DNA of 64,000 nucleotides from Candidatus Woesearchaeota archaeon (GTDB lineage Archaea > Nanobdellota > Nanobdellia > Woesearchaeales > ARS49): NCBI GenBank assembly GCA_018302815.1, contig JAGVZE010000009.1:120149-184148 (forward strand), in the 5' to 3' direction. Within the stretch, counting starts at the first letter, position 1. The number at the start of each line of letters is the position of its first letter. The position numbers and the translations under genes were made by a program. Below the pieces are notes generated by a model. That model saw nothing but the letters and a program-made list of their open reading frames with translations, was not told where the DNA came from and ran no database searches. This document shows positions 1 to 64,000 of this stretch, in pieces.

Positions 1-821
1 GCCTGACGCGCAGCTTCAATGCCGAGCACTTCGGAAATCTCGTGGACATCATTAGTCGTCGTGCGGGTCGTGTCAACAAAATCAAGCTCGAAAAGCTTCT
101 TGAGATTGCTTCCGGCAGTGATGATGATAAACTCATCCTTTCTCTTAACAGGAAGAACCTGCGAGACGCCCTTGATGCCCTTAACGTACAATTCCTTTGA
201 TTTTTCTTTCAAACGATAAAGAGCGTTAAGACCCTTTGAATCATCCTTCTCCTTGAGCTTGAACGTGAGCATATCACCCTCATTCTTTATCTGCGCCTCG
301 TTCGCAAGCGCCTTCTCGATCGCCTTCACAACGCTCGATGCGGTCAATTCAAGCTCCTTCATCTTAGGAGCGTTCAACTTCAACTCAATCTTCATATCAA
401 TAATATTAAGGCCGTATTCCAAAACAAGCTCATTTAGCTTTGTCTCTTTAATCTGCATCGCAAGCTCTCGAATACCCTCTCCCTTGTTATACGGACTATT
501 AAGAAAAATCTCCATCTGAGGAGTCGAGATAGACTTTCGCCCATCAAGAATCTCGATAATACGAGGAAGACCCATAGTGACGTTCATCTCTGCGACTCCA
601 GCGTAGTGGAACGTGTTCAAAGTCATCTGCGTGCCGGGTTCGCCGATACTTTCAGCGCCGATAAGACCGACAGCCTCACCAGCATCAATTTGCGCGATAA
701 CATACTCATCGTAAACCTTCTTCACGACTTTCTTTATCTTGCCGGCAGGACAAATCTCTTCGATCTCCTGCAACAGCTTCAATGGAAGCTTGCCCGAATA
801 TTCCTCAAGATCCTTGTGCAT
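1..821 (-). CDS. rpoA2: DNA-directed RNA polymerase subunit A'' (partial, runs off window start)
   Basis: Minus-strand translation [96 protein letters not shown] contains the hallmark [13 protein letters not shown] motif; directly downstream of rpoA1. Confidence 0.95.
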
Positions 822-832
822 TTTTCATTACC

Positions 833-3559
833 TCAATCAGTACTATCAACGATGCGCTTAACGTCAATCTTGCCGCTCTCCGAACGGGAAACATCAATAC
901 CATCCTCGCCATACGAGAACTGGATGATCCTTCCGCTCGCGTCACGAACAGTGCCGTCATACTCGACACGCAAGTCCTGCATAGCATTCGCCAAACGTCG
1001 GTACAAATAACCAGACTTCGGTGTACGCAAAGCAGTGTCCATAAGAGCGTCCCTTCCAGTAATCGCGTGGAAGAAAAACTCCTTCGGATTGATTCCGTGC
1101 TTGAAACCATGAATGATGAATCCTCTGGCTTCAGGCGACAAATCATCCTTCTTGAAACAGCTGAGCGTACGATCTCTATAACCTTTCTCGATACGCTTGC
1201 CACGCATAGCCTGCTGGCCGACACAAGCGCTCATCTGAATAAGCGAAGTGATGCTACCCCTTGCTCCCGAGAGAATCATCACAGCAGCCTGGTTCGAATC
1301 ACGAACGTGACCCTTGATGACCTGACCGCACGCGTTACGCGCCTTGTTCAAACGCTCCAAAATCTTAAGCTCCAAAGTCTCACGCATAGTCCTTCCCGGA
1401 TACGCATCAAGCTCCTTTCGCTCAAACTGCGCAATCATCTGAGCCACATCCTCTTGCGCCTGCTGGAGCAATTGGTCGATTTGATCACGCGCTTCTTTTG
1501 GCAAATCCTCATCACCTATGCCTGTACTAAAGCCGCGGTGCGATAGATACTGGTTGCCAAGCCTGAAAATGTTGTGCAAAGTCTTAATGGTCCTCTCAGC
1601 GCCGTAGTGCTGGTGCAAGCTTCGAAGCAAAACTCCCTCGCCCTCTCCACCAATACTCTTAGTGTCGATGACTCCATCTATCAAGACTCCTTTCTTTATG
1701 ACAACAGGTTCGCCAGTCCTTGAAGCTCCAACAAAATTGAAGTCATCAGGCAGCAAAGCGCTGAACACGTCCTTTCCGGAGATAGTCTTCTTGTTTGGCA
1801 AACGGCTAAACTCATAAAGACCCGCTTCTGAAAGCAAACGAACCGCCTGCTCACGAGTGAACTGAGCGTGTTTTGTAAGCAAATAGTTGCCACTAATAGA
1901 GTCCTGAATGCAGCCGATAACAGACAAACCATAACGAGGCGAGATAAGCTGGGTTTGAACTTCCATCAAAATCTCAGCTTCAGCTCTTGCTTCCTCAGTC
2001 TGAGGAATGTGCAAGTTCATCTCGTCACCGTCGAAGTCAGCGTTGTAAGGGTTACAAACCGCAGGATTCATACGCAAAGTCCTTCCCGGCAAAACCTTGA
2101 CTTTGTGACACATCATGCTCATCCTGTGCAAAGACGGCTGACGGTTGAAAATAGCAATATCACCATCAAGCAAATGTCGCTCGACGACATAACCTGGCTG
2201 CAACTCTTCAAGAGTCGCTTCCTTGGTCTCTTCAGTGATTCTCTTCTTCTTTCCGTCAGGACGGATGACATAATTCGAACCAGGATACGTGCCAGGTCCA
2301 TTCTTCACGAACCTCTTCAAGTATTCAGCGTTCCAATCATTCACAGTCTCAGGAACTGAAAGCTTCATCGCGATGCTCTTAGGCACGCCGACCTCGTCAA
2401 GCGCAAGCATCGGATCAGGCGAAATCACAGTACGCGCGCAGAAATTGGTACGCTTACCCGCCAAGTTGTGACGGATACGACCTTCCTTGCTCTTTATACG
2501 CTCAGTTATTGTCTTGAGCGGCTGGCCGCTTCGGTGCCTTGCAGGCGGAAGCTGAGCTATGCTGTTATCAAAGAACGTAGTCACGTGATACTGCAGCAAA
2601 TCCCACAAGTCCTCGATGATGATTTCAGGCGCACCGGCGTTGATGTTTTCGAACAAACGCTGGTTGATACGCACGATATCACCAAGCTTATGCGTAAGGT
2701 CGTCCTCTGAACGCTCACCACTCTCAAGAGTGATAGACGGACGCACAGTGACTGGAGGAATCGGCAAAATAGTAAGAATCATCCACTCAGGACGAGCAGT
2801 CTTAGGATTAAGACCGAACAATTCAACATCCTCATCCGGCATTTTTTCCAAACGCGCTCTGATTTCAATAGGAGAGACACGCTTGTCGCCCTCGATGAAC
2901 GTAGTCGGCTTTTCTATCACAATCTTTGCCTGCTTAGCCTTGCAATGCGGACACTTGCCGCCACTTCTTGCGCTGTCAATAACTGCTTTAACAGCCATAC
3001 GCCTCGCCTCAGGACCCTCTTCCTTCTCGATTCGGTCAAGGTGAGCCTTAGCTTTCGAAAGCTTCTCAGGCGAAATCATCAAACGAGAACATTCACGGCA
3101 CACCGACTTTAGCAGCAACTGGATAATGCGCGCGAATTTAACGTGCATAACCGGACGAGCCAGCTCAATGTAACCAAAATGGCCGATGCATTCTTTGAGC
3201 TTGCTTCCGCAAGTCTTGCATCTAAGGCCCGGGTCGATAACTCCCAAACGAACGTCCATAAGGCCGCCGTCAACAGGATAACCTTCCTTATCATACAACT
3301 CAGGAGTCACAATCTTCGCACTCGCCATCTTCTTAATCATCTTAGGCGAAAGAACGCCGAACACGATGCTCGCGACCTGCTTGTAAACATAATGAGTAAC
3401 AGCTTCGATACGCTCACGGGAGAACTGAGTCTTGTCTGCCTGAAGCTTCTCTTCCTTGGCATCGACAACAGGAGCCACAGCCACTGCTACCGGCGCTTCC
3501 ACTTTCACTTCTGCTTTCGCTTCCACTGGTGCTTGTTCTTCCTTTTTCTTGCGTGGCAT
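833..3559 (-). CDS. rpoA1: DNA-directed RNA polymerase subunit A'
   Basis: 913-aa ORF with NADFDGDEMNLHIPQ active-site motif and zinc-binding Cys clusters; likely start is MPRKKKEE within ORF 833..3574. Confidence 0.97.
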   Translation of the reverse strand: MPRKKKEEQAPVEAKAEVKVEAPVAVAVAPVVDAKEEKLQADKTQFSRERIEAVTHYVYKQVASIVFGVLSPKMIKKMASAKIVTPELYDKEGYPVDGGLMDVRLGVIDPGLRCKTCGSKLKECIGHFGYIELARPVMHVKFARIIQLLLKSVCRECSRLMISPEKLSKAKAHLDRIEKEEGPEARRMAVKAVIDSARSGGKCPHCKAKQAKIVIEKPTTFIEGDKRVSPIEIRARLEKMPDEDVELFGLNPKTARPEWMILTILPIPPVTVRPSITLESGERSEDDLTHKLGDIVRINQRLFENINAGAPEIIIEDLWDLLQYHVTTFFDNSIAQLPPARHRSGQPLKTITERIKSKEGRIRHNLAGKRTNFCARTVISPDPMLALDEVGVPKSIAMKLSVPETVNDWNAEYLKRFVKNGPGTYPGSNYVIRPDGKKKRITEETKEATLEELQPGYVVERHLLDGDIAIFNRQPSLHRMSMMCHKVKVLPGRTLRMNPAVCNPYNADFDGDEMNLHIPQTEEARAEAEILMEVQTQLISPRYGLSVIGCIQDSISGNYLLTKHAQFTREQAVRLLSEAGLYEFSRLPNKKTISGKDVFSALLPDDFNFVGASRTGEPVVIKKGVLIDGVIDTKSIGGEGEGVLLRSLHQHYGAERTIKTLHNIFRLGNQYLSHRGFSTGIGDEDLPKEARDQIDQLLQQAQEDVAQMIAQFERKELDAYPGRTMRETLELKILERLNKARNACGQVIKGHVRDSNQAAVMILSGARGSITSLIQMSACVGQQAMRGKRIEKGYRDRTLSCFKKDDLSPEARGFIIHGFKHGINPKEFFFHAITGRDALMDTALRTPKSGYLYRRLANAMQDLRVEYDGTVRDASGRIIQFSYGEDGIDVSRSESGKIDVKRIVDSTD

Positions 3560-3570
3560 AGTGTCTCCCC

Positions 3571-5376
3571 TCAATACTTGCTCTTCAGCTGCAACTTTGG
3601 ATAGATTCCAAGACTCTTGAACTCATCCAAGATAAGCTTGAAGGCATAGCTGATCTCGATATCGTTGATCTCGACGTTCTCGCCGCACATCGGGCAGTAA
3701 CGTTTGTCTTTGAGCGTGTCGTAAATCGCGATGACACCGCAACCCTCGCACACAGGAACGATTGTTCTATCAGAATCAAAACGTTCCTTAAGCAAGAGCG
3801 AAGCTCCGTGAGCTACGAAGGTATCTTTCTCCATCTCTCCTAGACGCAAACCGCCCTCTTTCGCACGACCCTCTGTAGGCTGGCGAGTGAGCAGCTGGAT
3901 TGGACCTCTTGCTCTTGAATGGATCTTGTTCGCGACCATGTGCTTTAGCTTGAGATAGTACATCTCGCCAACGTAAATCTTCGCTTCGAAAACTTCGCCA
4001 GTAACACCATTGTACATCGTCTCAGTGCCAGCTTCATTGAAGCCAAGAGCGCAAAGCTCTTTACGGATGGCAGCTTCAGGCTCTGCGCTAAACGTAGTGC
4101 CATCAATCATCCTTCCGCTGAGCGCGGCAGTCTTTCCGCCGATAAGCTCTATCAAATGGCTGATAGTCATACGCGACGGGATACCGTGAGGCGAGAACAG
4201 CAAATCAGGCTTCACTCCCGATGCTGTGAAAGGCATATCGCTCTCAGGAACGATAAGACCCACAACTCCCTTCTGACCGTGACGGGAAACAAACTTGTCA
4301 CCAATCTCAGGGATTCTCTGGTCACGCAAACGAACCTGGACAAGCTTGTTGCCCTCCTCATTCTCAGTGATTGCGATAAAATCAACAACACCCTCTTCAC
4401 CGTGGCGCAAGCTAACCGAGCTCTCACGGCGGATGTTCGAAGCCAAACTGTACTCTTCCAAATTCGAGAGGAACCTAGGAGGCGAGGTCTTGCCGATTAT
4501 GACATCCTCTTCCTTCACGACAGCCTCAGGATGGACGATACCGTCATCTTCAAGCAAACGATAATCGCGCTCGGACTTGTAACCCTTGACATCCTTGTCA
4601 GGAGTTCCAATCGTGTCCATAAGACCGCCAGAATAACGAAGCTCTTCAGTCACAGCAGGACGGAAATAAGTGCTTCTTCCAAATCCTCGCTCGATAGAAC
4701 CCTTGTTGATTATGACCGCGTCCTCCATATTGTAACCCTTATAGCTCAAAATGGCGACAACGATGTTCTGACCGCTAGGGTGAGCCGCGTACTCGGAAAG
4801 CTCGTGCATAACAGTTTGAACAAGAGGCATCTGAGGATAGTGGAGCAAGTTGACATCCATATCCATACGCAGCGAAAAGTTCGAAGCGTACATACCAAGG
4901 CTCTGCTTCAAGTTCCTGCTTCCAATAATCAAACGAGCGGACTGGATATAGTCGCCGTACGGAATAAGGCTTGTCACAACACCAAGCATTGCAAGCGGAG
5001 AAATCTCCAAATGCGTGTGCTCAGGAGTTATCTCCTGATCTGAAAATGCGATAAGCGAATTCTCTTCTTCACCTGCATCAAGGAATTCAACAACACCCTG
5101 CGCGATAAGATCGCTCCAGGAAGCTTCGCCCTTTTGAAGCTGTTTCACGTGGCGGTCAGTCAAAAGAGGCATTCCATCACGAACAACGATAAGAGGCCTT
5201 CGGCACCTGCCGCGCGAGCTCTCGACCTGCACTTGATTAAGAGCGCCATCGAAATAGACATTGACTTCGCTGCTAAGCGCGCCGGACCTTCTGTCCTGCT
5301 TTATTCTGTCAGTGAACTCTTTCGCGTTCTCAACATCGCCTACAAACCTGCCATTCAAATAAACTTCAACCATCAT
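3571..5376 (-). CDS. rpoB1: DNA-directed RNA polymerase subunit B' (split B)
   Basis: MEDAVIINKGSIERGFGRSTYF, GDKFVSRHGQKGV and C-terminal zinc motif; split from B'' with overlapping ends. Confidence 0.97.
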   Translation of the reverse strand: MMVEVYLNGRFVGDVENAKEFTDRIKQDRRSGALSSEVNVYFDGALNQVQVESSRGRCRRPLIVVRDGMPLLTDRHVKQLQKGEASWSDLIAQGVVEFLDAGEEENSLIAFSDQEITPEHTHLEISPLAMLGVVTSLIPYGDYIQSARLIIGSRNLKQSLGMYASNFSLRMDMDVNLLHYPQMPLVQTVMHELSEYAAHPSGQNIVVAILSYKGYNMEDAVIINKGSIERGFGRSTYFRPAVTEELRYSGGLMDTIGTPDKDVKGYKSERDYRLLEDDGIVHPEAVVKEEDVIIGKTSPPRFLSNLEEYSLASNIRRESSVSLRHGEEGVVDFIAITENEEGNKLVQVRLRDQRIPEIGDKFVSRHGQKGVVGLIVPESDMPFTASGVKPDLLFSPHGIPSRMTISHLIELIGGKTAALSGRMIDGTTFSAEPEAAIRKELCALGFNEAGTETMYNGVTGEVFEAKIYVGEMYYLKLKHMVANKIHSRARGPIQLLTRQPTEGRAKEGGLRLGEMEKDTFVAHGASLLLKERFDSDRTIVPVCEGCGVIAIYDTLKDKRYCPMCGENVEINDIEISYAFKLILDEFKSLGIYPKLQLKSKY

Positions 5377-6857
5377 CTCACCGCCTTAAGCCCAGCTGAT
5401 TTGAGCGATTTAACCACAGCATCCATATCGACATCCTTGCTCACCGTAGCAAGCATACTGAAATTCTTACGAAGACCAATGTTCGTACCTTCCGGCGTTT
5501 CCGACGGGCACAAACGGCCCAAATGAGTAGCGTGAAGCTCACGCGCCTCAAAGTTCTCCTGGCTCGCGCTCAGAGGAGATACGACACGCTGAAGGTGCGA
5601 TAAAGTGTTAAGGAAATTCAAGCGCTGGATGCGCTGGGAAACTCCCTTTCTACCGCCAACCCAGTTGCCGGTCGCCATCGCGCTGTAAATCCTGCTAGTA
5701 AGCAGTTTGTCGCGGATGATAACCTTGATACTCGGAACCTTTCCACGCTTAACTATGCGCTGGAAGTTGTAAAGCAAATCACCGATAAGCACCTTAAGAT
5801 TCGTCCTGAACAAGTCAGCTAACAAATCACCGCTCATCTTGATGCGCTTATTCATATAGTGATCCTTGTCGTCAAGCGGAGCTTCGCCAAGCTCGACAGC
5901 AATATACTTACGGAGCATCTTGCACAAATTCTGCGCCTTCGTCAAACGGTCATCTTTGTTAAGACCGATGTGCGGAAGCAAGAACTTGTCCAAAAGCTCG
6001 ATCATACGCTCCAAACGAATCTCCTTTGTCTGAGTGATGCCGATAGCTTTTGCAAGCCTATCCATCGCTTCCTCTGAATTCTTGACATCGACAAACTCGA
6101 AGAGGTTAATCATAATCTCATCGAACTGTCTATCCTTGCTCACTCCAAGCATGATCTCCTCGTCCTTCACAAGGCCCAAAGCCTTGATTACAAGAACAAG
6201 CGGGACACGCTTGACACGAGTGAAGCTCAAATAGTAAAGACCATCCTTCATTCGCTCGACGGTGTGCGGAATCTTGTAAGAACCCTGCTCGGAAAACAGC
6301 TTTCCTACAAACGCGGAAACACCGCCTGATTCCTCATCGACAAGGAAACGGTTCGCGCCAAGGTCCTCTATGTTGACCAATACACGCTCTGTTCCGTTGA
6401 TGATGAAATAACCGCCAGGCTCGTTAGGGTCCTCGCCCTTCTCGATAAGCTCCTGCCTTCCAAACTTGTTCAAATGGCAGAAATTGCTCTTGAGCATCAC
6501 AGGAAGGCTTCCAATCTGCGTCGTGAAACTTTCTCTTTGAACGTCATTCACGTGCGCGGAAACCTCGATAAAGACCGGAGCTGCGTAACTAAGTTTTCTC
6601 AAACGCGCTTCAGTAGGGAAAATAGGACGCTTGCTTCCATCCGCCTCGGTGATTTCAGGTTTTGTCACCCAAATCTTGTCAAGGCGAATCTTGAAACTCT
6701 CAACATTCGGAGGAATTATCGTCGGAATTATATCCCGAGTCTCCTCAACGATATGATTTAGCTCCTTTTCAACAAAATGATTGAAACTCTCGATGTTAGA
6801 CTTAACCAGACTGTTCTCCTCAAAGAACTTCCTAATGAGTGTTTTTGCTACGCTCAC
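5373..6857 (-). CDS. rpoB2: DNA-directed RNA polymerase subunit B''
   Basis: FIINGTERVLVNIEDLGANR and RLCPSETPEGTNIGLRKNFSMLA motifs. Confidence 0.97.
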   Translation of the reverse strand: MSVAKTLIRKFFEENSLVKSNIESFNHFVEKELNHIVEETRDIIPTIIPPNVESFKIRLDKIWVTKPEITEADGSKRPIFPTEARLRKLSYAAPVFIEVSAHVNDVQRESFTTQIGSLPVMLKSNFCHLNKFGRQELIEKGEDPNEPGGYFIINGTERVLVNIEDLGANRFLVDEESGGVSAFVGKLFSEQGSYKIPHTVERMKDGLYYLSFTRVKRVPLVLVIKALGLVKDEEIMLGVSKDRQFDEIMINLFEFVDVKNSEEAMDRLAKAIGITQTKEIRLERMIELLDKFLLPHIGLNKDDRLTKAQNLCKMLRKYIAVELGEAPLDDKDHYMNKRIKMSGDLLADLFRTNLKVLIGDLLYNFQRIVKRGKVPSIKVIIRDKLLTSRIYSAMATGNWVGGRKGVSQRIQRLNFLNTLSHLQRVVSPLSASQENFEARELHATHLGRLCPSETPEGTNIGLRKNFSMLATVSKDVDMDAVVKSLKSAGLKAVR

Positions 6858-7093
6858 GCTGCCACCCTCCTATAGAATATTGTCTCACCAGCAGTAGGAC
6901 TCTTGCGCACAACTTTCACAACGTCACCTTCCTTTATGTCCAAAGAAGCAAGCGCTGGGTCGCCCCTGAACATACGCGGCAAGTTTTCCAACTGTATGGA
7001 ATACTTGTCGAAAAGCTCTTTGAGCTCTTTTTCACTCACTTTGGAATGCTTGGGCACAAGTGCGTGCTCGTTGACGTCAAATTTCGCTACCAT
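6854..7093 (-). CDS. rpoH: DNA-directed RNA polymerase subunit H
   Basis: MVAKFDVNEHALVPKHSKVSEKELKELFDKYSIQLENLPRMFRGDPALASLDIKEGDVVKVVRKSPTAGETIFYRRV, canonical RpoH/Rpb5 C-terminal; start chosen at internal Met of ORF 6854..7321. Confidence 0.95.
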   Translation of the reverse strand: MVAKFDVNEHALVPKHSKVSEKELKELFDKYSIQLENLPRMFRGDPALASLDIKEGDVVKVVRKSPTAGETIFYRRVAA

Positions 7094-7106
7094 GGTGTAC
7101 CATAAC

Positions 7107-7221
7107 GGGCCGGACGGGACGTTCAACAATGGGCGAAAGCCCACTATTTTTGAACCCGCGACCATCCGCTTTCTCTCTTTCGATAAAAGGCGGATGCTCT
7201 TCCGAGCTGAGCTACCGGCCC
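7107..7221 (-). tRNA. tRNA-Lys(TTT) with two apparent introns (about 13 nt in the anticodon loop, about 29 nt in the T-loop)
   Basis: GGGCCGG/CCGGCCC acceptor stem, GCTC..GAGC D arm, TCCGC/GCGGA anticodon stem around CTTTTA, GCGGG..CCCGT T stem; 115 nt minus 42 intron nt gives a 73-nt body; T-loop insert folds as a bulge-helix-bulge-like hairpin (TTCAA/TTGAA then TAGTGGGC/GCCCATTG). Confidence 0.85.
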
Positions 7222-7354
7222 TTGATCGTGCTCGACTCGCTAAATGATTGCAAAATAGAGATATTAGACGTGAGTGATGGATAGATGAAGAATGTTTTCG
7301 GTGTAAACCCCATGTGCGCACTACCCTGTAACGATTACTTCATTGGGAAAAGAG

Positions 7355-7372
7355 GTTCCTTATAAAGGTTTC
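7355..7372 (-). promoter_or_regulatory. Putative archaeal BRE/TATA promoter for tRNA-Lys and the RNAP operon
   Basis: Minus strand CGAAACCTTTATAAGG, about 140 nt upstream of the tRNA 5' end. Confidence 0.5.
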
Positions 7373-7406
7373 GTTTTTATATGGTTTTTACGCCATTTTT
7401 AAGAAA

Positions 7407-7739
7407 TTAACGCCCGTAAGCGCCGCCAGAACGGGCAACTGAAGTGCCCATAGGCGCAGGAACGCCCACAACAGAAGAATCACCGCCACGTCCATAGTTT
7501 CGTTGGAAGTGCTGCTCGCAGGTGTTCTGGCAGTAATTGCGGTAAACATCGCCTGAAACCTGCAGATATTCGACTTCAGACTGCAAAACTGCGCCAGTCC
7601 AATCGGTTTGACTTATCGTGCACTCGCACAGATAGTTTGATAATTGACCAGTAGTCTCTGCTTTAAGTCCAAGGAACGCTATGAGCGCGACTGTGACTAC
7701 GCCAATCAACACGAACGCAAAGACTGTTTTGTCATGCAC
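7407..7739 (-). CDS. Hypothetical protein with N-terminal transmembrane segment
   Basis: 110-aa ORF, hydrophobic VFAFVLIGVVTVALIAFLGL near N-terminus. Confidence 0.7.
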   Translation of the reverse strand: MHDKTVFAFVLIGVVTVALIAFLGLKAETTGQLSNYLCECTISQTDWTGAVLQSEVEYLQVSGDVYRNYCQNTCEQHFQRNYGRGGDSSVVGVPAPMGTSVARSGGAYGR

Positions 7740-7778
7740 ACTTAATTAAGGGTAAAAGAGCTATAATAAAGTGAGGTA

Positions 7779-9065
7779 CTACTTCTTGAGCGCCTGCTGA
7801 TACTTCTTCTGCAAGCGATACTTTGCAAGAAGCGTCTCCAAATTCGCAAGCTGGCCGAAAAACTCAGGCGGGGAGAGTTCGCGAATCGGAGAATTCCTCA
7901 GCACTTGCGCAGCGGCAAACAATTGATGATAAGTCACGTGAAGAACCTCTCCCTGAAGAGCTCTTGGTCCGTCCTTTGGACTTTCCTGATAACACCCGCC
8001 GTGCACAAAACGCGACTGATTGCGCTCAAGGAACAAACACTCATTCGGAAGACTGGAAAGCTCATCGTGGCAAAGAATACATTTCGCTTTGCTCAAAGAG
8101 TCAGCGAACGTATCTAGGAACGCATCGACTTTCACTTTCTGCTCGAGCTCTGAACGAGGCTGAATCGGCTGTGGCGACTGAGCTCTTGGATATTCGTCGC
8201 CAGGAGGCATCGCTGCAAGCGCATCGCTCCACGTACTGCTCCACGCGCGAGCAAGAGCATCAATAGAATTACTCCACGCGCTCTTCAAATCGGAAAAAAC
8301 CCTTGTTGTGGCTCTGTGAAAAATGCCATCCTTTTGTTCGGGCTTTTGAGTGTAGTCGTCAAGAGCGAGGAGGGTTATTTGTCCATCCTGATGTGAGCAC
8401 TCAATCAAAAAATCAGAATGAAGATTCAAAGAGTTGATGAATACCGCGCCATCCGCCAATCCATCAAACGCAACATAATCTATGAGAGGAATTTTTACGC
8501 CGATACCGCCCGTCATTTTCGTTGAAGTTCTCATCCTTTGAATGAAATCCTCAACCGCACTGCTTGGACCAAGCCTTGCCTGGATATACGGAATTCGCAA
8601 CAAAGTTTCAAGCGAGCCAGACCTTTGCGTTTGACGCACTTGCTCAACATCAAATTCGACCATTGTTTGATAAGGCACCCGCAACTCCAATAATTGTGAA
8701 GAAGTCATTTGCGCAAATTGCGCAGGAGAAAGAATCGGAACACCACTTTCATATGCTGCTTTGACCAGATCAGCGCCACTTAGCTGAAGGTTCGCAAACT
8801 GTCCTCTTCGAAGCAAAGGGAAACCATGCGTGACATAAACCTTTCTTTGACCCGTAGCATTCTTAACACAGACTTCCTCGGAAATCGCTACAGAAGTATA
8901 GACTCCCTTGTTAGCCAGCATCAAAATCTCAGAAGAAGAAGCTAAATGCGTTCCGTAGCGTTTAACTTCATTTGCATCGGAAACTGCTTTGCGAGGTTCG
9001 TCCTTAAACACCCAAACACCATAGTTCTGTCCATCAACACTCACCGGAATCTTATCCATTACCAT
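7779..9065 (-). CDS. Hypothetical protein with C-terminal Cys/His cluster
   Basis: 428-aa ORF; CILCHDE...HGGC zinc-like cluster near C-terminus. Confidence 0.8.
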   Translation of the reverse strand: MVMDKIPVSVDGQNYGVWVFKDEPRKAVSDANEVKRYGTHLASSSEILMLANKGVYTSVAISEEVCVKNATGQRKVYVTHGFPLLRRGQFANLQLSGADLVKAAYESGVPILSPAQFAQMTSSQLLELRVPYQTMVEFDVEQVRQTQRSGSLETLLRIPYIQARLGPSSAVEDFIQRMRTSTKMTGGIGVKIPLIDYVAFDGLADGAVFINSLNLHSDFLIECSHQDGQITLLALDDYTQKPEQKDGIFHRATTRVFSDLKSAWSNSIDALARAWSSTWSDALAAMPPGDEYPRAQSPQPIQPRSELEQKVKVDAFLDTFADSLSKAKCILCHDELSSLPNECLFLERNQSRFVHGGCYQESPKDGPRALQGEVLHVTYHQLFAAAQVLRNSPIRELSPPEFFGQLANLETLLAKYRLQKKYQQALKK

Positions 9066-9281
9066 ACCTTTCGCGCCAGAACACCACTATTTAAATTTAA
9101 CCACTATTTGGTGGTTGAACTGTAACTTCATCGTACGCGTAAGATATTTGACTTAAATTATTTTTAAGACGCTACCGGAAACGTACCGCACCGTTCCACT
9201 CACAACCCACGAAGGCAACATATTCCTTAATATATCGACATAACTCGAAGAACCTCACCTAGTTCGGGTGGAGGTGGCACG

Positions 9282-9356
9282 ATGGAACAACAACAACCAA
9301 AACAGAAGAAAGCAAAGAAGGCACCAGAAATGCCTCAACAAAACCAATGCTGCTAA
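9282..9356 (+). CDS. 24-aa microprotein MEQQQPKQKKAKKAPEMPQQNQCC
   Basis: ATG preceded by GGAGGTGG ribosome-binding-like sequence and followed by a T-rich run; not in ORF track because of length. Confidence 0.45.
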   Translation: MEQQQPKQKKAKKAPEMPQQNQCC

Positions 9357-9463
9357 AGCGGTTTTGATTTTATTTTTTTGATTATTTCTCATAACTTTTT
9401 CATGCAGAATAAGTCATTTTCGCGCAGCTCGAACTTTTCCAGCAGTTGATTGTGCGCAGAAAG

Positions 9464-9817
9464 TCAAATAACTCGCAGTCTAATCCCAAGCACACCATAT
9501 CTCTCTTCATCAGCCATTGAATAAATCTCTCGACATCTATCTACAGCGCGCTCAACCGTCCAACCCTGAGCATTCCAATCGCTCAAAGAAATATCTGTGA
9601 AAAGTTCCTGAAAAGATGAGTATCTCAACAAACCCACAACTTGCGTTTGAACACGCTCATTCAAATCCGGAAGCAATGAAAAAGTAATCACATCGCCCAG
9701 ATTCAACAGCCGTCTCTTCTCATCGAGCAACCGCACCTCGATAACCTGCTTTCCTTCCTTAATACCATAAAAACCCGCAGAATACAGCCTCATCCGATGA
9801 TTCATAAATGCAGTCAT
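9464..9817 (-). CDS. ASCH/PUA-like domain protein
   Basis: MRLYSAGFYGIKEGKQVIEVRLLDEKRRLLNLGDVITF resembles ASCH-fold proteins; start placed at MTAFMNHRMRL. Confidence 0.6.
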   Translation of the reverse strand: MTAFMNHRMRLYSAGFYGIKEGKQVIEVRLLDEKRRLLNLGDVITFSLLPDLNERVQTQVVGLLRYSSFQELFTDISLSDWNAQGWTVERAVDRCREIYSMADEERYGVLGIRLRVI

Positions 9818-9900
9818 AAAATATACGCCGGTGCCGGGATTACGCGCCACCGCTCGCTTCACTCGCGCTGGCGAGCTCCTCAACTCGCTTTGCTCGTTGC

Positions 9901-10033
9901 GGATAAACCCAAGGGTTCAAATCCAGTAACAAAGGCAACGATACAAAACTTCGTTTTTGAAATACGCCGATGTTCGGCTGATTCCGGCAAAGTTTTCTTC
10001 ATTTGAACGCTCGTGCATGACAATTGCAGTACA
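9901..10033. repeat. Structured dispersed repeat / candidate ncRNA, copy 1
   Basis: GGTTCAAATC (9914) - 37 nt - AATACGCCGATGTTCGGCTGATTCCGGCAAA (9961-9991) - 22 nt - TGCATGACAATTGCAGTACA (10014-10033). Confidence 0.75.
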
Positions 10034-10146
10034 CTTAGCGACGACGATGCAGTAATAAATTCACGGAACAATCCCGAAAACGGGCGAAAAACTTATTAAG
10101 TAATGATACTTATATTACTTATTGAATGAAATAGGAGGACAGCACT

Positions 10147-10368
10147 ATGGTAAACATGACGTTAGCAATCCCAGAAGAAATGAACAAGATCATGAAAAAA
10201 CATACGGAAATCAGGTGGAGTGAGATAGCACGCAAAGCAATGTGGCAGTATGCTGTACAGATTGAACGAATGGAGCGCATCCTCTCGAAAAGCAAGCTTA
10301 CAGAAAAAGATGCAGAAGAGATCGGAGAGAAAATAAAAAAAGGGTTACACAAGAGATACTATCAATGA
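10147..10368 (+). CDS. VapB-like ribbon-helix-helix antitoxin
   Basis: 73-aa ORF MVNMTLAIPEEMNKIMKKHTEIRWSEIARKAMWQYA, overlaps PIN-domain ORF by 4 nt. Confidence 0.75.
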   Translation: MVNMTLAIPEEMNKIMKKHTEIRWSEIARKAMWQYAVQIERMERILSKSKLTEKDAEEIGEKIKKGLHKRYYQ

Positions 10369-10787
10369 AGCTTGTTCCCGATACGAATATTCTTATTGCC
10401 GCCCTCGTCCGATCAGGAGTTTCTCGCGAAATTCTGCTTCATCCCTCCATTGAATTCATTCTCCCTGAATACGCGCTTGAAGAAGTCGAGAAGAACTGGC
10501 CGGAAATTTTGAAGAAATCAAGATTGCCCGAAGACGAACTTCGCATAATCTTTGATGATATCAAACAAAAGATAACGATAGTGCCATTTGAGGAAATTAC
10601 AGAACTCAAGAAAGCTGCTGAGATCATGGACTCGATACACCCCAACGACTCCCCCTTCATCGCGCTTGCATTGTCAGTTAGGAACGACGGAATTTGGAGT
10701 CAAGACAAACATTTCGAGCAAAAGAAAGTTGTAAAAGTTTGGAAGACGCAAGATTTAATACACTATCTTGAAATAACTCACGCATGA
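10365..10787 (+). CDS. PIN-domain putative toxin (VapC-like)
   Basis: MKLVPDTNILIAALVRSG N-terminus and DSPFIALALS / IWSQDKHF acidic motifs. Confidence 0.85.
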   Translation: MKLVPDTNILIAALVRSGVSREILLHPSIEFILPEYALEEVEKNWPEILKKSRLPEDELRIIFDDIKQKITIVPFEEITELKKAAEIMDSIHPNDSPFIALALSVRNDGIWSQDKHFEQKKVVKVWKTQDLIHYLEITHA

Positions 10788-11119
10788 ACCGCAGCTCAAA
10801 TAACAAAACTCCGCTCAGACTCGTATTCGGAGACTCCCCAACATCCAAAATACTCGATTTTCTCATTGACAACCAAGAATTCGACTACAGCCTAACAAAT
10901 ATCTCAGAAGGAGCAGAAATCGCATGGAGCACTCTGCACGAATTCTGGTCTGACCTTGTGAAATTGGGAATTGTGAGAAAAACAAGAAAGATAGGACGGG
11001 CTGAATTGTACAAACTCAACCTGGAAAATCCATTGGTCAAAAAGTTAATCGAGATAGATATCCTTGTTTCAAAACAACTCATTCAACTCGAGATTGAGAA
11101 ACAGAAGATTGTAGCGTAA
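10784..11119 (+). CDS. Winged-helix transcriptional regulator
   Basis: SKILDFLIDNQEFDYSLTNISEGAEIAWSTLHEFWSDLVKLGIVRKTRKIGRAELYKLN, typical archaeal wHTH; overlaps toxin ORF. Confidence 0.65.
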   Translation: MNRSSNNKTPLRLVFGDSPTSKILDFLIDNQEFDYSLTNISEGAEIAWSTLHEFWSDLVKLGIVRKTRKIGRAELYKLNLENPLVKKLIEIDILVSKQLIQLEIEKQKIVA

Positions 11120-11150
11120 AACCGGATGAAACAATAGTGCACTACAGAAT

Positions 11151-11615
11151 CTATTTTATTCTCAGTTTAGGATCGTCTTTAAAACATTTAGGCGCGACCA
11201 GGCCTTTGCCCCTTACTTCAAAACATTTAGCTATTTTCTGTACCACTTCATAATATTCATGTTGGTCCTTTACTCTGATCTTTATCAAATAATCATAGTC
11301 CCCAGTTATGAAAAATATTTCTTGTATTTCTTCAATCTTTTTAAGGTCTTGAATTGGTTTCTCTAGATCCATTTCTTTACCCAATTTTGCTTGCCCAAAA
11401 ATGAAAGCTACAAAGTTCTTTTCAACTTTTTCTGGATCAATTAAAACCGTACAGCCAGTAATAATTTTTTCTTTAGACAATTTATTCAACCTTGCTTGCA
11501 CTGTAGAGGAGGGTAAGTGTAGTTTATGGGCTATTTTAGTTATTCTAGGCACACATAAATCTTCTTCTTGGATTAAATTCAGGATTTTTTTGTCGATTGG
11601 TTTTATTTTAAACAC
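11151..11615 (-). CDS. Lrp/AsnC family transcriptional regulator
   Basis: IDKKILNLIQEEDLCVPRITKIAHKLHLPSSTVQARLNKLSKEKIITG HTH plus RAM-like C-terminal domain. Confidence 0.9.
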   Translation of the reverse strand: MFKIKPIDKKILNLIQEEDLCVPRITKIAHKLHLPSSTVQARLNKLSKEKIITGCTVLIDPEKVEKNFVAFIFGQAKLGKEMDLEKPIQDLKKIEEIQEIFFITGDYDYLIKIRVKDQHEYYEVVQKIAKCFEVRGKGLVAPKCFKDDPKLRIK

Positions 11616-11721
11616 ATTCTTGCCTCATTCTCGTACACTATACATAAAGTATCTAATTATATATAAACTTTACGAAAATCTGCCAGATAAACTGATAAAA
11701 AATGTACAATGTACTTATCAT

Positions 11722-12972
11722 ATGAATACTGGAATCATTGGAAAATGTATGAAAATGCCCATATCTAGCAAGATATTCACTAAAGGCGAAGGGGCGTATA
11801 TTTTTGATAGTGATAACCAAAAATACATAGATATGATGAGCGGTGCTTCTGTAGCCATATTTGGTTATGGGAATAACTGTTTTACTGAAGCTTATTCTAA
11901 ATCCGCGAATAGTATTCAACATACTTGTTTTTGCTATGCTCCAAATGACTGGGCAATCAAATATGCTGAGAAAATTGCGAAAACTACTCCTGGAAAATTT
12001 AGCAAAAAAGTAGTGTATGGGCTGTCCGGAAGCGATGCAATGGACGGCGCAGTTAAGATGGCCAGAGCATATACAAAAAAGGAAGGCATCATTTCTTTTA
12101 AGAATAGTTATCATGGATCAACAGGCATATCGATTAACGTTACGTCTTGGAAAGGGATTTCAAAAATCACGAAAAATCACCACCATATTCATTTTCCAAA
12201 AAATAAGGAAGAAGAGAAGAGTTCATTAAAAATCATCAGAGGAATTGTTAAAAATAAAGAAGTTGCCGCAATTGTTTCTGAACCCATTCAAGGCGATGCA
12301 GGAGTTATAATCCCTACAACAACTTTTATCAAATCTATATGGGAAATTTGTAGACAAAACAACATGGTGACAATTGTGGATGAAGTTCAAACGGGAATGG
12401 GACGAACCGGTAAATTTTGGGCGATAGAACACTTTGGAGTTATCCCCGATATCATTGTGGCTGCCAAATCAATTACGGCCGGATACATTCCGATGAGCGC
12501 CATTATTGGAAGAGAGCCGATCGTAGATTCAATAGAAAAAGGACAACACGTTTTTACTTATGCGGGTCATCCACCCTCCTGTGCTATTGCGATGGAAGTG
12601 ATTAATCAAATAGAATCAGGAAGTATTATCGATCATGTCAATGACGTGGGCAGTTATTTCATCTCAAAAATCAAAGAAATAAAATCAAGCATCATTAAAG
12701 ATGTGAGAGGAAAAGGATTGATGATTGGAATTGAAGTAGATCCAAAAATTGCCAAGATAATTATTGCCCGCTGTTTTGAAAAAGGAATTTACTTCGGAAT
12801 TTTTGGGACAAAAAATGAAGTAATTAGAATTGAACCTCCATTAATCATAGATAAAAAAATCATCGATAAAACTATATCGATTTTTTCAAAAGTTATTAAA
12901 GAAGTAGAAACCAATAAAATACCAGAACACATACTGGACCAAGCAGGAAAGATGGTAAGTATCGGAAACTAG
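11722..12972 (+). CDS. Class III PLP-dependent aminotransferase
   Basis: IVDEVQTGMGRTGKFWAIEHFGVIPDIIVAAKSITAGYIPMSAIIG signature; start at MNTGIIGKCMKMP. Confidence 0.9.
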   Translation: MNTGIIGKCMKMPISSKIFTKGEGAYIFDSDNQKYIDMMSGASVAIFGYGNNCFTEAYSKSANSIQHTCFCYAPNDWAIKYAEKIAKTTPGKFSKKVVYGLSGSDAMDGAVKMARAYTKKEGIISFKNSYHGSTGISINVTSWKGISKITKNHHHIHFPKNKEEEKSSLKIIRGIVKNKEVAAIVSEPIQGDAGVIIPTTTFIKSIWEICRQNNMVTIVDEVQTGMGRTGKFWAIEHFGVIPDIIVAAKSITAGYIPMSAIIGREPIVDSIEKGQHVFTYAGHPPSCAIAMEVINQIESGSIIDHVNDVGSYFISKIKEIKSSIIKDVRGKGLMIGIEVDPKIAKIIIARCFEKGIYFGIFGTKNEVIRIEPPLIIDKKIIDKTISIFSKVIKEVETNKIPEHILDQAGKMVSIGN

Positions 12973-13103
12973 TTTAAAAAAGGCCAGTTCAGTTAGTTAG
13001 AGAGGATTCACATTCTTCGATCATCTTTGCTCCGCTCATTCCACGCTTGAATTGCGTAACTATTCGCCAATTGAATTTTAAACATCAAAAAATGGCAAAG
13101 ATA

Positions 13104-13237
13104 TTGATCTACAATTACCGGTTCAAATCATTTAACACGTGATGTAACTGCACAAAGTGCTAAAAATACGCCGATGTTCGGCTGATTCCGGCAAAATATT
13201 GCTTCTATACACCCTAGTGCATGACAATCGCAGTACA
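13104..13237. repeat. Structured dispersed repeat / candidate ncRNA, copy 2
   Basis: GGTTCAAATC (13120) - 35 nt - AATACGCCGATGTTCGGCTGATTCCGGCAAA (13165-13195) - 22 nt - TGCATGACAATCGCAGTACA (13218-13237). Confidence 0.75.
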
Positions 13238-13388
13238 AGAAAATCTAATATGAAACAATACCGTTCGAAAAAGTGACGCACATCGACATTATCAAAAAAC
13301 CTCCCAAATTTCCACTTCTTAAATTGTAAGAAAATGCGAGCGTTGCTAAAGGGAAACATTTTTATAAGATTTGTTATTTTGTTAAAGC

Positions 13389-13589
13389 ATGGTAAGATAC
13401 GTATGCAAAGGGAGCTGCAAAGGCTCAGTAATTGAAGAAGAATTCAACACCGGAAAGAAAACATGTGCAACAAATGGTTGTGAGAATTTTGGAAATCCAT
13501 TGGTTCCAGAAGAGACCGCGTCAGAACATCCTATGCCGGAGAAATCTGAAGCGCCTGCAGAACAGCCAGCGCAAGAACCAAAACAATAA
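13389..13589 (+). CDS. Small Cys-rich (zinc-ribbon-like) protein
   Basis: MVRYVCKGSCKGSVIEEEFNTGKKTCATNGCENFG with CxxxC...CxxxxC and a Pro/Glu-rich tail. Confidence 0.6.
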   Translation: MVRYVCKGSCKGSVIEEEFNTGKKTCATNGCENFGNPLVPEETASEHPMPEKSEAPAEQPAQEPKQ

Positions 13590-13936
13590 AACTTCTTTGC
13601 AAGCACAAATTTTTTATTTTTTAATTAACCACACTCTAAGAATTCCCTACCTTTTTGGCAGGTGTAAACCGATTCCGATTTTTGCCAGTCATTCCATGCT
13701 TCATTTTTTCCTTGAAATTTTGCGAATCCAGGCTCAAATCCAACTTGGCAACGCAAGATTTATGAGTTTCAAAGCTAAACCACTCCCGGAACAAGCAAGA
13801 AAAGCGCAATTCCGGCAAAAACCATGCAGAAACTCAACATTTCCCAACAAACCACATTCCAAAAAACACTCAAAATAGTGTCTTCTATAGACGAGAAAAA
13901 GTCCGCCCTTGGAATCAAGGTCCAAAGGCGGGAATA

Positions 13937-14009
13937 CGCCGGGACCGGGATTTGAACCCGGGTTGCAAGCGCGACAGGCTCGCGTGCTAGACCGCTACAC
14001 TATCCCGGC
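13937..14009 (-). tRNA. tRNA-Asp(GTC)
   Basis: GCCGGGATAGTGTAGCGGTCTAGCACGCGAGCCTGTCGCGCTTGCAACCCGGGTTCAAATCCCGGTCCCGGCG folds as cloverleaf, anticodon GTC. Confidence 0.96.
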
Positions 14010-14052
14010 AATAGGCGAACTGAGCAGAGACTTGATTTATAAATGTTACTGG

Positions 14053-14823
14053 TCAATACAGCTTCTGCTCACTGCCGTCTTGCGTGCGGTAAAGACTGTA
14101 TGGGTCGCGCACGAAAACATACCAGTTTGCCTTGCGGTCTTCTGCAGAAGGTTTATCGAATCTGTGCAGGTGAAACTCGCCAAGAACACGCCCCTGCAAT
14201 TTCCCAATATTATCTCCGTACAAAAGAGAAAGATCCAGATTCGCCATATAATCAGACTGGAACAAATACTGGTCGATTACAGACCTGTTCCTAGTTCGCA
14301 CACAATCATCTATCAGCGAGCTAGAAACTCCAAGCATATCACTCACCAATGATTTTCTTTCTTGAAGAACATCAAATTCGTTGGGCGCGAACAGAAACTC
14401 TTCTGCCAGCTCCTCGTTGATTGTTTTTCCAACATAAAACCGCAAAAACCTGCCCTGCTCATCCTCGTCAAGGCAAAGAATGCCCGCAAGTTCGGTGTAC
14501 TGCCGCCTCGCATCCTCATCAAACAAATCATCGAGCGCGACTTTTGTGCGAGCATCCAGAAAGGCGCTGCGAATCGCATCGTTTGATGGCATCTGCCCTG
14601 ACAACCGATAATCGCGCGTCAACGCTCCAGCCGCGCGCACATGATAGTCAAGAAAAGCGTTCCTTTGCGGTCGAATAGACGAGAATGAAATACCTGCAAG
14701 CGCCGCCTCAAACATCAAAAGAGCGCACAAACCACGCTTCAAAAAAGACTTAGCCCTGCCCGCCTTAAAAAATGAGGATAACTCTGGTTTTTTCAATGGC
14801 ACCCGCTTTTTCCTCCAGAACAA
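14053..14823 (-). CDS. Hypothetical protein with N-terminal hydrophobic segment
   Basis: 256-aa ORF; SFLKRGLCALLMFEAALAGISFS near N-terminus. Confidence 0.65.
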   Translation of the reverse strand: MFWRKKRVPLKKPELSSFFKAGRAKSFLKRGLCALLMFEAALAGISFSSIRPQRNAFLDYHVRAAGALTRDYRLSGQMPSNDAIRSAFLDARTKVALDDLFDEDARRQYTELAGILCLDEDEQGRFLRFYVGKTINEELAEEFLFAPNEFDVLQERKSLVSDMLGVSSSLIDDCVRTRNRSVIDQYLFQSDYMANLDLSLLYGDNIGKLQGRVLGEFHLHRFDKPSAEDRKANWYVFVRDPYSLYRTQDGSEQKLY

Positions 14824-14862
14824 AACATATCATATACTTAAAACAAATGAGATTTATAAGCG

Positions 14863-15699
14863 TCACGACACGTTTATGATTTGCTTTTCTTTAGAAACAG
14901 AAAGCATTCCGCAAGCGGCATTTGAATCAATTCCCTTTGTAGTTCGAATTATAGTCTTGAACCCTGCATCGATGAGCGCCTGCTTGAACGCCTCGCACTT
15001 CTCTTTCTGCGGACGGCTGAACGCTATGCCAGTCACAGGATTGTACGGAATCAAATTGACCACAACGAATGGAACCTGTTTCAGAAGAATTCCCAACTCC
15101 TTTGCATTCTCCGGCGAATCATTCACGCCATCAATCAGGACGTACTCAATCATCAACTCATTCTTCTTACGCAAAGGATAATCCTTGCACGCCGCAAAAA
15201 CATCAGCAATCGGATACTTCGCGTTCAAAGGAACAATCTTTTGACGCAGTTCATCATTTGGCGCGTGAAGCGAAAGCGCGAGCTTGCACTGAGTGTCTTT
15301 CCCTAACGCGCGAATCTTATCAGGAATGCCAACCGTGCTCACAGTTATTTTCTGCCAGCTAAGGCCTCGTTTTCTTAAAATGTTCACCGCGTCAACAACA
15401 TTCTGATAATTATGAAGCGGCTCGCCCATACCCATAAACACGACATTCGTTATCTTTCCGTGCCCACTCATCAAATCAAACTGGCCGATAATCTCATCAC
15501 TTGTGAGATTTCTAGTGAAACCCATCTTACCTGTCGCACAAAACGCGCACTTCATCGCGCAGCCAACCTGCGAAGAAAGACACGCGCAAATGGTTCGCTT
15601 ATGAATTATGAGAACGCTTTCAACAAACCTGCCATCATCTAACTTGACAAGAAACTTACGAGTGCCATCACTTGCTATCGATTCATGAGCTATTTCCAT
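14863..15699 (-). CDS. rlmN: RlmN-like radical SAM methyltransferase lacking most of the N-terminal domain
   Basis: ACLSSQVGCAMKCAFCATGKMGFTRNLTSDEIIGQ (CxxxCxxC), VFMGMGEPLHNYQNV, AACGMLSV. Confidence 0.88.
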   Translation of the reverse strand: MEIAHESIASDGTRKFLVKLDDGRFVESVLIIHKRTICACLSSQVGCAMKCAFCATGKMGFTRNLTSDEIIGQFDLMSGHGKITNVVFMGMGEPLHNYQNVVDAVNILRKRGLSWQKITVSTVGIPDKIRALGKDTQCKLALSLHAPNDELRQKIVPLNAKYPIADVFAACKDYPLRKKNELMIEYVLIDGVNDSPENAKELGILLKQVPFVVVNLIPYNPVTGIAFSRPQKEKCEAFKQALIDAGFKTIIRTTKGIDSNAACGMLSVSKEKQIINVS

Positions 15700-15731
15700 A
15701 CAAAATACGCTAAAATAAGGGTTTAAAAGGG

Positions 15732-16460
15732 TTACTTGTCAGTCTCTTCTTTTCGCCAAAGAACCTGCCTATTCAAAATGCCACCCAAAGCCTCACGCAT
15801 ATACACAGGACTCTTCGGATCATACCCATCAGAACGAAGCGGATCGTATTCTAACGCCACCATATCACACAAATACGCCAAATGCTCGCTGCCCTCGCCA
15901 ACGCCAAACATATCAGTCCAGCCCTGAAGAGCGGCGACCTGCCTATCAATTGAAAGAGCGATACCCGCATTCTTGAAATCATTTAACATCTGAGCGAAAC
16001 GCTCCTTGAAAAGATCGTGATCAATGAATTCGCCTTCTCCATCCCTATCCATATCATCAAGTTGGTGAACATACTCGTGGACTATGGCGCGCACGCCCAA
16101 CCGCCTTAACTGCTCAGCGGGAATTATGACCTTTCGTCCAACACCATTCAACGTGCAAAGAGACGCAAGATTAGACCAAACAGTAGTTCCGGCAGCATAA
16201 CCTCCTGCAGCGGGACCCGCGACCAGAGGAATATCCTTAATCGCCTCATACGCCTGCGGAGTGAAATAGTGACGCAATACTGCGTCCAAATCCCGATTCT
16301 CCTCACGCGCGAACTCTTGCGCAGGAAGATACTCTTCGAGGGACGTGACCTCTCTAGTACCCGCGCACCCTGACAATCCAAGAGCGAAAGCCGCCGATGC
16401 GAGAAATGAATTGAACCTGTTTTTCACGAAAAAAAGTCCAATCTTGGATATTAATAAAGC
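15732..16460 (-). CDS. Putative lipoprotein metallopeptidase (HEYVH motif)
   Basis: LGLSGCAGT lipobox-like signal; VRAIVHEYVHQLDDMD zinc-peptidase-like motif; start uncertain (ORF extends to 16637 and overlaps next gene). Confidence 0.6.
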   Translation of the reverse strand, partial: ALLISKIGLFFVKNRFNSFLASAAFALGLSGCAGTREVTSLEEYLPAQEFAREENRDLDAVLRHYFTPQAYEAIKDIPLVAGPAAGGYAAGTTVWSNLASLCTLNGVGRKVIIPAEQLRRLGVRAIVHEYVHQLDDMDRDGEGEFIDHDLFKERFAQMLNDFKNAGIALSIDRQVAALQGWTDMFGVGEGSEHLAYLCDMVALEYDPLRSDGYDPKSPVYMREALGGILNRQVLWRKEETDK

Positions 16461-16470
16461 TGACGACACA

Positions 16471-17853
16471 TCATTTGACTTCAAGAGACGCCAGCGCCCA
16501 CATAATACCATACACTCCCTGCGACCAAGCAAGAGCGCCCGTAGAAGCAAGACACTCCTTTGCCTTTTTTTCGAATAATGGATTATTCTCAATCTTAGCA
16601 AGCTTATGGAAAAGAAGCGCGGCAACAGAATTCTCAACCACTGGCTTTTTTTGCTCCTTCAAATGCCCAATATCTCCTTGAAGTGTATCAAAATACCCTC
16701 CGTCCTTTGCTTCGAACCGTTTCATCCAGCCCAACAACTGATGAGCGCGCTTTTTCCACTTCGCTTCCTTTGTGGATTCATACGCGAACACCACTGGAGC
16801 TAGAAGGAAAACAGAGTCACGGAACAACTGGACACCGCCCTTTGAATGGAAAACGCCGTTCTTTGTCGAATGATTCCACAAAGACTCGAGAACCTCGAGC
16901 CCAAATGAATGATAACCTGGTCCGATCTGTGCGAGCTCGAACAAAGCGAGCACCATAACCGCATTCGAATCAGTGAAAAACCTCCTATCAATCGAAGGAG
17001 GCCCCGCACGAAGCCTTCGTGGAAAAGGAGTTGTGCAATAACCTTCATCAGCGTCTTGACTTGAATAAAACAGTTTTTCCTTCTGGTCGAATAAAAGCGA
17101 AAATACAAACGCAAGTGTTTTATTTAGCGCCACAAGATAGTCTTTTCTTCCAAACAACTTGTACCCATAGCAATACGCCACCAAAAGTCGAGCGTTGTCA
17201 TCAAGCATCTTCTCGAAATGAGGAATCGTCCAGTTCTGAAGCGAAGCGTAACGGAAAAACCCGCCACCCTCTTTATCGAAAAATTCGCTGTTCATCATCG
17301 CATGAAGCGAATGATCGAGCATCTTTGCCGCCTTTGAACTGCCCTTGCTCGTCTGCCAAATCAAATATTCAAGGATGTCATGGTGAGGAAATTTAGGCTC
17401 AAGACCAAAACCACCATTAACTGGATCGTAAAACGACTCAACAAGAGGCCAAAATTCCGCTGGCTCAACGCGAATCTTGCCAAGCGAAGCAGGCGAATGC
17501 GTGATTGGCACGTATTTCTTGAACCGCGCCAGCGCGTCGGTTAGAAAATCAATCATGTGCTGTGCAGAGACGTACGTCGCACCAGAAACAGGCTCGCCAT
17601 CAAGCGCCAAAATAACAGTCGAAGGCCAGCCGCCCACATTGTAGCGCTCGTTTATATCTGGACGCTCGTCGGTATCGATGCGAATCGGAACAAAATTCGC
17701 TTTGATGAACGCGACTATTTTTTTGTCGGAATAAGTGAGCTTATCCATCGTGTGGCACCAATGGCACCATGACGCCCCTATGCACAACAAAACCGGCTTT
17801 CTCTCACGCTTTGCTTTTGCGAATGAAGCAGAAGTGAAACCAATCCAGTCCAT
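16471..17853 (-). CDS. Thioredoxin-domain protein, YyaL/DUF255-like (short form)
   Basis: WIGFTSASFAKAKRERKPVLLCIGASWCHWCHTM...GGWPSTVIL; FPHHDILEYL; start at MDWIGF. Confidence 0.85.
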   Translation of the reverse strand: MDWIGFTSASFAKAKRERKPVLLCIGASWCHWCHTMDKLTYSDKKIVAFIKANFVPIRIDTDERPDINERYNVGGWPSTVILALDGEPVSGATYVSAQHMIDFLTDALARFKKYVPITHSPASLGKIRVEPAEFWPLVESFYDPVNGGFGLEPKFPHHDILEYLIWQTSKGSSKAAKMLDHSLHAMMNSEFFDKEGGGFFRYASLQNWTIPHFEKMLDDNARLLVAYCYGYKLFGRKDYLVALNKTLAFVFSLLFDQKEKLFYSSQDADEGYCTTPFPRRLRAGPPSIDRRFFTDSNAVMVLALFELAQIGPGYHSFGLEVLESLWNHSTKNGVFHSKGGVQLFRDSVFLLAPVVFAYESTKEAKWKKRAHQLLGWMKRFEAKDGGYFDTLQGDIGHLKEQKKPVVENSVAALLFHKLAKIENNPLFEKKAKECLASTGALAWSQGVYGIMWALASLEVK

Positions 17854-17854
17854 A

Positions 17855-18985
17855 TCAATCCTTCCACCAGAATTTATCAACTTTCTCTTTGGCCTTCTCG
17901 CGCTCCGCCTGATGATTCTTAAGGAACGCGTTCACCTTATCGATAAGAATCTGCTTGAGCTCGCTCGTGAGCATTTTTCCTGACTTGTACTCCTCATGGA
18001 TTTTCTTTATACGCTCGTCATCATCCTCGAAAAACGCCTGAAGCCACTGATAGCTAACGTCAATCTCAGGATTCGCGCCAAGCTTTCGCTGCTCCTCTGC
18101 GGTTTTTTGGCCGCCGCTGAACGCGTGCCTTTTAATTTTATCAGCTACGACTTTTTCAGAATCTATCAAATAAATAGCTGAATTAGGAAGGCTCGCCGAC
18201 ATCTTGCCACCTTCGCCAAGCCCTGAAAGGAACTTCGCGTGCAAAACCGCGGGCTTGTGATAGCCAAGCTTTGGCATTATGTCCCTGCAAACCCTGAAAT
18301 GAGGATCCTGATCAAGCCCAAGAGGCACAAGACATGGAATCTGCTTACCTGAAAGAGCGCTAGGCAGAAACGCTAATACAGACTGCATAGCAGTGTAGAA
18401 CGCTATGCCCACATTAGTCTCGCCCGTGAAACCGAACACTGATTTTGCCGTGCTCAAATTCAAATGCTTAGCCACTCTGACTGCCTGCGGATACATAGTC
18501 TTAGCATTCTTCGTATCGACAAATATGTGCGTCTTCTTCGGGTCGAATCCAAGCGCAATTATATCCAAAACATTATCCTCAGTCCACTTCTGCGCGTCCT
18601 CAAGCTTCATATCAGGCTTCACCAAAAACTTCTCATCATCAGACATCTGAATCCACATCTCTGCGCCGAACCTATCCTGAAGCCACTTGCACAGCATAAA
18701 CGGAAGAAGATGGCCCAAATGCATAGGACCACTCGGACCTCGACCAGTGTAAATGTAAAACTTATTGCCCTTCTCAAACTCATCTAGAATCCAGTTAAGG
18801 TCCCTGTGCGAAACGAAAAACTTGCGCCTAAGCAAAACATGAAGCTGGCCGGTGTGCTTTCTCATCCTCGCAAGAACCTGCTCATTTAGCGCGTCAGCTC
18901 CGAATTCCTTCATAAGCTTCTCATAATCAACGCCCATCACCGAGCCCTTGATCTCCCAAGGCGTAATCACCAGTTTATCAGTCAT
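17855..18985 (-). CDS. trpS: Tryptophanyl-tRNA synthetase
   Basis: TGRGPSGPMHLGHLLPFMLCKWLQDRF (HIGH-like) and GGKMSASLPNSAIYL (KMSAS). Confidence 0.95.
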   Translation of the reverse strand: MTDKLVITPWEIKGSVMGVDYEKLMKEFGADALNEQVLARMRKHTGQLHVLLRRKFFVSHRDLNWILDEFEKGNKFYIYTGRGPSGPMHLGHLLPFMLCKWLQDRFGAEMWIQMSDDEKFLVKPDMKLEDAQKWTEDNVLDIIALGFDPKKTHIFVDTKNAKTMYPQAVRVAKHLNLSTAKSVFGFTGETNVGIAFYTAMQSVLAFLPSALSGKQIPCLVPLGLDQDPHFRVCRDIMPKLGYHKPAVLHAKFLSGLGEGGKMSASLPNSAIYLIDSEKVVADKIKRHAFSGGQKTAEEQRKLGANPEIDVSYQWLQAFFEDDDERIKKIHEEYKSGKMLTSELKQILIDKVNAFLKNHQAEREKAKEKVDKFWWKD

Positions 18986-19028
18986 AAGAATAAGATATCT
19001 GACGCAGTTTTAAAAAGGTTTGGATAAA

Positions 19029-19165
19029 GAAATTGCCTAAAACTGAGCTATCTTTGCAGCAAGCTACGGAGTATTCCGCGAGTTTTCTCCTGCGGGACCG
19101 GCAATTTCTGTCTTTCACTTTGGGCTCAGCCTCCTAAGTATAGCCTCGATGTATCGAACCCAAAG
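19029..19165. ncRNA. Candidate structured RNA or 5' leader upstream of trpS
   Basis: Nested pairings GAAATTGCC/GGCAATTTC (19029-19037 with 19100-19108), AAAACT/AGTTTT inside, then CTTTGGG/CCCAAAG (19118-19124 with 19159-19165) enclosing CGAT/ATCG. Confidence 0.45.
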
Positions 19166-19176
19166 ATGAAATGAAC

Positions 19177-19509
19177 TCAACGCCGCTTAAAACTAATGCT
19201 CTTGAAGAACTTCAACATGAAATAGCTTCCACACCACAACAAAACCATGCCGATCAAAAACGAAACATCTTCCAACAAATTCAGATTCTCATCGTAAAAG
19301 ACAAAAACCCATTCGCCCAGAACATCAAACAACTTCCTTAAAACCAAAAACAGCACAGCCCAAGCAATAAACGCCCAGCCCTTCCTCAAATCTCCCTTGC
19401 CGCTCATTTCCTTCAAAGTAAGGAAAATGTACACCGTAGCTATTAAACCTGCGAGCAGCACGAAAGAATCAACAATAAGATACGCCGGGTCAGGATGTGG
19501 ATGAACCAT
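19177..19509 (-). CDS. Small integral membrane protein
   Basis: 110-aa ORF with three hydrophobic stretches. Confidence 0.7.
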   Translation of the reverse strand: MVHPHPDPAYLIVDSFVLLAGLIATVYIFLTLKEMSGKGDLRKGWAFIAWAVLFLVLRKLFDVLGEWVFVFYDENLNLLEDVSFLIGMVLLWCGSYFMLKFFKSISFKRR

Positions 19510-19567
19510 AACATGACAAATCCAAAAACGACTTATAAAGATTCACTATAACTCACGAGTGAAAAAT

Positions 19568-20248
19568 CTACTCCCATTTATCAATAAAAAGCTGTTCTTT
19601 TGGCTGGCCGAGTTTTAGAAGCTGAGCCTCGACTTCAGCAACCATCATAGGCGGACCGCAGACATAAACAGAAAAATCCTTTTTCCACACTTTTGGCAGA
19701 AGTGTTTGAACGCGCCCCTGTTTTCCTTGCCACGCAGGATACTTATGGTCCGCAGTGATTGTAGGGATAAGCTCTAAACCTTCGAGCGACTCAAATTCAT
19801 CGCGATAAATAAAATCAACAGGAGTCTTCATACTGTAAAGAAGAATCACGTTCGCACCGCTTTGAAGCGCATCGTGAATCATAGAACGAAAAGGAGCAAT
19901 GCCGGTTCCGCCCGCGATGAACAAATAAGTTTTAGACGGACGAAGCCAGAAATTACCATACGGACCGTCAACCCACACCTTCTCACCCACCTTCAAATCC
20001 TGCAAGTACGCGCTCAAACCCTTTCCTCGCGCTACGCACAACTCGAGGTGCTTTTCTTTGGGCTTTGAAGCTATTGAGAACGCCCGCCTTATCGGCTTAT
20101 TGTTCTCGCCCAAATAATCATCGCACCAAACCCCAACCCACTGCCCTGCACGAAAAGGAAACTTCTCAACACCAGCCCAAACCAAACGAACAAGCTTAAC
20201 TTTGGGAGAAACTTGGATTGACTCTGAGACAATTGATTGGAATTTCAT
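19568..20248 (-). CDS. FAD/NAD-binding oxidoreductase (ferredoxin reductase family)
   Basis: RRAFSIASKP, YLFIAGGTGIAPFRSMI, VYVCGPPMMV motifs. Confidence 0.88.
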   Translation of the reverse strand: MKFQSIVSESIQVSPKVKLVRLVWAGVEKFPFRAGQWVGVWCDDYLGENNKPIRRAFSIASKPKEKHLELCVARGKGLSAYLQDLKVGEKVWVDGPYGNFWLRPSKTYLFIAGGTGIAPFRSMIHDALQSGANVILLYSMKTPVDFIYRDEFESLEGLELIPTITADHKYPAWQGKQGRVQTLLPKVWKKDFSVYVCGPPMMVAEVEAQLLKLGQPKEQLFIDKWE

Positions 20249-20249
20249 A

Positions 20250-21386
20250 TTACCTGCAAGTCTTGCACTTATTTCTCACGCGCTCCTTAGCTATCGCAAG
20301 AGCGGCGTCTCTAGGCAGAAGATTCTCAGCCTTGGCTTTCGCTAGAACCTGCTCGGTGTTCTTTGTTATACGCTCCTCAACCATCTCGAACATCGTCTTC
20401 TCATTGCCGCCTATGTACTCCACATAGCTCGAGATGACTCCGCCGGCGTTCGCGACAAAATCAGGAACGATTAGAACGCCCTTCTTCGCAAGCTCTGCTT
20501 CGACATCCTCTTTCATCGGAATGTTGCTGCCCTCGACAATAAGCTTCGCTTTGATTTTAGGAACGTCCTCCATCTTAACCAAGTCAGGAATCGCGGCTGT
20601 GAAAAGAACATCCACTTCCTGATAAATAAGCTCCTTTGAAGGCAAGACTTTGCAGGCCGGATAAGCCGTGACTGTTCCTTTTTCCTTTTTAGTTTTGTAC
20701 AAAACATCATTCTTGATGCCTGATTGAAGAAAGCACGTTCCTTTGCTGTCAGACACCGCGACAAGCTTCGCTCCAACATCAGTCATAAACTTGCAAACAA
20801 ACTCGCCGACATTGCCATACCCTTCGACAGCGAAAGTGACCTTTTTGGGATCCTTGCCCATATGCTTCAAAGCGACAAGAGCAGAATGGAACACGCCAAA
20901 ACCAGTAGAACCAAGCTCGTGCGGAAGACCACCTAACTTTTTTGGCTTGCCAGTGCAAGCCTGATTGCTGCCATTCGCCTTCGCGAACACAGCCATATCG
21001 TGCTCGGCCATACTGATATCGGGACCTGCGACATAATACTTAGGAACAACGCCTTTTAGAAGTTTTGAAAATGCTGCAACCCACTCATCTTTTTGCTTTG
21101 GAGTGAGCTTTTTTGGATCGCCCATGATTCCTGACTTCGCGCCGCCAAAAGGAAGACCTGCCATCGCGTTCTTCCAAGTCATCGTCCTTGCCAAACGGAA
21201 AACTTCAGTCTTATCAACCGTCGGCGTGAACCTGATACCGCCCTTGCCCGGACCTAGCGCAGTATTATCGATAACAAGAACTCCACGCATACCAAGCTTT
21301 GGGTGATACACCTCAACAATTCGCTCAGGGCCAAAATCATCAAACATATCCATAAAATTCACCTCGTTGAATAGAATATTATTCAA
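20250..21386 (-). CDS. gdhA: Glu/Leu/Phe/Val dehydrogenase
   Basis: GPGKGGIRFTP, MTWKNAMAGLPFGGAKSGI, GYGNVG motifs. Confidence 0.92.
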   Translation of the reverse strand: MNNILFNEVNFMDMFDDFGPERIVEVYHPKLGMRGVLVIDNTALGPGKGGIRFTPTVDKTEVFRLARTMTWKNAMAGLPFGGAKSGIMGDPKKLTPKQKDEWVAAFSKLLKGVVPKYYVAGPDISMAEHDMAVFAKANGSNQACTGKPKKLGGLPHELGSTGFGVFHSALVALKHMGKDPKKVTFAVEGYGNVGEFVCKFMTDVGAKLVAVSDSKGTCFLQSGIKNDVLYKTKKEKGTVTAYPACKVLPSKELIYQEVDVLFTAAIPDLVKMEDVPKIKAKLIVEGSNIPMKEDVEAELAKKGVLIVPDFVANAGGVISSYVEYIGGNEKTMFEMVEERITKNTEQVLAKAKAENLLPRDAALAIAKERVRNKCKTCR

Positions 21387-21388
21387 TA

Positions 21389-21688
21389 CTATATGAGTTT
21401 TTCTCCTGTTTCATCATCATAAATATGAATGACTTGAACAGGGCAGACTTCAGCAGCCTCTTTATTTAACGCAAGCGCGTTCTTAAGCTCAGAAGTCATC
21501 TGGTTTTCCGCGAGAATAATGTACTGATTGCCGTTCTTATCAACCTTGAAACCAATCAAGTCAGCCTTACCATCCTCCTTCATCTCCCAAAACTCGGGGG
21601 CCACAGCCGCGCAAGCAGCCGCTCCAATGCAGTTCTTTCTATCAAAAACCACACGGTAGCGTTTTTCCTTCTTATGCGAATCAGCCAT
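21389..21688 (-). CDS. Single-cluster ferredoxin
   Basis: RKNCIGAAACAAVAPEFWEM...AAEVCPVQVI; second cluster Cys replaced (CIGAAAC), consistent with a 3Fe-4S/4Fe-4S single-cluster type. Confidence 0.85.
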   Translation of the reverse strand: MADSHKKEKRYRVVFDRKNCIGAAACAAVAPEFWEMKEDGKADLIGFKVDKNGNQYIILAENQMTSELKNALALNKEAAEVCPVQVIHIYDDETGEKLI

Positions 21689-21765
21689 AAGGCGAAAAAC
21701 AAGAACAGAGTCATATAAAGCTTTCTGCCGTCAAGTTTAAAAACAGCCGCCAGTCTGCGACAGAT

Positions 21766-22911
21766 ATGATAGAATTCGCAAAGCCATTCACGCCAATGGG
21801 GCTCAAATACTCAGCAGTGGACCTGAACGGACCTGTTGATGAGCAAACAAACGAAGACCTCAAAACAATAATCTCTGAAGCAGGCGCAAGCGTCGCTGTT
21901 GAAACAAAAGAAGACGGATACCGCTGCATCGCGCACGTGAATAAAGATGAAGTCACACTATTCACAAGGTCAGGCTCACGATACGATGAACGATGCTTTC
22001 CTGACATCGTAAAAACCCTCACAGAGATGAATCTTAGAAAAACCATACTCGACATGGAACTGCGCGGAATCGGCAACCGCTACGAAGGATTCAAAATCGT
22101 GCAGGAACGAGCAAACGGACTCATCGGAAGAACCGTCAAAGGCAAAACACTCGACAAACGAATCGCTCTCGCGCAAGAAAAACAGCTGCGCCTCGTCGCA
22201 TTCGACGTCGTGATGATATCAGGCAAGCCAATTGACGAACTGCCTCTTCTTCACAGAACAGACCTGCTAGATGACATCGTTGCCAAAGGCGGCAAAAACA
22301 TAACCCGCGCGGAACAGTACATCGTAAATACTCCTGAACAAATCATCGCATTCTACAAAAAAACAGACTCAAACGAAGGAGAAGGCATCGTCATCAAACA
22401 ACCGGGCCTTAGCTATCTTCCGGGCGATGACACACACTGGATAAAAGTCAAACGATTCGAAAGCTTAGACCTCACGATAGTAGGAATCTATCAAAACGAA
22501 CAAACCGAAAGCAGGCAGGCGCTAGTCGCGACATACGTTCCAACAGAAGAAAAATACCAGACAATCGGAACAGTCAACCTAGCAAGAAAAAATCCTGCAA
22601 CCGGAAACACGTTCGCGCAAGATGTTCATCGAAAACTACGAAAAAACATGCGAAGCGTCCCTCCAAAAAATGTCGATTACGGAAACTGCGCGCCAGATTC
22701 ATACGTAACACCAGAAAAATCAATAGTCCTCGAAATAGGCGCGATGGAAATACAACAAAGCAAAAATGACTACGCCTGCGGACACAACGGAAAAACAGCA
22801 TACTCACTCAGAATAGGACACGTTCGCTCAATAAGAGAGGACAAAGCGCCATGGCAGTCCACCAGCACCAGCAAAGTAGCAAAACTATATCTCGCAAAGA
22901 AGTTAAGCTGA
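21766..22911 (+). CDS. ATP-dependent DNA ligase (short form)
   Basis: VETKEDGYRCIAHV (KxDGxR active site), ELRGIGNRYEGF, EGIVIK, WIKVKR nucleotidyltransferase motifs. Confidence 0.85.
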   Translation: MIEFAKPFTPMGLKYSAVDLNGPVDEQTNEDLKTIISEAGASVAVETKEDGYRCIAHVNKDEVTLFTRSGSRYDERCFPDIVKTLTEMNLRKTILDMELRGIGNRYEGFKIVQERANGLIGRTVKGKTLDKRIALAQEKQLRLVAFDVVMISGKPIDELPLLHRTDLLDDIVAKGGKNITRAEQYIVNTPEQIIAFYKKTDSNEGEGIVIKQPGLSYLPGDDTHWIKVKRFESLDLTIVGIYQNEQTESRQALVATYVPTEEKYQTIGTVNLARKNPATGNTFAQDVHRKLRKNMRSVPPKNVDYGNCAPDSYVTPEKSIVLEIGAMEIQQSKNDYACGHNGKTAYSLRIGHVRSIREDKAPWQSTSTSKVAKLYLAKKLS

Positions 22912-23556
22912 GCGATACGAACAGAAAGCGCAATCCTTTGATGCTCGAGGTTTTGGGTTTTCAAGAACCGTGATAGCTTTCGCAAACAAATCAGGAACGC
23001 GTTTCGGATTAACTATCATCTTCACAACCTTGCGTTCAAATCGAACAAGACCGCCTGAACGTACAGCGCGAGGAATCCAAAAACATAAATACGCGTCATT
23101 TAGCATATCAAGCTCTTCTTCACCACCTAGAAAAGTATAGATCTCTAACTGACGCCGATATTTATCCACTGTATCCGCCTTCAAATCAAACCCTCTTGTC
23201 TTATGATCAAAAATCGCATGCTTTCCATTTGGGAACACCAAAAGATCATCGATTGCGCCCATGAGCGTATTTCCTTTACTATCAGTCCAGCGCATCCCAG
23301 TTCTATTGCTCCTCCACTTTCCAAGATTCTTGCCCATGTAAAGCTTCGCACCCAACTGGCTCACTTCTTCAGGAGTTTCACCCCTTTTTCTGCAGGAATC
23401 GTAATGCTTTTTCAAGAGCAAATCCATACCAGAAGGAAGCGAGGGAAATGGACCTTGAGGATGCTCGACTTTTTCAATAACTTTCTCATAAAAACACTTC
23501 TGACAATCCTCGTACAATTTGAGCGAATTCGAAGACAATGTGAAAGCCATAAACAC
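22903..23556 (-). CDS. PD-(D/E)XK nuclease superfamily protein
   Basis: LKLYEDCQKCFYEKV N-terminus, GAIDDLLVFPNGKHAIFDHKTRG (D...DxK) and C-terminal CAFCSYR. Confidence 0.75.
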   Translation of the reverse strand: MFMAFTLSSNSLKLYEDCQKCFYEKVIEKVEHPQGPFPSLPSGMDLLLKKHYDSCRKRGETPEEVSQLGAKLYMGKNLGKWRSNRTGMRWTDSKGNTLMGAIDDLLVFPNGKHAIFDHKTRGFDLKADTVDKYRRQLEIYTFLGGEEELDMLNDAYLCFWIPRAVRSGGLVRFERKVVKMIVNPKRVPDLFAKAITVLENPKPRASKDCAFCSYRSA

Positions 23557-23582
23557 CCTCGCAGATTGGCACTATATAAAAC

Positions 23583-24005
23583 TTATTCAGAACCAAGCAG
23601 TTCATCCATATCGAGTATAGGATGACGCTCATCGAAACATTCATCCAAACCATGCCAGTGAGATATACGAATTTCACCCATCTGCCAGCAGTAGAACGCG
23701 TCCTTGCCGTTTATCTCGCAGGGAAAATCAACTATTCCATCCTCAAGGTCGCGCAAAAAAGCGCCCATCAAAGCAATATCCTCGAGTGCCTTGTAAAACT
23801 GATAATAATAACGATGGAACTCCTTGTTCACGCCAAGTTCAGGAGTCATGAAATAATGAAAACCATCATCAGTATTAATCTCGACAGACGCGTCGTGCAA
23901 TTCTACAAGGCAGGCAATGCGCCCCTGCAATCGTTGAGCGCGCTTGACAAGACGGGCAATCTTTGGAATGAGTTTTTCCGCTTTTTCAAGCGTGAACAAT
24001 CTCAT
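23583..24005 (-). CDS. DUF2203-like protein
   Basis: FTLEKAEKLIP...LVELHDASVEINTDDGFHYF...INGKDAFYCWQMGEIRISHWH. Confidence 0.75.
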   Translation of the reverse strand: MRLFTLEKAEKLIPKIARLVKRAQRLQGRIACLVELHDASVEINTDDGFHYFMTPELGVNKEFHRYYYQFYKALEDIALMGAFLRDLEDGIVDFPCEINGKDAFYCWQMGEIRISHWHGLDECFDERHPILDMDELLGSE

Positions 24006-25483
24006 TTCAAATTCTCCAACGCATTGATAAGAAGCCTTACGCCAAAACCGGTCGCTCCGCGCCTGATATATTCGCCGTCATAATCAAGCCAAGAAACACC
24101 CGCGATATCAATATGAGCCCACGCAGTCTTCTCAACGAACGCGGCAAGAAACGCGCCGGCAGTTATAGCGCCAGCCTCTTTTCTGATAATTCCAAGATTA
24201 CGAACGTCAGCTATGTCTGATTTGACCTGCTCATGATATTCCCTGAAAAACGGCAGCTGCCAAAGCTTCTCACCTGTCGATTTGCCCGATAAAAGCAAAC
24301 TATCTATCAAACTCTGGTCAGTTCCCATAACTCCCGCGCACGGGCTTCCAAGCGCGACAGAAACCGCTCCGGTAAGAGTTGCAAGATCAACCATCAAATC
24401 AGGCTTGAACGTTTTTTCAGTATAAGCAAGCGCGTCGGCAAGAATCACTCTTCCTTCCGCATCAGTATTCGCAATCTCAATTGTCTTACCGCTAAAAGTC
24501 TTCACAACATCACCCTGCTTGTAAGCATCCATGCCCGGCATATTCTCTGTCGCGGCGAAAACACCCACTAAATTCACGCCAAGCTTTAGCTGAGAAGCCG
24601 CCTTCAACGCCGCTATGACTACCGCAGCGCCAGTCATATCATGCTTCATAGTCATCATACCATCATCAGTTTTGATGTTAAGACCGCCGCTATCGAACGT
24701 AATGCCTTTGCCAACCAAAGCGACCTTCTTCTTGCCACCGCCATTATACTCCATCACAACCAATCTTGGTTCGTGGACACTGCCCCGATTAACCGCAAGA
24801 AGCGCGGTAAGACCAATCTTTTCTATAGACTTTTTATCGTGAACAACGACTTTGATTCCGAGCCGCTCTAGCTCTTTTGCGACATCAGCTAATTCTTTAG
24901 GATGCAAACTGCTCGCAGGCTCATTCGCCAAATCACGCACAAGATTTGCGCAATCAGCAAGAATCATCCCCTTTTTCACACTATTCGCGACACCGTCACC
25001 TACAAGAGTAACTTTTCTTAGAACTTTTATTTTATCTCTATCAACAGTTCTATACTTTATGAACTGATACGATGCGAGAACAGTACCTTCAGTCACAACC
25101 TGCGCGCGCTCATCCTTTGAAGACTTAGGAACATCCACCGTATGAAGAACAGTCGCGAATTCGGAAACGCCACACAAATCGCGCACAATCTTCGCGCTAA
25201 CACCCGCTGACCTTCTTAAAACATCAAGAGTCAAATCCTTTGATTCACCAAGACCGAAAAGCAAAACGCTCTTTGAAGGAAGCTTTCCTAAAGTCGAAAT
25301 AAGACGGAACTGACCGAACTCGCCCTCAAACTCCTTTGTCTTCAAAACGTGAGAGATTGAGCCATCGAGTTTTTTATCAACGCTTTCCAGAAAATTCGGA
25401 ACTGAAGAACCTTTGCACAAGCCAACAACGATAAGCTCTGACTTGAACGACTCCAAACTCTCATCAACAACACGGACATCCAT
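24002..25483 (-). CDS. pepA: Leucyl aminopeptidase (M17)
   Basis: LVGKGITFDSGGLNIK and NTDAEGRVILADAL signatures. Confidence 0.95.
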   Translation of the reverse strand: MDVRVVDESLESFKSELIVVGLCKGSSVPNFLESVDKKLDGSISHVLKTKEFEGEFGQFRLISTLGKLPSKSVLLFGLGESKDLTLDVLRRSAGVSAKIVRDLCGVSEFATVLHTVDVPKSSKDERAQVVTEGTVLASYQFIKYRTVDRDKIKVLRKVTLVGDGVANSVKKGMILADCANLVRDLANEPASSLHPKELADVAKELERLGIKVVVHDKKSIEKIGLTALLAVNRGSVHEPRLVVMEYNGGGKKKVALVGKGITFDSGGLNIKTDDGMMTMKHDMTGAAVVIAALKAASQLKLGVNLVGVFAATENMPGMDAYKQGDVVKTFSGKTIEIANTDAEGRVILADALAYTEKTFKPDLMVDLATLTGAVSVALGSPCAGVMGTDQSLIDSLLLSGKSTGEKLWQLPFFREYHEQVKSDIADVRNLGIIRKEAGAITAGAFLAAFVEKTAWAHIDIAGVSWLDYDGEYIRRGATGFGVRLLINALENLK

Positions 25484-25579
25484 CCAAAGAATAATGAATC
25501 AGTCATTTATATTCTTTTTGAAACTCTTCTTGAAAGCGGTTCAAATATTCCAATAAGTACAATTAACTTATGAGTAACA

Positions 25580-26410
25580 TCAAAACTTTTCCCACTTTCT
25601 CTTGAGCATCATCGCATCGCCCTCTATATTTGGCGATTCCGTTATCACAACGCCCTTGAGTTTGAACTCCTTCCAAGCTTTCAACATATCGCGCCAGTTC
25701 ATGTCAGACTCTTCAAAATTGAGATGATTTTTTTCGCCCTTTGGACCGTAATTTATACCACAGCACTGAATATGCATGTTATCTAACGCCTCTCTTCCGA
25801 GACCCTTCTCGACTTGGCTTAGAATGTCCCTGAACTCATCGAGCGTATTGTTGGTGCCGTTGTACCTTGCGTGTAAATGGCCAAAATCAATGCACGGAAG
25901 AACCTGCTCTACTTCCTGTGCGAGCTTTATTGTTTCATTTAAATCGCCCCACTGCGTTTCTTTGCCAGTAGTTTCAGGACGAATCCAAATATCGACACCT
26001 TCATCCTTTAAAATTTTGACAACTTCCTTAACGCCCTTGACAACCATCTCGTGAACCTGAGGCTTTGGCCTTCCAAGATAATAACCCATATGCCAAGTCA
26101 CACTGTATCCGCCGCACTCCCACACTCGCCTTGCTGCCAAAACCATACGATTGATAGAAGCGTGATACTTCGCGGGCTCAATCGCCGCAAGATTGACAAA
26201 ATATTGGCCATGACAAGTTAAGACAACGCCCAAGTCTTTCGCGAGCTTTTTGACTTGCGGAGCAAGCGTCTCGCTCACGTGAACGCTCTGCACGAACTCA
26301 AACTCCATCGCGTCAAGCCCCAGAGCTCTGACTTGTTTTATACCATTCATCGTATCGCGAGGCTGAGTCGACATAGGAATGCCCGGAGAGCCAAAAATAA
26401 GAGAGTTCAT
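25580..26410 (-). CDS. Xylose isomerase-like TIM barrel / endonuclease IV-like protein
   Basis: WIRPETTGKETQWGDLNE, CIDFGHLHAR, GVVITESPNIEGDAMMLKR. Confidence 0.82.
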   Translation of the reverse strand: MNSLIFGSPGIPMSTQPRDTMNGIKQVRALGLDAMEFEFVQSVHVSETLAPQVKKLAKDLGVVLTCHGQYFVNLAAIEPAKYHASINRMVLAARRVWECGGYSVTWHMGYYLGRPKPQVHEMVVKGVKEVVKILKDEGVDIWIRPETTGKETQWGDLNETIKLAQEVEQVLPCIDFGHLHARYNGTNNTLDEFRDILSQVEKGLGREALDNMHIQCCGINYGPKGEKNHLNFEESDMNWRDMLKAWKEFKLKGVVITESPNIEGDAMMLKRKWEKF

Positions 26411-26466
26411 AAGTAAAAGTGAAAAGACTAAGAATAAAAATGTATCTCAATGCAGAATGAATGAAA

Positions 26467-27129
26467 TCAGTCAGTGCAGATGGTAATTGTAGACGCGCTA
26501 AAAATTGTTATAGACCTATTGATAGACCAACTCGTGCCTGAACTATAATATATCTCAAAAAATTCGCCGCCTCCCGCATTTAGCAAGGTGATGGCGCTTG
26601 GACCGGTAGTCCCGCCCCTATTAAGCGCGCGAGTTGAAACAGTATCACGCTCGATACCGGATGCTAAAAAAATCTGATTATTGCCCGTGTAAAAATCGAA
26701 CATTGCAGTAGCCGTACCTATAGAATACGCCTCAACGTAAACCCTGCAATGACCAAAACTGCAACCAGTAGGCGCGGTAAAACCAACAGTACCAGTACCC
26801 TGAGCAATAGTAGTATTGGTACACTTACTGCCAGTCCCGCCACCGAGATCATCCGTCTCGCATCCAACTGCTCCTGCGGAATTAACGCTTGAAATAGACG
26901 AACCCGCGCCACAAGTACCAGTCACCCTCGACTGAATAGATGTCGTATCAGTATCAGCTGCAACGAGACTTCCATCCACCACACTCGAACTATTAACAGT
27001 AAGCTCCTGCGCGCTGTGCCCAAGAACTGCAGGATTCGTTCCTCCAAACGCGTTCACCAAACCAATACTCACAATGATAACTAATACTGAAGAAATCGAA
27101 TACGCGTGCTGCCTTGTGATTCGAATCAA
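26467..27129 (-). CDS. Secreted surface protein, 'FGGxxPxVLGHSA' family, paralog A
   Basis: Signal-like N-terminus then VNAFGGTNPAVLGHSAQELTVNSSSVVDGS...RVTGTCGAGSSISSVNSAGAVGC. Confidence 0.75.
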   Translation of the reverse strand: MIRITRQHAYSISSVLVIIVSIGLVNAFGGTNPAVLGHSAQELTVNSSSVVDGSLVAADTDTTSIQSRVTGTCGAGSSISSVNSAGAVGCETDDLGGGTGSKCTNTTIAQGTGTVGFTAPTGCSFGHCRVYVEAYSIGTATAMFDFYTGNNQIFLASGIERDTVSTRALNRGGTTGPSAITLLNAGGGEFFEIYYSSGTSWSINRSITIFSASTITICTD

Positions 27130-27228
27130 TATTTGACATTACCTCTTATTGTTAATTAAGAAACAAACCCTCTTTAAAAATGTTATCCTCTTCACACACG
27201 GGCAGAAATGCCAAACGAATCAACCCCC

Positions 27229-27942
27229 TCAACACTGTTTTAAATCATTAAAAACAACAGGCTCAACCCTATTCGTAACTAAACCAACATCGACGCCACG
27301 CAGACTAATGTGCCGCACTGCCATCAAACTAAGATATTTCGGATGACCAACACTCGCAGGCACCAAAAATGAAACAGCACGAGTCTCATTAAAAACAACA
27401 GGCCCATCCAAAACAAAACCATCCGTAAAATTATGTGGAACTGTCTTACTTCCCGAAAGCGCATCGCCAACAAGAATCGCATCAACATTCTCCAACGGCA
27501 AAACATCAACGTTTCGAACCTTAAGCCGCATCCAAAACTCATCCTTGCGCTTCTCGTAACACGCCGCCTGCGTGCGCGTCACATTCAAAAACACAGGAGG
27601 CACCACCAAATCCTCCGCGTACAACGTCCTCGCCCGACACTGAGACTCCTCACACCACGTGAGCACAAACTCAGGACTCAACCGACAAGACGCGTTCGTT
27701 AAATCACACGTTTTCGCCTTCATTTCCGCCTGCTTGAAAAATGCCGCATTCACAGGCAAATTCTCACACGGCCGCTCACAAGAAAACTTCGCAGCCCCAC
27801 AATCAACGTCGCGTACGCAATAAGACGGCTCAGCGATACAGCGATGACCAGAACTATCATTTACAGAGACTGCACCCTGCGGGCACGCAGTGCACGCTGA
27901 AAGAAACAAAAGAAAACACCAAACGACTATTGAACGGAACAT
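27229..27942 (-). CDS. Putative lipoprotein
   Basis: MFRSIVVWCFLLFLSACTAC signal and lipobox, Cys-rich. Confidence 0.7.
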   Translation of the reverse strand: MFRSIVVWCFLLFLSACTACPQGAVSVNDSSGHRCIAEPSYCVRDVDCGAAKFSCERPCENLPVNAAFFKQAEMKAKTCDLTNASCRLSPEFVLTWCEESQCRARTLYAEDLVVPPVFLNVTRTQAACYEKRKDEFWMRLKVRNVDVLPLENVDAILVGDALSGSKTVPHNFTDGFVLDGPVVFNETRAVSFLVPASVGHPKYLSLMAVRHISLRGVDVGLVTNRVEPVVFNDLKQC

Positions 27943-27980
27943 AGAACAAGGAAAAATACCAGTCCTATTTAATCATTACA

Positions 27981-28625
27981 TTAAACACACGTGCAGCCGC
28001 CAGTGCCGTTAACAGCAGTTGAACAGGTACCAACCTCTCCAAAGGTAGACATTGTTCCTGAACTTTTACATAAAGCTTGACCAGCAACGCCTCCAGCACC
28101 GCCAGATTTTATCATAATATCACCTACCGCAGCAATACGTACGAACATAGCAGTAGCTGGATTACTCCATAAACCAGCACCGCCTAGTTCTAAGTCACCA
28201 GTGCCGCCTTGGGTACTGATAAGCGGGCTACCGCTACTTATACTAGCCCAACCGATGCCATCATTGTTGGCCGCAAAAACAAGATTGCCACCGCCAACCG
28301 AAAAAGTGACGTCACCAGTTATTGTTGCATCAGATATGCCACAATTACCATCAGCACTGCATGCGTTCGCATTGCTCGCAGTAATGCCAGACAACGTGCT
28401 CTCATCAATATCAGAACCGGTCAAACTATTATCCAAAACATGAGTACTAGTGATATTATTATCAGCAATACTAGAACCGTTCACCAGCAGCTCCCGAGCA
28501 CTGTGCCCAAGCACAGTAGGATCAGTACCGCCGAATGCGACAACAAGAACGCTCGCGAAAACAAGCGATAGAGCAAACAAGAATGTGTATAACTGCCGTT
28601 TAGTGAAGTTAATCGTTACGTTCAT
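27981..28625 (-). CDS. Secreted surface protein, 'FGGxxPxVLGHSA' family, paralog B
   Basis: VVAFGGTDPTVLGHSARELLVNGSSIADNN shared with paralogs A and C. Confidence 0.75.
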   Translation of the reverse strand: MNVTINFTKRQLYTFLFALSLVFASVLVVAFGGTDPTVLGHSARELLVNGSSIADNNITSTHVLDNSLTGSDIDESTLSGITASNANACSADGNCGISDATITGDVTFSVGGGNLVFAANNDGIGWASISSGSPLISTQGGTGDLELGGAGLWSNPATAMFVRIAAVGDIMIKSGGAGGVAGQALCKSSGTMSTFGEVGTCSTAVNGTGGCTCV

Positions 28626-28647
28626 TTTTTACCTCTTTTAAGTGTTC

Positions 28648-31107
28648 TTACACTCTTCTCTTTTTATACTTTTTGTTTCCTAGTTCCTTCTCAAGCTTTT
28701 TCGTTTTTTTCTCAATCTCGTTGAACAATTTGTCATTATTGAGGCGTTTGTTCATCCGCGCGATATTCTTCTTCGCAAATTTCAAAGAATCGCTCTCAAC
28801 TGCCACTTCACGAGCGGCACGCTTCACATACCCGTCCATCGAGAAATGGTCCTTTTTCTTCAGCTCAGACTCCAAATCATATTTATCTACCTCTATTGAC
28901 TGCGGTGAAACAATTCTCTCTTGCGTTTCAACAGGCAAAGATTGCTCTCTTGAAACTGGTCCCTGAACGGCAAAGTCTGAAGACTCCTGCGGCAGTTCAG
29001 AAGGCGCAGGAAGCATAAGACGCTCAGGCGCAGGAACAGCCGCCTGCGAACGCCTTCGAGCCAACACCAGGTAACCTACCAACGCCAGCACAAGCACTGA
29101 AACCAAAACACCAGCGATGAATGATGCTGAAACCACACCACCATCATACGAAGGCTCAAGCGCACGACCTACAAGAGAACCCGAATCCGCTTGCCCACCA
29201 GCATAGCTCGCAGGTTCAGATTCTTGCGGCGCGACACGCTCTTCAACCCGCACAGGCTGCCCAACAGAAGACTCACGCCTTGGCTTACCAATCGTAGTAA
29301 TCTTGAACTTGGCGTGCGCCTTTTGAATATCAACAAGCTCTATTACAACATCATCGACCCCATCTTCAGTCACATCTATAGAACGGCCAAAACCAATGTC
29401 AATACTGAACTCCTGAGGAACGCTTCGCACCAAAACCCTCGCGCGAGCACTCAAGACATTCATCACGGTCAAAGTATGTTCCACTCCATCAACCATAAAC
29501 CTAACCACTTCCAAACGGGACATAAACGGAGTTATGAACGGATTAGTAATCGCAGTTATCGGCGGACCACTCGTAGCAATTTGCATCGCAGCATACTGCC
29601 CACCGCCGCCAGAACCGCCACCGCCGCCTGGCGCGAAAGGAGGTACAAGCGCTGAAAGCGCTATCGGACAGTTAAAAGTAATACCATTGAAAATCAAAAC
29701 ACCATTGAAACAGAAATTATTCGAAATAAACGCATTAGTGCACGTGAGCCCATTCTCAGTCGAATTGATGACTGTGCAATTATTATTCACTGAATTTATA
29801 ACGGTCGAATTGAGAACTGTGCTGTTAATCTTCGTCGAATTAACTAACACTGAATCATTGATTGTCGAATTCACGACAACGCTACCGCTCAAGTTAGAAT
29901 CCCTAACAAAAGAGAACGAACAACTGCTGTTGATTTCAACTCCATTTATTATCGTGCAGTTGATATTGAATGAATTATTGATCGTTGAATTGATTATCGT
30001 GCTATTTATCTTGGTCGAATTGAATATAGTGCTGTTTTCAACTGTAGTATTAATCAGCGTGCTATTAAACACAGTTATCAACATCGCTCCTGAACCAATC
30101 ACGCCATCCAAACGATAATCAGAACCGTCAACCGACGCAGTAACACCTGAACTCGTCTGCGGCAGCGCTCCCACAAAGTCAACACCACTCGTGCACGTAT
30201 CATTCACCTGCGAAAGAATATCCGCACTAGGACACACACGCACGCCTAAGTTACGGACAGCACTTGCATCGATGAACAAAGTATGGTTCACGCTTCTACC
30301 CGTAACGCCAGATAAATTGAACACAACCGCACTCTCATTGAAATCCAACGTCATAGCATTCGCGTTCACATCGTTAGTATTGAAAAACCCATCAAAAATC
30401 AAGAAACGCTTACCATTGCTCGCATTAAGATACAAAATAGACTGAGTAACGTACGAAGTATCACCCTCAACAAGAGAACCATCGATAGAACCACTCGCAG
30501 TAAGATTATCCGCAGGAGCCGCATCAGGATGGAAATACTCGGAAGTAAACGCGCCAATCGAACAGCACACAGTGATATTATACGCTGAACCAGAACTGCA
30601 GTTCGCAACGTGCGCATTAGTCGTGTTTGAAAGCGTCACAAGACAGGCATTATCTATCGGACATGCTCCAGCCCCAGTCAAATTCACATTGCAGTCCATC
30701 GAAGCGTTCGATGCGGAAATAGTGGCGTTTATCGCATAATTAGACAATGATGTCAACTCAGAATGAGCATTCGTGAAATTCGAAAGATGAAGGAACGCCG
30801 TACCATTCGCATCAGTTCCTATCGTATTCGCACCGCTCGAATCATTACAACACAACAAATGACCATAACTCGTCTCATTGAAAAGCTGAGCATGAGCATT
30901 CGAACCATTCGAAATAGCAAAAATCTTAGACATACCTACCGGACACGAAGACGCATTCACATAAGAACACGTCAAATCCCCACTAGGAGGAAGCACAATC
31001 GCCCCAGTAATCATCGGATTGGAAACCACCCAATACAAACCGAAAAAAAAGAACAGCCCAATAGCAAGAACACCTAACGTTCGCTCAATGTTAAAAGTAA
31101 CTTGCAT
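28648..31107 (-). CDS. Large surface protein with Asn/Ser/Thr repeat domain and C-terminal membrane anchor
   Basis: 819 aa; N-terminal signal/TM, NSTxxNSTxx repeat block, C-terminal ASFIAGVLVSVLVLALVGYLVLARRR and charged tail. Confidence 0.8.
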   Translation of the reverse strand: MQVTFNIERTLGVLAIGLFFFFGLYWVVSNPMITGAIVLPPSGDLTCSYVNASSCPVGMSKIFAISNGSNAHAQLFNETSYGHLLCCNDSSGANTIGTDANGTAFLHLSNFTNAHSELTSLSNYAINATISASNASMDCNVNLTGAGACPIDNACLVTLSNTTNAHVANCSSGSAYNITVCCSIGAFTSEYFHPDAAPADNLTASGSIDGSLVEGDTSYVTQSILYLNASNGKRFLIFDGFFNTNDVNANAMTLDFNESAVVFNLSGVTGRSVNHTLFIDASAVRNLGVRVCPSADILSQVNDTCTSGVDFVGALPQTSSGVTASVDGSDYRLDGVIGSGAMLITVFNSTLINTTVENSTIFNSTKINSTIINSTINNSFNINCTIINGVEINSSCSFSFVRDSNLSGSVVVNSTINDSVLVNSTKINSTVLNSTVINSVNNNCTVINSTENGLTCTNAFISNNFCFNGVLIFNGITFNCPIALSALVPPFAPGGGGGSGGGGQYAAMQIATSGPPITAITNPFITPFMSRLEVVRFMVDGVEHTLTVMNVLSARARVLVRSVPQEFSIDIGFGRSIDVTEDGVDDVVIELVDIQKAHAKFKITTIGKPRRESSVGQPVRVEERVAPQESEPASYAGGQADSGSLVGRALEPSYDGGVVSASFIAGVLVSVLVLALVGYLVLARRRSQAAVPAPERLMLPAPSELPQESSDFAVQGPVSREQSLPVETQERIVSPQSIEVDKYDLESELKKKDHFSMDGYVKRAAREVAVESDSLKFAKKNIARMNKRLNNDKLFNEIEKKTKKLEKELGNKKYKKRRV
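29720..30085 (-). repeat. Coding repeat region (about 5-residue NSTxx periodicity)
   Basis: FNSTLINTTVENSTIFNSTKINSTIINSTINNSF...NSTINDSVLVNSTKINSTVLNSTVINSVNNNCTVINST. Confidence 0.75.
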
Positions 31108-31275
31108 TGTACACTCTTTTGACTTTAGTCTTGTCCTTATAAATATAAAAAGGTATCTATCGACAATTCATATGCAGAGGGCTAAAGCTTGCGTTCGCAC
31201 ACAGTGAACAGATTGAATAAATCAATAAAAAAAGTAACCAATAATACTCTTGGCAATCAACAAACAGAATACGCG

Positions 31276-32293
31276 TTATCTAACCTGGACATGGATTAAA
31301 TCTGTTGTTTTCCCCGAATTACAACGCGTGCGAGCAATACCTGCAATGGCATCGCCGCCCTGCTCAGAACTTAAAAGAGGACGCAGCCTTCCTGAAGCAG
31401 TCGTTACCAGCCTATCACCCGGAACCAACGCAGAACCATCACTTCGCAAACAATCCACCTTAGTGAATTCGTGAACTCCCTCAAGGGCTACAGGAAACCA
31501 GCCATCGCAATCAGAAAGTCTCCAATCACCCGCATTTCCACCAATTCGAATAGTGTTCTTTTCAGCACTACCGCAGCCAAGATTCAAAATCTGCTCTGCG
31601 TGCTCGGTGGCAACTCCAACAACACTCAAAGAAGAATCCACCTCGCACTTCTCAAGATTTCCGGAAGACGAATCCACACAAATAGAATCACCCTCTTCTA
31701 CACCTGAAACTTCCATCATCTCAGCAAGCGTCGAACAACCAGTACAACCAGGAACGTTGAGAGGAAAATCAAAGACGAACTCTGTTGCCGACATGAAAAT
31801 ATGGCGTGTTGTACTGCCGCCAGAAATACGTTGGAACGTTAGAGTTGGACCCCCAAGACCACCCGTATCGCTTGTAATCGTCAAACTAACACCACTAGAT
31901 CCAGTATTACCGACAGCCACATCGCCTGAAGTCGACACCGTTCCAGTAACACTTAAACTACCGCAGCTACCTCCACTACAAAAATCACTATCAGTATCAG
32001 TATCCGCTTCACAAGACCCAACAGTCCCATCCGCATTAATACTCGCAATACTAGAACCAGCACCACATGTGCCAAGTCACGCGCCTTTGAACTTGAGTTT
32101 GATCAATATCACTCGCATTGACACTCCCATCAACAATACTCGAACCATTCACGATAAGTTCCGCAGCACTATGACCAAGAACAACAGGATTCGAACCACC
32201 AAACGCGTTCACCAAACCAATGCTAAGGAGAATCACAACTAACGAAGAAAAAACATACGCGTGCAGACGTTTAACTTCAATCTCAAATCTCAT
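31276..32293 (-). pseudogene. Surface protein of the 'FGGxxPxVLGHSA' family, paralog C, split by an apparent 1-nt frameshift
   Basis: Upstream part (32051..32293) ends RRVTWHMWCWF; removing one nt at about 32074 restores RVTGTCGAGSSIASI, matching paralog A, and joins ORF 31276..31938. Confidence 0.75.
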
Positions 32294-32383
32294 TAAGCCT
32301 CTTTATTGAATAATCAGTCTCATTACAGATATATAAACATTACCACTCGAAAAACATAATAACAGGCAAACAATAGAAAGATT

Positions 32384-32929
32384 GTGAATATAAAACCACT
32401 GATCATCACCTCATCAATAATTCTATCCGGCTGCGGAGCCTTCACCAACAACTTACACGAAGCAGTCCCCCGAACAGTCTACCGCTCGGCGCAAACAGAC
32501 ACTGAAGACTTAGAAGAAATAATTTCTGAAAACAAAATAAGATCCGTCCTTAACCTGCGAAGCCAAAACAGCGAAGAATACGCCGATGAAAGAAAAACCT
32601 GTGAGCGGCTAAGAGTTGACTATTATCATTTGAGATTGTCAGCAAGAAGAGCTCCCACCAGAACGGAAATGCTTGAACTATTAGATATATTCGACAAAGC
32701 AAGAACGCCGCTGCACATACACTGCTTTGGAGGCGCGGACAGAACAGGACTTGCCATCACGGCGTATCGACTCAACAAAGGACAACCTTTTGAACAAGCA
32801 ATAGAAGCGCTGGATTTTATCCCATACGGCCACATCGAAAACGAAATCGATGACTTCTTCGAAGCATACCAGCCATACCAACGCAGGATGCCGTTCAGGG
32901 AATGGGTTGAACGGCTACCAAGTAACTAA
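32384..32929 (+). CDS. Dual-specificity/tyrosine phosphatase-like lipoprotein
   Basis: SIILSGCGAF lipobox; TVYRSAQ; LHIHCFGGADRTGLAI (HCx5RTG). Confidence 0.82.
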   Translation: MNIKPLIITSSIILSGCGAFTNNLHEAVPRTVYRSAQTDTEDLEEIISENKIRSVLNLRSQNSEEYADERKTCERLRVDYYHLRLSARRAPTRTEMLELLDIFDKARTPLHIHCFGGADRTGLAITAYRLNKGQPFEQAIEALDFIPYGHIENEIDDFFEAYQPYQRRMPFREWVERLPSN

Positions 32930-32969
32930 CCAACGCGCCAACTCAGTCACAGAGTCTCAAATAGACTAT

Positions 32970-33545
32970 CTATCCGAAGCTCTTGCCGCAACCGCAGCCA
33001 TGCTTCGCGTTCGGATTGTTGACTTTAAAGCCGGACTGATTAAGGTCGTCCAAATAATCTATTTCTGAACCCTTTAGCAAATCCATACTCTCCTTATCGA
33101 TGAACAACTTCACGCCCTTATCCTCCACAACAATATCGTCACTCTGCGGCGCTTTCTCAAAATTCATCTGATAAACAAAACCGCTGCAGCCGCCAGGCAT
33201 AACCTGAACGCGAAGGCCATAACCTTCCTGCTTCGACTTCAACAAAAGCGCTTTAACTTTCTGCGCAGCATTGTCAGTAAAGCCGACGCTTTGAGGCAAA
33301 TCCTTCTTCTGCTCTAAACTCTGCGCTATGAACTGATTCATCTCAATTACCATCTTAGCCACCTGCTCTTCAGACATGCCATGACCCAAACTGCCAGCCT
33401 CTATCGTGTCAAACACGTTCGCATGGCACCCAACGCAGTGCAGTCCATTCTCTAACATGATGACTGCGACATCAGGATACTCTTTAAGCACATCCCCAAT
33501 AATCATGTCTTTGTTCACATATTCATTCACTTGTTTAGTTTTCAT
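32970..33545 (-). CDS. DUF1858-HesB/IscA fusion, Fe-S cluster carrier
   Basis: N-terminal IGDVLKEYPDVAVIMLENGLHCVGCHAN (DUF1858-like) fused to AAQKVKALL...VQVMPGGCSGFVYQM...HGCGCGKSF (A-type carrier). Confidence 0.85.
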   Translation of the reverse strand: MKTKQVNEYVNKDMIIGDVLKEYPDVAVIMLENGLHCVGCHANVFDTIEAGSLGHGMSEEQVAKMVIEMNQFIAQSLEQKKDLPQSVGFTDNAAQKVKALLLKSKQEGYGLRVQVMPGGCSGFVYQMNFEKAPQSDDIVVEDKGVKLFIDKESMDLLKGSEIDYLDDLNQSGFKVNNPNAKHGCGCGKSFG

Positions 33546-33942
33546 CTTGAACCTCCAGCTTCTTACCCAAAAATTGGTAGACCCCCAGTTTTAAAACTTT
33601 CAATCCGAGAAGCGCGCACTTTAGCCGCACGCACGAAATCGGAATAGAAATCAAATTCAGCACGTCATCTTTCGTGAATCTTGAAACTTCATCCAACGTC
33701 TTTCCAAGAGCATGCTCAGTTAACATCGAAGAAGACGCAATGCAAATAGCGCAGCCCTTGCCGGTGAACCTAATATTTCCTATCCGATCGTCCTTTACCA
33801 ACACCTGCATCGTAACCTCATCACCGCACGACGTGTTCACATCATGAGAGATCATATCCGGATGCGGCAAAGTCCCAAAATTACGCGGATGACGATAATA
33901 ATCCAAAATGAACTCCTGATACATGTCAAAAACCATCGTCAC
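33535..33942 (-). CDS. sufU: SufU/IscU-like Fe-S scaffold
   Basis: YRHPRNFGTL, NTSCGDEVTMQV, FTGKGCAICIASSSMLTE, SCVRLKCALLGLKVL. Confidence 0.9.
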   Translation of the reverse strand: MTMVFDMYQEFILDYYRHPRNFGTLPHPDMISHDVNTSCGDEVTMQVLVKDDRIGNIRFTGKGCAICIASSSMLTEHALGKTLDEVSRFTKDDVLNLISIPISCVRLKCALLGLKVLKLGVYQFLGKKLEVQDEN

Positions 33943-34055
33943 TTACCTCCAATAGCTATGGTTTTCGAACATTTCGGAATTCCACCAGAATCGCAAGTCA
34001 ATTCAACTGTTCCTATCACCAAGAATTGGACTTCCGAAATACCATCTACGCTCAT
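33939..34055 (-). CDS. 38-aa microprotein MSVDGISEVQFLVIGTVELTCDSGGIPKCSKTIAIGGK between sufS and sufU
   Basis: Start overlaps the sufS stop (ATGA) and stop abuts the sufU start; length-filtered from ORF track. Confidence 0.55.
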   Translation of the reverse strand: MSVDGISEVQFLVIGTVELTCDSGGIPKCSKTIAIGGK

Positions 34056-35263
34056 AAACCGAACACCACCTTGGCTTTCCTAAGAGCTTCCATCGCGCGG
34101 TCAATATCGCTCCTTGTAGTGTACACGCCAAAACTCATCCTAGCGCACGCAGGAATTTTAAGCTCTCCCATCAACGGCTGAGCGCAGTGATGGCCGCTTC
34201 TAACGCAAACACCCGATTCATCAAGAACAGAAGACACATCGTGCGCGTGCATATCGCCAAAATTAAAACTAATAACTCCAACACGATCACGCGGACCGTA
34301 AATAGCCACGCAACCGAGCGAATCCAGCCCTTCAAGAGCATAATCCATAATGTCTTTCTCATGAGACGCTATCGCATCGAAGCCAAGCGCGTCAAGATAG
34401 TCCATCGCCGCAGCAAGACCTACCGCGCCAGAAACATTCGGCGTTCCAGCCTCAAACTTCCAAGGCGCATCATTCCACGTTGAATGCGAAAGCGCAACTT
34501 CCTTTATCATATCGCCGCCGCCGAGCACGGGCTCCATCGCTTCAAGAAGAGAACGCTTCGCGTACAAAACACCAATGTGCGGACCGTAAAGCTTGTGCCC
34601 TGAGAAAACAAGAAAATCAACGCCCAACTCCCCCACATCCAAACGCACATGCGGCACGCTCTGAGACGCATCAAGCAAAACAGGAACACCCTCACGATGC
34701 GCAAGAGCGATAAGCTCTTTAGCAGGATTAACCGCGCCAAGAACATTACTCACGTGCGTGAACGCGAAAAGCTTCGGCTTCTTTCTAAGCGATAAACGCG
34801 CAGCATCCATATCAAGCAAGCCATCTTTTGAAACAGGAACGAACTCGAGCGATGCGCCAGCGCTTTTGGCGAGCATCTGCCAAGGAACGATATTGCTGTG
34901 ATGCTCCATCACAGTCACAAGAATAACATCTCCTTTCGAGATGTTCGCTCTGCCCCAGCTTTGCGCGACAAGATTTATCGCTTCTGTCGCGTTGCGAACA
35001 AAAACAATCTCGCCGGATGAAGCGTTGATAAATTTAGCAACCCTTTTTCGCGCGCCCTCATACAGGTCAGTTGCTTCCTGCGCAAGAGCGTAAACACCAC
35101 GATGCACGTTCGCATTATGCTCAACATAGCACTCAGTCATTGACTCAAGAACGGCCTTTGGCTTTTGCGCGGTCGCAGCAGTATCAAGATAAACCAAACC
35201 TTTCTCGAAGAAAGGAAAATCCTTTCGCACATCAAGCGGATTGAACCTTGAAACCAGCCTCAT
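34052..35263 (-). CDS. sufS: Cysteine desulfurase
   Basis: PLP-Lys context DFLVFSGHKLYGPHIGVLYAK, VRSGHHCAQPLM active-site Cys. Confidence 0.95.
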   Translation of the reverse strand: MRLVSRFNPLDVRKDFPFFEKGLVYLDTAATAQKPKAVLESMTECYVEHNANVHRGVYALAQEATDLYEGARKRVAKFINASSGEIVFVRNATEAINLVAQSWGRANISKGDVILVTVMEHHSNIVPWQMLAKSAGASLEFVPVSKDGLLDMDAARLSLRKKPKLFAFTHVSNVLGAVNPAKELIALAHREGVPVLLDASQSVPHVRLDVGELGVDFLVFSGHKLYGPHIGVLYAKRSLLEAMEPVLGGGDMIKEVALSHSTWNDAPWKFEAGTPNVSGAVGLAAAMDYLDALGFDAIASHEKDIMDYALEGLDSLGCVAIYGPRDRVGVISFNFGDMHAHDVSSVLDESGVCVRSGHHCAQPLMGELKIPACARMSFGVYTTRSDIDRAMEALRKAKVVFGL

Positions 35264-35766
35264 TTTGAAGCCCCCGGAACATTCAAAAATCCCTGCACCA
35301 TGAGCGCCATCGCATCATCGCGCGAAACGCCCCTTGATGCAAGATAAAACAACGAACGCTCATCAAGAGGAACAATCGCCGTTGAATGAGTAGCCTGAAC
35401 GTCATCAGCCTCTATCTCAAGCGAAGGAACAGCATCTATCTGAGCTGATTTGCCAAGAAGCAAAAAGCGCTGAGAAACACTGCTCTTGCTTTTCTGAGCG
35501 GCAATCGGAATCACGACAGTCGCGTGCGCCAAACTGCATTCACCATCGCGAAGAACCCCTCTTGAACGAACCTTTGACACTGTGCAGTTTGCTTCGTGTA
35601 TAATCCTGAGTTTGCTTTGAACGCCGCCTGAACACAAAACTTCATCCACTTCGATAGACGCGCCTTCGCCAACAAGACGAATCACCTGCTCATTTAAAAC
35701 AGGTTTATCGTGAATCAAAATAAGCGACTTGCGTTCATTCGCACCCACAATTATATCGCCCATCAC
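35260..35766 (-). CDS. Minimal SufD-like protein
   Basis: 168-aa protein; [39 protein letters not shown] matches SufB/SufD C-terminal core; position between sufB and sufS. Confidence 0.8.
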
Positions 35767-37163
35767 AACGCACCTTCCATCTCCAAAGAGATGAGCTTAT
35801 TGAGCTCGACAGAATATTCCATCGGAAGCTCCTTTGTGAACTCTGCGATAAATCCAAGAACAATAAGAGACAACGCCTCGCTTTTGCTAAGGCCCCTTGA
35901 CGTCAAATAAAACAACTGCTCCTCGCCAACCCTTCCAACCGACGCCTCGTGCGCGACAGTAGCGGAAGGTTCTTCAACTTTCATCGAGGGATATGTGTCT
36001 GAACGAGACTTTGAATCAAGCAAAAGCGCATCGCATCGAACGCTTGTAACAACGTTCTTAACTCCAGATGGAATCCTGACAAGCCCTCTGTATGTCGAGC
36101 GGCCGCCTGATTTGGATACTGATTTTGAAATGACTCTTGAAGTCGTGTTCGAAGCAAGATGGATAATTTTTGCGCCGGCATCCTGATGCTGGTTCGCGCC
36201 TGCGTAAGCTACGCTCAAAATATCAGCACGCGCGCCCTCGCCCTTTAGCACAACGCAAGGATATTTCATCGTAAGAGCGCTGCCCAAATTGCCATCGACC
36301 CACTCGACAACCGCGTTCTTATACGCGAAAGCGCGCTTGGTCACAAGATTGTAAACATTACTGCTCCAATTCTGAATCGTCGTGTATCTTACCTTAGCGC
36401 CCTCGAGCGCGATGACTTCAACTACCGCCGAGTGCAAACTGTCAGTAGAATAAACAGGAGCAGTGCAACCTTCGATATAGTGCACCTCTGAATCCTTGTC
36501 CGCGATAATCAGCGTGCGCTCGAACTGGCCGATGTTCTTCGCATTAATCCTAAAATACGCCTGAAGCGGAACCTTAACCTTGACACCCGCAGGAATATAG
36601 ACAAAACTTCCTCCGCTCCAAACAGCAGTGTTCAGCGCTGCGAACTTATTGTCGCCCGGCGGAACCACTGTGCCGAAAAACTTTTTGAATAACTCAGGAT
36701 GCTCTTTTAGAGCAGTATCGGTATCTGTGAAAATGACTCCCTGCTTTGCCAAGTCCTCTCTTAATTTATGATAGACCGTCTGGCTCTCATACTGAGCGCC
36801 AACACCGCCCAAAAACTTCTGCTCAGCAGCTGGAATTCCAAGCCTATCAAATGTTTTCTTAATATCAGCAGGAACTTCATCCCACGAATGCGCAGTCTTC
36901 TCAGAAGGATTCAGAAAATAAGTATACTTATTGAAATCTATCTTAGACAAGTCACCGCCCCAAGTCGGCATAGGCTTTTTGCCGAATATATCCAAAGCTT
37001 TCAAACGAAAATCGCGCATCCAAGCAGGCTCATTCTTCACAGCAGAAATCTGCGAAACAATCGAGCCATTCAGACCTTTAGCTGTCTTGAACACGAAACT
37101 CTCAGGGTCGTTGAACCCATATTTCTCCTCGTAACCCTCGTTCAAAACTTTAAGGCCGCTCAT
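35763..37163 (-). CDS. sufB: Fe-S cluster assembly protein SufB
   Basis: [64 protein letters not shown]. Confidence 0.95.
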
Positions 37164-37885
37164 TTTACCAAAGCTCCATAACCGTGTTTTTCTATTTCAC
37201 TCGCAAGCTCCTTTGAACCGCTCATGACAATCTTTCCTTGTGAAAGCACATGAACAAAGTCCGGCTTTAGAACACCAAGAATCCTAGGATAATGAGTTAT
37301 CACTAGAGCGCTGAAATCGCTCGAGCGCAAATCATTAACAGCTGACGCGAGAAGATTCAAGCTGTCGATATCAAGACCTGAATCAAGCTCGTCGAGAATC
37401 GCGAGTTTGGGCTTTAAAAGCAAAAGCTGCAGAACCTCCAAACGCTTTTTCTCACCACCAGAGAAACCGACATTTATATCACGCTCTAGCGCGAACTCCA
37501 CATTAAGCTTTGAAGCCACATCAGACACCCTCTTCTTAAAATCAACAAATGAAAGCTTCGGATCCTGCGATTTAAGCGCGTGGAAAAGAAGCTTTGAAAC
37601 AGAGACGCCCTGAACTTCAATTGGGTTTTGGAACGACAAAAACAAACCAAGCTTCGCGCGCTCGCTAGCGTTCAAAGAAAGAATGCTCTTTCCATCGACA
37701 AGAATATCGCCCTGCTCAACTTTGTAGCTCGGATGACCAGCAAGAACGCTTGAGAGCGTGCTCTTGCCGCTGCCATTTGGACCCATAAGAGCGTGGACTT
37801 CTCCCGGACTTATGACTAACGAAACCCCTGACAATATTCTCTTTCCTTCAAATGACACGTGCAAGTCAATTAATTCCAGCTTCAT
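37160..37885 (-). CDS. sufC: Fe-S cluster assembly ATPase SufC
   Basis: [52 protein letters not shown]. Confidence 0.95.
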
Positions 37886-37986
37886 TCTCCACCCTCGTCG
37901 AATTTAGGATCGCGCTTTGGAGTCCCTTCATAATATCCATCAAGGATATCCTCAATTTCTTTGAACTTGTCCTTGGTCTTTTTCAT
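37882..37986 (-). CDS. 34-aa acidic microprotein [34 protein letters not shown] upstream of sufC
   Basis: Stop overlaps the sufC start (ATGA), start lies inside the end of the upstream HTH gene. Confidence 0.55.
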   Translation of the reverse strand: MKKTKDKFKEIEDILDGYYEGTPKRDPKFDEGGE

Positions 37987-38347
37987 GATCAAAACAAACC
38001 GTACACCCTTTCGGAGCTGTTCCGAGCTTCTCGTGAAGCTGGCAAATAACGCGAGTATGCCTTGTGACCCTCAATAGATGCTGAATCTCCCTAGTGAAGC
38101 TAAGCTCTGAATCAAGCTTCTTTATCGAGGAGCTTATCTCTTCAGTTATGCTCGGCGGAAACTCAACGATAGCCGCGCGTTTTGACGATATATACTGACT
38201 CACCGCAGCGTCTGTCACGCCCAGCAATTTAGCTATATCTTTCTGCGTTCTTCCTGCTTTCTTAAGACGAAGAGCGAACTCGCGCCTAAGCGCCGGAATC
38301 ACGTAAAATACCTCTAGTTCCTGTGGCTGCAAAACACGGTTAACCAT
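37952..38347 (-). CDS. HTH regulator with C-terminal Cys cluster (candidate Fe-S-sensing SUF regulator)
   Basis: KKAGRTQKDIAKLLGVTDAAVSQYISSKRAA HTH; VICQLHEKLGTAPKGCTVCFDH; first gene of the suf operon. Confidence 0.75.
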   Translation of the reverse strand: MVNRVLQPQELEVFYVIPALRREFALRLKKAGRTQKDIAKLLGVTDAAVSQYISSKRAAIVEFPPSITEEISSSIKKLDSELSFTREIQHLLRVTRHTRVICQLHEKLGTAPKGCTVCFDHEKDQGQVQRN

Positions 38348-38432
38348 AGTTAATAATCGCGGGGACCCATTTATAAAGCTTACGGTTTCTTACGAAGAAA
38401 TCAATATATAGCAGGTCGCTCTTTACACCATT

Positions 38433-38846
38433 GTGGCAACAAAAGAGGAAACATACGAAGTCATTCTTGCGGATTTAAGGCTAATCTGGACAAGCGTCAA
38501 AAGCGCAGCGGTTTCCTGGAAAAAAATGCCGTCGCAAAGGCTCTCAACAGTCGGACTGCCAATATGCACGACGATAAACCAAACAATAAGCCACGCAGAC
38601 GCCCTGCAGAAAAACACAGACCCGCAAACGCGCGTTCTACTCGAATACATCAAAGAGAGACTCGCAATCCTCAAACAGGAACTTATAAAATCTGAAAAAA
38701 TAAAGTCAATAAGCAACGCCACCGATCTTTTGAACACCTGCAAGACAACATTACAGTCGATAACCACCCTTGTCATCGCCAAAACAGAGACCGCAAAAAC
38801 ACTATATTCTGAACTCGCAGCGACTTTGCCCGATAAGTCATGGTAA
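38433..38846 (+). CDS. Hypothetical protein
   Basis: 137-aa ORF, no recognised motif. Confidence 0.55.
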   Translation: MATKEETYEVILADLRLIWTSVKSAAVSWKKMPSQRLSTVGLPICTTINQTISHADALQKNTDPQTRVLLEYIKERLAILKQELIKSEKIKSISNATDLLNTCKTTLQSITTLVIAKTETAKTLYSELAATLPDKSW

Positions 38847-38931
38847 AGTCTGACTTCTCAGGCATTCGAATGAATTTTCGGGCAAATGTGTCACAATATT
38901 TAAATATCGGATAAAGTAGGATAAAGTCAGT

Positions 38932-39168
38932 ATGTCAATGAACGAAAGTCCTACATCAGATTTGCCAATCGTCACGCATAGAACCCTCGTTGCAAGTGGT
39001 GGTTCCATCATGGTAACGATTCCTCAAGAATGGCTCAAGCAAAATGATTTGAAAGCAGGCGATAAAGTAATTCTTGTAGCCAATGGACACTTAACCGTTC
39101 ACAAAGACAATCAAGAACTTATCAATAAAATCAAACAATCATTAACAGTTATGACACCATCGCAGTAG
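38932..39168 (+). CDS. AbrB/SpoVT-like DNA-binding protein
   Basis: HRTLVASGGSIMVTIPQEWLKQNDLKAGDKVILVANGHLTV. Confidence 0.8.
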   Translation: MSMNESPTSDLPIVTHRTLVASGGSIMVTIPQEWLKQNDLKAGDKVILVANGHLTVHKDNQELINKIKQSLTVMTPSQ

Positions 39169-39267
39169 CACATCCTCCTCGGATGTGCGAACGTGGAACC
39201 TTGGCGTGTGAGGACGCGACCAGTGTTTCATTACCGACCTACTTTGTATGTAGGTAGGTGCGGTGGT

Positions 39268-40509
39268 TTATATTTCTTGTGTTATATTCGCCGTACTTTC
39301 CTGAATTAAAGCAAAAGATGGAGAAATTCCAAGCTCGTTCATTTCGTGGATAACTACGACGATGTTATGGCAGATGACCTTGCACAGAACCTCGTTCACT
39401 TGTGCTGTCCAGTTCTTGCTTCGTACTCTATCGCCGAACTTTGACTTGATCATGTGAACGGTGGTTTCGGCGTTACTTCGTTTGTGATAGTGTTGCATAA
39501 ACTCCTCGTTTTTAAGCATAAAGTAGTGGTAGAGTTTTTTCCACAGCATCCCGTTTCCATTCGGTTGTGAATTGCTCTTGAATGGAATATATGGGCTTGC
39601 TCCTACGTCATTGATGGTTTGAAGGTTCTCTTTTCCAAGATATGCCTTATCTGCGCTGACTTCTTTCATATCGAAGTGTTCGGCAGTCGTTTTGACGAGT
39701 TCGGGGAGTTCTGGACTGTCGTTATCGAACTCGGTTGTTATTTTCACACTGCTTACGATGTTGCTTTTCGTGCCAGTCATAAAGTGGCATTTAACCCATC
39801 GGCGAGTGCTAAGTTCTCTTCCGTGCTTGAAGCTGAACCATCGTTGGAAGTTTGTTGTGGCAAATCCTGTGCTGTCAATCGCAAAATCTTTTTCTACGGT
39901 TCGTAACGGTAAACTGGTCAATACCACCATATCGGCGAGCAATGAAGTAATCTCTTTCTTTCCAAAATAATCGAACATTGAGTTGTAAGGAACTTTTTTC
40001 TCAACGTAGTTTTTCTGTTCCGCATTTGACAAATCACTTGCGAATCTGCGCCCAGAAAAACCCGAATAGACTTTGAATATCATTGAGTAGATCGTATCGC
40101 TTAATGGGTTGGTTGGTCTTCCGAAAGAATAAGCTGGATTTCGGATGTTCGCCGTTATTCCTGCTAAGAGTTTCATAAACTGGTCTTTCTCAACTTGTTG
40201 GCTCAAGTTGTAACTCTTCCAATCTTGACTATACGTCTTCCTGACCGTCTGAGTGATGGTTACGTTTCCGTTAGTGTCCACTTCTTTGGTAACGATGAGT
40301 TCTACTGCCCAAACGTGCTTACACTTGGACTTTCGGGTTTCGTAGTCTGGACAGGTGCAACTTGCTTCAAAACCGTTGCTAATGACCGTGTATGCTCCTT
40401 GTCCTGTTTGTGATGGCACTTGCCAACCTTTCGTTGTCTTGGTAATCTTGCTGTTTTTTGCGATGTCATATCCTTTCTGTTTTCTTGTTGTCATTTGTTC
40501 TTGGTTCAT
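39268..40509 (-). mobile_element. DDE transposase with N-terminal SWIM-type zinc finger
   Basis: CTCPDYETRKSKCKHVWAVEL (CxCx(n)CxH SWIM) followed by transposase-like core FAIDSTGFATT, VSADKAYLGKENLQ, HYHKRSNAETTVHMIKSKFGDRVRSK. Confidence 0.85.
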
Positions 40510-40700
40510 TTTTCCACTCCACTTGTTACTTACTTAAGTAATACTTATGAAAGTATAACTCATATATAAACCCTCTCATTTCTTACCCAACTAAGTAAGT
40601 TTTAATTAGGTGATGCTTATAAAGTAACCTTTATCAACTATGTTTCTATAAACGATGTTTAGTAAGGTTTAAATAGCCGAAATCATTATCTATTGAACAA

Positions 40701-40853
40701 ATGGCTAAAATCAAAATCACCGTAGAAGGCTACCGTTGTGAACGATGCAAACACGAATGGATACCACGAACTAAAATAATAGAAGAACCAATCATCTGCC
40801 CAAACTGCAAAACACCCTACTGGAACATACCAAAAAAGGAAAAGAAAAAATGA
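40701..40853 (+). CDS. 50-aa zinc-ribbon protein
   Basis: MAKIKITVEGYRCERCKHEWIPRTKIIEEPIICPNCKTPYWNIPKKEKKK; not in ORF track because of length. Confidence 0.7.
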   Translation: MAKIKITVEGYRCERCKHEWIPRTKIIEEPIICPNCKTPYWNIPKKEKKK

Positions 40854-40943
40854 AAAAGAATTACTCACTGGACACTGGACAAACCAAGATAGAGCAAATT
40901 AAAAGCCACATTTTTATCATTGTACATCAAAAAAGAGGTACAA

Positions 40944-43274
40944 ATGGCGAATGAACGGATTACTGAAGATTTCTTCAGAGATGCTATAAAAAAAGATCAA
41001 TTATACAGAGAAGGGAAAATTATTCTTGAAGAACAATCTTCTAAAAATACTAAAATAGACAAATTATTGAAAAACGCTTCTAAAGGTGGAATTGGCGGAG
41101 GTCGTCCTGAATTTATAATTCAATTCAAAGAAGATCCCGATTTCATTATTGTTGTTGAATGTAAACCAAAAATTCAATTTCATCAATCAAAAGAAGGGAA
41201 TAAGTATAAAGAATATGCAGTGGATGGAGTTCTATTATATTCATCATTTTTATCAAAAGAATACGACGTACTTTCCATTGCAATAAGTGGTGAACAAAAA
41301 AATAATTTACGAATATCACATTTTTTACAACTAAGAGGGACTAATGACGGAAGCAAGTTATTTGAAGAGGATAAATTACTATCTCTGATTGATTATTTGA
41401 CGGGATATAAAACCGATGAAAAAAAGTTCAATCAAGACTATCAAGAATTGTTAACCTATTCAAAAACACTTAATGACAAATTACACTCAATAAAAATTCC
41501 AGAATCTCAAAGGAGTCTCTTAATAAGCGGAATTCTTATTGCCGTAACAGATAAAGCATTTAAAAATGCATATAAATTTCAAAAGCCAAAGGAATTATCT
41601 GAGAATTTAGTTAATACAATCAAAAACAAATTAACAGATGTCCAAAATGAACATATAGAAGAAATTATTACCTCATACAGCTTCATTAAAACACATACCA
41701 TAATTTCCAAAGAAGAAAATAAATTAAGAGAAATAATTACGGAAATAGATCAGAGAATAAATAATTTTTTGAGAACGTACAAGTATTATGATATTTTAGG
41801 ACAATTTTATGTGGAATTTTTAAGATATGCTAATAACGATAAAGGACTGGGAATTGTTTTAACTCCTCCGCACATTACTGAACTCTTTTGTGAAATAGCT
41901 AATGTTAACAAAGACAGCGTAGTTTTAGATAATTGTGCAGGAACTGGTGGCTTCTTAATTTCCGCCATGAGGAAAATGATTAAAGATTCTAAAGGCGATA
42001 GTAAGAAAGAAGATACTATTAAACATAAACAAATTATCGGGATTGAATTTCAGCACGAAATTTTTGCTTTAATTTGTTCTAATATGTTCATTCATGGCGA
42101 TGGAAGAAGTAATTTGATAAAAGGTTCTTGTTTTGATCCTAAAATCATAGATCAGGTTAAAAAGTTTAAACCAAACGTTGGTTTCTTAAATCCACCATAT
42201 AAGTCTACGAAAACTGACCCAGAAGAATTAGAATTCGTGTTGAATAATCTGTCTGTACTTCAAAAAGGATCTTTATGTGTGGCAATTATTCCAATGAGTT
42301 GTGCTTTAGTTCAAAGTGGAATTGGACTTGTATTAAAAGAAAAGCTACTCAGAGAACATACGTTAGAAGCTGTTTTCTCTATGCCGACTGAGTTGTTTCA
42401 TAATTCTAACGTAGGAGTTAATACTTGCATAATGGTTTTCAAATCCAAAGAAAAACATCCTTCAAATTATAAAACGTACTTTGGATATTGGAAAGATGAT
42501 GGTTTCATAAAAAGAAGACAGGGAAGAGAAGATTATCACAATAAATGGGCAGAGATAAAAAAATATTGGTTAACAAATTATCAAAATAAAGAAGAAATAA
42601 TAGGTCACAGTATTAAAAAATCGGTTTCTGCGGGGTTTGAATGGTGTGTTGAAGCATATATGGATACTGATTACTCTGACTTAACAAAAGATCACTTTGA
42701 AAAGACGCTAAGAGAAAACGTAATATATTCTTTGAGAAGCGGTTTAATAAAAAACGTTTCGGAAAAACCAAAGACTACCATCGCCTCACTTGATTTGCAT
42801 ATAAAAAACTGGAAAAATTTCAAAATAATAGATCTGTTTGACATTAAAAAAGGTGAAAGATTAGTGAAAGAACAACGAATAGAAGGAAATATTCCACTAA
42901 TTACTGCAACTTCCGAAAATAATGGTGTTGTAGATTATATCTCGCTTGATGAATTTAAAAATAGCAAGAAGATTTTCAAAGATAAACTAACAATAGATAT
43001 GTTTTTTAACGTCTTTTATCACCGCTATGAATATTTCAGTGATGACAATGTTCATACATTAATACCGAAGGATATGGTTCTCAATAAATATGTTTGTATA
43101 TTCTTGGTTACAATTCTAAAAAAACTTCAGTATAAATACGATTTTGGCAGACAAGTAAGATTACAAAGATTGGACTTCGATCAAATAGCGCTACCAGTAG
43201 ATAAAAAAGGAAATCCTGATTGGCAGTTAATGGAAAATTACGTTAAATCACTATCCTATTCCTCAAATTTATAG
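40944..43274 (+). CDS. One-polypeptide restriction-modification-like enzyme (nuclease-like N-terminus, N6-adenine methylase, HsdS-like target recognition domain)
   Basis: GGGRPEFIIQFKEDPDFIIVVECKPK (PD-(D/E)XK-like), VVLDNCAGTGGFLISAM and VGFLNPPYKS (NPPY), C-terminal WKNFKIIDLFDIKKGERLV...GNIPLITATSENNGVVDYI. Confidence 0.85.
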   Translation: MANERITEDFFRDAIKKDQLYREGKIILEEQSSKNTKIDKLLKNASKGGIGGGRPEFIIQFKEDPDFIIVVECKPKIQFHQSKEGNKYKEYAVDGVLLYSSFLSKEYDVLSIAISGEQKNNLRISHFLQLRGTNDGSKLFEEDKLLSLIDYLTGYKTDEKKFNQDYQELLTYSKTLNDKLHSIKIPESQRSLLISGILIAVTDKAFKNAYKFQKPKELSENLVNTIKNKLTDVQNEHIEEIITSYSFIKTHTIISKEENKLREIITEIDQRINNFLRTYKYYDILGQFYVEFLRYANNDKGLGIVLTPPHITELFCEIANVNKDSVVLDNCAGTGGFLISAMRKMIKDSKGDSKKEDTIKHKQIIGIEFQHEIFALICSNMFIHGDGRSNLIKGSCFDPKIIDQVKKFKPNVGFLNPPYKSTKTDPEELEFVLNNLSVLQKGSLCVAIIPMSCALVQSGIGLVLKEKLLREHTLEAVFSMPTELFHNSNVGVNTCIMVFKSKEKHPSNYKTYFGYWKDDGFIKRRQGREDYHNKWAEIKKYWLTNYQNKEEIIGHSIKKSVSAGFEWCVEAYMDTDYSDLTKDHFEKTLRENVIYSLRSGLIKNVSEKPKTTIASLDLHIKNWKNFKIIDLFDIKKGERLVKEQRIEGNIPLITATSENNGVVDYISLDEFKNSKKIFKDKLTIDMFFNVFYHRYEYFSDDNVHTLIPKDMVLNKYVCIFLVTILKKLQYKYDFGRQVRLQRLDFDQIALPVDKKGNPDWQLMENYVKSLSYSSNL

Positions 43275-43387
43275 TAGCTTTTCGGGCAGTTTTGGTACTA
43301 TTCGGGCATCCCTTAGTTCTCAGAGACTATTCGGGCAAAGCCACTCGCAGCGTAAGATATTTAAGCTGACCTTTAAAAAGCCCGATT

Positions 43388-43885
43388 ATGACCCCTGGAT
43401 TTAAGGAATTCGACGATCAACTCGAAACTGAAGGACAGGAAATAAACTCTGAATTTAAACGCTATGCCGCTGCAAGCTACCTTCTGGAAACAAGCCTAAA
43501 ACTCGTACATGGATCAGTCATCATAGAAAAAATAGCCATTGTGCCTGATCACGAGCACAGCAGAAACAAAGCAACAATACCATACTTCATCGGAAAACTA
43601 ACGTTCACAAAAAACCAGCCAGATGATCCAATAAGCCAAAACGAGCTCTTTTGCCCGCGCGCAGAACTAAGATTAGTCACAAACAATCTTGCCAGCATCA
43701 TCCGAACATTAGAGACTGAGAACAAACACATACTGATACCAACAGATGAAACAACACTCGTCATCAACGGAACAAACTACTTCCACAAGCTAACCGACCC
43801 ATTCGGACCAATCGCTCCAGAACTCAAAACATACAGGAGCGCAGATGCGCAATCACGCGTTTGGCTAGAATCTCTCGACAAGTAA
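43388..43885 (+). CDS. Hypothetical protein
   Basis: 165-aa ORF. Confidence 0.6.
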   Translation: MTPGFKEFDDQLETEGQEINSEFKRYAAASYLLETSLKLVHGSVIIEKIAIVPDHEHSRNKATIPYFIGKLTFTKNQPDDPISQNELFCPRAELRLVTNNLASIIRTLETENKHILIPTDETTLVINGTNYFHKLTDPFGPIAPELKTYRSADAQSRVWLESLDK

Positions 43886-44707
43886 TTATTCCTTCTTCCA
43901 ATAATCAGAGACGTTCTTATACAAAAGCCAGTCAGACGTTATCTTAAACTGCCTGCCCTCTACAACCATAACATCAAAGAACGCATCCCTAAAATCAATT
44001 GCCTGAGAACCCTCTCGCTCAATCTTTATGGGAACCTTGTAACGCTTATCAATACGCAAGATGACACGCTTCCCATCGACCATATAATGGATTGACGGCT
44101 GAACGGACTTTGAATTCCCCCCGATACTGACCGTCTGCACGTTCTCCTCGACAAGAATCGGAGCTCTCGAAGAGAAATCCTTTAGGAACTCAAGCGGGCC
44201 ATGGGGCTCCCACTCGTTAAACTGAACTTCGAAAGCGACATTCACAAACTCTTTGCAATTGCTTCGCTCATACTCAAACGAGCCGCTAAGCAAATCCGCC
44301 TCACGCTCAATACTGCAATACGCAAAAGCAGTCCTATTCGCGACGTCCAAATACACATCAGTTATCGGCGTTCCATTCTGAAGCTTTGAAAGCTTAGAAA
44401 ACATATGCCTTGCATAAGCACCATCGCTTAAAACCATCCTATCCTCTAGCAAAAAAGCGTGAGCCTTGAACTTCGACCGCGCATCCTCAAGCAAAAGCTC
44501 AGCAATCTGCTTCTCCTTAACAGGAGCAGCAGTCGTATTCTCAACAACAACCCGTGAAACCTGCTTTTGAGGACACTGCGCCAACGACTCCACAGTAGAA
44601 TTATCCCAGCACTGAACAAGGACCTTCTCGACAACCTTCTCTTCAGCAGCAGGCTGCGGCGCTGCGACGCACGCGATTAGGAACAATAGCAACATCACTC
44701 TTTTCAT
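43886..44707 (-). CDS. Putative lipoprotein
   Basis: MKRVMLLLFLIACVAAPQPAAEEK signal/lipobox. Confidence 0.7.
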   Translation of the reverse strand: MKRVMLLLFLIACVAAPQPAAEEKVVEKVLVQCWDNSTVESLAQCPQKQVSRVVVENTTAAPVKEKQIAELLLEDARSKFKAHAFLLEDRMVLSDGAYARHMFSKLSKLQNGTPITDVYLDVANRTAFAYCSIEREADLLSGSFEYERSNCKEFVNVAFEVQFNEWEPHGPLEFLKDFSSRAPILVEENVQTVSIGGNSKSVQPSIHYMVDGKRVILRIDKRYKVPIKIEREGSQAIDFRDAFFDVMVVEGRQFKITSDWLLYKNVSDYWKKE

Positions 44708-44745
44708 AAAAAAAACAAACAACAGGTTGCATAAAAAGATATCTA

Positions 44746-45252
44746 TTACGCCCTAAACAGAATTGATATCTCGACTATAAGAAGCGGGAAAGATAAGAAA
44801 AGAGCAAGAGGCGCCAGAACGAAAGACACAAGAGAAATACCTATCAACACGCTCAATATACCAGCAGAACGAGCGCCCCGTATCTTCAAATTAAAGAACG
44901 CCACACCCACAAGAATATTCAAAACAGCATACAAAACTGTGAAAAGAACTATCATCACCACTGATGACGCTCCAGCTAACTGGACAAGAAAATCAAGCGA
45001 CGCCACAAGCACCCCTGCAACTGAAGAACCTACAAGAAGAAAATTCCTCTTCTCAAAACCAAGCAACGCAAAACCGAACGTGAAAAGAAGACTCACTATA
45101 AACGTAACAGCTGTGAAAACCACATCAGCCATACCAATCAACGGAAACAACTCTGCAAAACCACTAAGCAAATATTGAGAAATTGCAACTGCGAGAAGAG
45201 GGAGTTTTAAAATAAGCAAAATTATACCCGCAACTGCGAACGGCCAATAACG
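44746..45252 (-). CDS. Multi-pass membrane protein
   Basis: Several hydrophobic helices; start MRYWPFAVAG preferred because the longer ORF start (45315) overlaps repeat copy 3. Confidence 0.65.
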   Translation of the reverse strand, partial: RYWPFAVAGIILLILKLPLLAVAISQYLLSGFAELFPLIGMADVVFTAVTFIVSLLFTFGFALLGFEKRNFLLVGSSVAGVLVASLDFLVQLAGASSVVMIVLFTVLYAVLNILVGVAFFNLKIRGARSAGILSVLIGISLVSFVLAPLALFLSFPLLIVEISILFRA

Positions 45253-45304
45253 CATAAACAGACTAATGTTTTTGAGATTAAAAAGGTTTGGAAAGGCGAG
45301 CCGA

Positions 45305-45443
45305 AGATAAACCATCGGTTCAAATCCGAAGTAAAGAAAAGTAGGCAGGGCGTTAGAGCGACGCCCTGCCAGGATCCCCTTATCAGTTCGGTTCTTTTAA
45401 GTTTTTCGTTTGAAATCTTGGCGTGCATTACATTTGCACTACA
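45305..45443. repeat. Structured dispersed repeat / candidate ncRNA, copy 3 (diverged)
   Basis: AGATAAACCATCGGTTCAAATCC vs copy 1 GGATAAACCCAAGGGTTCAAATCC; strong hairpin GGCAGGGCGT..ACGCCCTGCC (45344-45370); 3' block TGCATTACATTTGCACTACA. Confidence 0.55.
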
Positions 45444-45444
45444 A

Positions 45445-45482
45445 GAAAAAAATTTCCTAAAATGGAAAATTTCTGGACTTAC
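45445..45482. repeat. dif-like/operator-like palindromic repeat, copy A
   Basis: GAAAAAAATTTCCTAAAATGGAAAATTTCTGGACTTAC; 35/38 identical by eye to copy B. Confidence 0.8.
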
Positions 45483-45526
45483 TTTCTTTAACTTGCAATA
45501 CCCAGTATATACAAGAGGTGAAGCGC

Positions 45527-45952
45527 ATGGGACTCTATAAGTACCGCTTTAACGTCTTTGAACGGATCAAATCCGTAAAAGATATTTTACAACCCGTCTG
45601 CCCAGATAAAGATAGCTTCACAGTACGCGGACTTGTCATGCGCTGCGTCAAATATCGAGCCCGACTCATCAATAAGCTCAACCAAGATGAAAGCAGAGCA
45701 TATGAACTCCTTCTCAAAAACAAGCTCAATCCGAAAACCGTCTACACGTGGCTCCTTTTGGAAGATTCACCCCCTGAATTACGACAAAAACTGGAGCAGA
45801 ACAAAATCAGCATCATCGACGCACGACACGAGTACGTCCGGTGGAAAAGACAATCGGGCACAAATTCAGCACAAGAACTCATGGAAGAAATGCGAACCGT
45901 TATTGGGAGGTTAAAATGGAAAAGTCACGAAAGTTTGCACAACTTGCAATAA
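45527..45952 (+). CDS. Hypothetical protein encoded upstream of and overlapping the tyrosine recombinase
   Basis: MGLYKYRFNVFERIKSVKDILQPVCPDKDSFTVRGLVMRCVKYRARLINKL...; overlaps recombinase start at 45916. Confidence 0.65.
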   Translation: MGLYKYRFNVFERIKSVKDILQPVCPDKDSFTVRGLVMRCVKYRARLINKLNQDESRAYELLLKNKLNPKTVYTWLLLEDSPPELRQKLEQNKISIIDARHEYVRWKRQSGTNSAQELMEEMRTVIGRLKWKSHESLHNLQ

Positions 45953-46731
45953 ACAACCAAAACCTGAGTAAAACGCAGGATAAGAAGCGACGTAGAAAAA
46001 AATATCCGAACGTCTTTTTCAAAAAAGAGATCACACAACTCTTCAAGGCCATAGAAAACGTAAGAACAATGGTTGCCACCTTCCTCACTTTCTTTTGCGC
46101 TCTTCGCATATCTGAAGCATGTAAACTCCAATGGACAGATGTCGATCTCCAAGACTGCCGACTCAAAGTAGTCGATGGCAAGAACCACAAGGACGGATTC
46201 ATACCAATCTCACCACTCGCCATCCCCATACTCAAAAAATGGCGCGCAATGAACCCCAACGAACAATACGTTTTACCCACAGACAAGTTCAAAACAGGAT
46301 ACTACCAACCAACCTCCCTACTCAAAGACTACAAAAAAGCCCTCACCAAAGCAGGACTCGAAATACCCACTGAGAAAAACGCAGCAGGACTACAACAACA
46401 CCAATACAAATTCCACACCCTCAGACATAGCCGCTGCACCCACCTCCTCAACAACGGCGTTCCCGTTCAAAAAGTCCAAAAATTCATGCGCCACGACGAC
46501 CTCGAAACAACAATGACCTACACGTGGATATTAGATGGAGAAATGAACAAAATGGTACAAGATGCCGACATCGACAACTACGAAGAACCCACACCTGCCC
46601 TTTCAAATAAAGCAACTCCAATCTCAAGACTAAACCCGCTCGAAATCGCACAAAAACGCCTCGTTACCGGAGAAATCAGCGTTCGAGAATACAAAAAGCT
46701 AACTCGAGCGCTCTCTCAAGTCTCCACCTAA
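45916..46731 (+). CDS. Tyrosine recombinase/integrase (Xer-like)
   Basis: CALRISEACKLQWTDVD (Arg I), FHTLRHSRCTHLLNNGVPVQKVQKFMRHDDLETTMTYTW (HxxR...H...Y); GGGAGGT RBS. Confidence 0.95.
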   Translation: MEKSRKFAQLAINNQNLSKTQDKKRRRKKYPNVFFKKEITQLFKAIENVRTMVATFLTFFCALRISEACKLQWTDVDLQDCRLKVVDGKNHKDGFIPISPLAIPILKKWRAMNPNEQYVLPTDKFKTGYYQPTSLLKDYKKALTKAGLEIPTEKNAAGLQQHQYKFHTLRHSRCTHLLNNGVPVQKVQKFMRHDDLETTMTYTWILDGEMNKMVQDADIDNYEEPTPALSNKATPISRLNPLEIAQKRLVTGEISVREYKKLTRALSQVST

Positions 46732-46770
46732 TACGTTTTCTCCCACCATAAGAAAAAAGTTTCATTTTTC

Positions 46771-46808
46771 GGAAAAATTTTCCTAAACTGGAAAATTTCT
46801 GGACTTAC
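46771..46808. repeat. dif-like/operator-like palindromic repeat, copy B
   Basis: GGAAAAATTTTCCTAAACTGGAAAATTTCTGGACTTAC; perfect 9-bp arms AAATTTTCC-TAAACT-GGAAAATTT. Confidence 0.8.
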
Positions 46809-46941
46809 ATTAATTTACTTCACCGACTACTAATACCTCATGAGAAAAGTCGAAGCCAGGTCCTCAAATATGCCAACAAAATATGCTGCTTCGAATTTCA
46901 CCGCTCATCATTTTCAACCATAACTAAGGAGTGATGCCCCC

Positions 46942-47154
46942 ATGAAACACCAACATAGCGACAGCTCTGTAAAACAGAAAAGACACGGACGCAAGAAAAC
47001 CATCTTTCCAGATAACTGGCAGTATTCCAAACACGCCAACAAAAGACGATACTGCGAAGGGTGCGGCAACAGACTGCGAAAACACGAACCGGACCCCTGC
47101 GACGACTGTCAACGTGAAAGAGAATATGGCGCAGACATGGAGGTAACACGATGA
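46942..47154 (+). CDS. Small zinc-finger protein
   Basis: RRYCEGCGNRLRKHEPDPCDDCQRE (CxxC...CxxC). Confidence 0.65.
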   Translation: MKHQHSDSSVKQKRHGRKKTIFPDNWQYSKHANKRRYCEGCGNRLRKHEPDPCDDCQREREYGADMEVTR

Positions 47155-47633
47155 AACTTATCGAAATGTATTTTTGGAACGCCTTGTATTGGGCACTTTA
47201 CCTGCCGAGCAGCCTGATTATCCATTTGATAACAGGCCAGGGCGACATACTGGGAATCCTCATCGTCGGCCTGCTTTTGACAGGGATTTTCACTTTGATT
47301 CTCTTATTCCAAGAAGGCGTTCTTTGGGATGATTTAGAGCCCGCCACGATCTTGACTGAAGAAGAATGCCAAGAAGAACTCGCAAAACTCACGGGCAAGC
47401 CAGCCAAACGTGAGGAGAAACCGTCTGATGAACAATCACCGGCTGAAACCGTTGAGGAACTGCCTGTTGACGCGCCAATTGAAAACTTGGAGGTGAACAC
47501 CAATGCCGAAGAAGGAAAAACCCGACCCGACCATACCGACTCCGCCCCCGACGGGGTCGAGCCAGAGCCGAAACTGCGTACCGATGTTCGTCTTGATGAG
47601 CTTTATGCTCCTGACGACAGTGTTGTCGGTTAG
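47151..47633 (+). CDS. Membrane protein with acidic C-terminal tail
   Basis: Two hydrophobic segments then Glu/Asp/Pro-rich tail; overlaps preceding ORF start/stop. Confidence 0.65.
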   Translation: MKLIEMYFWNALYWALYLPSSLIIHLITGQGDILGILIVGLLLTGIFTLILLFQEGVLWDDLEPATILTEEECQEELAKLTGKPAKREEKPSDEQSPAETVEELPVDAPIENLEVNTNAEEGKTRPDHTDSAPDGVEPEPKLRTDVRLDELYAPDDSVVG

Positions 47634-47901
47634 CGCTGCAAGCGCGATGCCGCCAAGCACGACTACTGATACGGCAGCGTTTGACCAGATATTGCAGCCC
47701 GTGTGGAAAGTGTACAATTTCGTAAAGTACATCGCCACCGCCATCGCTGCGATATTCATGGTCTTTGCCGGCATCAAGTTCATGACCAGCGGCAACGACA
47801 TGATGCAACGCGAGAACGCCAAAAGCATGATCGGCTACGTCGTCATCGGCTTGATCGTGATATGGGCGGCTCCATTCGTGGTGCAACTATTCGCATCATA
47901 A
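47503..47901 (+). CDS. TrbC/VirB2-like pilin-type membrane protein
   Basis: Signal-like segment then VWKVYNFVKYIATAIAAIFMVFAGIKFMTSGNDMMQRENAKSMIGYVVIGLIVIWAAPFVVQLF. Confidence 0.8.
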   Translation: MPKKEKPDPTIPTPPPTGSSQSRNCVPMFVLMSFMLLTTVLSVSAASAMPPSTTTDTAAFDQILQPVWKVYNFVKYIATAIAAIFMVFAGIKFMTSGNDMMQRENAKSMIGYVVIGLIVIWAAPFVVQLFAS

Positions 47902-49184
47902 CAACGCTTTTTTTCTTTATTTTTTTCGCACAAATAGCAACCGCATTCCCCTGCGACCGGTTCGGATGGTTCACGAGTTGCGACGTAGTGATGTGGAGCA
48001 ATATGCCCGAGGATGAAAAAATGCAAACAATCGCAAGCATGATCGACGATGTTCACTCTTGGAACACTGATTTTGAGGTAGACGGGCTGCCAGAAGGAAC
48101 TCGAACGGTTGACGACGGTCTCGTCAGAAACGCATGGATTCGCGTAATGGCAGTCATGCCAAGCATCTATGAGGGTGGCAATGTGCTCAGTCCGGGTTTT
48201 GGCGAAGTGATTGCAAAGAGCAATTTTGAAATCAAAAAACCGTACGGCAAGGAAGGGCGTGATTGTGATACGGATTACGATCTCTCGTACAATTCAAAGA
48301 TTGTTCATCACTTGAATGGCGTTGAAATAGGGACTGGAGAAATTGCGCAATTCAACACGAATGATAGCCTGCTTGATTTCAGAGCCGACTTGGTTATTGA
48401 CATCGCTCTCAATGTTGACCATTATCGCTGGAAGCGTATTAACGGAACGCGCAAATGCATCTTTTACAGGATAGAGCAAAGAAACGAGCAAACCATAGTT
48501 AGCGGTGAATTTCAAGCCGTCAGTTACCAGCCCAACATCACGTATTCATTCAACGTTCAAAATCAATACTATGGAATCACGCAAATTCAATTCAACGCAT
48601 CAAATTACTCGTGGTTCCGCTTGCAATTCAATGACGATGATTTCTATGAAGAAAGAACTACAGAATTTGAACCTTTCTTCAATTTGGAACCCTACTACAT
48701 TCTGAATTTCAAGCCCAAAATACACAAGACCATTCAATTTCAAGGAGTAAGATTTCAAAACGATACATTTCAAGTGACTGACCTTCGTAATTGTAAGATT
48801 TTGCTTGGTGACTATTTCAGAACGTACACGCTTCCTTGTCCTTTGCAATACAAACCCCTCGGGTTGCAAGTCTTTACGGACAAGACCATTTACGAACCAG
48901 GAGAGATAATTCACGTTACTGTTCTTCCGAAGATTCCTGTGCTACTTTCGTATGGAAATGAGACAGTTCTGGTTCAAGGTTCTGCTGAGCTTCGAGCCAA
49001 GTTTGGCGAGCATTTGATCGTTGCACGAGTGAATGGCATTGAGGCGGTCAAAGCAATTTATGTAACAAATTCGTCTAATTGGAACACTTTTTGGGGCATT
49101 TTAGGATTTCTGCTCGTTTGCTTCGTGTTTTACAAAGTGACTGTTCGACTGGTTGGAGGTGCGTATGACTTGTGGAATTCTTAA
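47862..49184 (+). CDS. Secreted/membrane-anchored protein of the T4SS-like cluster
   Basis: Start MGGSIRGATIRIITTLFFFIFFAQIATAFPCD overlapping VirB2-like ORF; C-terminal TM TFWGILGFLLVCFVFYKVTV. Confidence 0.75.
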   Translation: MGGSIRGATIRIITTLFFFIFFAQIATAFPCDRFGWFTSCDVVMWSNMPEDEKMQTIASMIDDVHSWNTDFEVDGLPEGTRTVDDGLVRNAWIRVMAVMPSIYEGGNVLSPGFGEVIAKSNFEIKKPYGKEGRDCDTDYDLSYNSKIVHHLNGVEIGTGEIAQFNTNDSLLDFRADLVIDIALNVDHYRWKRINGTRKCIFYRIEQRNEQTIVSGEFQAVSYQPNITYSFNVQNQYYGITQIQFNASNYSWFRLQFNDDDFYEERTTEFEPFFNLEPYYILNFKPKIHKTIQFQGVRFQNDTFQVTDLRNCKILLGDYFRTYTLPCPLQYKPLGLQVFTDKTIYEPGEIIHVTVLPKIPVLLSYGNETVLVQGSAELRAKFGEHLIVARVNGIEAVKAIYVTNSSNWNTFWGILGFLLVCFVFYKVTVRLVGGAYDLWNS

Positions 49185-50085
49185 TCTGCCAGAATGTATC
49201 GTGGACCAGCTCACTGGTTTCATTCAAAATATTGTGAACGCTCCCTTGGTTCCTTTTCTTGACATCATTCGTCGTTTGCTCACGCAGCCAGCGAATGTGA
49301 GCGCGTTTGGAAGCTTATGGGCAGTGATTATCTACATTTTGAGCACTTTTTACGGGCTTTTCATCATGGCTGCGGGTTTTAATTTCATCATTTCGGGTTA
49401 CAATGCTGAGAAGCGTGAGCGTGCGAAGGAATGGTTGCAGAATGTGATTTTGATGGTTTTCTTCGTCCAAGCAAGCTTTCTTCTTTACAGCCTTGTGGCC
49501 GAAATCGCGGCAGGCATTACTTCGGGAATTATCAATATGATTGATCCAAACTTCTTCCTGATAACGATAGATAATACTTTGAATGTGGGTTTGGAAATTG
49601 TGCTTGGCGTGTTTTATCTTCTCACCTTACTCATCACGATTATCGCGCTTTCGGTGAACTATTTTCTCGCCAGCATTGGCGTTGTGTTCATTCCTTTCGG
49701 CATATTCTTCTATTTTATTCCACCATTGCGCGACATTGGTAAGTTTATCATCAGCAAATTAGCGTTCGTTCTGTTCATTCCTTTCTTTGCAAGCCTCGTC
49801 CTGCTTGGTGTCAGTCAATTATTGACCCTGAGCTTCTTCGAATACCTGAAAATTGTCTTTATGATTAGTGCCTTCATGACGATTAATCTACTGATAATAA
49901 TTCTCGCTATCTTGGCGGTCTTTAGATCTGTTATGGGAGTGCTACGCTCTGATGTGGGACGAAGCGCCCTGTTCCTCAAAGGACATCTCTTAGCGGGTGT
50001 TGCTGCTCAAAAGCCCGATCCGTACAATGATAGGGAGTATTGGAAAAAGTTTCGCAAGGACTACTATCCACGAGGTGGCCGATGA
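49165..50085 (+). CDS. VirB6/TrbL-like polytopic membrane protein
   Basis: Multiple TM helices, GFNFIISGYNAEKRERAKEWLQNVILMVFFVQASFLLYSLVAEIAAGI; ATGA overlap with VirB4. Confidence 0.75.
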   Translation: MTCGILNLPECIVDQLTGFIQNIVNAPLVPFLDIIRRLLTQPANVSAFGSLWAVIIYILSTFYGLFIMAAGFNFIISGYNAEKRERAKEWLQNVILMVFFVQASFLLYSLVAEIAAGITSGIINMIDPNFFLITIDNTLNVGLEIVLGVFYLLTLLITIIALSVNYFLASIGVVFIPFGIFFYFIPPLRDIGKFIISKLAFVLFIPFFASLVLLGVSQLLTLSFFEYLKIVFMISAFMTINLLIIILAILAVFRSVMGVLRSDVGRSALFLKGHLLAGVAAQKPDPYNDREYWKKFRKDYYPRGGR

Positions 50086-53000
50086 GCTACGAAATCCCCC
50101 AGTCACTCCAGTATCAGGAGAAGATTATTTTCAACCTGACGTTAGAGCAGTTGATTTATGCCGCCCTTTTTGGTTTTCCTGCAATTTTGATGTATGCAAA
50201 ACTGCCATTTTCAATCTATACTCGTGTTACTTTGGCATTCGTTCCTGTGAGTTTGGGTTTGATGTTTATGTATCTTGATTTGTGGCACAAAATCAGAGAT
50301 TTCTGGGCCTACTTGAAGTTCCGGCGGGCAACGATGTTTGACAAAGCAATGAAGAAATATCTCAAATTGAACGCGGTTGAGAATTCTTGTTACGAAGTTC
50401 AGACCAAAAATGGCACTAAAAGAGTGGCTGTTTTGCGAGTTGAACCTTTGAATTTCAAAATTAAGACAAAAGACGAGCGGGACAGCATTATTTTCGCGTT
50501 TCAGAAATTCTTGAACGCGTTGGACTTCCCAGTACAGTTTTTGATGTACACTGATGAGTTGAATTTGAACGATTACCTGAAACAGCTTGATTTGAAAGTT
50601 GACAAGACGGGAAACAAGACCTATAAGGAACTTCTTGATGCGCACAAGAAGTATGTGGACTTGATTATGCGTGAGAAATCAGATGCAAACCGGAGATTTT
50701 TGATTTCCATTATCGAGAACGAAATGGGATTGGACGCGCAAGTCAAAATCGTTGAAGAATTGCTGGCAACAATGAATTTGAAATGCGTGCGACTTGGAGG
50801 ACGGCAACTCATCGGAGTCCTCATCAGACTGTTCAACAATCCGCGGGGAAGAACAGAAATCTTGAAGAAAGAAAAGACGATCTACACCATTACCGCACCA
50901 GAAGAAATTGTCAACAAGCCTGATTACATCAAAGTCAACGAGTATTACAACAGAATCATTGTCGCAGTCGGGTATCCTCGTGTTGTTGAAGAGGGCTTTC
51001 TTGACAAAATGGTTACCGCGGCAGGCAATTTTGATTTAAGCATTCATATCGAGCCATTTCCAATAGAAAACACTCTCGTGATGCTCAATAAAGAGGTTCA
51101 GAAACAGCGTGCGGACTTGTTTGCTGCTGAATTGAAGCATAGCTTCCAGCCAAGTCTTGAAATTCAATATAGAGACACCCAAGCGGTGCTTAATAGCATT
51201 CAGAAAGGTGAAGAAAAACTATTCAACGTCAGTCTATACATCAACGTGAAGGCAAAAGACCTCAAAGAGCTTGACATTCTCACCAAAACCATCCAATCGC
51301 GATTGAATAGTATGCTGATTATTCCAAAAGTGCCAAAGTATCGCATGGCGCAAGCGTTCAGATCAATCATTCCTTTCGGCATTAACGAATTGGGAATACG
51401 GAGAAACATCACCACGCACCCCCTATCAGCTTTCTTTCCGTTCACCAGCCCATTCCTCATGCTCGAAAAAGGAGGCGTCTTCTTAGGCATCAACAAAAAC
51501 AGACTACCCATCATCAAGGACATCTTCAACCTCTCAAACGCAAACGGCGCCATTCTCGCAACAAGCGGTGGCGGCAAAAGCTACACTGCCAAACTCATCA
51601 TTTCACGCTACCTCATAAATGGCACAAAAATCATCGTGATAGATCCACAGGACGAATACACAAAACTCACCGAAAAATACGGCGGAAGCGTAATCAACAT
51701 TAGCAGAGATAGCAACACAATCATCAATCCTCTCGATTTGTTGAATCATACATATCCCGAGAAGCGTCTTGCACTTTTGGACTTTTTCACCATGATTTTC
51801 GGAGACTTCAACGAATTACAAAAAGCAATCGTAGACAAAGCCATAAGCCAAACTTATGCCAACGCCGGAATAACGGAAAAAAATTACTTCAACAAAATCC
51901 CGCCCACATTGAAAGACCTATATGAAGAACTGGAGCAGATGAACCAAAAAGCAACAGGATTTGAAAAAGCAGCCTACACCACACTCCTGAGCCGGTTGAG
52001 CATGTACGTAACTGGCGTTTTCGCATTTCTCAACCAACAAACAAAAATAAACATCACAAACCAATTCGTCACATTCAATCTCGGCAGCATGCCAAAACAA
52101 ATCAAGCCCATCATGATGTTCCTCATCCTCGAATACGTCTACACCAAAATGAAACAAGACAAAGAACGAAAATTGCTCGTCATTGATGAAGCGTGGAGTT
52201 TACTCTCGCGCGCCGAAGATGAAGGGTACATTTTTGAGATTGTCAAAACGTGCAGAAAATTCAATCTGGGATTGTTGCTCATCACTCAGGATGTTGCTGA
52301 TTTGGTCAATAGCAAGGCAGGAAGAGCCGTACTCGCAAACAGCTCATACACAATCCTCTTACGCCAAAAACCAGCCGTCATTGACAGCGTCGAGAACATC
52401 TTTCACTTGAGTTTTGCCGAGCGCGAACATCTCCTAAGCGCAAACGTAGGAGAGGGTTTGATCATGATGGAAAACGACCACCAAGAAATCAAAATAGTCG
52501 CCAGTAAAGAAGAACACGCACTCATCACGACCAAACCAGATGAACTCTTATTCCCCGAAACCGACCACACCGCCGACCTCTCCCTTGATGGTAAGAAGCT
52601 CGTCAAAGAATTGTACCCACTCAAAGACGTTTACCGCTTGAGCGGCTTGCACCTCGTTCAAAAGGAATTCTTGGACAACCTGCGCGACCCCAAGTATTCA
52701 GAAGAACTCCTCATACACCCCTACGAGAGCAGGCAAGCCCGCTTCAAAATCCGCCAACGCGGCAACGAAGGAGCAGACCACATCAGCCTTTCATGGTGGA
52801 TACTTGAAGAACTCCTCAACCTCACCCCCACAGCCATCCGCATATACAGTAAGACCAATGAGGTCAACCCCGACCTCACATTCACCAACGCCTCTAGCAA
52901 GGTCATTGCTATCGAGGTAGAGACTGGCTCTAACTACCGCTTCAATAAAGACTATCTCCTGCGTAAGATAGCTGCTCTGGAACGCCTTTACCCTCACAGG

Positions 53001-53255
53001 TGGTGTTTGTTCCTCTCTACCAACGTCTATGACCGCAGATACCGCACCATTCTTCCACCCCACGTTCCCATCTATCTGCGTAAGCATCTTAGGTGGTTCC
53101 TCAAGGAGCACTTCCCCTCTGGCAGACCCCCTCCCCTTAATACAACAACCGTAGGCCATACTCAAAATATCGACGAGAAGTCAAAACCAGTATACCCTGC
53201 GCCCAACACAGTATACCCTAACCAAAATCAAGCCGTGCAAGGTGTGCAACCATGA
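50082..53255 (+). CDS. VirB3/PrgI-like + VirB4/TraC-like conjugation ATPase with C-terminal nuclease-like extension
   Basis: N-terminal MSYEIPQSLQYQEKIIFNLTLEQLIYAALFGFPAIL; Walker A ILATSGGGKSYTAKL; Walker B KLLVIDEAWSLL; C-terminal NPDLTFTNASSKVIAIEVETG. Confidence 0.92.
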   Translation: MSYEIPQSLQYQEKIIFNLTLEQLIYAALFGFPAILMYAKLPFSIYTRVTLAFVPVSLGLMFMYLDLWHKIRDFWAYLKFRRATMFDKAMKKYLKLNAVENSCYEVQTKNGTKRVAVLRVEPLNFKIKTKDERDSIIFAFQKFLNALDFPVQFLMYTDELNLNDYLKQLDLKVDKTGNKTYKELLDAHKKYVDLIMREKSDANRRFLISIIENEMGLDAQVKIVEELLATMNLKCVRLGGRQLIGVLIRLFNNPRGRTEILKKEKTIYTITAPEEIVNKPDYIKVNEYYNRIIVAVGYPRVVEEGFLDKMVTAAGNFDLSIHIEPFPIENTLVMLNKEVQKQRADLFAAELKHSFQPSLEIQYRDTQAVLNSIQKGEEKLFNVSLYINVKAKDLKELDILTKTIQSRLNSMLIIPKVPKYRMAQAFRSIIPFGINELGIRRNITTHPLSAFFPFTSPFLMLEKGGVFLGINKNRLPIIKDIFNLSNANGAILATSGGGKSYTAKLIISRYLINGTKIIVIDPQDEYTKLTEKYGGSVINISRDSNTIINPLDLLNHTYPEKRLALLDFFTMIFGDFNELQKAIVDKAISQTYANAGITEKNYFNKIPPTLKDLYEELEQMNQKATGFEKAAYTTLLSRLSMYVTGVFAFLNQQTKINITNQFVTFNLGSMPKQIKPIMMFLILEYVYTKMKQDKERKLLVIDEAWSLLSRAEDEGYIFEIVKTCRKFNLGLLLITQDVADLVNSKAGRAVLANSSYTILLRQKPAVIDSVENIFHLSFAEREHLLSANVGEGLIMMENDHQEIKIVASKEEHALITTKPDELLFPETDHTADLSLDGKKLVKELYPLKDVYRLSGLHLVQKEFLDNLRDPKYSEELLIHPYESRQARFKIRQRGNEGADHISLSWWILEELLNLTPTAIRIYSKTNEVNPDLTFTNASSKVIAIEVETGSNYRFNKDYLLRKIAALERLYPHRWCLFLSTNVYDRRYRTILPPHVPIYLRKHLRWFLKEHFPSGRPPPLNTTTVGHTQNIDEKSKPVYPAPNTVYPNQNQAVQGVQP

Positions 53256-53395
53256 AATGCCCCTCAAACAAGCACGAAATCACACTCTGGCTCAATTGCG
53301 AACAATTCGCACTATTACAGCAAGCAGCACAATACGTTGGTTGCGGAAATGATCTCGAACGATACATCATCGGCATACTTGCTGACAATTGTTGA
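53252..53395 (+). CDS. 47-aa microprotein
   Basis: MKCPSNKHEITLWLNCEQFALLQQAAQYVGCGNDLERYIIGILADNC; ATGA overlap with VirB4 stop. Confidence 0.6.
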   Translation: MKCPSNKHEITLWLNCEQFALLQQAAQYVGCGNDLERYIIGILADNC

Positions 53396-53412
53396 ACGGA
53401 GGTGCAAACAAA

Positions 53413-53523
53413 ATGGCGTACTATCTGGAATGCGCGGTGTGCGGAGAATGGGCAAAACGGCTCGAACCCGGAGAATACCACTGCGGCCGACCAATGACGG
53501 CCATACAAGAATGCGAAGTCTGA
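53413..53523 (+). CDS. 36-aa zinc-ribbon-like microprotein
   Basis: MAYYLECAVCGEWAKRLEPGEYHCGRPMTAIQECEV; GGAGGTG upstream. Confidence 0.6.
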   Translation: MAYYLECAVCGEWAKRLEPGEYHCGRPMTAIQECEV

Positions 53524-53538
53524 AACGGAGGTGGAAGA

Positions 53539-53628
53539 ATGAGATGCCAACAATGCGGAATTGGATTGGATAGTTTTGATGCAGAAGAAGCGTGCTACAA
53601 TTGCGGTCGCAAATCAGCGGAGGCATAA
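53539..53628 (+). CDS. 29-aa zinc-ribbon-like microprotein
   Basis: MRCQQCGIGLDSFDAEEACYNCGRKSAEA; CxxC...CxxC; GGAGGTGG upstream. Confidence 0.6.
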   Translation: MRCQQCGIGLDSFDAEEACYNCGRKSAEA

Positions 53629-53631
53629 ACC

Positions 53632-53736
53632 ATGAGAAAAACCAAACAAACGACGGAAGAACCACAACGAGAAGAAGAGCCCAACATGAATGAAGAACTT
53701 TGGAAGGAACAAAATGAAGAAAACAGGGAGGAATAA
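53632..53736 (+). CDS. 34-aa acidic microprotein
   Basis: MRKTKQTTEEPQREEEPNMNEELWKEQNEENREE; GGAGG near the preceding stop. Confidence 0.5.
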   Translation: MRKTKQTTEEPQREEEPNMNEELWKEQNEENREE

Positions 53737-53737
53737 T

Positions 53738-54064
53738 ATGGAAGAAGCAAAAACACAAACGGTCGCGGGTCAAACCGCGACTTTTTCTTTTTCAAAGCAC
53801 GGCAAGCGTTTGAAAGAAAACCTCGTTCGCGTGCAAACACTCAGTAGCGGACAAAAACACGTTACCATTCCCGCACCCTTAGCAAAAGCGGCAAATATCG
53901 AGCGTCGAGACGTGGTTGAATGGCGCATTTGCAAAAGCACCGGCAAACTCGAACTAACCGTAATCAAGAACTACACGCCACCAACCCAAGAGATAACACC
54001 GGAGGTTAAAACCCATGAAAGCAGCCTTGTACATTCGAGTGAGCACGGACAAACAAGCCAGTGA
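53738..54064 (+). CDS. AbrB-like DNA-binding protein
   Basis: RVQTLSSGQKHVTIPAPLAKAANIERRDVVEWRI; overlaps start of the serine recombinase. Confidence 0.65.
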   Translation: MEEAKTQTVAGQTATFSFSKHGKRLKENLVRVQTLSSGQKHVTIPAPLAKAANIERRDVVEWRICKSTGKLELTVIKNYTPPTQEITPEVKTHESSLVHSSEHGQTSQ

Positions 54065-54809
54065 AGGTAGCAGCCTAGAAGTCCAAGAAGAAAAACTCCG
54101 CAAGTATTGTAGTTTCCAAAACTGGGACATCTTCCAACTCTACGCTGATAGAGGAATTTCCGGCAAGGATACGGAACGGTTGCAGTTTCAGACGCTGATG
54201 AAAGACGCGAGGGAAAAAAGGTTTGAAGTAGTCGTGGTCGCGAAACTTGACCGGTTCGGAAGAAGCCTTCGAGATCTCATCAACACTATCTGGGACTTAA
54301 ACGCAATAGGAATTCAATTCACCAGCATTAACGACAACATCAACACAACAACACCAAACGGCAAACTCCTATTCCACATCCTCGGAGCCTTTGCCGAATT
54401 TGAACGAGAAATCATACGAGAACGAATGATGGCAGGAATCGCCAAATCACGAGAACTCGGACGCATCATAGGACGGGTCCCAATGGGCTACAAAGTTGTT
54501 AACAAAAAAGTATGCTTCGACCCTGAAAAAGCCCCACGCGTAAAGGGAATCTTCAACGCATACGCCGCAGGAGAAACCATCTGGAAAATCTCCAACCAGC
54601 TACAAATGAAGCCCTCTACCGTCTCGTACATTCTCAAGAACCAATTTTATGCAGAACCACGCAAAAACGGCACCCACGAGGCTCTGGTTGGCAAAGACTT
54701 GTTTGACGCTATCCAACCCGCGTTACAGACGACAAGACGACCATACCAACCCATCACACCTTTGGTGACCAACCTGAATAGTACTGTAAACGCTTCTCCT
54801 TGCGTATAG
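54015..54809 (+). CDS. Serine recombinase (resolvase/invertase family)
   Basis: KAALYIRVSTDKQASEGSSLEVQEEKLRKY, VVAKLDRFGRSLRDLI, GAFAEFEREIIRERMMAGI. Confidence 0.96.
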   Translation: MKAALYIRVSTDKQASEGSSLEVQEEKLRKYCSFQNWDIFQLYADRGISGKDTERLQFQTLMKDAREKRFEVVVVAKLDRFGRSLRDLINTIWDLNAIGIQFTSINDNINTTTPNGKLLFHILGAFAEFEREIIRERMMAGIAKSRELGRIIGRVPMGYKVVNKKVCFDPEKAPRVKGIFNAYAAGETIWKISNQLQMKPSTVSYILKNQFYAEPRKNGTHEALVGKDLFDAIQPALQTTRRPYQPITPLVTNLNSTVNASPCV

Positions 54810-55029
54810 ACGGTTGTTTCTTCTTTTTCTTACCTTTCTCGTCCTCAGACCTCAAACGCTCCAGAACTGCTAAAACTGTGTTATGCTCCTCCGAAGGCTC
54901 TTTTTCAACCATGCCAAAATAAAGCATAAAACGTCTATTTAAACCAATCGTCGGAAGAGCAAAACCAACACCATCCCACAACGCGAAGCTACTCTTCAGA
55001 ATTTGCTCAGAATATTTCCAGGAGGGCAA
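54754..55029 (-). CDS. Hypothetical protein
   Basis: 91-aa ORF with Lys-rich C-terminus; convergent with serine recombinase. Confidence 0.4.
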   Translation of the reverse strand: MPSWKYSEQILKSSFALWDGVGFALPTIGLNRRFMLYFGMVEKEPSEEHNTVLAVLERLRSEDEKGKKKKKQPSIRKEKRLQYYSGWSPKV

Positions 55030-55379
55030 AGTGCTTTATCTTCTTCCGTAACTGGTAAGCGCTTCTGTAAATTTTGGCATTCCTGGGTATTGTTGATCTC
55101 TCGTCCTTGAACAACACACGTGTTTTTTTCCGGGAGATATTCGAAAGGTGCGCAGCTTATGCCCCCTACAGAGCAACTGTTAATGTGTAGACTGGCTGAT
55201 GCGAAGAAGGTTGTCACAAAGAGCACGATAAAGATCATGATTGAAATTATCGCAAAGCTAACTTTGTTCTTTGGTTTTATGAAGTGTCTAATAACTAAAA
55301 TAGCTAAAACAGGCAGAACAAGTGCTATGACTGACGTGAGTAATAGCCATAGTGGACCTGGGCCGAGACAAACAGTCAT
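54996..55379 (-). CDS. Small membrane protein
   Basis: Two hydrophobic segments then Cys-containing domain. Confidence 0.55.
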   Translation of the reverse strand: MTVCLGPGPLWLLLTSVIALVLPVLAILVIRHFIKPKNKVSFAIISIMIFIVLFVTTFFASASLHINSCSVGGISCAPFEYLPEKNTCVVQGREINNTQECQNLQKRLPVTEEDKALCPPGNILSKF

Positions 55380-55539
55380 ATCAGAACATATTGATAGTGG
55401 CTATATTAGTGTTATCATATGGTTAGGTATGTTTCTAATCATTCAACAACCCCTGGCTTTTCGAACGATTGAGAAGTCAGTTCTTTCTTTGCAGTTGAGT
55501 CACGGTAGGTTTTTAAATGGCCCTCATCCACCCCGCAAT

Positions 55540-56187
55540 ATGAATAAAATTCATATCTTTAAGACAGAAGAAGACTACTTACCTGTGCAAATGGAACATT
55601 TCAGCAGTAATACTTCTATGCTTAATGAGAGGGATAGACGAGAGCGGTCGAAGCTACAAGACTACTTGAAAAAAAGATACCCCTTGGCACATGATGAAGT
55701 TAATGGAATGAGGACGTTGCTGGGAATCCCAGAAGATGAACGACGGGCGCTCCATGCGGGCCTTGCGGAAGGATTGGAATTTCGCTGTCTGGTTCGTTTA
55801 GACGCTTTAAATGAGCAGTATTATTTTCAAACCGAGATTGACACTCCTGAAGGAAATACGTTTGATTTTGCGAGAACATTAAATGAACTTGTGGCGAAAG
55901 TGCGCATAAATTTAGCTACACTGAGCAGTTCAGACTCTCCATATCCAGGAGCTACAATAACTCCTGTCTTCTATACTATCGAGACAGCGCAGGACGAAAC
56001 GAAAGAATGTGGAGTAAATCTGGGCGTATTGAACGGATTGTTAAAAGAATTAATCCCGCTTCCGTCTCATCTACTGTCCGTGTTCGCAAAAAGCTTGGCG
56101 ATGGACGCGACCGATTTCATTAGTTCAAGAAGAGGACTATCACGAGAAGAAAGAGAATCATTTGAAAGACTATTCTATTCACTTTGA
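55540..56187 (+). CDS. Hypothetical protein
   Basis: Start MNKIHIFKTEEDYLPVQ within longer ORF 55120..56187. Confidence 0.6.
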   Translation: MNKIHIFKTEEDYLPVQMEHFSSNTSMLNERDRRERSKLQDYLKKRYPLAHDEVNGMRTLLGIPEDERRALHAGLAEGLEFRCLVRLDALNEQYYFQTEIDTPEGNTFDFARTLNELVAKVRINLATLSSSDSPYPGATITPVFYTIETAQDETKECGVNLGVLNGLLKELIPLPSHLLSVFAKSLAMDATDFISSRRGLSREERESFERLFYSL

Positions 56188-56358
56188 ACTTTAAAGATTT
56201 GAACCAGTCGACTGACTTAGGGTTTTGGTCTGGTTTTCTTAGTATGATAAGAATATAAGCGCGGATATCGATTGCAACATAGGGCGGTTACAATCACGAC
56301 TTTCCACTAATCTGAATCGTACGGAGTTTTTAAATAGTGAACTCCACACTTCCGAGTG

Positions 56359-58014
56359 ATGGTTCTGAAAAGAGTGAGGGTTTGGCAGGTCATCCTGGGT
56401 GTGTTTATTGTTATCGTCTTACTTGGCAGCTCTTTGGCTTATTTATTAGGGAAGCCCGCGATAGGTCGAGCGTTGGAGCAACCTGTTCAGAACGCGATTT
56501 GGTTTCAACCAGATAAAGTGCACGTTCTTTATGATGGATTGAAAGGCAGCGCAACTATTGGTTTTTCTGGAGCTGATGGAAACTTGCCAGTTATCCAATT
56601 ATGGGTTTCTGACACGAGCATTGTTGCTTGCGCGTACTCAGGTCAGATAGGTTCTGCGACGGTGGATTGGATAGTGAAAAACACTCAGTTTCAGATTTAT
56701 TCAGCGCAAGACTGCACCCCTGCGACTAAATCAAATTTGCTTGCGAAGGCGGATTTGGAAATAGTTTTTGATGAGGTGAGTACGTTTTCTCAAGTGACCA
56801 CGCTTGAGCATAGCATGGAAGAAATCGGCGGTTCGAATTACCCATTCTATGATATGGGCAGGTATCTCGACAGTCCAACAAAGGAATACTTCGGCGATCT
56901 TCGCCCGATAATTGGCACGTACCATTTGAATCCTTTGGTAGTATACTCGCAATTGCAAAAAATGTATGACGCGGGCCAACGGAGTATATCGTTTGTTATT
57001 TGGTTCTCCCCCTTGGGCAATGCTGGCAAGGATGGCGTGTTTGGGCATGTTGTTGATTCAACCGGAGGAGCGCTTCGACCACAGCATGCGGAAAACCTAA
57101 AAGCAGTGTTAAAAGATATTAAGAATATCGGGTTTGACCATGTGACTATTCGTTTCGCTCAACAATCATACGCCCATCCGCGCACGTGGAAACAATGGAA
57201 CGAAACTCAATTCGCAGAGAACAGCAGATTTATCTTCAGCACAATTGATCTTGTCAAGAGCTCAACAGACTTGCCACGCACGTTTGACTTAGGGGTGGAA
57301 CTTGCGGGAGAATTTTCAACATCTCACACGCGTGAATACGTGAAACGTCTCTGGACATACTACCTTCCAAGGTATAGTCTTGGAGAGACGTATGGTTTTT
57401 CTTACGCATATAGGCCTGGTAGGATTGCTGAAATGACAAAAGTGTATGATGAAGTGGGTACCCGTCCGCAAATATATGCTGTTGATATGTACGCGGGTGT
57501 ATACTACAAGCTTAGCGATGTAAGTAAAGAGCTTGAAAGTATAGGTAATAAGGACATGCCGATCATAATTCAAGAAACATTTTACAATGATATTCCTGTT
57601 CTTCACAGCATTGTTAGTGCCAAGCGCGATTTCGGACTAAATATCCGTAAAGTTTTCAATTGGAACTGTGTGCGGGATGACTGCGCAGATGGCTTTAGCA
57701 TGGCATACGCGGAGAGATATTTGTATCGTGATCTTAATAGAAAAGGAAAAATATTGGCGTCTCCATGCGTTCCTAGCGCCACTGCAGGGCTTTGCACGAG
57801 CACTATCACGTGGACTAGCGATGCCACGCTTTCTTTGGCTAATCAGGTCTGGGTTGATGGGAAACTCTTTGGCTGTTCAGGAGCAGGAGGGTATGCAAGC
57901 CAGAACGCGACATGGATTAAGACACAGAACAAATTCTCTCTTTACTCGGCGAAGAATTGCGAGCCGAGTTCTCGTGGTGAACTGATAGCGACGATTTTAG
58001 TGAAAAATAAGTGA
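56359..58014 (+). CDS. Membrane-anchored/secreted protein with duplicated beta-type domains flanking a glycosidase-like central region
   Basis: N-terminal TM; IQLWVSDTSIVACAYSGQIGSATVDWIVKNTQFQIYSAQDC resembles C-terminal NQVWVDGKLFGCSGAGGYASQNATWIKTQNKFSLYSAKNC. Confidence 0.7.
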   Translation: MVLKRVRVWQVILGVFIVIVLLGSSLAYLLGKPAIGRALEQPVQNAIWFQPDKVHVLYDGLKGSATIGFSGADGNLPVIQLWVSDTSIVACAYSGQIGSATVDWIVKNTQFQIYSAQDCTPATKSNLLAKADLEIVFDEVSTFSQVTTLEHSMEEIGGSNYPFYDMGRYLDSPTKEYFGDLRPIIGTYHLNPLVVYSQLQKMYDAGQRSISFVIWFSPLGNAGKDGVFGHVVDSTGGALRPQHAENLKAVLKDIKNIGFDHVTIRFAQQSYAHPRTWKQWNETQFAENSRFIFSTIDLVKSSTDLPRTFDLGVELAGEFSTSHTREYVKRLWTYYLPRYSLGETYGFSYAYRPGRIAEMTKVYDEVGTRPQIYAVDMYAGVYYKLSDVSKELESIGNKDMPIIIQETFYNDIPVLHSIVSAKRDFGLNIRKVFNWNCVRDDCADGFSMAYAERYLYRDLNRKGKILASPCVPSATAGLCTSTITWTSDATLSLANQVWVDGKLFGCSGAGGYASQNATWIKTQNKFSLYSAKNCEPSSRGELIATILVKNK

Positions 58015-58018
58015 ACTA

Positions 58019-58258
58019 TCAGGCAACGCACTGCCAGCCTTCGCTAAAATTTTTACCGCAGACTTCTTCATATGTCTTGCCTTCAGGTATATAATCACAC
58101 ATCACAAATGAGCAACGGCAATTTCCTTTGACCTCACATTCTTGCTGTGTGGAGTACGACGCTGACACGGTATTTGCCTGATCACAACTGAGCAACACTA
58201 TGACTAGCAATATCGCAATCAATAAATCACGCATGATTGACTGTTGGATCGTTATCAT
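58019..58258 (-). CDS. Small lipoprotein
   Basis: LIAILLVIVLLSCDQ lipobox and six or more Cys. Confidence 0.6.
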   Translation of the reverse strand: MITIQQSIMRDLLIAILLVIVLLSCDQANTVSASYSTQQECEVKGNCRCSFVMCDYIPEGKTYEEVCGKNFSEGWQCVA

Positions 58259-58284
58259 TTAATACACATATTCTCCCTAATTTA

Positions 58285-58635
58285 TCAGTTAGTCCGGTTT
58301 CTCTTTTCTATGGCTTTTGCTGCAAGACAGCTAATAACATACCACCATACAAAATCTAAACCAAAATGAAAAATCGCAGAGAGTATTGATGGGACGAATG
58401 TTCGCGTTGGATAATTCACGAAAAAGGCGTTCCCTTGCCCAAGAGCAGAAATTCCTGGACTTACTATTGTGTAGATGGACTTTGCGACAGGACAAAAGCC
58501 AACACATCCAATACCAACAGATACTGACCTTAGGTAAACTACATGTGTTATCAAAGCCAACACTATTACCGCAAAGAATCCAGCAAGCTTGATCTTTGTC
58601 GGATAAAGAAATTCTTTGAACTTGCTTGCCTTCAT
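58285..58635 (-). CDS. Small membrane protein
   Basis: Hydrophobic segments FFAVIVLALITHVVYL and FGLDFVWWYVISCLAA. Confidence 0.6.
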   Translation of the reverse strand: MKASKFKEFLYPTKIKLAGFFAVIVLALITHVVYLRSVSVGIGCVGFCPVAKSIYTIVSPGISALGQGNAFFVNYPTRTFVPSILSAIFHFGLDFVWWYVISCLAAKAIEKRNRTN

Positions 58636-58693
58636 CTTTCGCAGGTAGTTAAGTAAAGTTTAAATAACTTCTGATGGTGGATAATTTCACCTT

Positions 58694-58996
58694 TCAGGAC
58701 GGTTTCTCGTTTATCCGTTTCATGCATCGTACGAGTGCTTTTTCAAATTGTTGTTTCTGCGAAGGCGTCATGTTCTTTGTCATATCTTTCATCAACGCCT
58801 CTTTCAGGAACGTGTTAAAGCACGCTTCTGCTGATATCCGCATTCGCTCAGCAGTATGATGCATAAGCTCTGCTGCGTCGTGGGATAGACTTGCCATCAT
58901 TTCAGAACCACCACAATTCGAACAATAGAGTGATTTCTCAAAGTCGAATAACGTACTGCATTTCTCACACCGAAATTCTGCAAAAGGCCCATCCAT
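58694..58996 (-). CDS. Zinc-ribbon protein
   Basis: FRCEKCSTLFDFEKSLYCSNCGGSE. Confidence 0.65.
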   Translation of the reverse strand: MDGPFAEFRCEKCSTLFDFEKSLYCSNCGGSEMMASLSHDAAELMHHTAERMRISAEACFNTFLKEALMKDMTKNMTPSQKQQFEKALVRCMKRINEKPS

Positions 58997-59003
58997 GGTC
59001 GAC

Positions 59004-59372
59004 CTATGTAATCCTCCTTAACTCCCCATATATCGTTTCATAATTTATCGCTTGATAATAATCCGCGACTGGCCCAACAGGTTCTTGGTACATGAATATT
59101 CTCTTGCGGCGTGCAACTGCCATGCCTATTTCAATGGCGACGTCAATACCGATGTAGCTTCGAACACCGTTTGTGTCTTTGTTTACCACAAGAACTACGT
59201 CTGAAAGTTCCAGTTCATCTCGGAAGCGGTCGATAGCTTTCTTTCTATTCTCTTGCGAATCTCCATGAAATTTGATTGGAGTGTATACTGTATGACCCTC
59301 CCTTTCCAGCTCTTTCCTGACTCCCATCATGTCGTCGTAAAACCGCATGCTTCCGATAATTCTTATGTTCAT
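59004..59372 (-). CDS. Nucleoside 2-deoxyribosyltransferase-like protein
   Basis: MNIRIIGSMRFYDDMMGVRKELEREGHTV...SDVVLVVNKDTNGVRSYIGIDVAIEIGMAVARRKRIFM. Confidence 0.7.
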   Translation of the reverse strand: MNIRIIGSMRFYDDMMGVRKELEREGHTVYTPIKFHGDSQENRKKAIDRFRDELELSDVVLVVNKDTNGVRSYIGIDVAIEIGMAVARRKRIFMYQEPVGPVADYYQAINYETIYGELRRIT

Positions 59373-59376
59373 GTCC

Positions 59377-60408
59377 TCACCTTTGCAATCGCTTCTCGAA
59401 CTCTTTTAAGCTTTTTCGCAGTATTTTACCGCCAGCTGCTCTTGGATGGCCTCCGCCTTTGGCTTCGGGAAGGTCTTTGATGAGTTCCTGTACGAGTGCC
59501 GCCACATCCACTTTTGAGTCTTGTCTTCTGAGACTGATCTCAAGGAACTTTTTGCCTCTGTCTTGAACGAGAACTATGGTTTTATTCGGATAAACGTCCC
59601 ACAGTTTGGTGCTAAGTGGAGAGCTTACGGAATATTTTGGCTTGAGTTTGTAGTAAATCCGGTCTCCAACAAACTTGGCTTTTTGCTTGTGCTTTTTGAA
59701 CCAGCGTTCTATCTCGTTATCAATGTCGTTTATGTATTGTTCGTATTCTTTGTCGGATGCAACTTCAATTGGGTGATCGGCTTCGTAGATTTTCCAGAAT
59801 AGCGCGTCGATAAGCTGCTCATCTTCGTGCAAGGAAACGCTGCCAATTACCACTCCGATTTTCTTCAAATCATCAAAAGTCGTTCCCTTTGTTTTGATTG
59901 TGTAGTCAACAACGTCTTTCCATTGCTCGTACCCTCCGTCTGCAATGGTTCCAACGCTTGCAACCCATTCCAGTCCTGAGCAGGTTGTTATTTTTTCAAA
60001 TAGGTCGAAGACGAGTTTGGATGTCGGGCAGTATTTCTCAGTAAAGTCCTGACTTCTTATCACGGTCGTTTTGTCCGAATGTATGTCTGCTGATGGTTTG
60101 TGATGGTCGAAAACAAGCACCTTGCAAAACTTCTCAAGTTCTTTGATTGAAAGTGGATTTTGGTCTACTGCCATGTCTGTCGTAATTACCGCAGTAACGC
60201 AGAGTTTCCTGAGCTTTCTGATTGTGGCTTGCGTGATTGTTTTTTCGCCAAGTTTTTGATTCAACCTGACAGGTCGGGGAAGATTGAGACGCTCAAATCC
60301 TTTCATGACGAGCAGTGCAGCGCACATGCCGTCCGCGTCCCTATCGTGAACTACTGCAATTTTCTGTTCAGGTTTCAGGTTTTTGATCCATTCACGCAGC
60401 TTCTGCAT
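59377..60408 (-). CDS. DHH-family phosphoesterase (RecJ-like)
   Basis: VVHDRDADGMCAALLVMKG, VFDHHKPS, GGGHPRAAGGKI. Confidence 0.9.
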   Translation of the reverse strand: MQKLREWIKNLKPEQKIAVVHDRDADGMCAALLVMKGFERLNLPRPVRLNQKLGEKTITQATIRKLRKLCVTAVITTDMAVDQNPLSIKELEKFCKVLVFDHHKPSADIHSDKTTVIRSQDFTEKYCPTSKLVFDLFEKITTCSGLEWVASVGTIADGGYEQWKDVVDYTIKTKGTTFDDLKKIGVVIGSVSLHEDEQLIDALFWKIYEADHPIEVASDKEYEQYINDIDNEIERWFKKHKQKAKFVGDRIYYKLKPKYSVSSPLSTKLWDVYPNKTIVLVQDRGKKFLEISLRRQDSKVDVAALVQELIKDLPEAKGGGHPRAAGGKILRKSLKEFEKRLQR

Positions 60409-61759
60409 TTTTGTCCGCCTTTTCTCCCAAATACACTGCGCGATACGCATCTCTTAGCAAATCAACCAATTTGCCCGTGGGTATTTCTGACAAGGGTTTC
60501 TGGTTGAACGCTCCGTACTTGACGAATTTCTCCCAGTTGACTCCTTCTTTTTCGAGCCGGAGGTGTTCTTCAGGGCTTATGCTGTTGATTTCATCTATCT
60601 GACCATACTCCATGTACGCCGGGTCGCTTCCGACCATTTCAAAGAGCTTTGTTCCTGGATAAGCTCTTGTGATGACAAACCAAGGCTCGTCAAGACCGAG
60701 CTTCTGCGCGAATTCAATCGTTTGATAGATTTCTTCCTCTGTTTCCGTGGGGAATCCGATCATGAAGTATCCCTTTGTTCTGATACCGACGTTTTTGCAA
60801 ACCTCAATCGCCCTCTTTGAATCCTCAATAGTAATTCCCTTCTTGATTAGCTGTAAGATGCGTGGGTTGCCTGATTCCAAGCCAAACGTGAGCTGGTACA
60901 AGCCAGAGCCATGCATTTCTGCCATGACGTCCTCTCCCATTTTAGCAACAAGGTCAGCACGAGCCAAGCCACGGTAGTCCAAACCTAAATTTCGAGCTTT
61001 AATTTCTCTTGCGAGTCCCATTGATTTCTCCCTGCTATAAATGAAGTTGTCATCAACGAAATGAATTTTGTTGACTCCTCTTCGGCGGATTTCTTCCAGT
61101 TCGTTCACAATGTTTTCAACGCTTCGTGTTCTGATTTTCTTGCCGGAAATGACTTGCACAGAGCAGTATACACAGGCAAATGGACAGCCGCGAGTGGTCA
61201 TTACCGACGCTTTGTCACCTTCAGGCAACAGGTCTCTGTCCACGAAAGGCAAGGAGTCCAAGTCCTGGATAACGGGTCTTGCAGGGCTATGGACGATTTT
61301 TCCATCTCGCACGTATGATGCGCCCAGTATCTTCTCGTATGGTCTTCCTTCAAGGAACTCTACTATTGCATGTTCGCCTTCACCTCGGATGACCAGGTCG
61401 ATTTCGGGCAGTTCTTCAAGGGCGTGCTGAGCTGCTGTTGTTGCATGGGGACCGCCAGCAATGATTCTTCTGCCGTTCTTCTTGCCGACCAGTTCGAGAA
61501 TTCTCTTTGAGATGGGCACAGTGGGGCTTACGAGATTGATTCCGAAAATGCCGAAATCACGCATTTCCACATAATTGGCTATCTCCTCTGGAGAAAGTCC
61601 TCTATCTTCAGCATCAATAAGCTCGACATGATGCCCGAGCAGCTTTGCTGCAGTCGCAACATGACCCAAACCCAAAGGAGCCATCGTGCGATAATCCTTC
61701 CTTTTTGTCTTTGCATAATCCTGCAAAGGCGTGTTCACAAAACATATTTTTTCGTTCAT
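60392..61759 (-). CDS. B12-binding-domain radical SAM protein
   Basis: APLGLGHVATAAKLLGHHVELIDAED and TTRGCPFACVYCSVQVISGKKIRTRS. Confidence 0.92.
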   Translation of the reverse strand: MNEKICFVNTPLQDYAKTKRKDYRTMAPLGLGHVATAAKLLGHHVELIDAEDRGLSPEEIANYVEMRDFGIFGINLVSPTVPISKRILELVGKKNGRRIIAGGPHATTAAQHALEELPEIDLVIRGEGEHAIVEFLEGRPYEKILGASYVRDGKIVHSPARPVIQDLDSLPFVDRDLLPEGDKASVMTTRGCPFACVYCSVQVISGKKIRTRSVENIVNELEEIRRRGVNKIHFVDDNFIYSREKSMGLAREIKARNLGLDYRGLARADLVAKMGEDVMAEMHGSGLYQLTFGLESGNPRILQLIKKGITIEDSKRAIEVCKNVGIRTKGYFMIGFPTETEEEIYQTIEFAQKLGLDEPWFVITRAYPGTKLFEMVGSDPAYMEYGQIDEINSISPEEHLRLEKEGVNWEKFVKYGAFNQKPLSEIPTGKLVDLLRDAYRAVYLGEKADKNAEAA

Positions 61760-62931
61760 CCCGCACCCCCGTTGTTAATCTCGATCCCCTCTAAATCGAT
61801 AACAAGAGAATTAATCAACCGTCTCGGACGACGATCATTCGTGATAAAACCAAGATTACGCAATTGCGTAATGTAGGGAGACACCGTGTTCTTGTTCAAT
61901 CCTGCCTTTCGCGCAATGTCAAAACTGGAATTAAGACCGTTGCATTCCTGCAATATCCTGATTTTCAGAGGGTTCAGGGTTTTGAGCAATTGACCGAAGT
62001 CCTTTTCATTAGTGATGTACTTGGCTTTTGACGGCTTGTCAGCCTCCTTTGTGGAGAGAACGTCTTTGAGTTTTGAGAAGTATTCGTGCAGGTTTTCTGC
62101 AAGGATCTCACAAAGCTTATCCTTGTCATCAGTATTGATGTGCTTAAACAATTTTGAAACTGGGAGCTTTTGCTGGCCAAGAAGGAAATTATCGCTAAGA
62201 ATGGGTTGCAGAACATTGAGAAAATCATCTATTTCTTTCTCTTCAGGCTCTTTTTTCGAATAGTGCTCTGAGAAGACCCGTTTGAGCTCGTGCAACGGCA
62301 TTTCAATGCTTGGAATGAACCCTCTGCTGTCAAGAATGACAGGCACGTTCTTGACCAGAACCAGCTCGGGCAGGTTGACACTTCCGTAATGCGCCTTGAG
62401 CACGGTTGAAATGCAGTCATTGAAGACCTTGAACCTCTCGCTACTCAAGTAGTACTTTGGGTTCTGATCTGAAATTTCTGGGAACAAATCATGCAGGTGA
62501 ACCGCTATCAAGTAATCAGCAACGATATAGTTCAACTTCGACAAACTGATATCGTTATACGGAATGTACGGTATAAGGAAACCTTTTTTCAAGTCTTCAA
62601 TAGTCAATCTTGACATTACTTTCTGGAAAATTTGAGAGTATTGCGTCTTCTTGAATAATCGTTCCCATGCTTCGGATAAATAGATGATTTTGTAGCTCAG
62701 GCCGATGTGTTTCATCAGCTTTTCAAGCAAAGCAACGTTCTCTGTAAGCTTCTGGAACTTGTCGGTCTTGCTGTCAAGCCCCTGATAAAAACGAGGATCC
62801 TCATAGACAAAACTGTCCCACACGCACACGTAAACTTTCTTTGCGTTCAAAACATTCTTCAGATAGAAGAAATGATTGAAATTAGTGTACGCATTCGTCA
62901 CCGGACTAATATTTGTATACACCGTATTCAT
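61756..62931 (-). CDS. Uncharacterised Rossmann-like domain fused to C-terminal winged HTH
   Basis: C-terminal LLKTLNPLKIRILQECNGLNSSFDIARKAGLNKNTVSPYITQLRNLGFITNDRRPRRL; ATGA overlaps with both neighbours. Confidence 0.7.
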   Translation of the reverse strand: MNTVYTNISPVTNAYTNFNHFFYLKNVLNAKKVYVCVWDSFVYEDPRFYQGLDSKTDKFQKLTENVALLEKLMKHIGLSYKIIYLSEAWERLFKKTQYSQIFQKVMSRLTIEDLKKGFLIPYIPYNDISLSKLNYIVADYLIAVHLHDLFPEISDQNPKYYLSSERFKVFNDCISTVLKAHYGSVNLPELVLVKNVPVILDSRGFIPSIEMPLHELKRVFSEHYSKKEPEEKEIDDFLNVLQPILSDNFLLGQQKLPVSKLFKHINTDDKDKLCEILAENLHEYFSKLKDVLSTKEADKPSKAKYITNEKDFGQLLKTLNPLKIRILQECNGLNSSFDIARKAGLNKNTVSPYITQLRNLGFITNDRRPRRLINSLVIDLEGIEINNGGAG

Positions 62932-63575
62932 CTCAACACCTCTTTTGTCTTCCATAAACTCTCACCAGCATCTCTATCGATCAAGAGAACATGCATTCCA
63001 ACATTTTGCGCACCCTCAAGGTCAGTTTTATCATGCGAAACAAACAAGCTATCACCCGAAACAACTTGAGCCCGTTCCAATGCAGTCAGGTAAATCTTTG
63101 GATGCGGCTTCCTATAGCCAACTTCGTGAGAGAACGTTAACGTCTTGAAAACGCCTAAAACACCTGCTTCAGCAAGATCATCTCTTAACGAATCGTGAGG
63201 ACAGTCAGAAACAATCCCCAAGTCATGCTCAGTTGCAAGCACGGGCAGAACTTCTTTTACATCTTCATACACAAAACTGTCATGATCGTATCGTCTGTAG
63301 ACGTCAGTTACTATACGCAAAACAGGTTCAGGAACGTGGGGAAGTGTATTTTTTATGATTTCATACAAAGTCCATTCGCGGAGTTCATTTCTGGCACGCC
63401 GGTAGTTATCGATTGAGCGGGAGAAAGAGGCAACAAGTTCGTCAAGCGCGATATCTACTCCCTCGCTACGGAGTGCGCCCTGCGCCTTTGTATGCGCTCT
63501 CAGAACGGTTTCAGGAGTAAGAACGCATCTCGCAAGAAGGCCCCCATAATCGAAAAATATCGCTCGATAAACCAT
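62928..63575 (-). CDS. HAD-family hydrolase
   Basis: RAIFFDYGGLLA, LGIVSDCP, GYRKPHPKIYLTALE, SHDKTDLEGAQNVGM. Confidence 0.9.
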   Translation of the reverse strand: MVYRAIFFDYGGLLARCVLTPETVLRAHTKAQGALRSEGVDIALDELVASFSRSIDNYRRARNELREWTLYEIIKNTLPHVPEPVLRIVTDVYRRYDHDSFVYEDVKEVLPVLATEHDLGIVSDCPHDSLRDDLAEAGVLGVFKTLTFSHEVGYRKPHPKIYLTALERAQVVSGDSLFVSHDKTDLEGAQNVGMHVLLIDRDAGESLWKTKEVLR

Positions 63576-63685
63576 ATTAAACCCCCCACAAACCCTTCAT
63601 AAGCGAATGTTCTATATAAACTTTTTTATGAATCCACACACCAAACCTTTATGAATTTGCACAATATATTTCTTCTCGGGGCAAT

Positions 63686-63976
63686 ATGTTGACAGAATCA
63701 CCAAAAGAGACATCGTTAAAACCGAATCTCAAAATTGATGCACGATTTGAAGGAATCGGTTGGAAAATCCGTATCCAAAAGAAAAGATCAAACTATTTCC
63801 TCACTCTTGCGAAAGAAGTGGTGATAGGAAATGCTCTCAAGAAAGGCGACGAGGTGTTTTACTATCTTGTCAATTGTGATAGGAGAAAAGCCTTGCTGGT
63901 ATTTTTGGACGGCAAAGAGCGCGAAGCAGCAGAATGCATTGCGCTCAATGGAGTTTCATTTCTTGTGAAACGTTAA
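63686..63976 (+). CDS. Hypothetical AbrB-like small protein
   Basis: IQKKRSNYFLTLAKEVVIGNALKKGDEVFYYLV resembles SpoVT/AbrB beta-strand pattern. Confidence 0.5.
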   Translation: MLTESPKETSLKPNLKIDARFEGIGWKIRIQKKRSNYFLTLAKEVVIGNALKKGDEVFYYLVNCDRRKALLVFLDGKEREAAECIALNGVSFLVKR

Positions 63977-64000
63977 TTTTGTCCGCACTCTTGAGCTTCT

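Follow-up and report, generated by a model that had tools for sequence, protein, structure and literature searches.

A probable family of ICE-like elements in Woesearchaeota with a predicted PD-(D/E)XK nuclease fused to VirB4

Introduction

ICEs that lack a relaxase are already known in archaea. Those of thaumarchaea are integrated, often at tRNA genes, and encode VirB4, VirB6 and VirB3; most carry VirB4 paired with VirD4, extend over ~64 kb and also encode FlaI/PilT and ParB; TFIIB genes lie nearby, and thaumarchaeal iMGEs often hold restriction-modification (R-M) genes (PMC6563490). The Ced (Sulfolobales) and Ted (Thermoproteales) DNA importers are built on a minimal VirB2–VirB6–VirB4 type IV secretion system (T4SS), again with neither relaxase nor VirD4; they are domesticated and have no integrase, and the available part of their account describes no VirB3–VirB4–nuclease fusion (PMC9905601). 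Among bacteria, the FATA-class ICEs (VirB4 profiles Mycoplasma ICE Mbov_0397 and CD1110) combine PrgI/VirB3 and VirB4 with an integrase and have a relaxase, an oriT and a coupling protein. The T4SSs of Patescibacteria are reduced systems of ultrasmall cells, mostly relaxase-less, for which a survey found no VirB3–VirB4 fusions and suggested co-option (PMC12102498). How DNA is prepared without a relaxase is described as an unsettled question for three groups: Sulfolobus plasmids, the thaumarchaeal ICEs and the Ced/Ted importers (PMC6563490, PMC9905601).

Here, we describe a locus within a window of 64,000 nucleotides from the contig JAGVZE010000009.1 of a DPANN archaeon whose relatives are Woesearchaeota (assembly GCA_018302815.1). 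The locus is one of three T4SS copies in the 1.55-Mb host genome, the others being C7 and C13. It is probably a member of an ICE-like family of woesearchaeal integrative elements in which a PD-(D/E)XK domain fused to VirB4 would process DNA. Like the thaumarchaeal ICEs, these elements have VirB6 and VirB3 and are integrated without a relaxase, and R-M genes occur in both. A putative TFB-like gene, named from sequence rather than by HMM, lies in 6 of 39 loci and not in the window copy. The woesearchaeal elements differ in having no VirD4 to pair with VirB4, a length of only ~9–28 kb, a VirB3–VirB4–nuclease fusion, a VirB2-type pilin, and a short tyrosine recombinase (TyrR) with a helper protein. 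The occurrence in DPANN archaea, the fusion and the absence of VirD4 are new; the literature searched yielded no account of ICE-like elements from DPANN archaea.

Results

A minimal T4SS operon

The ORFs named in a preliminary description of this locus were all recovered on the plus strand, in the order given there and with short overlaps, and family matches back several of them. The order helper–TyrR–pilin–VirB6–VirB4 recurs in other GTDB families in a synteny comparison, and the arrangement in the window is therefore far beyond chance. The T4SS operon opens with a zinc-ribbon protein (46942–47154; DZR 0.0023, below cut-off), and L013, L014, L073 and further elements encode related small proteins in that position. 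The membrane protein that follows (47151–47633) has one long hydrophobic segment and is kept in C7, C13, L013 and L014; the DNA for its conserved C-terminus is also part of the pilin gene, which is read in another frame. The pilin (47503–47901) is of the VirB2/TrbC type (PF18895, 4.4e-13; PF04956, 1.7e-8), related to the Mbov_0395 family of FATA-class ICEs and of the same T4SS_pilin family as in Patescibacteria. A secreted or anchored protein (47898–49184) with a signal sequence and a C-terminal transmembrane (TM) segment has no ATG, GTG or TTG near its start and is absent from C7 and C13. It matches the N-terminal ectodomain of the ~680-residue VirB6 of relatives: single VirB6 ORFs of ~2 kb are found in L060–L062, L067 and L073–L075, and elsewhere the secreted protein and VirB6 are separate genes. 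The VirB6/CedA-like polytopic membrane channel (49165–50085), with at least five hydrophobic TM segments and 43–63% identity across elements, matched no family and no PDB relative by sequence; we assign it as a putative VirB6 from topology and conserved synteny.

The largest gene (50082–53255) encodes a VirB3(PrgI)–VirB4 ATPase fusion (PrgI/VirB3, 1.1e-4; TraG P-loop, 4e-28; NCBIfam ICE VirB4 models, 1e-97), for which sequence comparison gave a single PDB relative, Thermoanaerobacter VirB4 (4ag5, 2e-40). Of the four microproteins proposed downstream, only a 47-residue protein directly 3′ of VirB4 (53252–53395; RHH-like by eye, no Pfam match) is kept in other copies (C7, C13 and L013); a 44-residue zinc-ribbon-like protein (53389–53523; weak Desulfoferrod_N match, 0.029) is plausible. 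The AbrB/MazE-like protein (53690–54064), found in the window copy only, is, like the zinc ribbon, a weak call (PF04014, 0.14, below cut-off). A small serine recombinase (54015–54809; PF00239, 3e-46) closes the locus. Two recombinase chemistries had been taken to typify the element; however, the serine recombinase is present in only 2 of 39 loci (the window copy and L069) and missing from C7 and C13, which rules it out as a core part. It is a passenger.

The integrase operon and its twin repeats

The helper (45527–45952) is a protein of 141 residues, HTH-like by eye, that pairs with the short TyrR. It has four copies in its own genome and is present in 40 of 288 genomes of the order, and it matched nothing in Pfam, NCBIfam or PHROG; its resemblance to a ParB/KorB-like HTH is by eye, and a PDB profile search gave nothing useful. 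TyrR (45916–46731; PF00589, 1.9e-28) is XerA/XerC-like with little beyond the catalytic domain, matching the XerA_Arch profile from position 70 on, and its homologues sit at element ends adjoining tRNA genes. The helper–TyrR pair was also seen without a T4SS.

Two direct 48-bp repeats, 42 of 48 positions identical (0 of 200 shuffles as good), flank exactly these two genes and occur nowhere else in the genome. Copy 1 (45447–45494, plus strand) precedes the helper–TyrR operon and copy 2 (46773–46820, plus strand) the T4SS operon; their 9-6-9 palindromic core, AAATTTCC-N6-GGAAAATTT, lies in copy 1 just upstream of a TATA-like stretch. C7, C13 and L068 carry their own, different repeat before the same two operons, and L046 also has element-specific twin operators; in four elements, 0 of 200 shuffles did as well. 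Neither L064 nor L073 showed sharing. C7 has its two copies inverted and 25 kb apart, placed 22–32 nt from the helper start beside a TATA-like box. From these sequence patterns, the repeats are most likely twin operators rather than att sites, and an att core is disfavored. In several copies a shared operator stands before both the integrase operon and the T4SS operon, so the two are probably switched on together.

A predicted nuclease as proposed substitute for a relaxase

The preliminary description saw neither relaxase nor VirD4, and genome-wide searches with two models agree: PF03432, the one relaxase family covered, has no match, and PF02534 (VirD4) has none above cut-off, although control genomes do match, the only weak match being VirB4 itself. 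No relaxase was matched among the window proteins or the scanned cargo proteins. Set against the bacterial ICEs, FATA-class ICEs included, the elements thus have the mating-pore genes with VirB4, but no detected PF03432 relaxase or PF02534 (VirD4) coupling protein. A NikA/MobC-like RHH protein (PF21983, cut-off 27) is encoded in C13 (28.9 bits, 1.2e-6) and, just under the cut-off, in C7 (25.8 bits), with relatives in about 10 loci; none was found in the window copy.

In each of the 28 close VirB3–VirB4 fusions inspected, the C-terminus is formed by an unannotated domain. Its H-D-ExE-K residues are invariant; in the window copy they are H900, D931, E945-x-E947 and K962 (nuclease core, 52749–53114, plus strand). 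AF2 gave low confidence for the long VirB4 C-terminus; the trimmed domain alone was used, yielding an alpha-beta-beta-beta-alpha-beta core (pLDDT 78, pTM 0.73). The top Foldseek matches are PD-(D/E)XK proteins, none below 1e-3. The predicted fold thus has the superfamily core and D-(D/E)xK-type residues, albeit in an ExE variant and with weak E-values, and resembles NucS/EndoMS, VRR_NUC, Can2/Card1 and Mus81 in core topology and D-ExE-K residues; it differs from them in having ExE for ExK, the Lys on the next helix, no matching Pfam family, and fusion to VirB4. A PDB profile search gave nothing useful. We call the domain a predicted PD-(D/E)XK nuclease. The same domain is also found alone beside integrases.

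Copies, boundaries and distribution

The ends of C13 and C7 are alike (80% over 5.3 kb and 73% over 1.6 kb). Each has the T4SS operon at one end and an inward-facing integrase with helper far away at the other, and the type I restriction genes between are different in each; C7 adjoins tRNA-Pro. In three relatives the boundaries are tRNA 3′-end repeats (19, 17 and 16 bp long) that fit att sites, and TyrR lies on the side of the tRNA; in two more TyrR lies beside a tRNA gene. (The tRNA beside L073 was recognized by eye, low-threshold ARAGORN output there being noise.) Of 371 genomes sampled from the phylum, 39 carry relatives, and within the order the count is 56 of 288 when stand-alone domain matches are included; a search of IMG/VR for VirB4 relatives found none. 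The VirB4 tree mixes host families, and G246 and G060, assigned to different families, share 89–97% DNA, although mis-binning could mimic transfer since the compared genomes are probably all MAGs. The tRNA-end repeats together with a VirB4 tree that ignores host families point to an ICE-like family rather than fixed chromosomal genes. R-M genes accompany 17 of 39 T4SS loci, against 2 of the 20 loci used for comparison (p = 0.009).

Neither an att pair nor an empty site, for which the preliminary description had proposed a check, was found for the window copy. Same-family genomes are too diverged for the latter, since the DHH gene reaches just ~36% identity and the flanking gene 44749–45315 is unique. 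The T-arm-like GGTTCAAATCC found at 45319 was rejected as a tRNA remnant, as no tRNA of the genome matched it even when 3 mismatches were allowed.

Discussion

The first reading of the locus as an archaeal integrative T4SS element was largely right: relatives are patchily distributed, multi-copy, tRNA-bounded and common to several families, contrary to the alternative of fixed, non-mobile genes. The sequences show a minimal T4SS operon (pilin, VirB6, VirB3–VirB4) and a short TyrR with its helper that are mobile among genomes, often with R-M cargo. In our working model, TyrR would excise the element, with the helper as a directionality or regulatory factor, and a VirB4 hexamer would drive its export, with VirB6 as the channel and VirB2 as the pilus. 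The PD-(D/E)XK domain is put forward as the DNA processor because relaxase and VirD4 are missing; it would nick or process the DNA and couple it to the motor, perhaps aided in C7 and C13 by the NikA/MobC-like protein. The domain may thus be one answer to the earlier suggestion that an unrecognized domain supplies relaxase function, although it may also degrade DNA rather than prepare it.

A domesticated importer like Ced/Ted, taking up DNA from neighbors that the VirB4 nuclease trims, with the integrase linkage secondary, would use the same minimal parts (PMC9905601); single-stranded DNA generation by Ced/Ted was ascribed to HerA–NurA, also a motor–nuclease pair, and the distance of the C7 and C13 T4SS operons from their integrase is in keeping with it. 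We consider it unlikely, since Ced/Ted are chromosomally fixed without mobility genes, whereas the woesearchaeal elements show a patchy distribution, several copies, tRNA boundaries and probable joint regulation with an integrase. Equally improbable is a protein-export or contact machine that delivers effectors to hosts or competitors, in keeping with the DPANN lifestyle, or an anti-MGE system with co-located R-M. The R-M enrichment, the scores of the VirB4 motor against PADLOC mad8/HerA models and the supposed co-option of relaxase-less Patescibacteria T4SSs (PMC12102498) speak for such roles; yet the genes between the conserved ends vary between copies as cargo would, no conserved effector-like gene lies among the locus neighbors, and it is not obvious what an invariant nuclease domain would do in exporting proteins. 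In contrast to the Patescibacteria systems, fusion and integrase linkage are here conserved.

Two other readings concern the window copy. The 48-bp repeats could be recombination sites and the integrase a small cassette that excises itself and does not depend on the T4SS, given the direct repeats with palindromic core around exactly two genes, absent elsewhere in the genome, and the helper–TyrR pairs lacking a T4SS; the different repeats before the same operons in C7, C13 and L068, and the inverted, distant, operator-like copies of C7, make this very doubtful. Decay of the window copy into a remnant that has lost mobility though its ORFs are intact is unlikely: no att pair or recognizable NikA-like protein was found in this copy, and it has serine recombinase and AbrB-like genes that C7 and C13 do not, but its core ORFs are all intact, its ATPase and nuclease residues invariant and its operators preserved.

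The VirB4-fused domain would, in the ICE-like reading that we prefer, do the DNA processing done elsewhere by a relaxase. More tentatively, such a nuclease, either fused to VirB3–VirB4 or alone beside two tyrosine recombinases, might replace relaxase and coupling protein in archaea more widely; the stand-alone arrangements could be IME-like cassettes that borrow the machine. With a candidate enzyme covalently joined to the motor and its catalytic residues defined, the relaxase question can be reduced to a point-mutant experiment. The woesearchaeal family may explain how archaeal elements could move DNA without a relaxase, and ICE-like elements in DPANN archaea would be a route of gene flow, restriction systems included, in lineages thought to be small symbionts.

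Results

The 1.55-Mb host genome of the window (26 contigs) holds three VirB4 copies, on contigs C24 (the window), C13 and C7 (65% identity to the window copy), which share a core of membrane protein, pilin, VirB6, VirB3/VirB4 and a 47-aa microprotein. In the window, the T4SS operon adjoins, in the same direction, the operon for the 141-aa helper and a short tyrosine recombinase (TyrR). No integrase adjoins the T4SS in C13 or C7; a search with the helper located it on the other strand, 13–19 kb downstream, in each of the two contigs, and a short TyrR follows it. Alignment of these two contigs is confined to both ends (C13 10765–16076 to C7 10156–15460, 80%; C13 27390–28995 to C7 33547–35141, 73%), and the type I restriction systems and further cargo in between are not the same. 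Because the ends match and the cargo between them differs, the unit is, judged from sequence, T4SS operon–cargo–(TyrR, helper), of about 18 and 25 kb.

The integrase end of the C7 element adjoins a tRNA-Pro gene on that gene's 5′ side, and directly left of the element lies a chemotaxis cluster (L007 1909–9770; CheA, CheB, CheY, CheW and MCP by sequence) of this DPANN genome. The C13 element ends beside one copy of a ∼280-bp dispersed repeat of the host genome, which occurs on the C13 contig (L005/L006) at 1–280, 2521–2757, 4336–4616, 5078–5289, 8843–9016 and 28988–29086 and in locus L007 at 1–281 and 1723–1792, and whose promoter is stable-RNA-like (CCTTTAAAAAG...GGGGATA) and resembles the region ahead of tRNA-Pro. 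A 337-bp repeat (85% identical) lies away from the element, at window 13321–13657 and L005 4647–4982. Just left of the window element, an AT-rich island (30–33% GC) contains a Type IIG restriction enzyme-methyltransferase gene (40920–43274; PADLOC 2.4e-155), adjoined by a transposase-like ORF (39268–40509).

The reading frames of the preliminary description are present, all on the plus strand and in the order claimed, and Pfam and NCBIfam back the tyrosine recombinase, pilin, VirB3/PrgI, VirB4 and serine recombinase, the last probably a passenger. The frames called zinc finger and AbrB also exist, with weak support for those families. Searches of Pfam and NCBIfam gave no family match for the helper, VirB6 or the secreted protein; VirB6 is identified by topology and synteny. 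The named relatives of VirB4 come from a Candidatus Woesearchaeota MAG and from an uncultured archaeon, which places the host among the DPANN archaea, in or near Woesearchaeota. Many relatives have the secreted protein and VirB6 as a single fusion, and the secreted protein is therefore probably the VirB6 ectodomain. No ATG, GTG or TTG lies close to its signal sequence (47880–47910), so an ATA/ATT start, or coupling or frameshift from the pilin gene, would be needed. The pilin and membrane protein genes share ∼130 nt (47503–47633), each read in its own frame, and the overlap is also present in C7, C13, L013 and L014.

The reported lack of a relaxase and of VirD4 held genome-wide for VirD4 and for PF03432, the relaxase family searched, and the clustered neighbours of the sampled loci include no conserved relaxase-like gene. 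C13 and C7 each have an RHH protein that matches NikA-like mobilisation proteins, at 1.2e-6 in C13 (above the cut-off) and at 1.2e-5 in C7 (slightly short of it); about ten loci contain relatives.

The 48-bp repeats of the window (45447 and 46773) stand one ahead of each operon. Pairs of different sequence occupy the same two places in C7 (22/24), C13 (26/32), L068 (21/23) and L046 (11/11), with scores reached in 0/200 shuffles (L046, 3/200); no such pair was detected in L064 or L073. The repeats lie 22–32 nt ahead of the helper start and ∼50–120 nt ahead of the T4SS operon (the latter counted on the sequence for L068 and L046), and the C7 copies are inverted and 25 kb apart. Twin operators fit these repeats better than recombination sites.

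Matches were found in 56/288 genomes of the order, some to the stand-alone C-terminal domain only, and in 39/371 of the phylum, other families of the class included. Sought in relatives, the order helper-TyrR-pilin-VirB6-VirB4 recurs in L046, L064, L068 and L073. Elements with a longer TyrR adjoin tRNA-Glu, -Gly, -Leu, -Thr and -Gln, and in three relatives the tRNA 3′ end is duplicated at the far side, by 19 bp (G038:C34; element of 16.7 kb), 17 bp (G238:C111; 21.9 kb) and 16 bp (G026:C27; 27.8 kb); by our own estimate, about 0.002 exact 16-mers are expected by chance between a tRNA neighbourhood and 40 kb. Branching in the VirB4 tree does not track host family. Between G246 and G060, genomes assigned to different families, DNA identity is 94.7% along 2.1 kb of helper-TyrR and 89–97% along VirB4 and what follows it; mis-binning may be the source of this sharing. 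Restriction-modification genes occur in 17/39 T4SS loci vs 2/20 comparison loci (p = 0.009).

VirB4 carries a conserved C-terminal domain, whose H, D, ExE and K residues do not vary among 28 close relatives and which has no match in Pfam or NCBIfam. AlphaFold2 modelled the trimmed domain with an alpha-beta-beta-beta-alpha-beta core (pLDDT 78, pTM 0.73), and the best Foldseek matches, none with E < 1e-3, are mostly PD-(D/E)XK proteins (NucS/EndoMS, VRR_NUC, Can2, Card1, Mus81, EcoO109I). The domain also exists as a stand-alone protein. Eight loci (L121, L124, L129, L130, L133, L137, L141 and L142, host contig C17 among them) hold a compact cassette of short TyrR, stand-alone predicted-nuclease-domain protein, second (convergent) TyrR and helper without a T4SS. 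These cassettes may form a separate, IME-like element family. The stand-alone domain directly adjoins a TyrR in at least five further loci.

Discussion

Thaumarchaeal ICEs carry VirB4, usually VirD4, VirB6, VirB3, TFIIB and ParB, without a relaxase (PMC6563490). In six loci of the present family (L059, L060, L062, L064, L067 and L074), a gene that is TFB-like by sequence, accompanied by a conserved ∼91-aa partner, immediately follows VirB4 or lies close to it, a possible parallel to the thaumarchaeal ICEs that carry TFIIB. Ced/Ted, which have been domesticated as importers, share the minimal parts of the present family (PMC9905601). Patescibacterial T4SS are without VirB3-VirB4 fusions, and their relaxases are mostly missing (PMC12102498). 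Literature searches among open-access papers turned up no account of elements like these in DPANN. Judged from sequence, the present family would work like an archaeal ICE yet departs from the definition of a bacterial ICE, the searches for PF03432 and VirD4 having found neither a relaxase nor a coupling protein; it is therefore not assigned here to any named family.

As the predicted nuclease domain accompanies integrases even where there is no T4SS, it may alternatively serve excision or integration. Bacterial relaxases are spread over ICEs and IMEs, and the spread of this domain over T4SS elements and stand-alone cassettes resembles theirs; on that analogy, we propose that the predicted nuclease would be the DNA-processing enzyme of the element.
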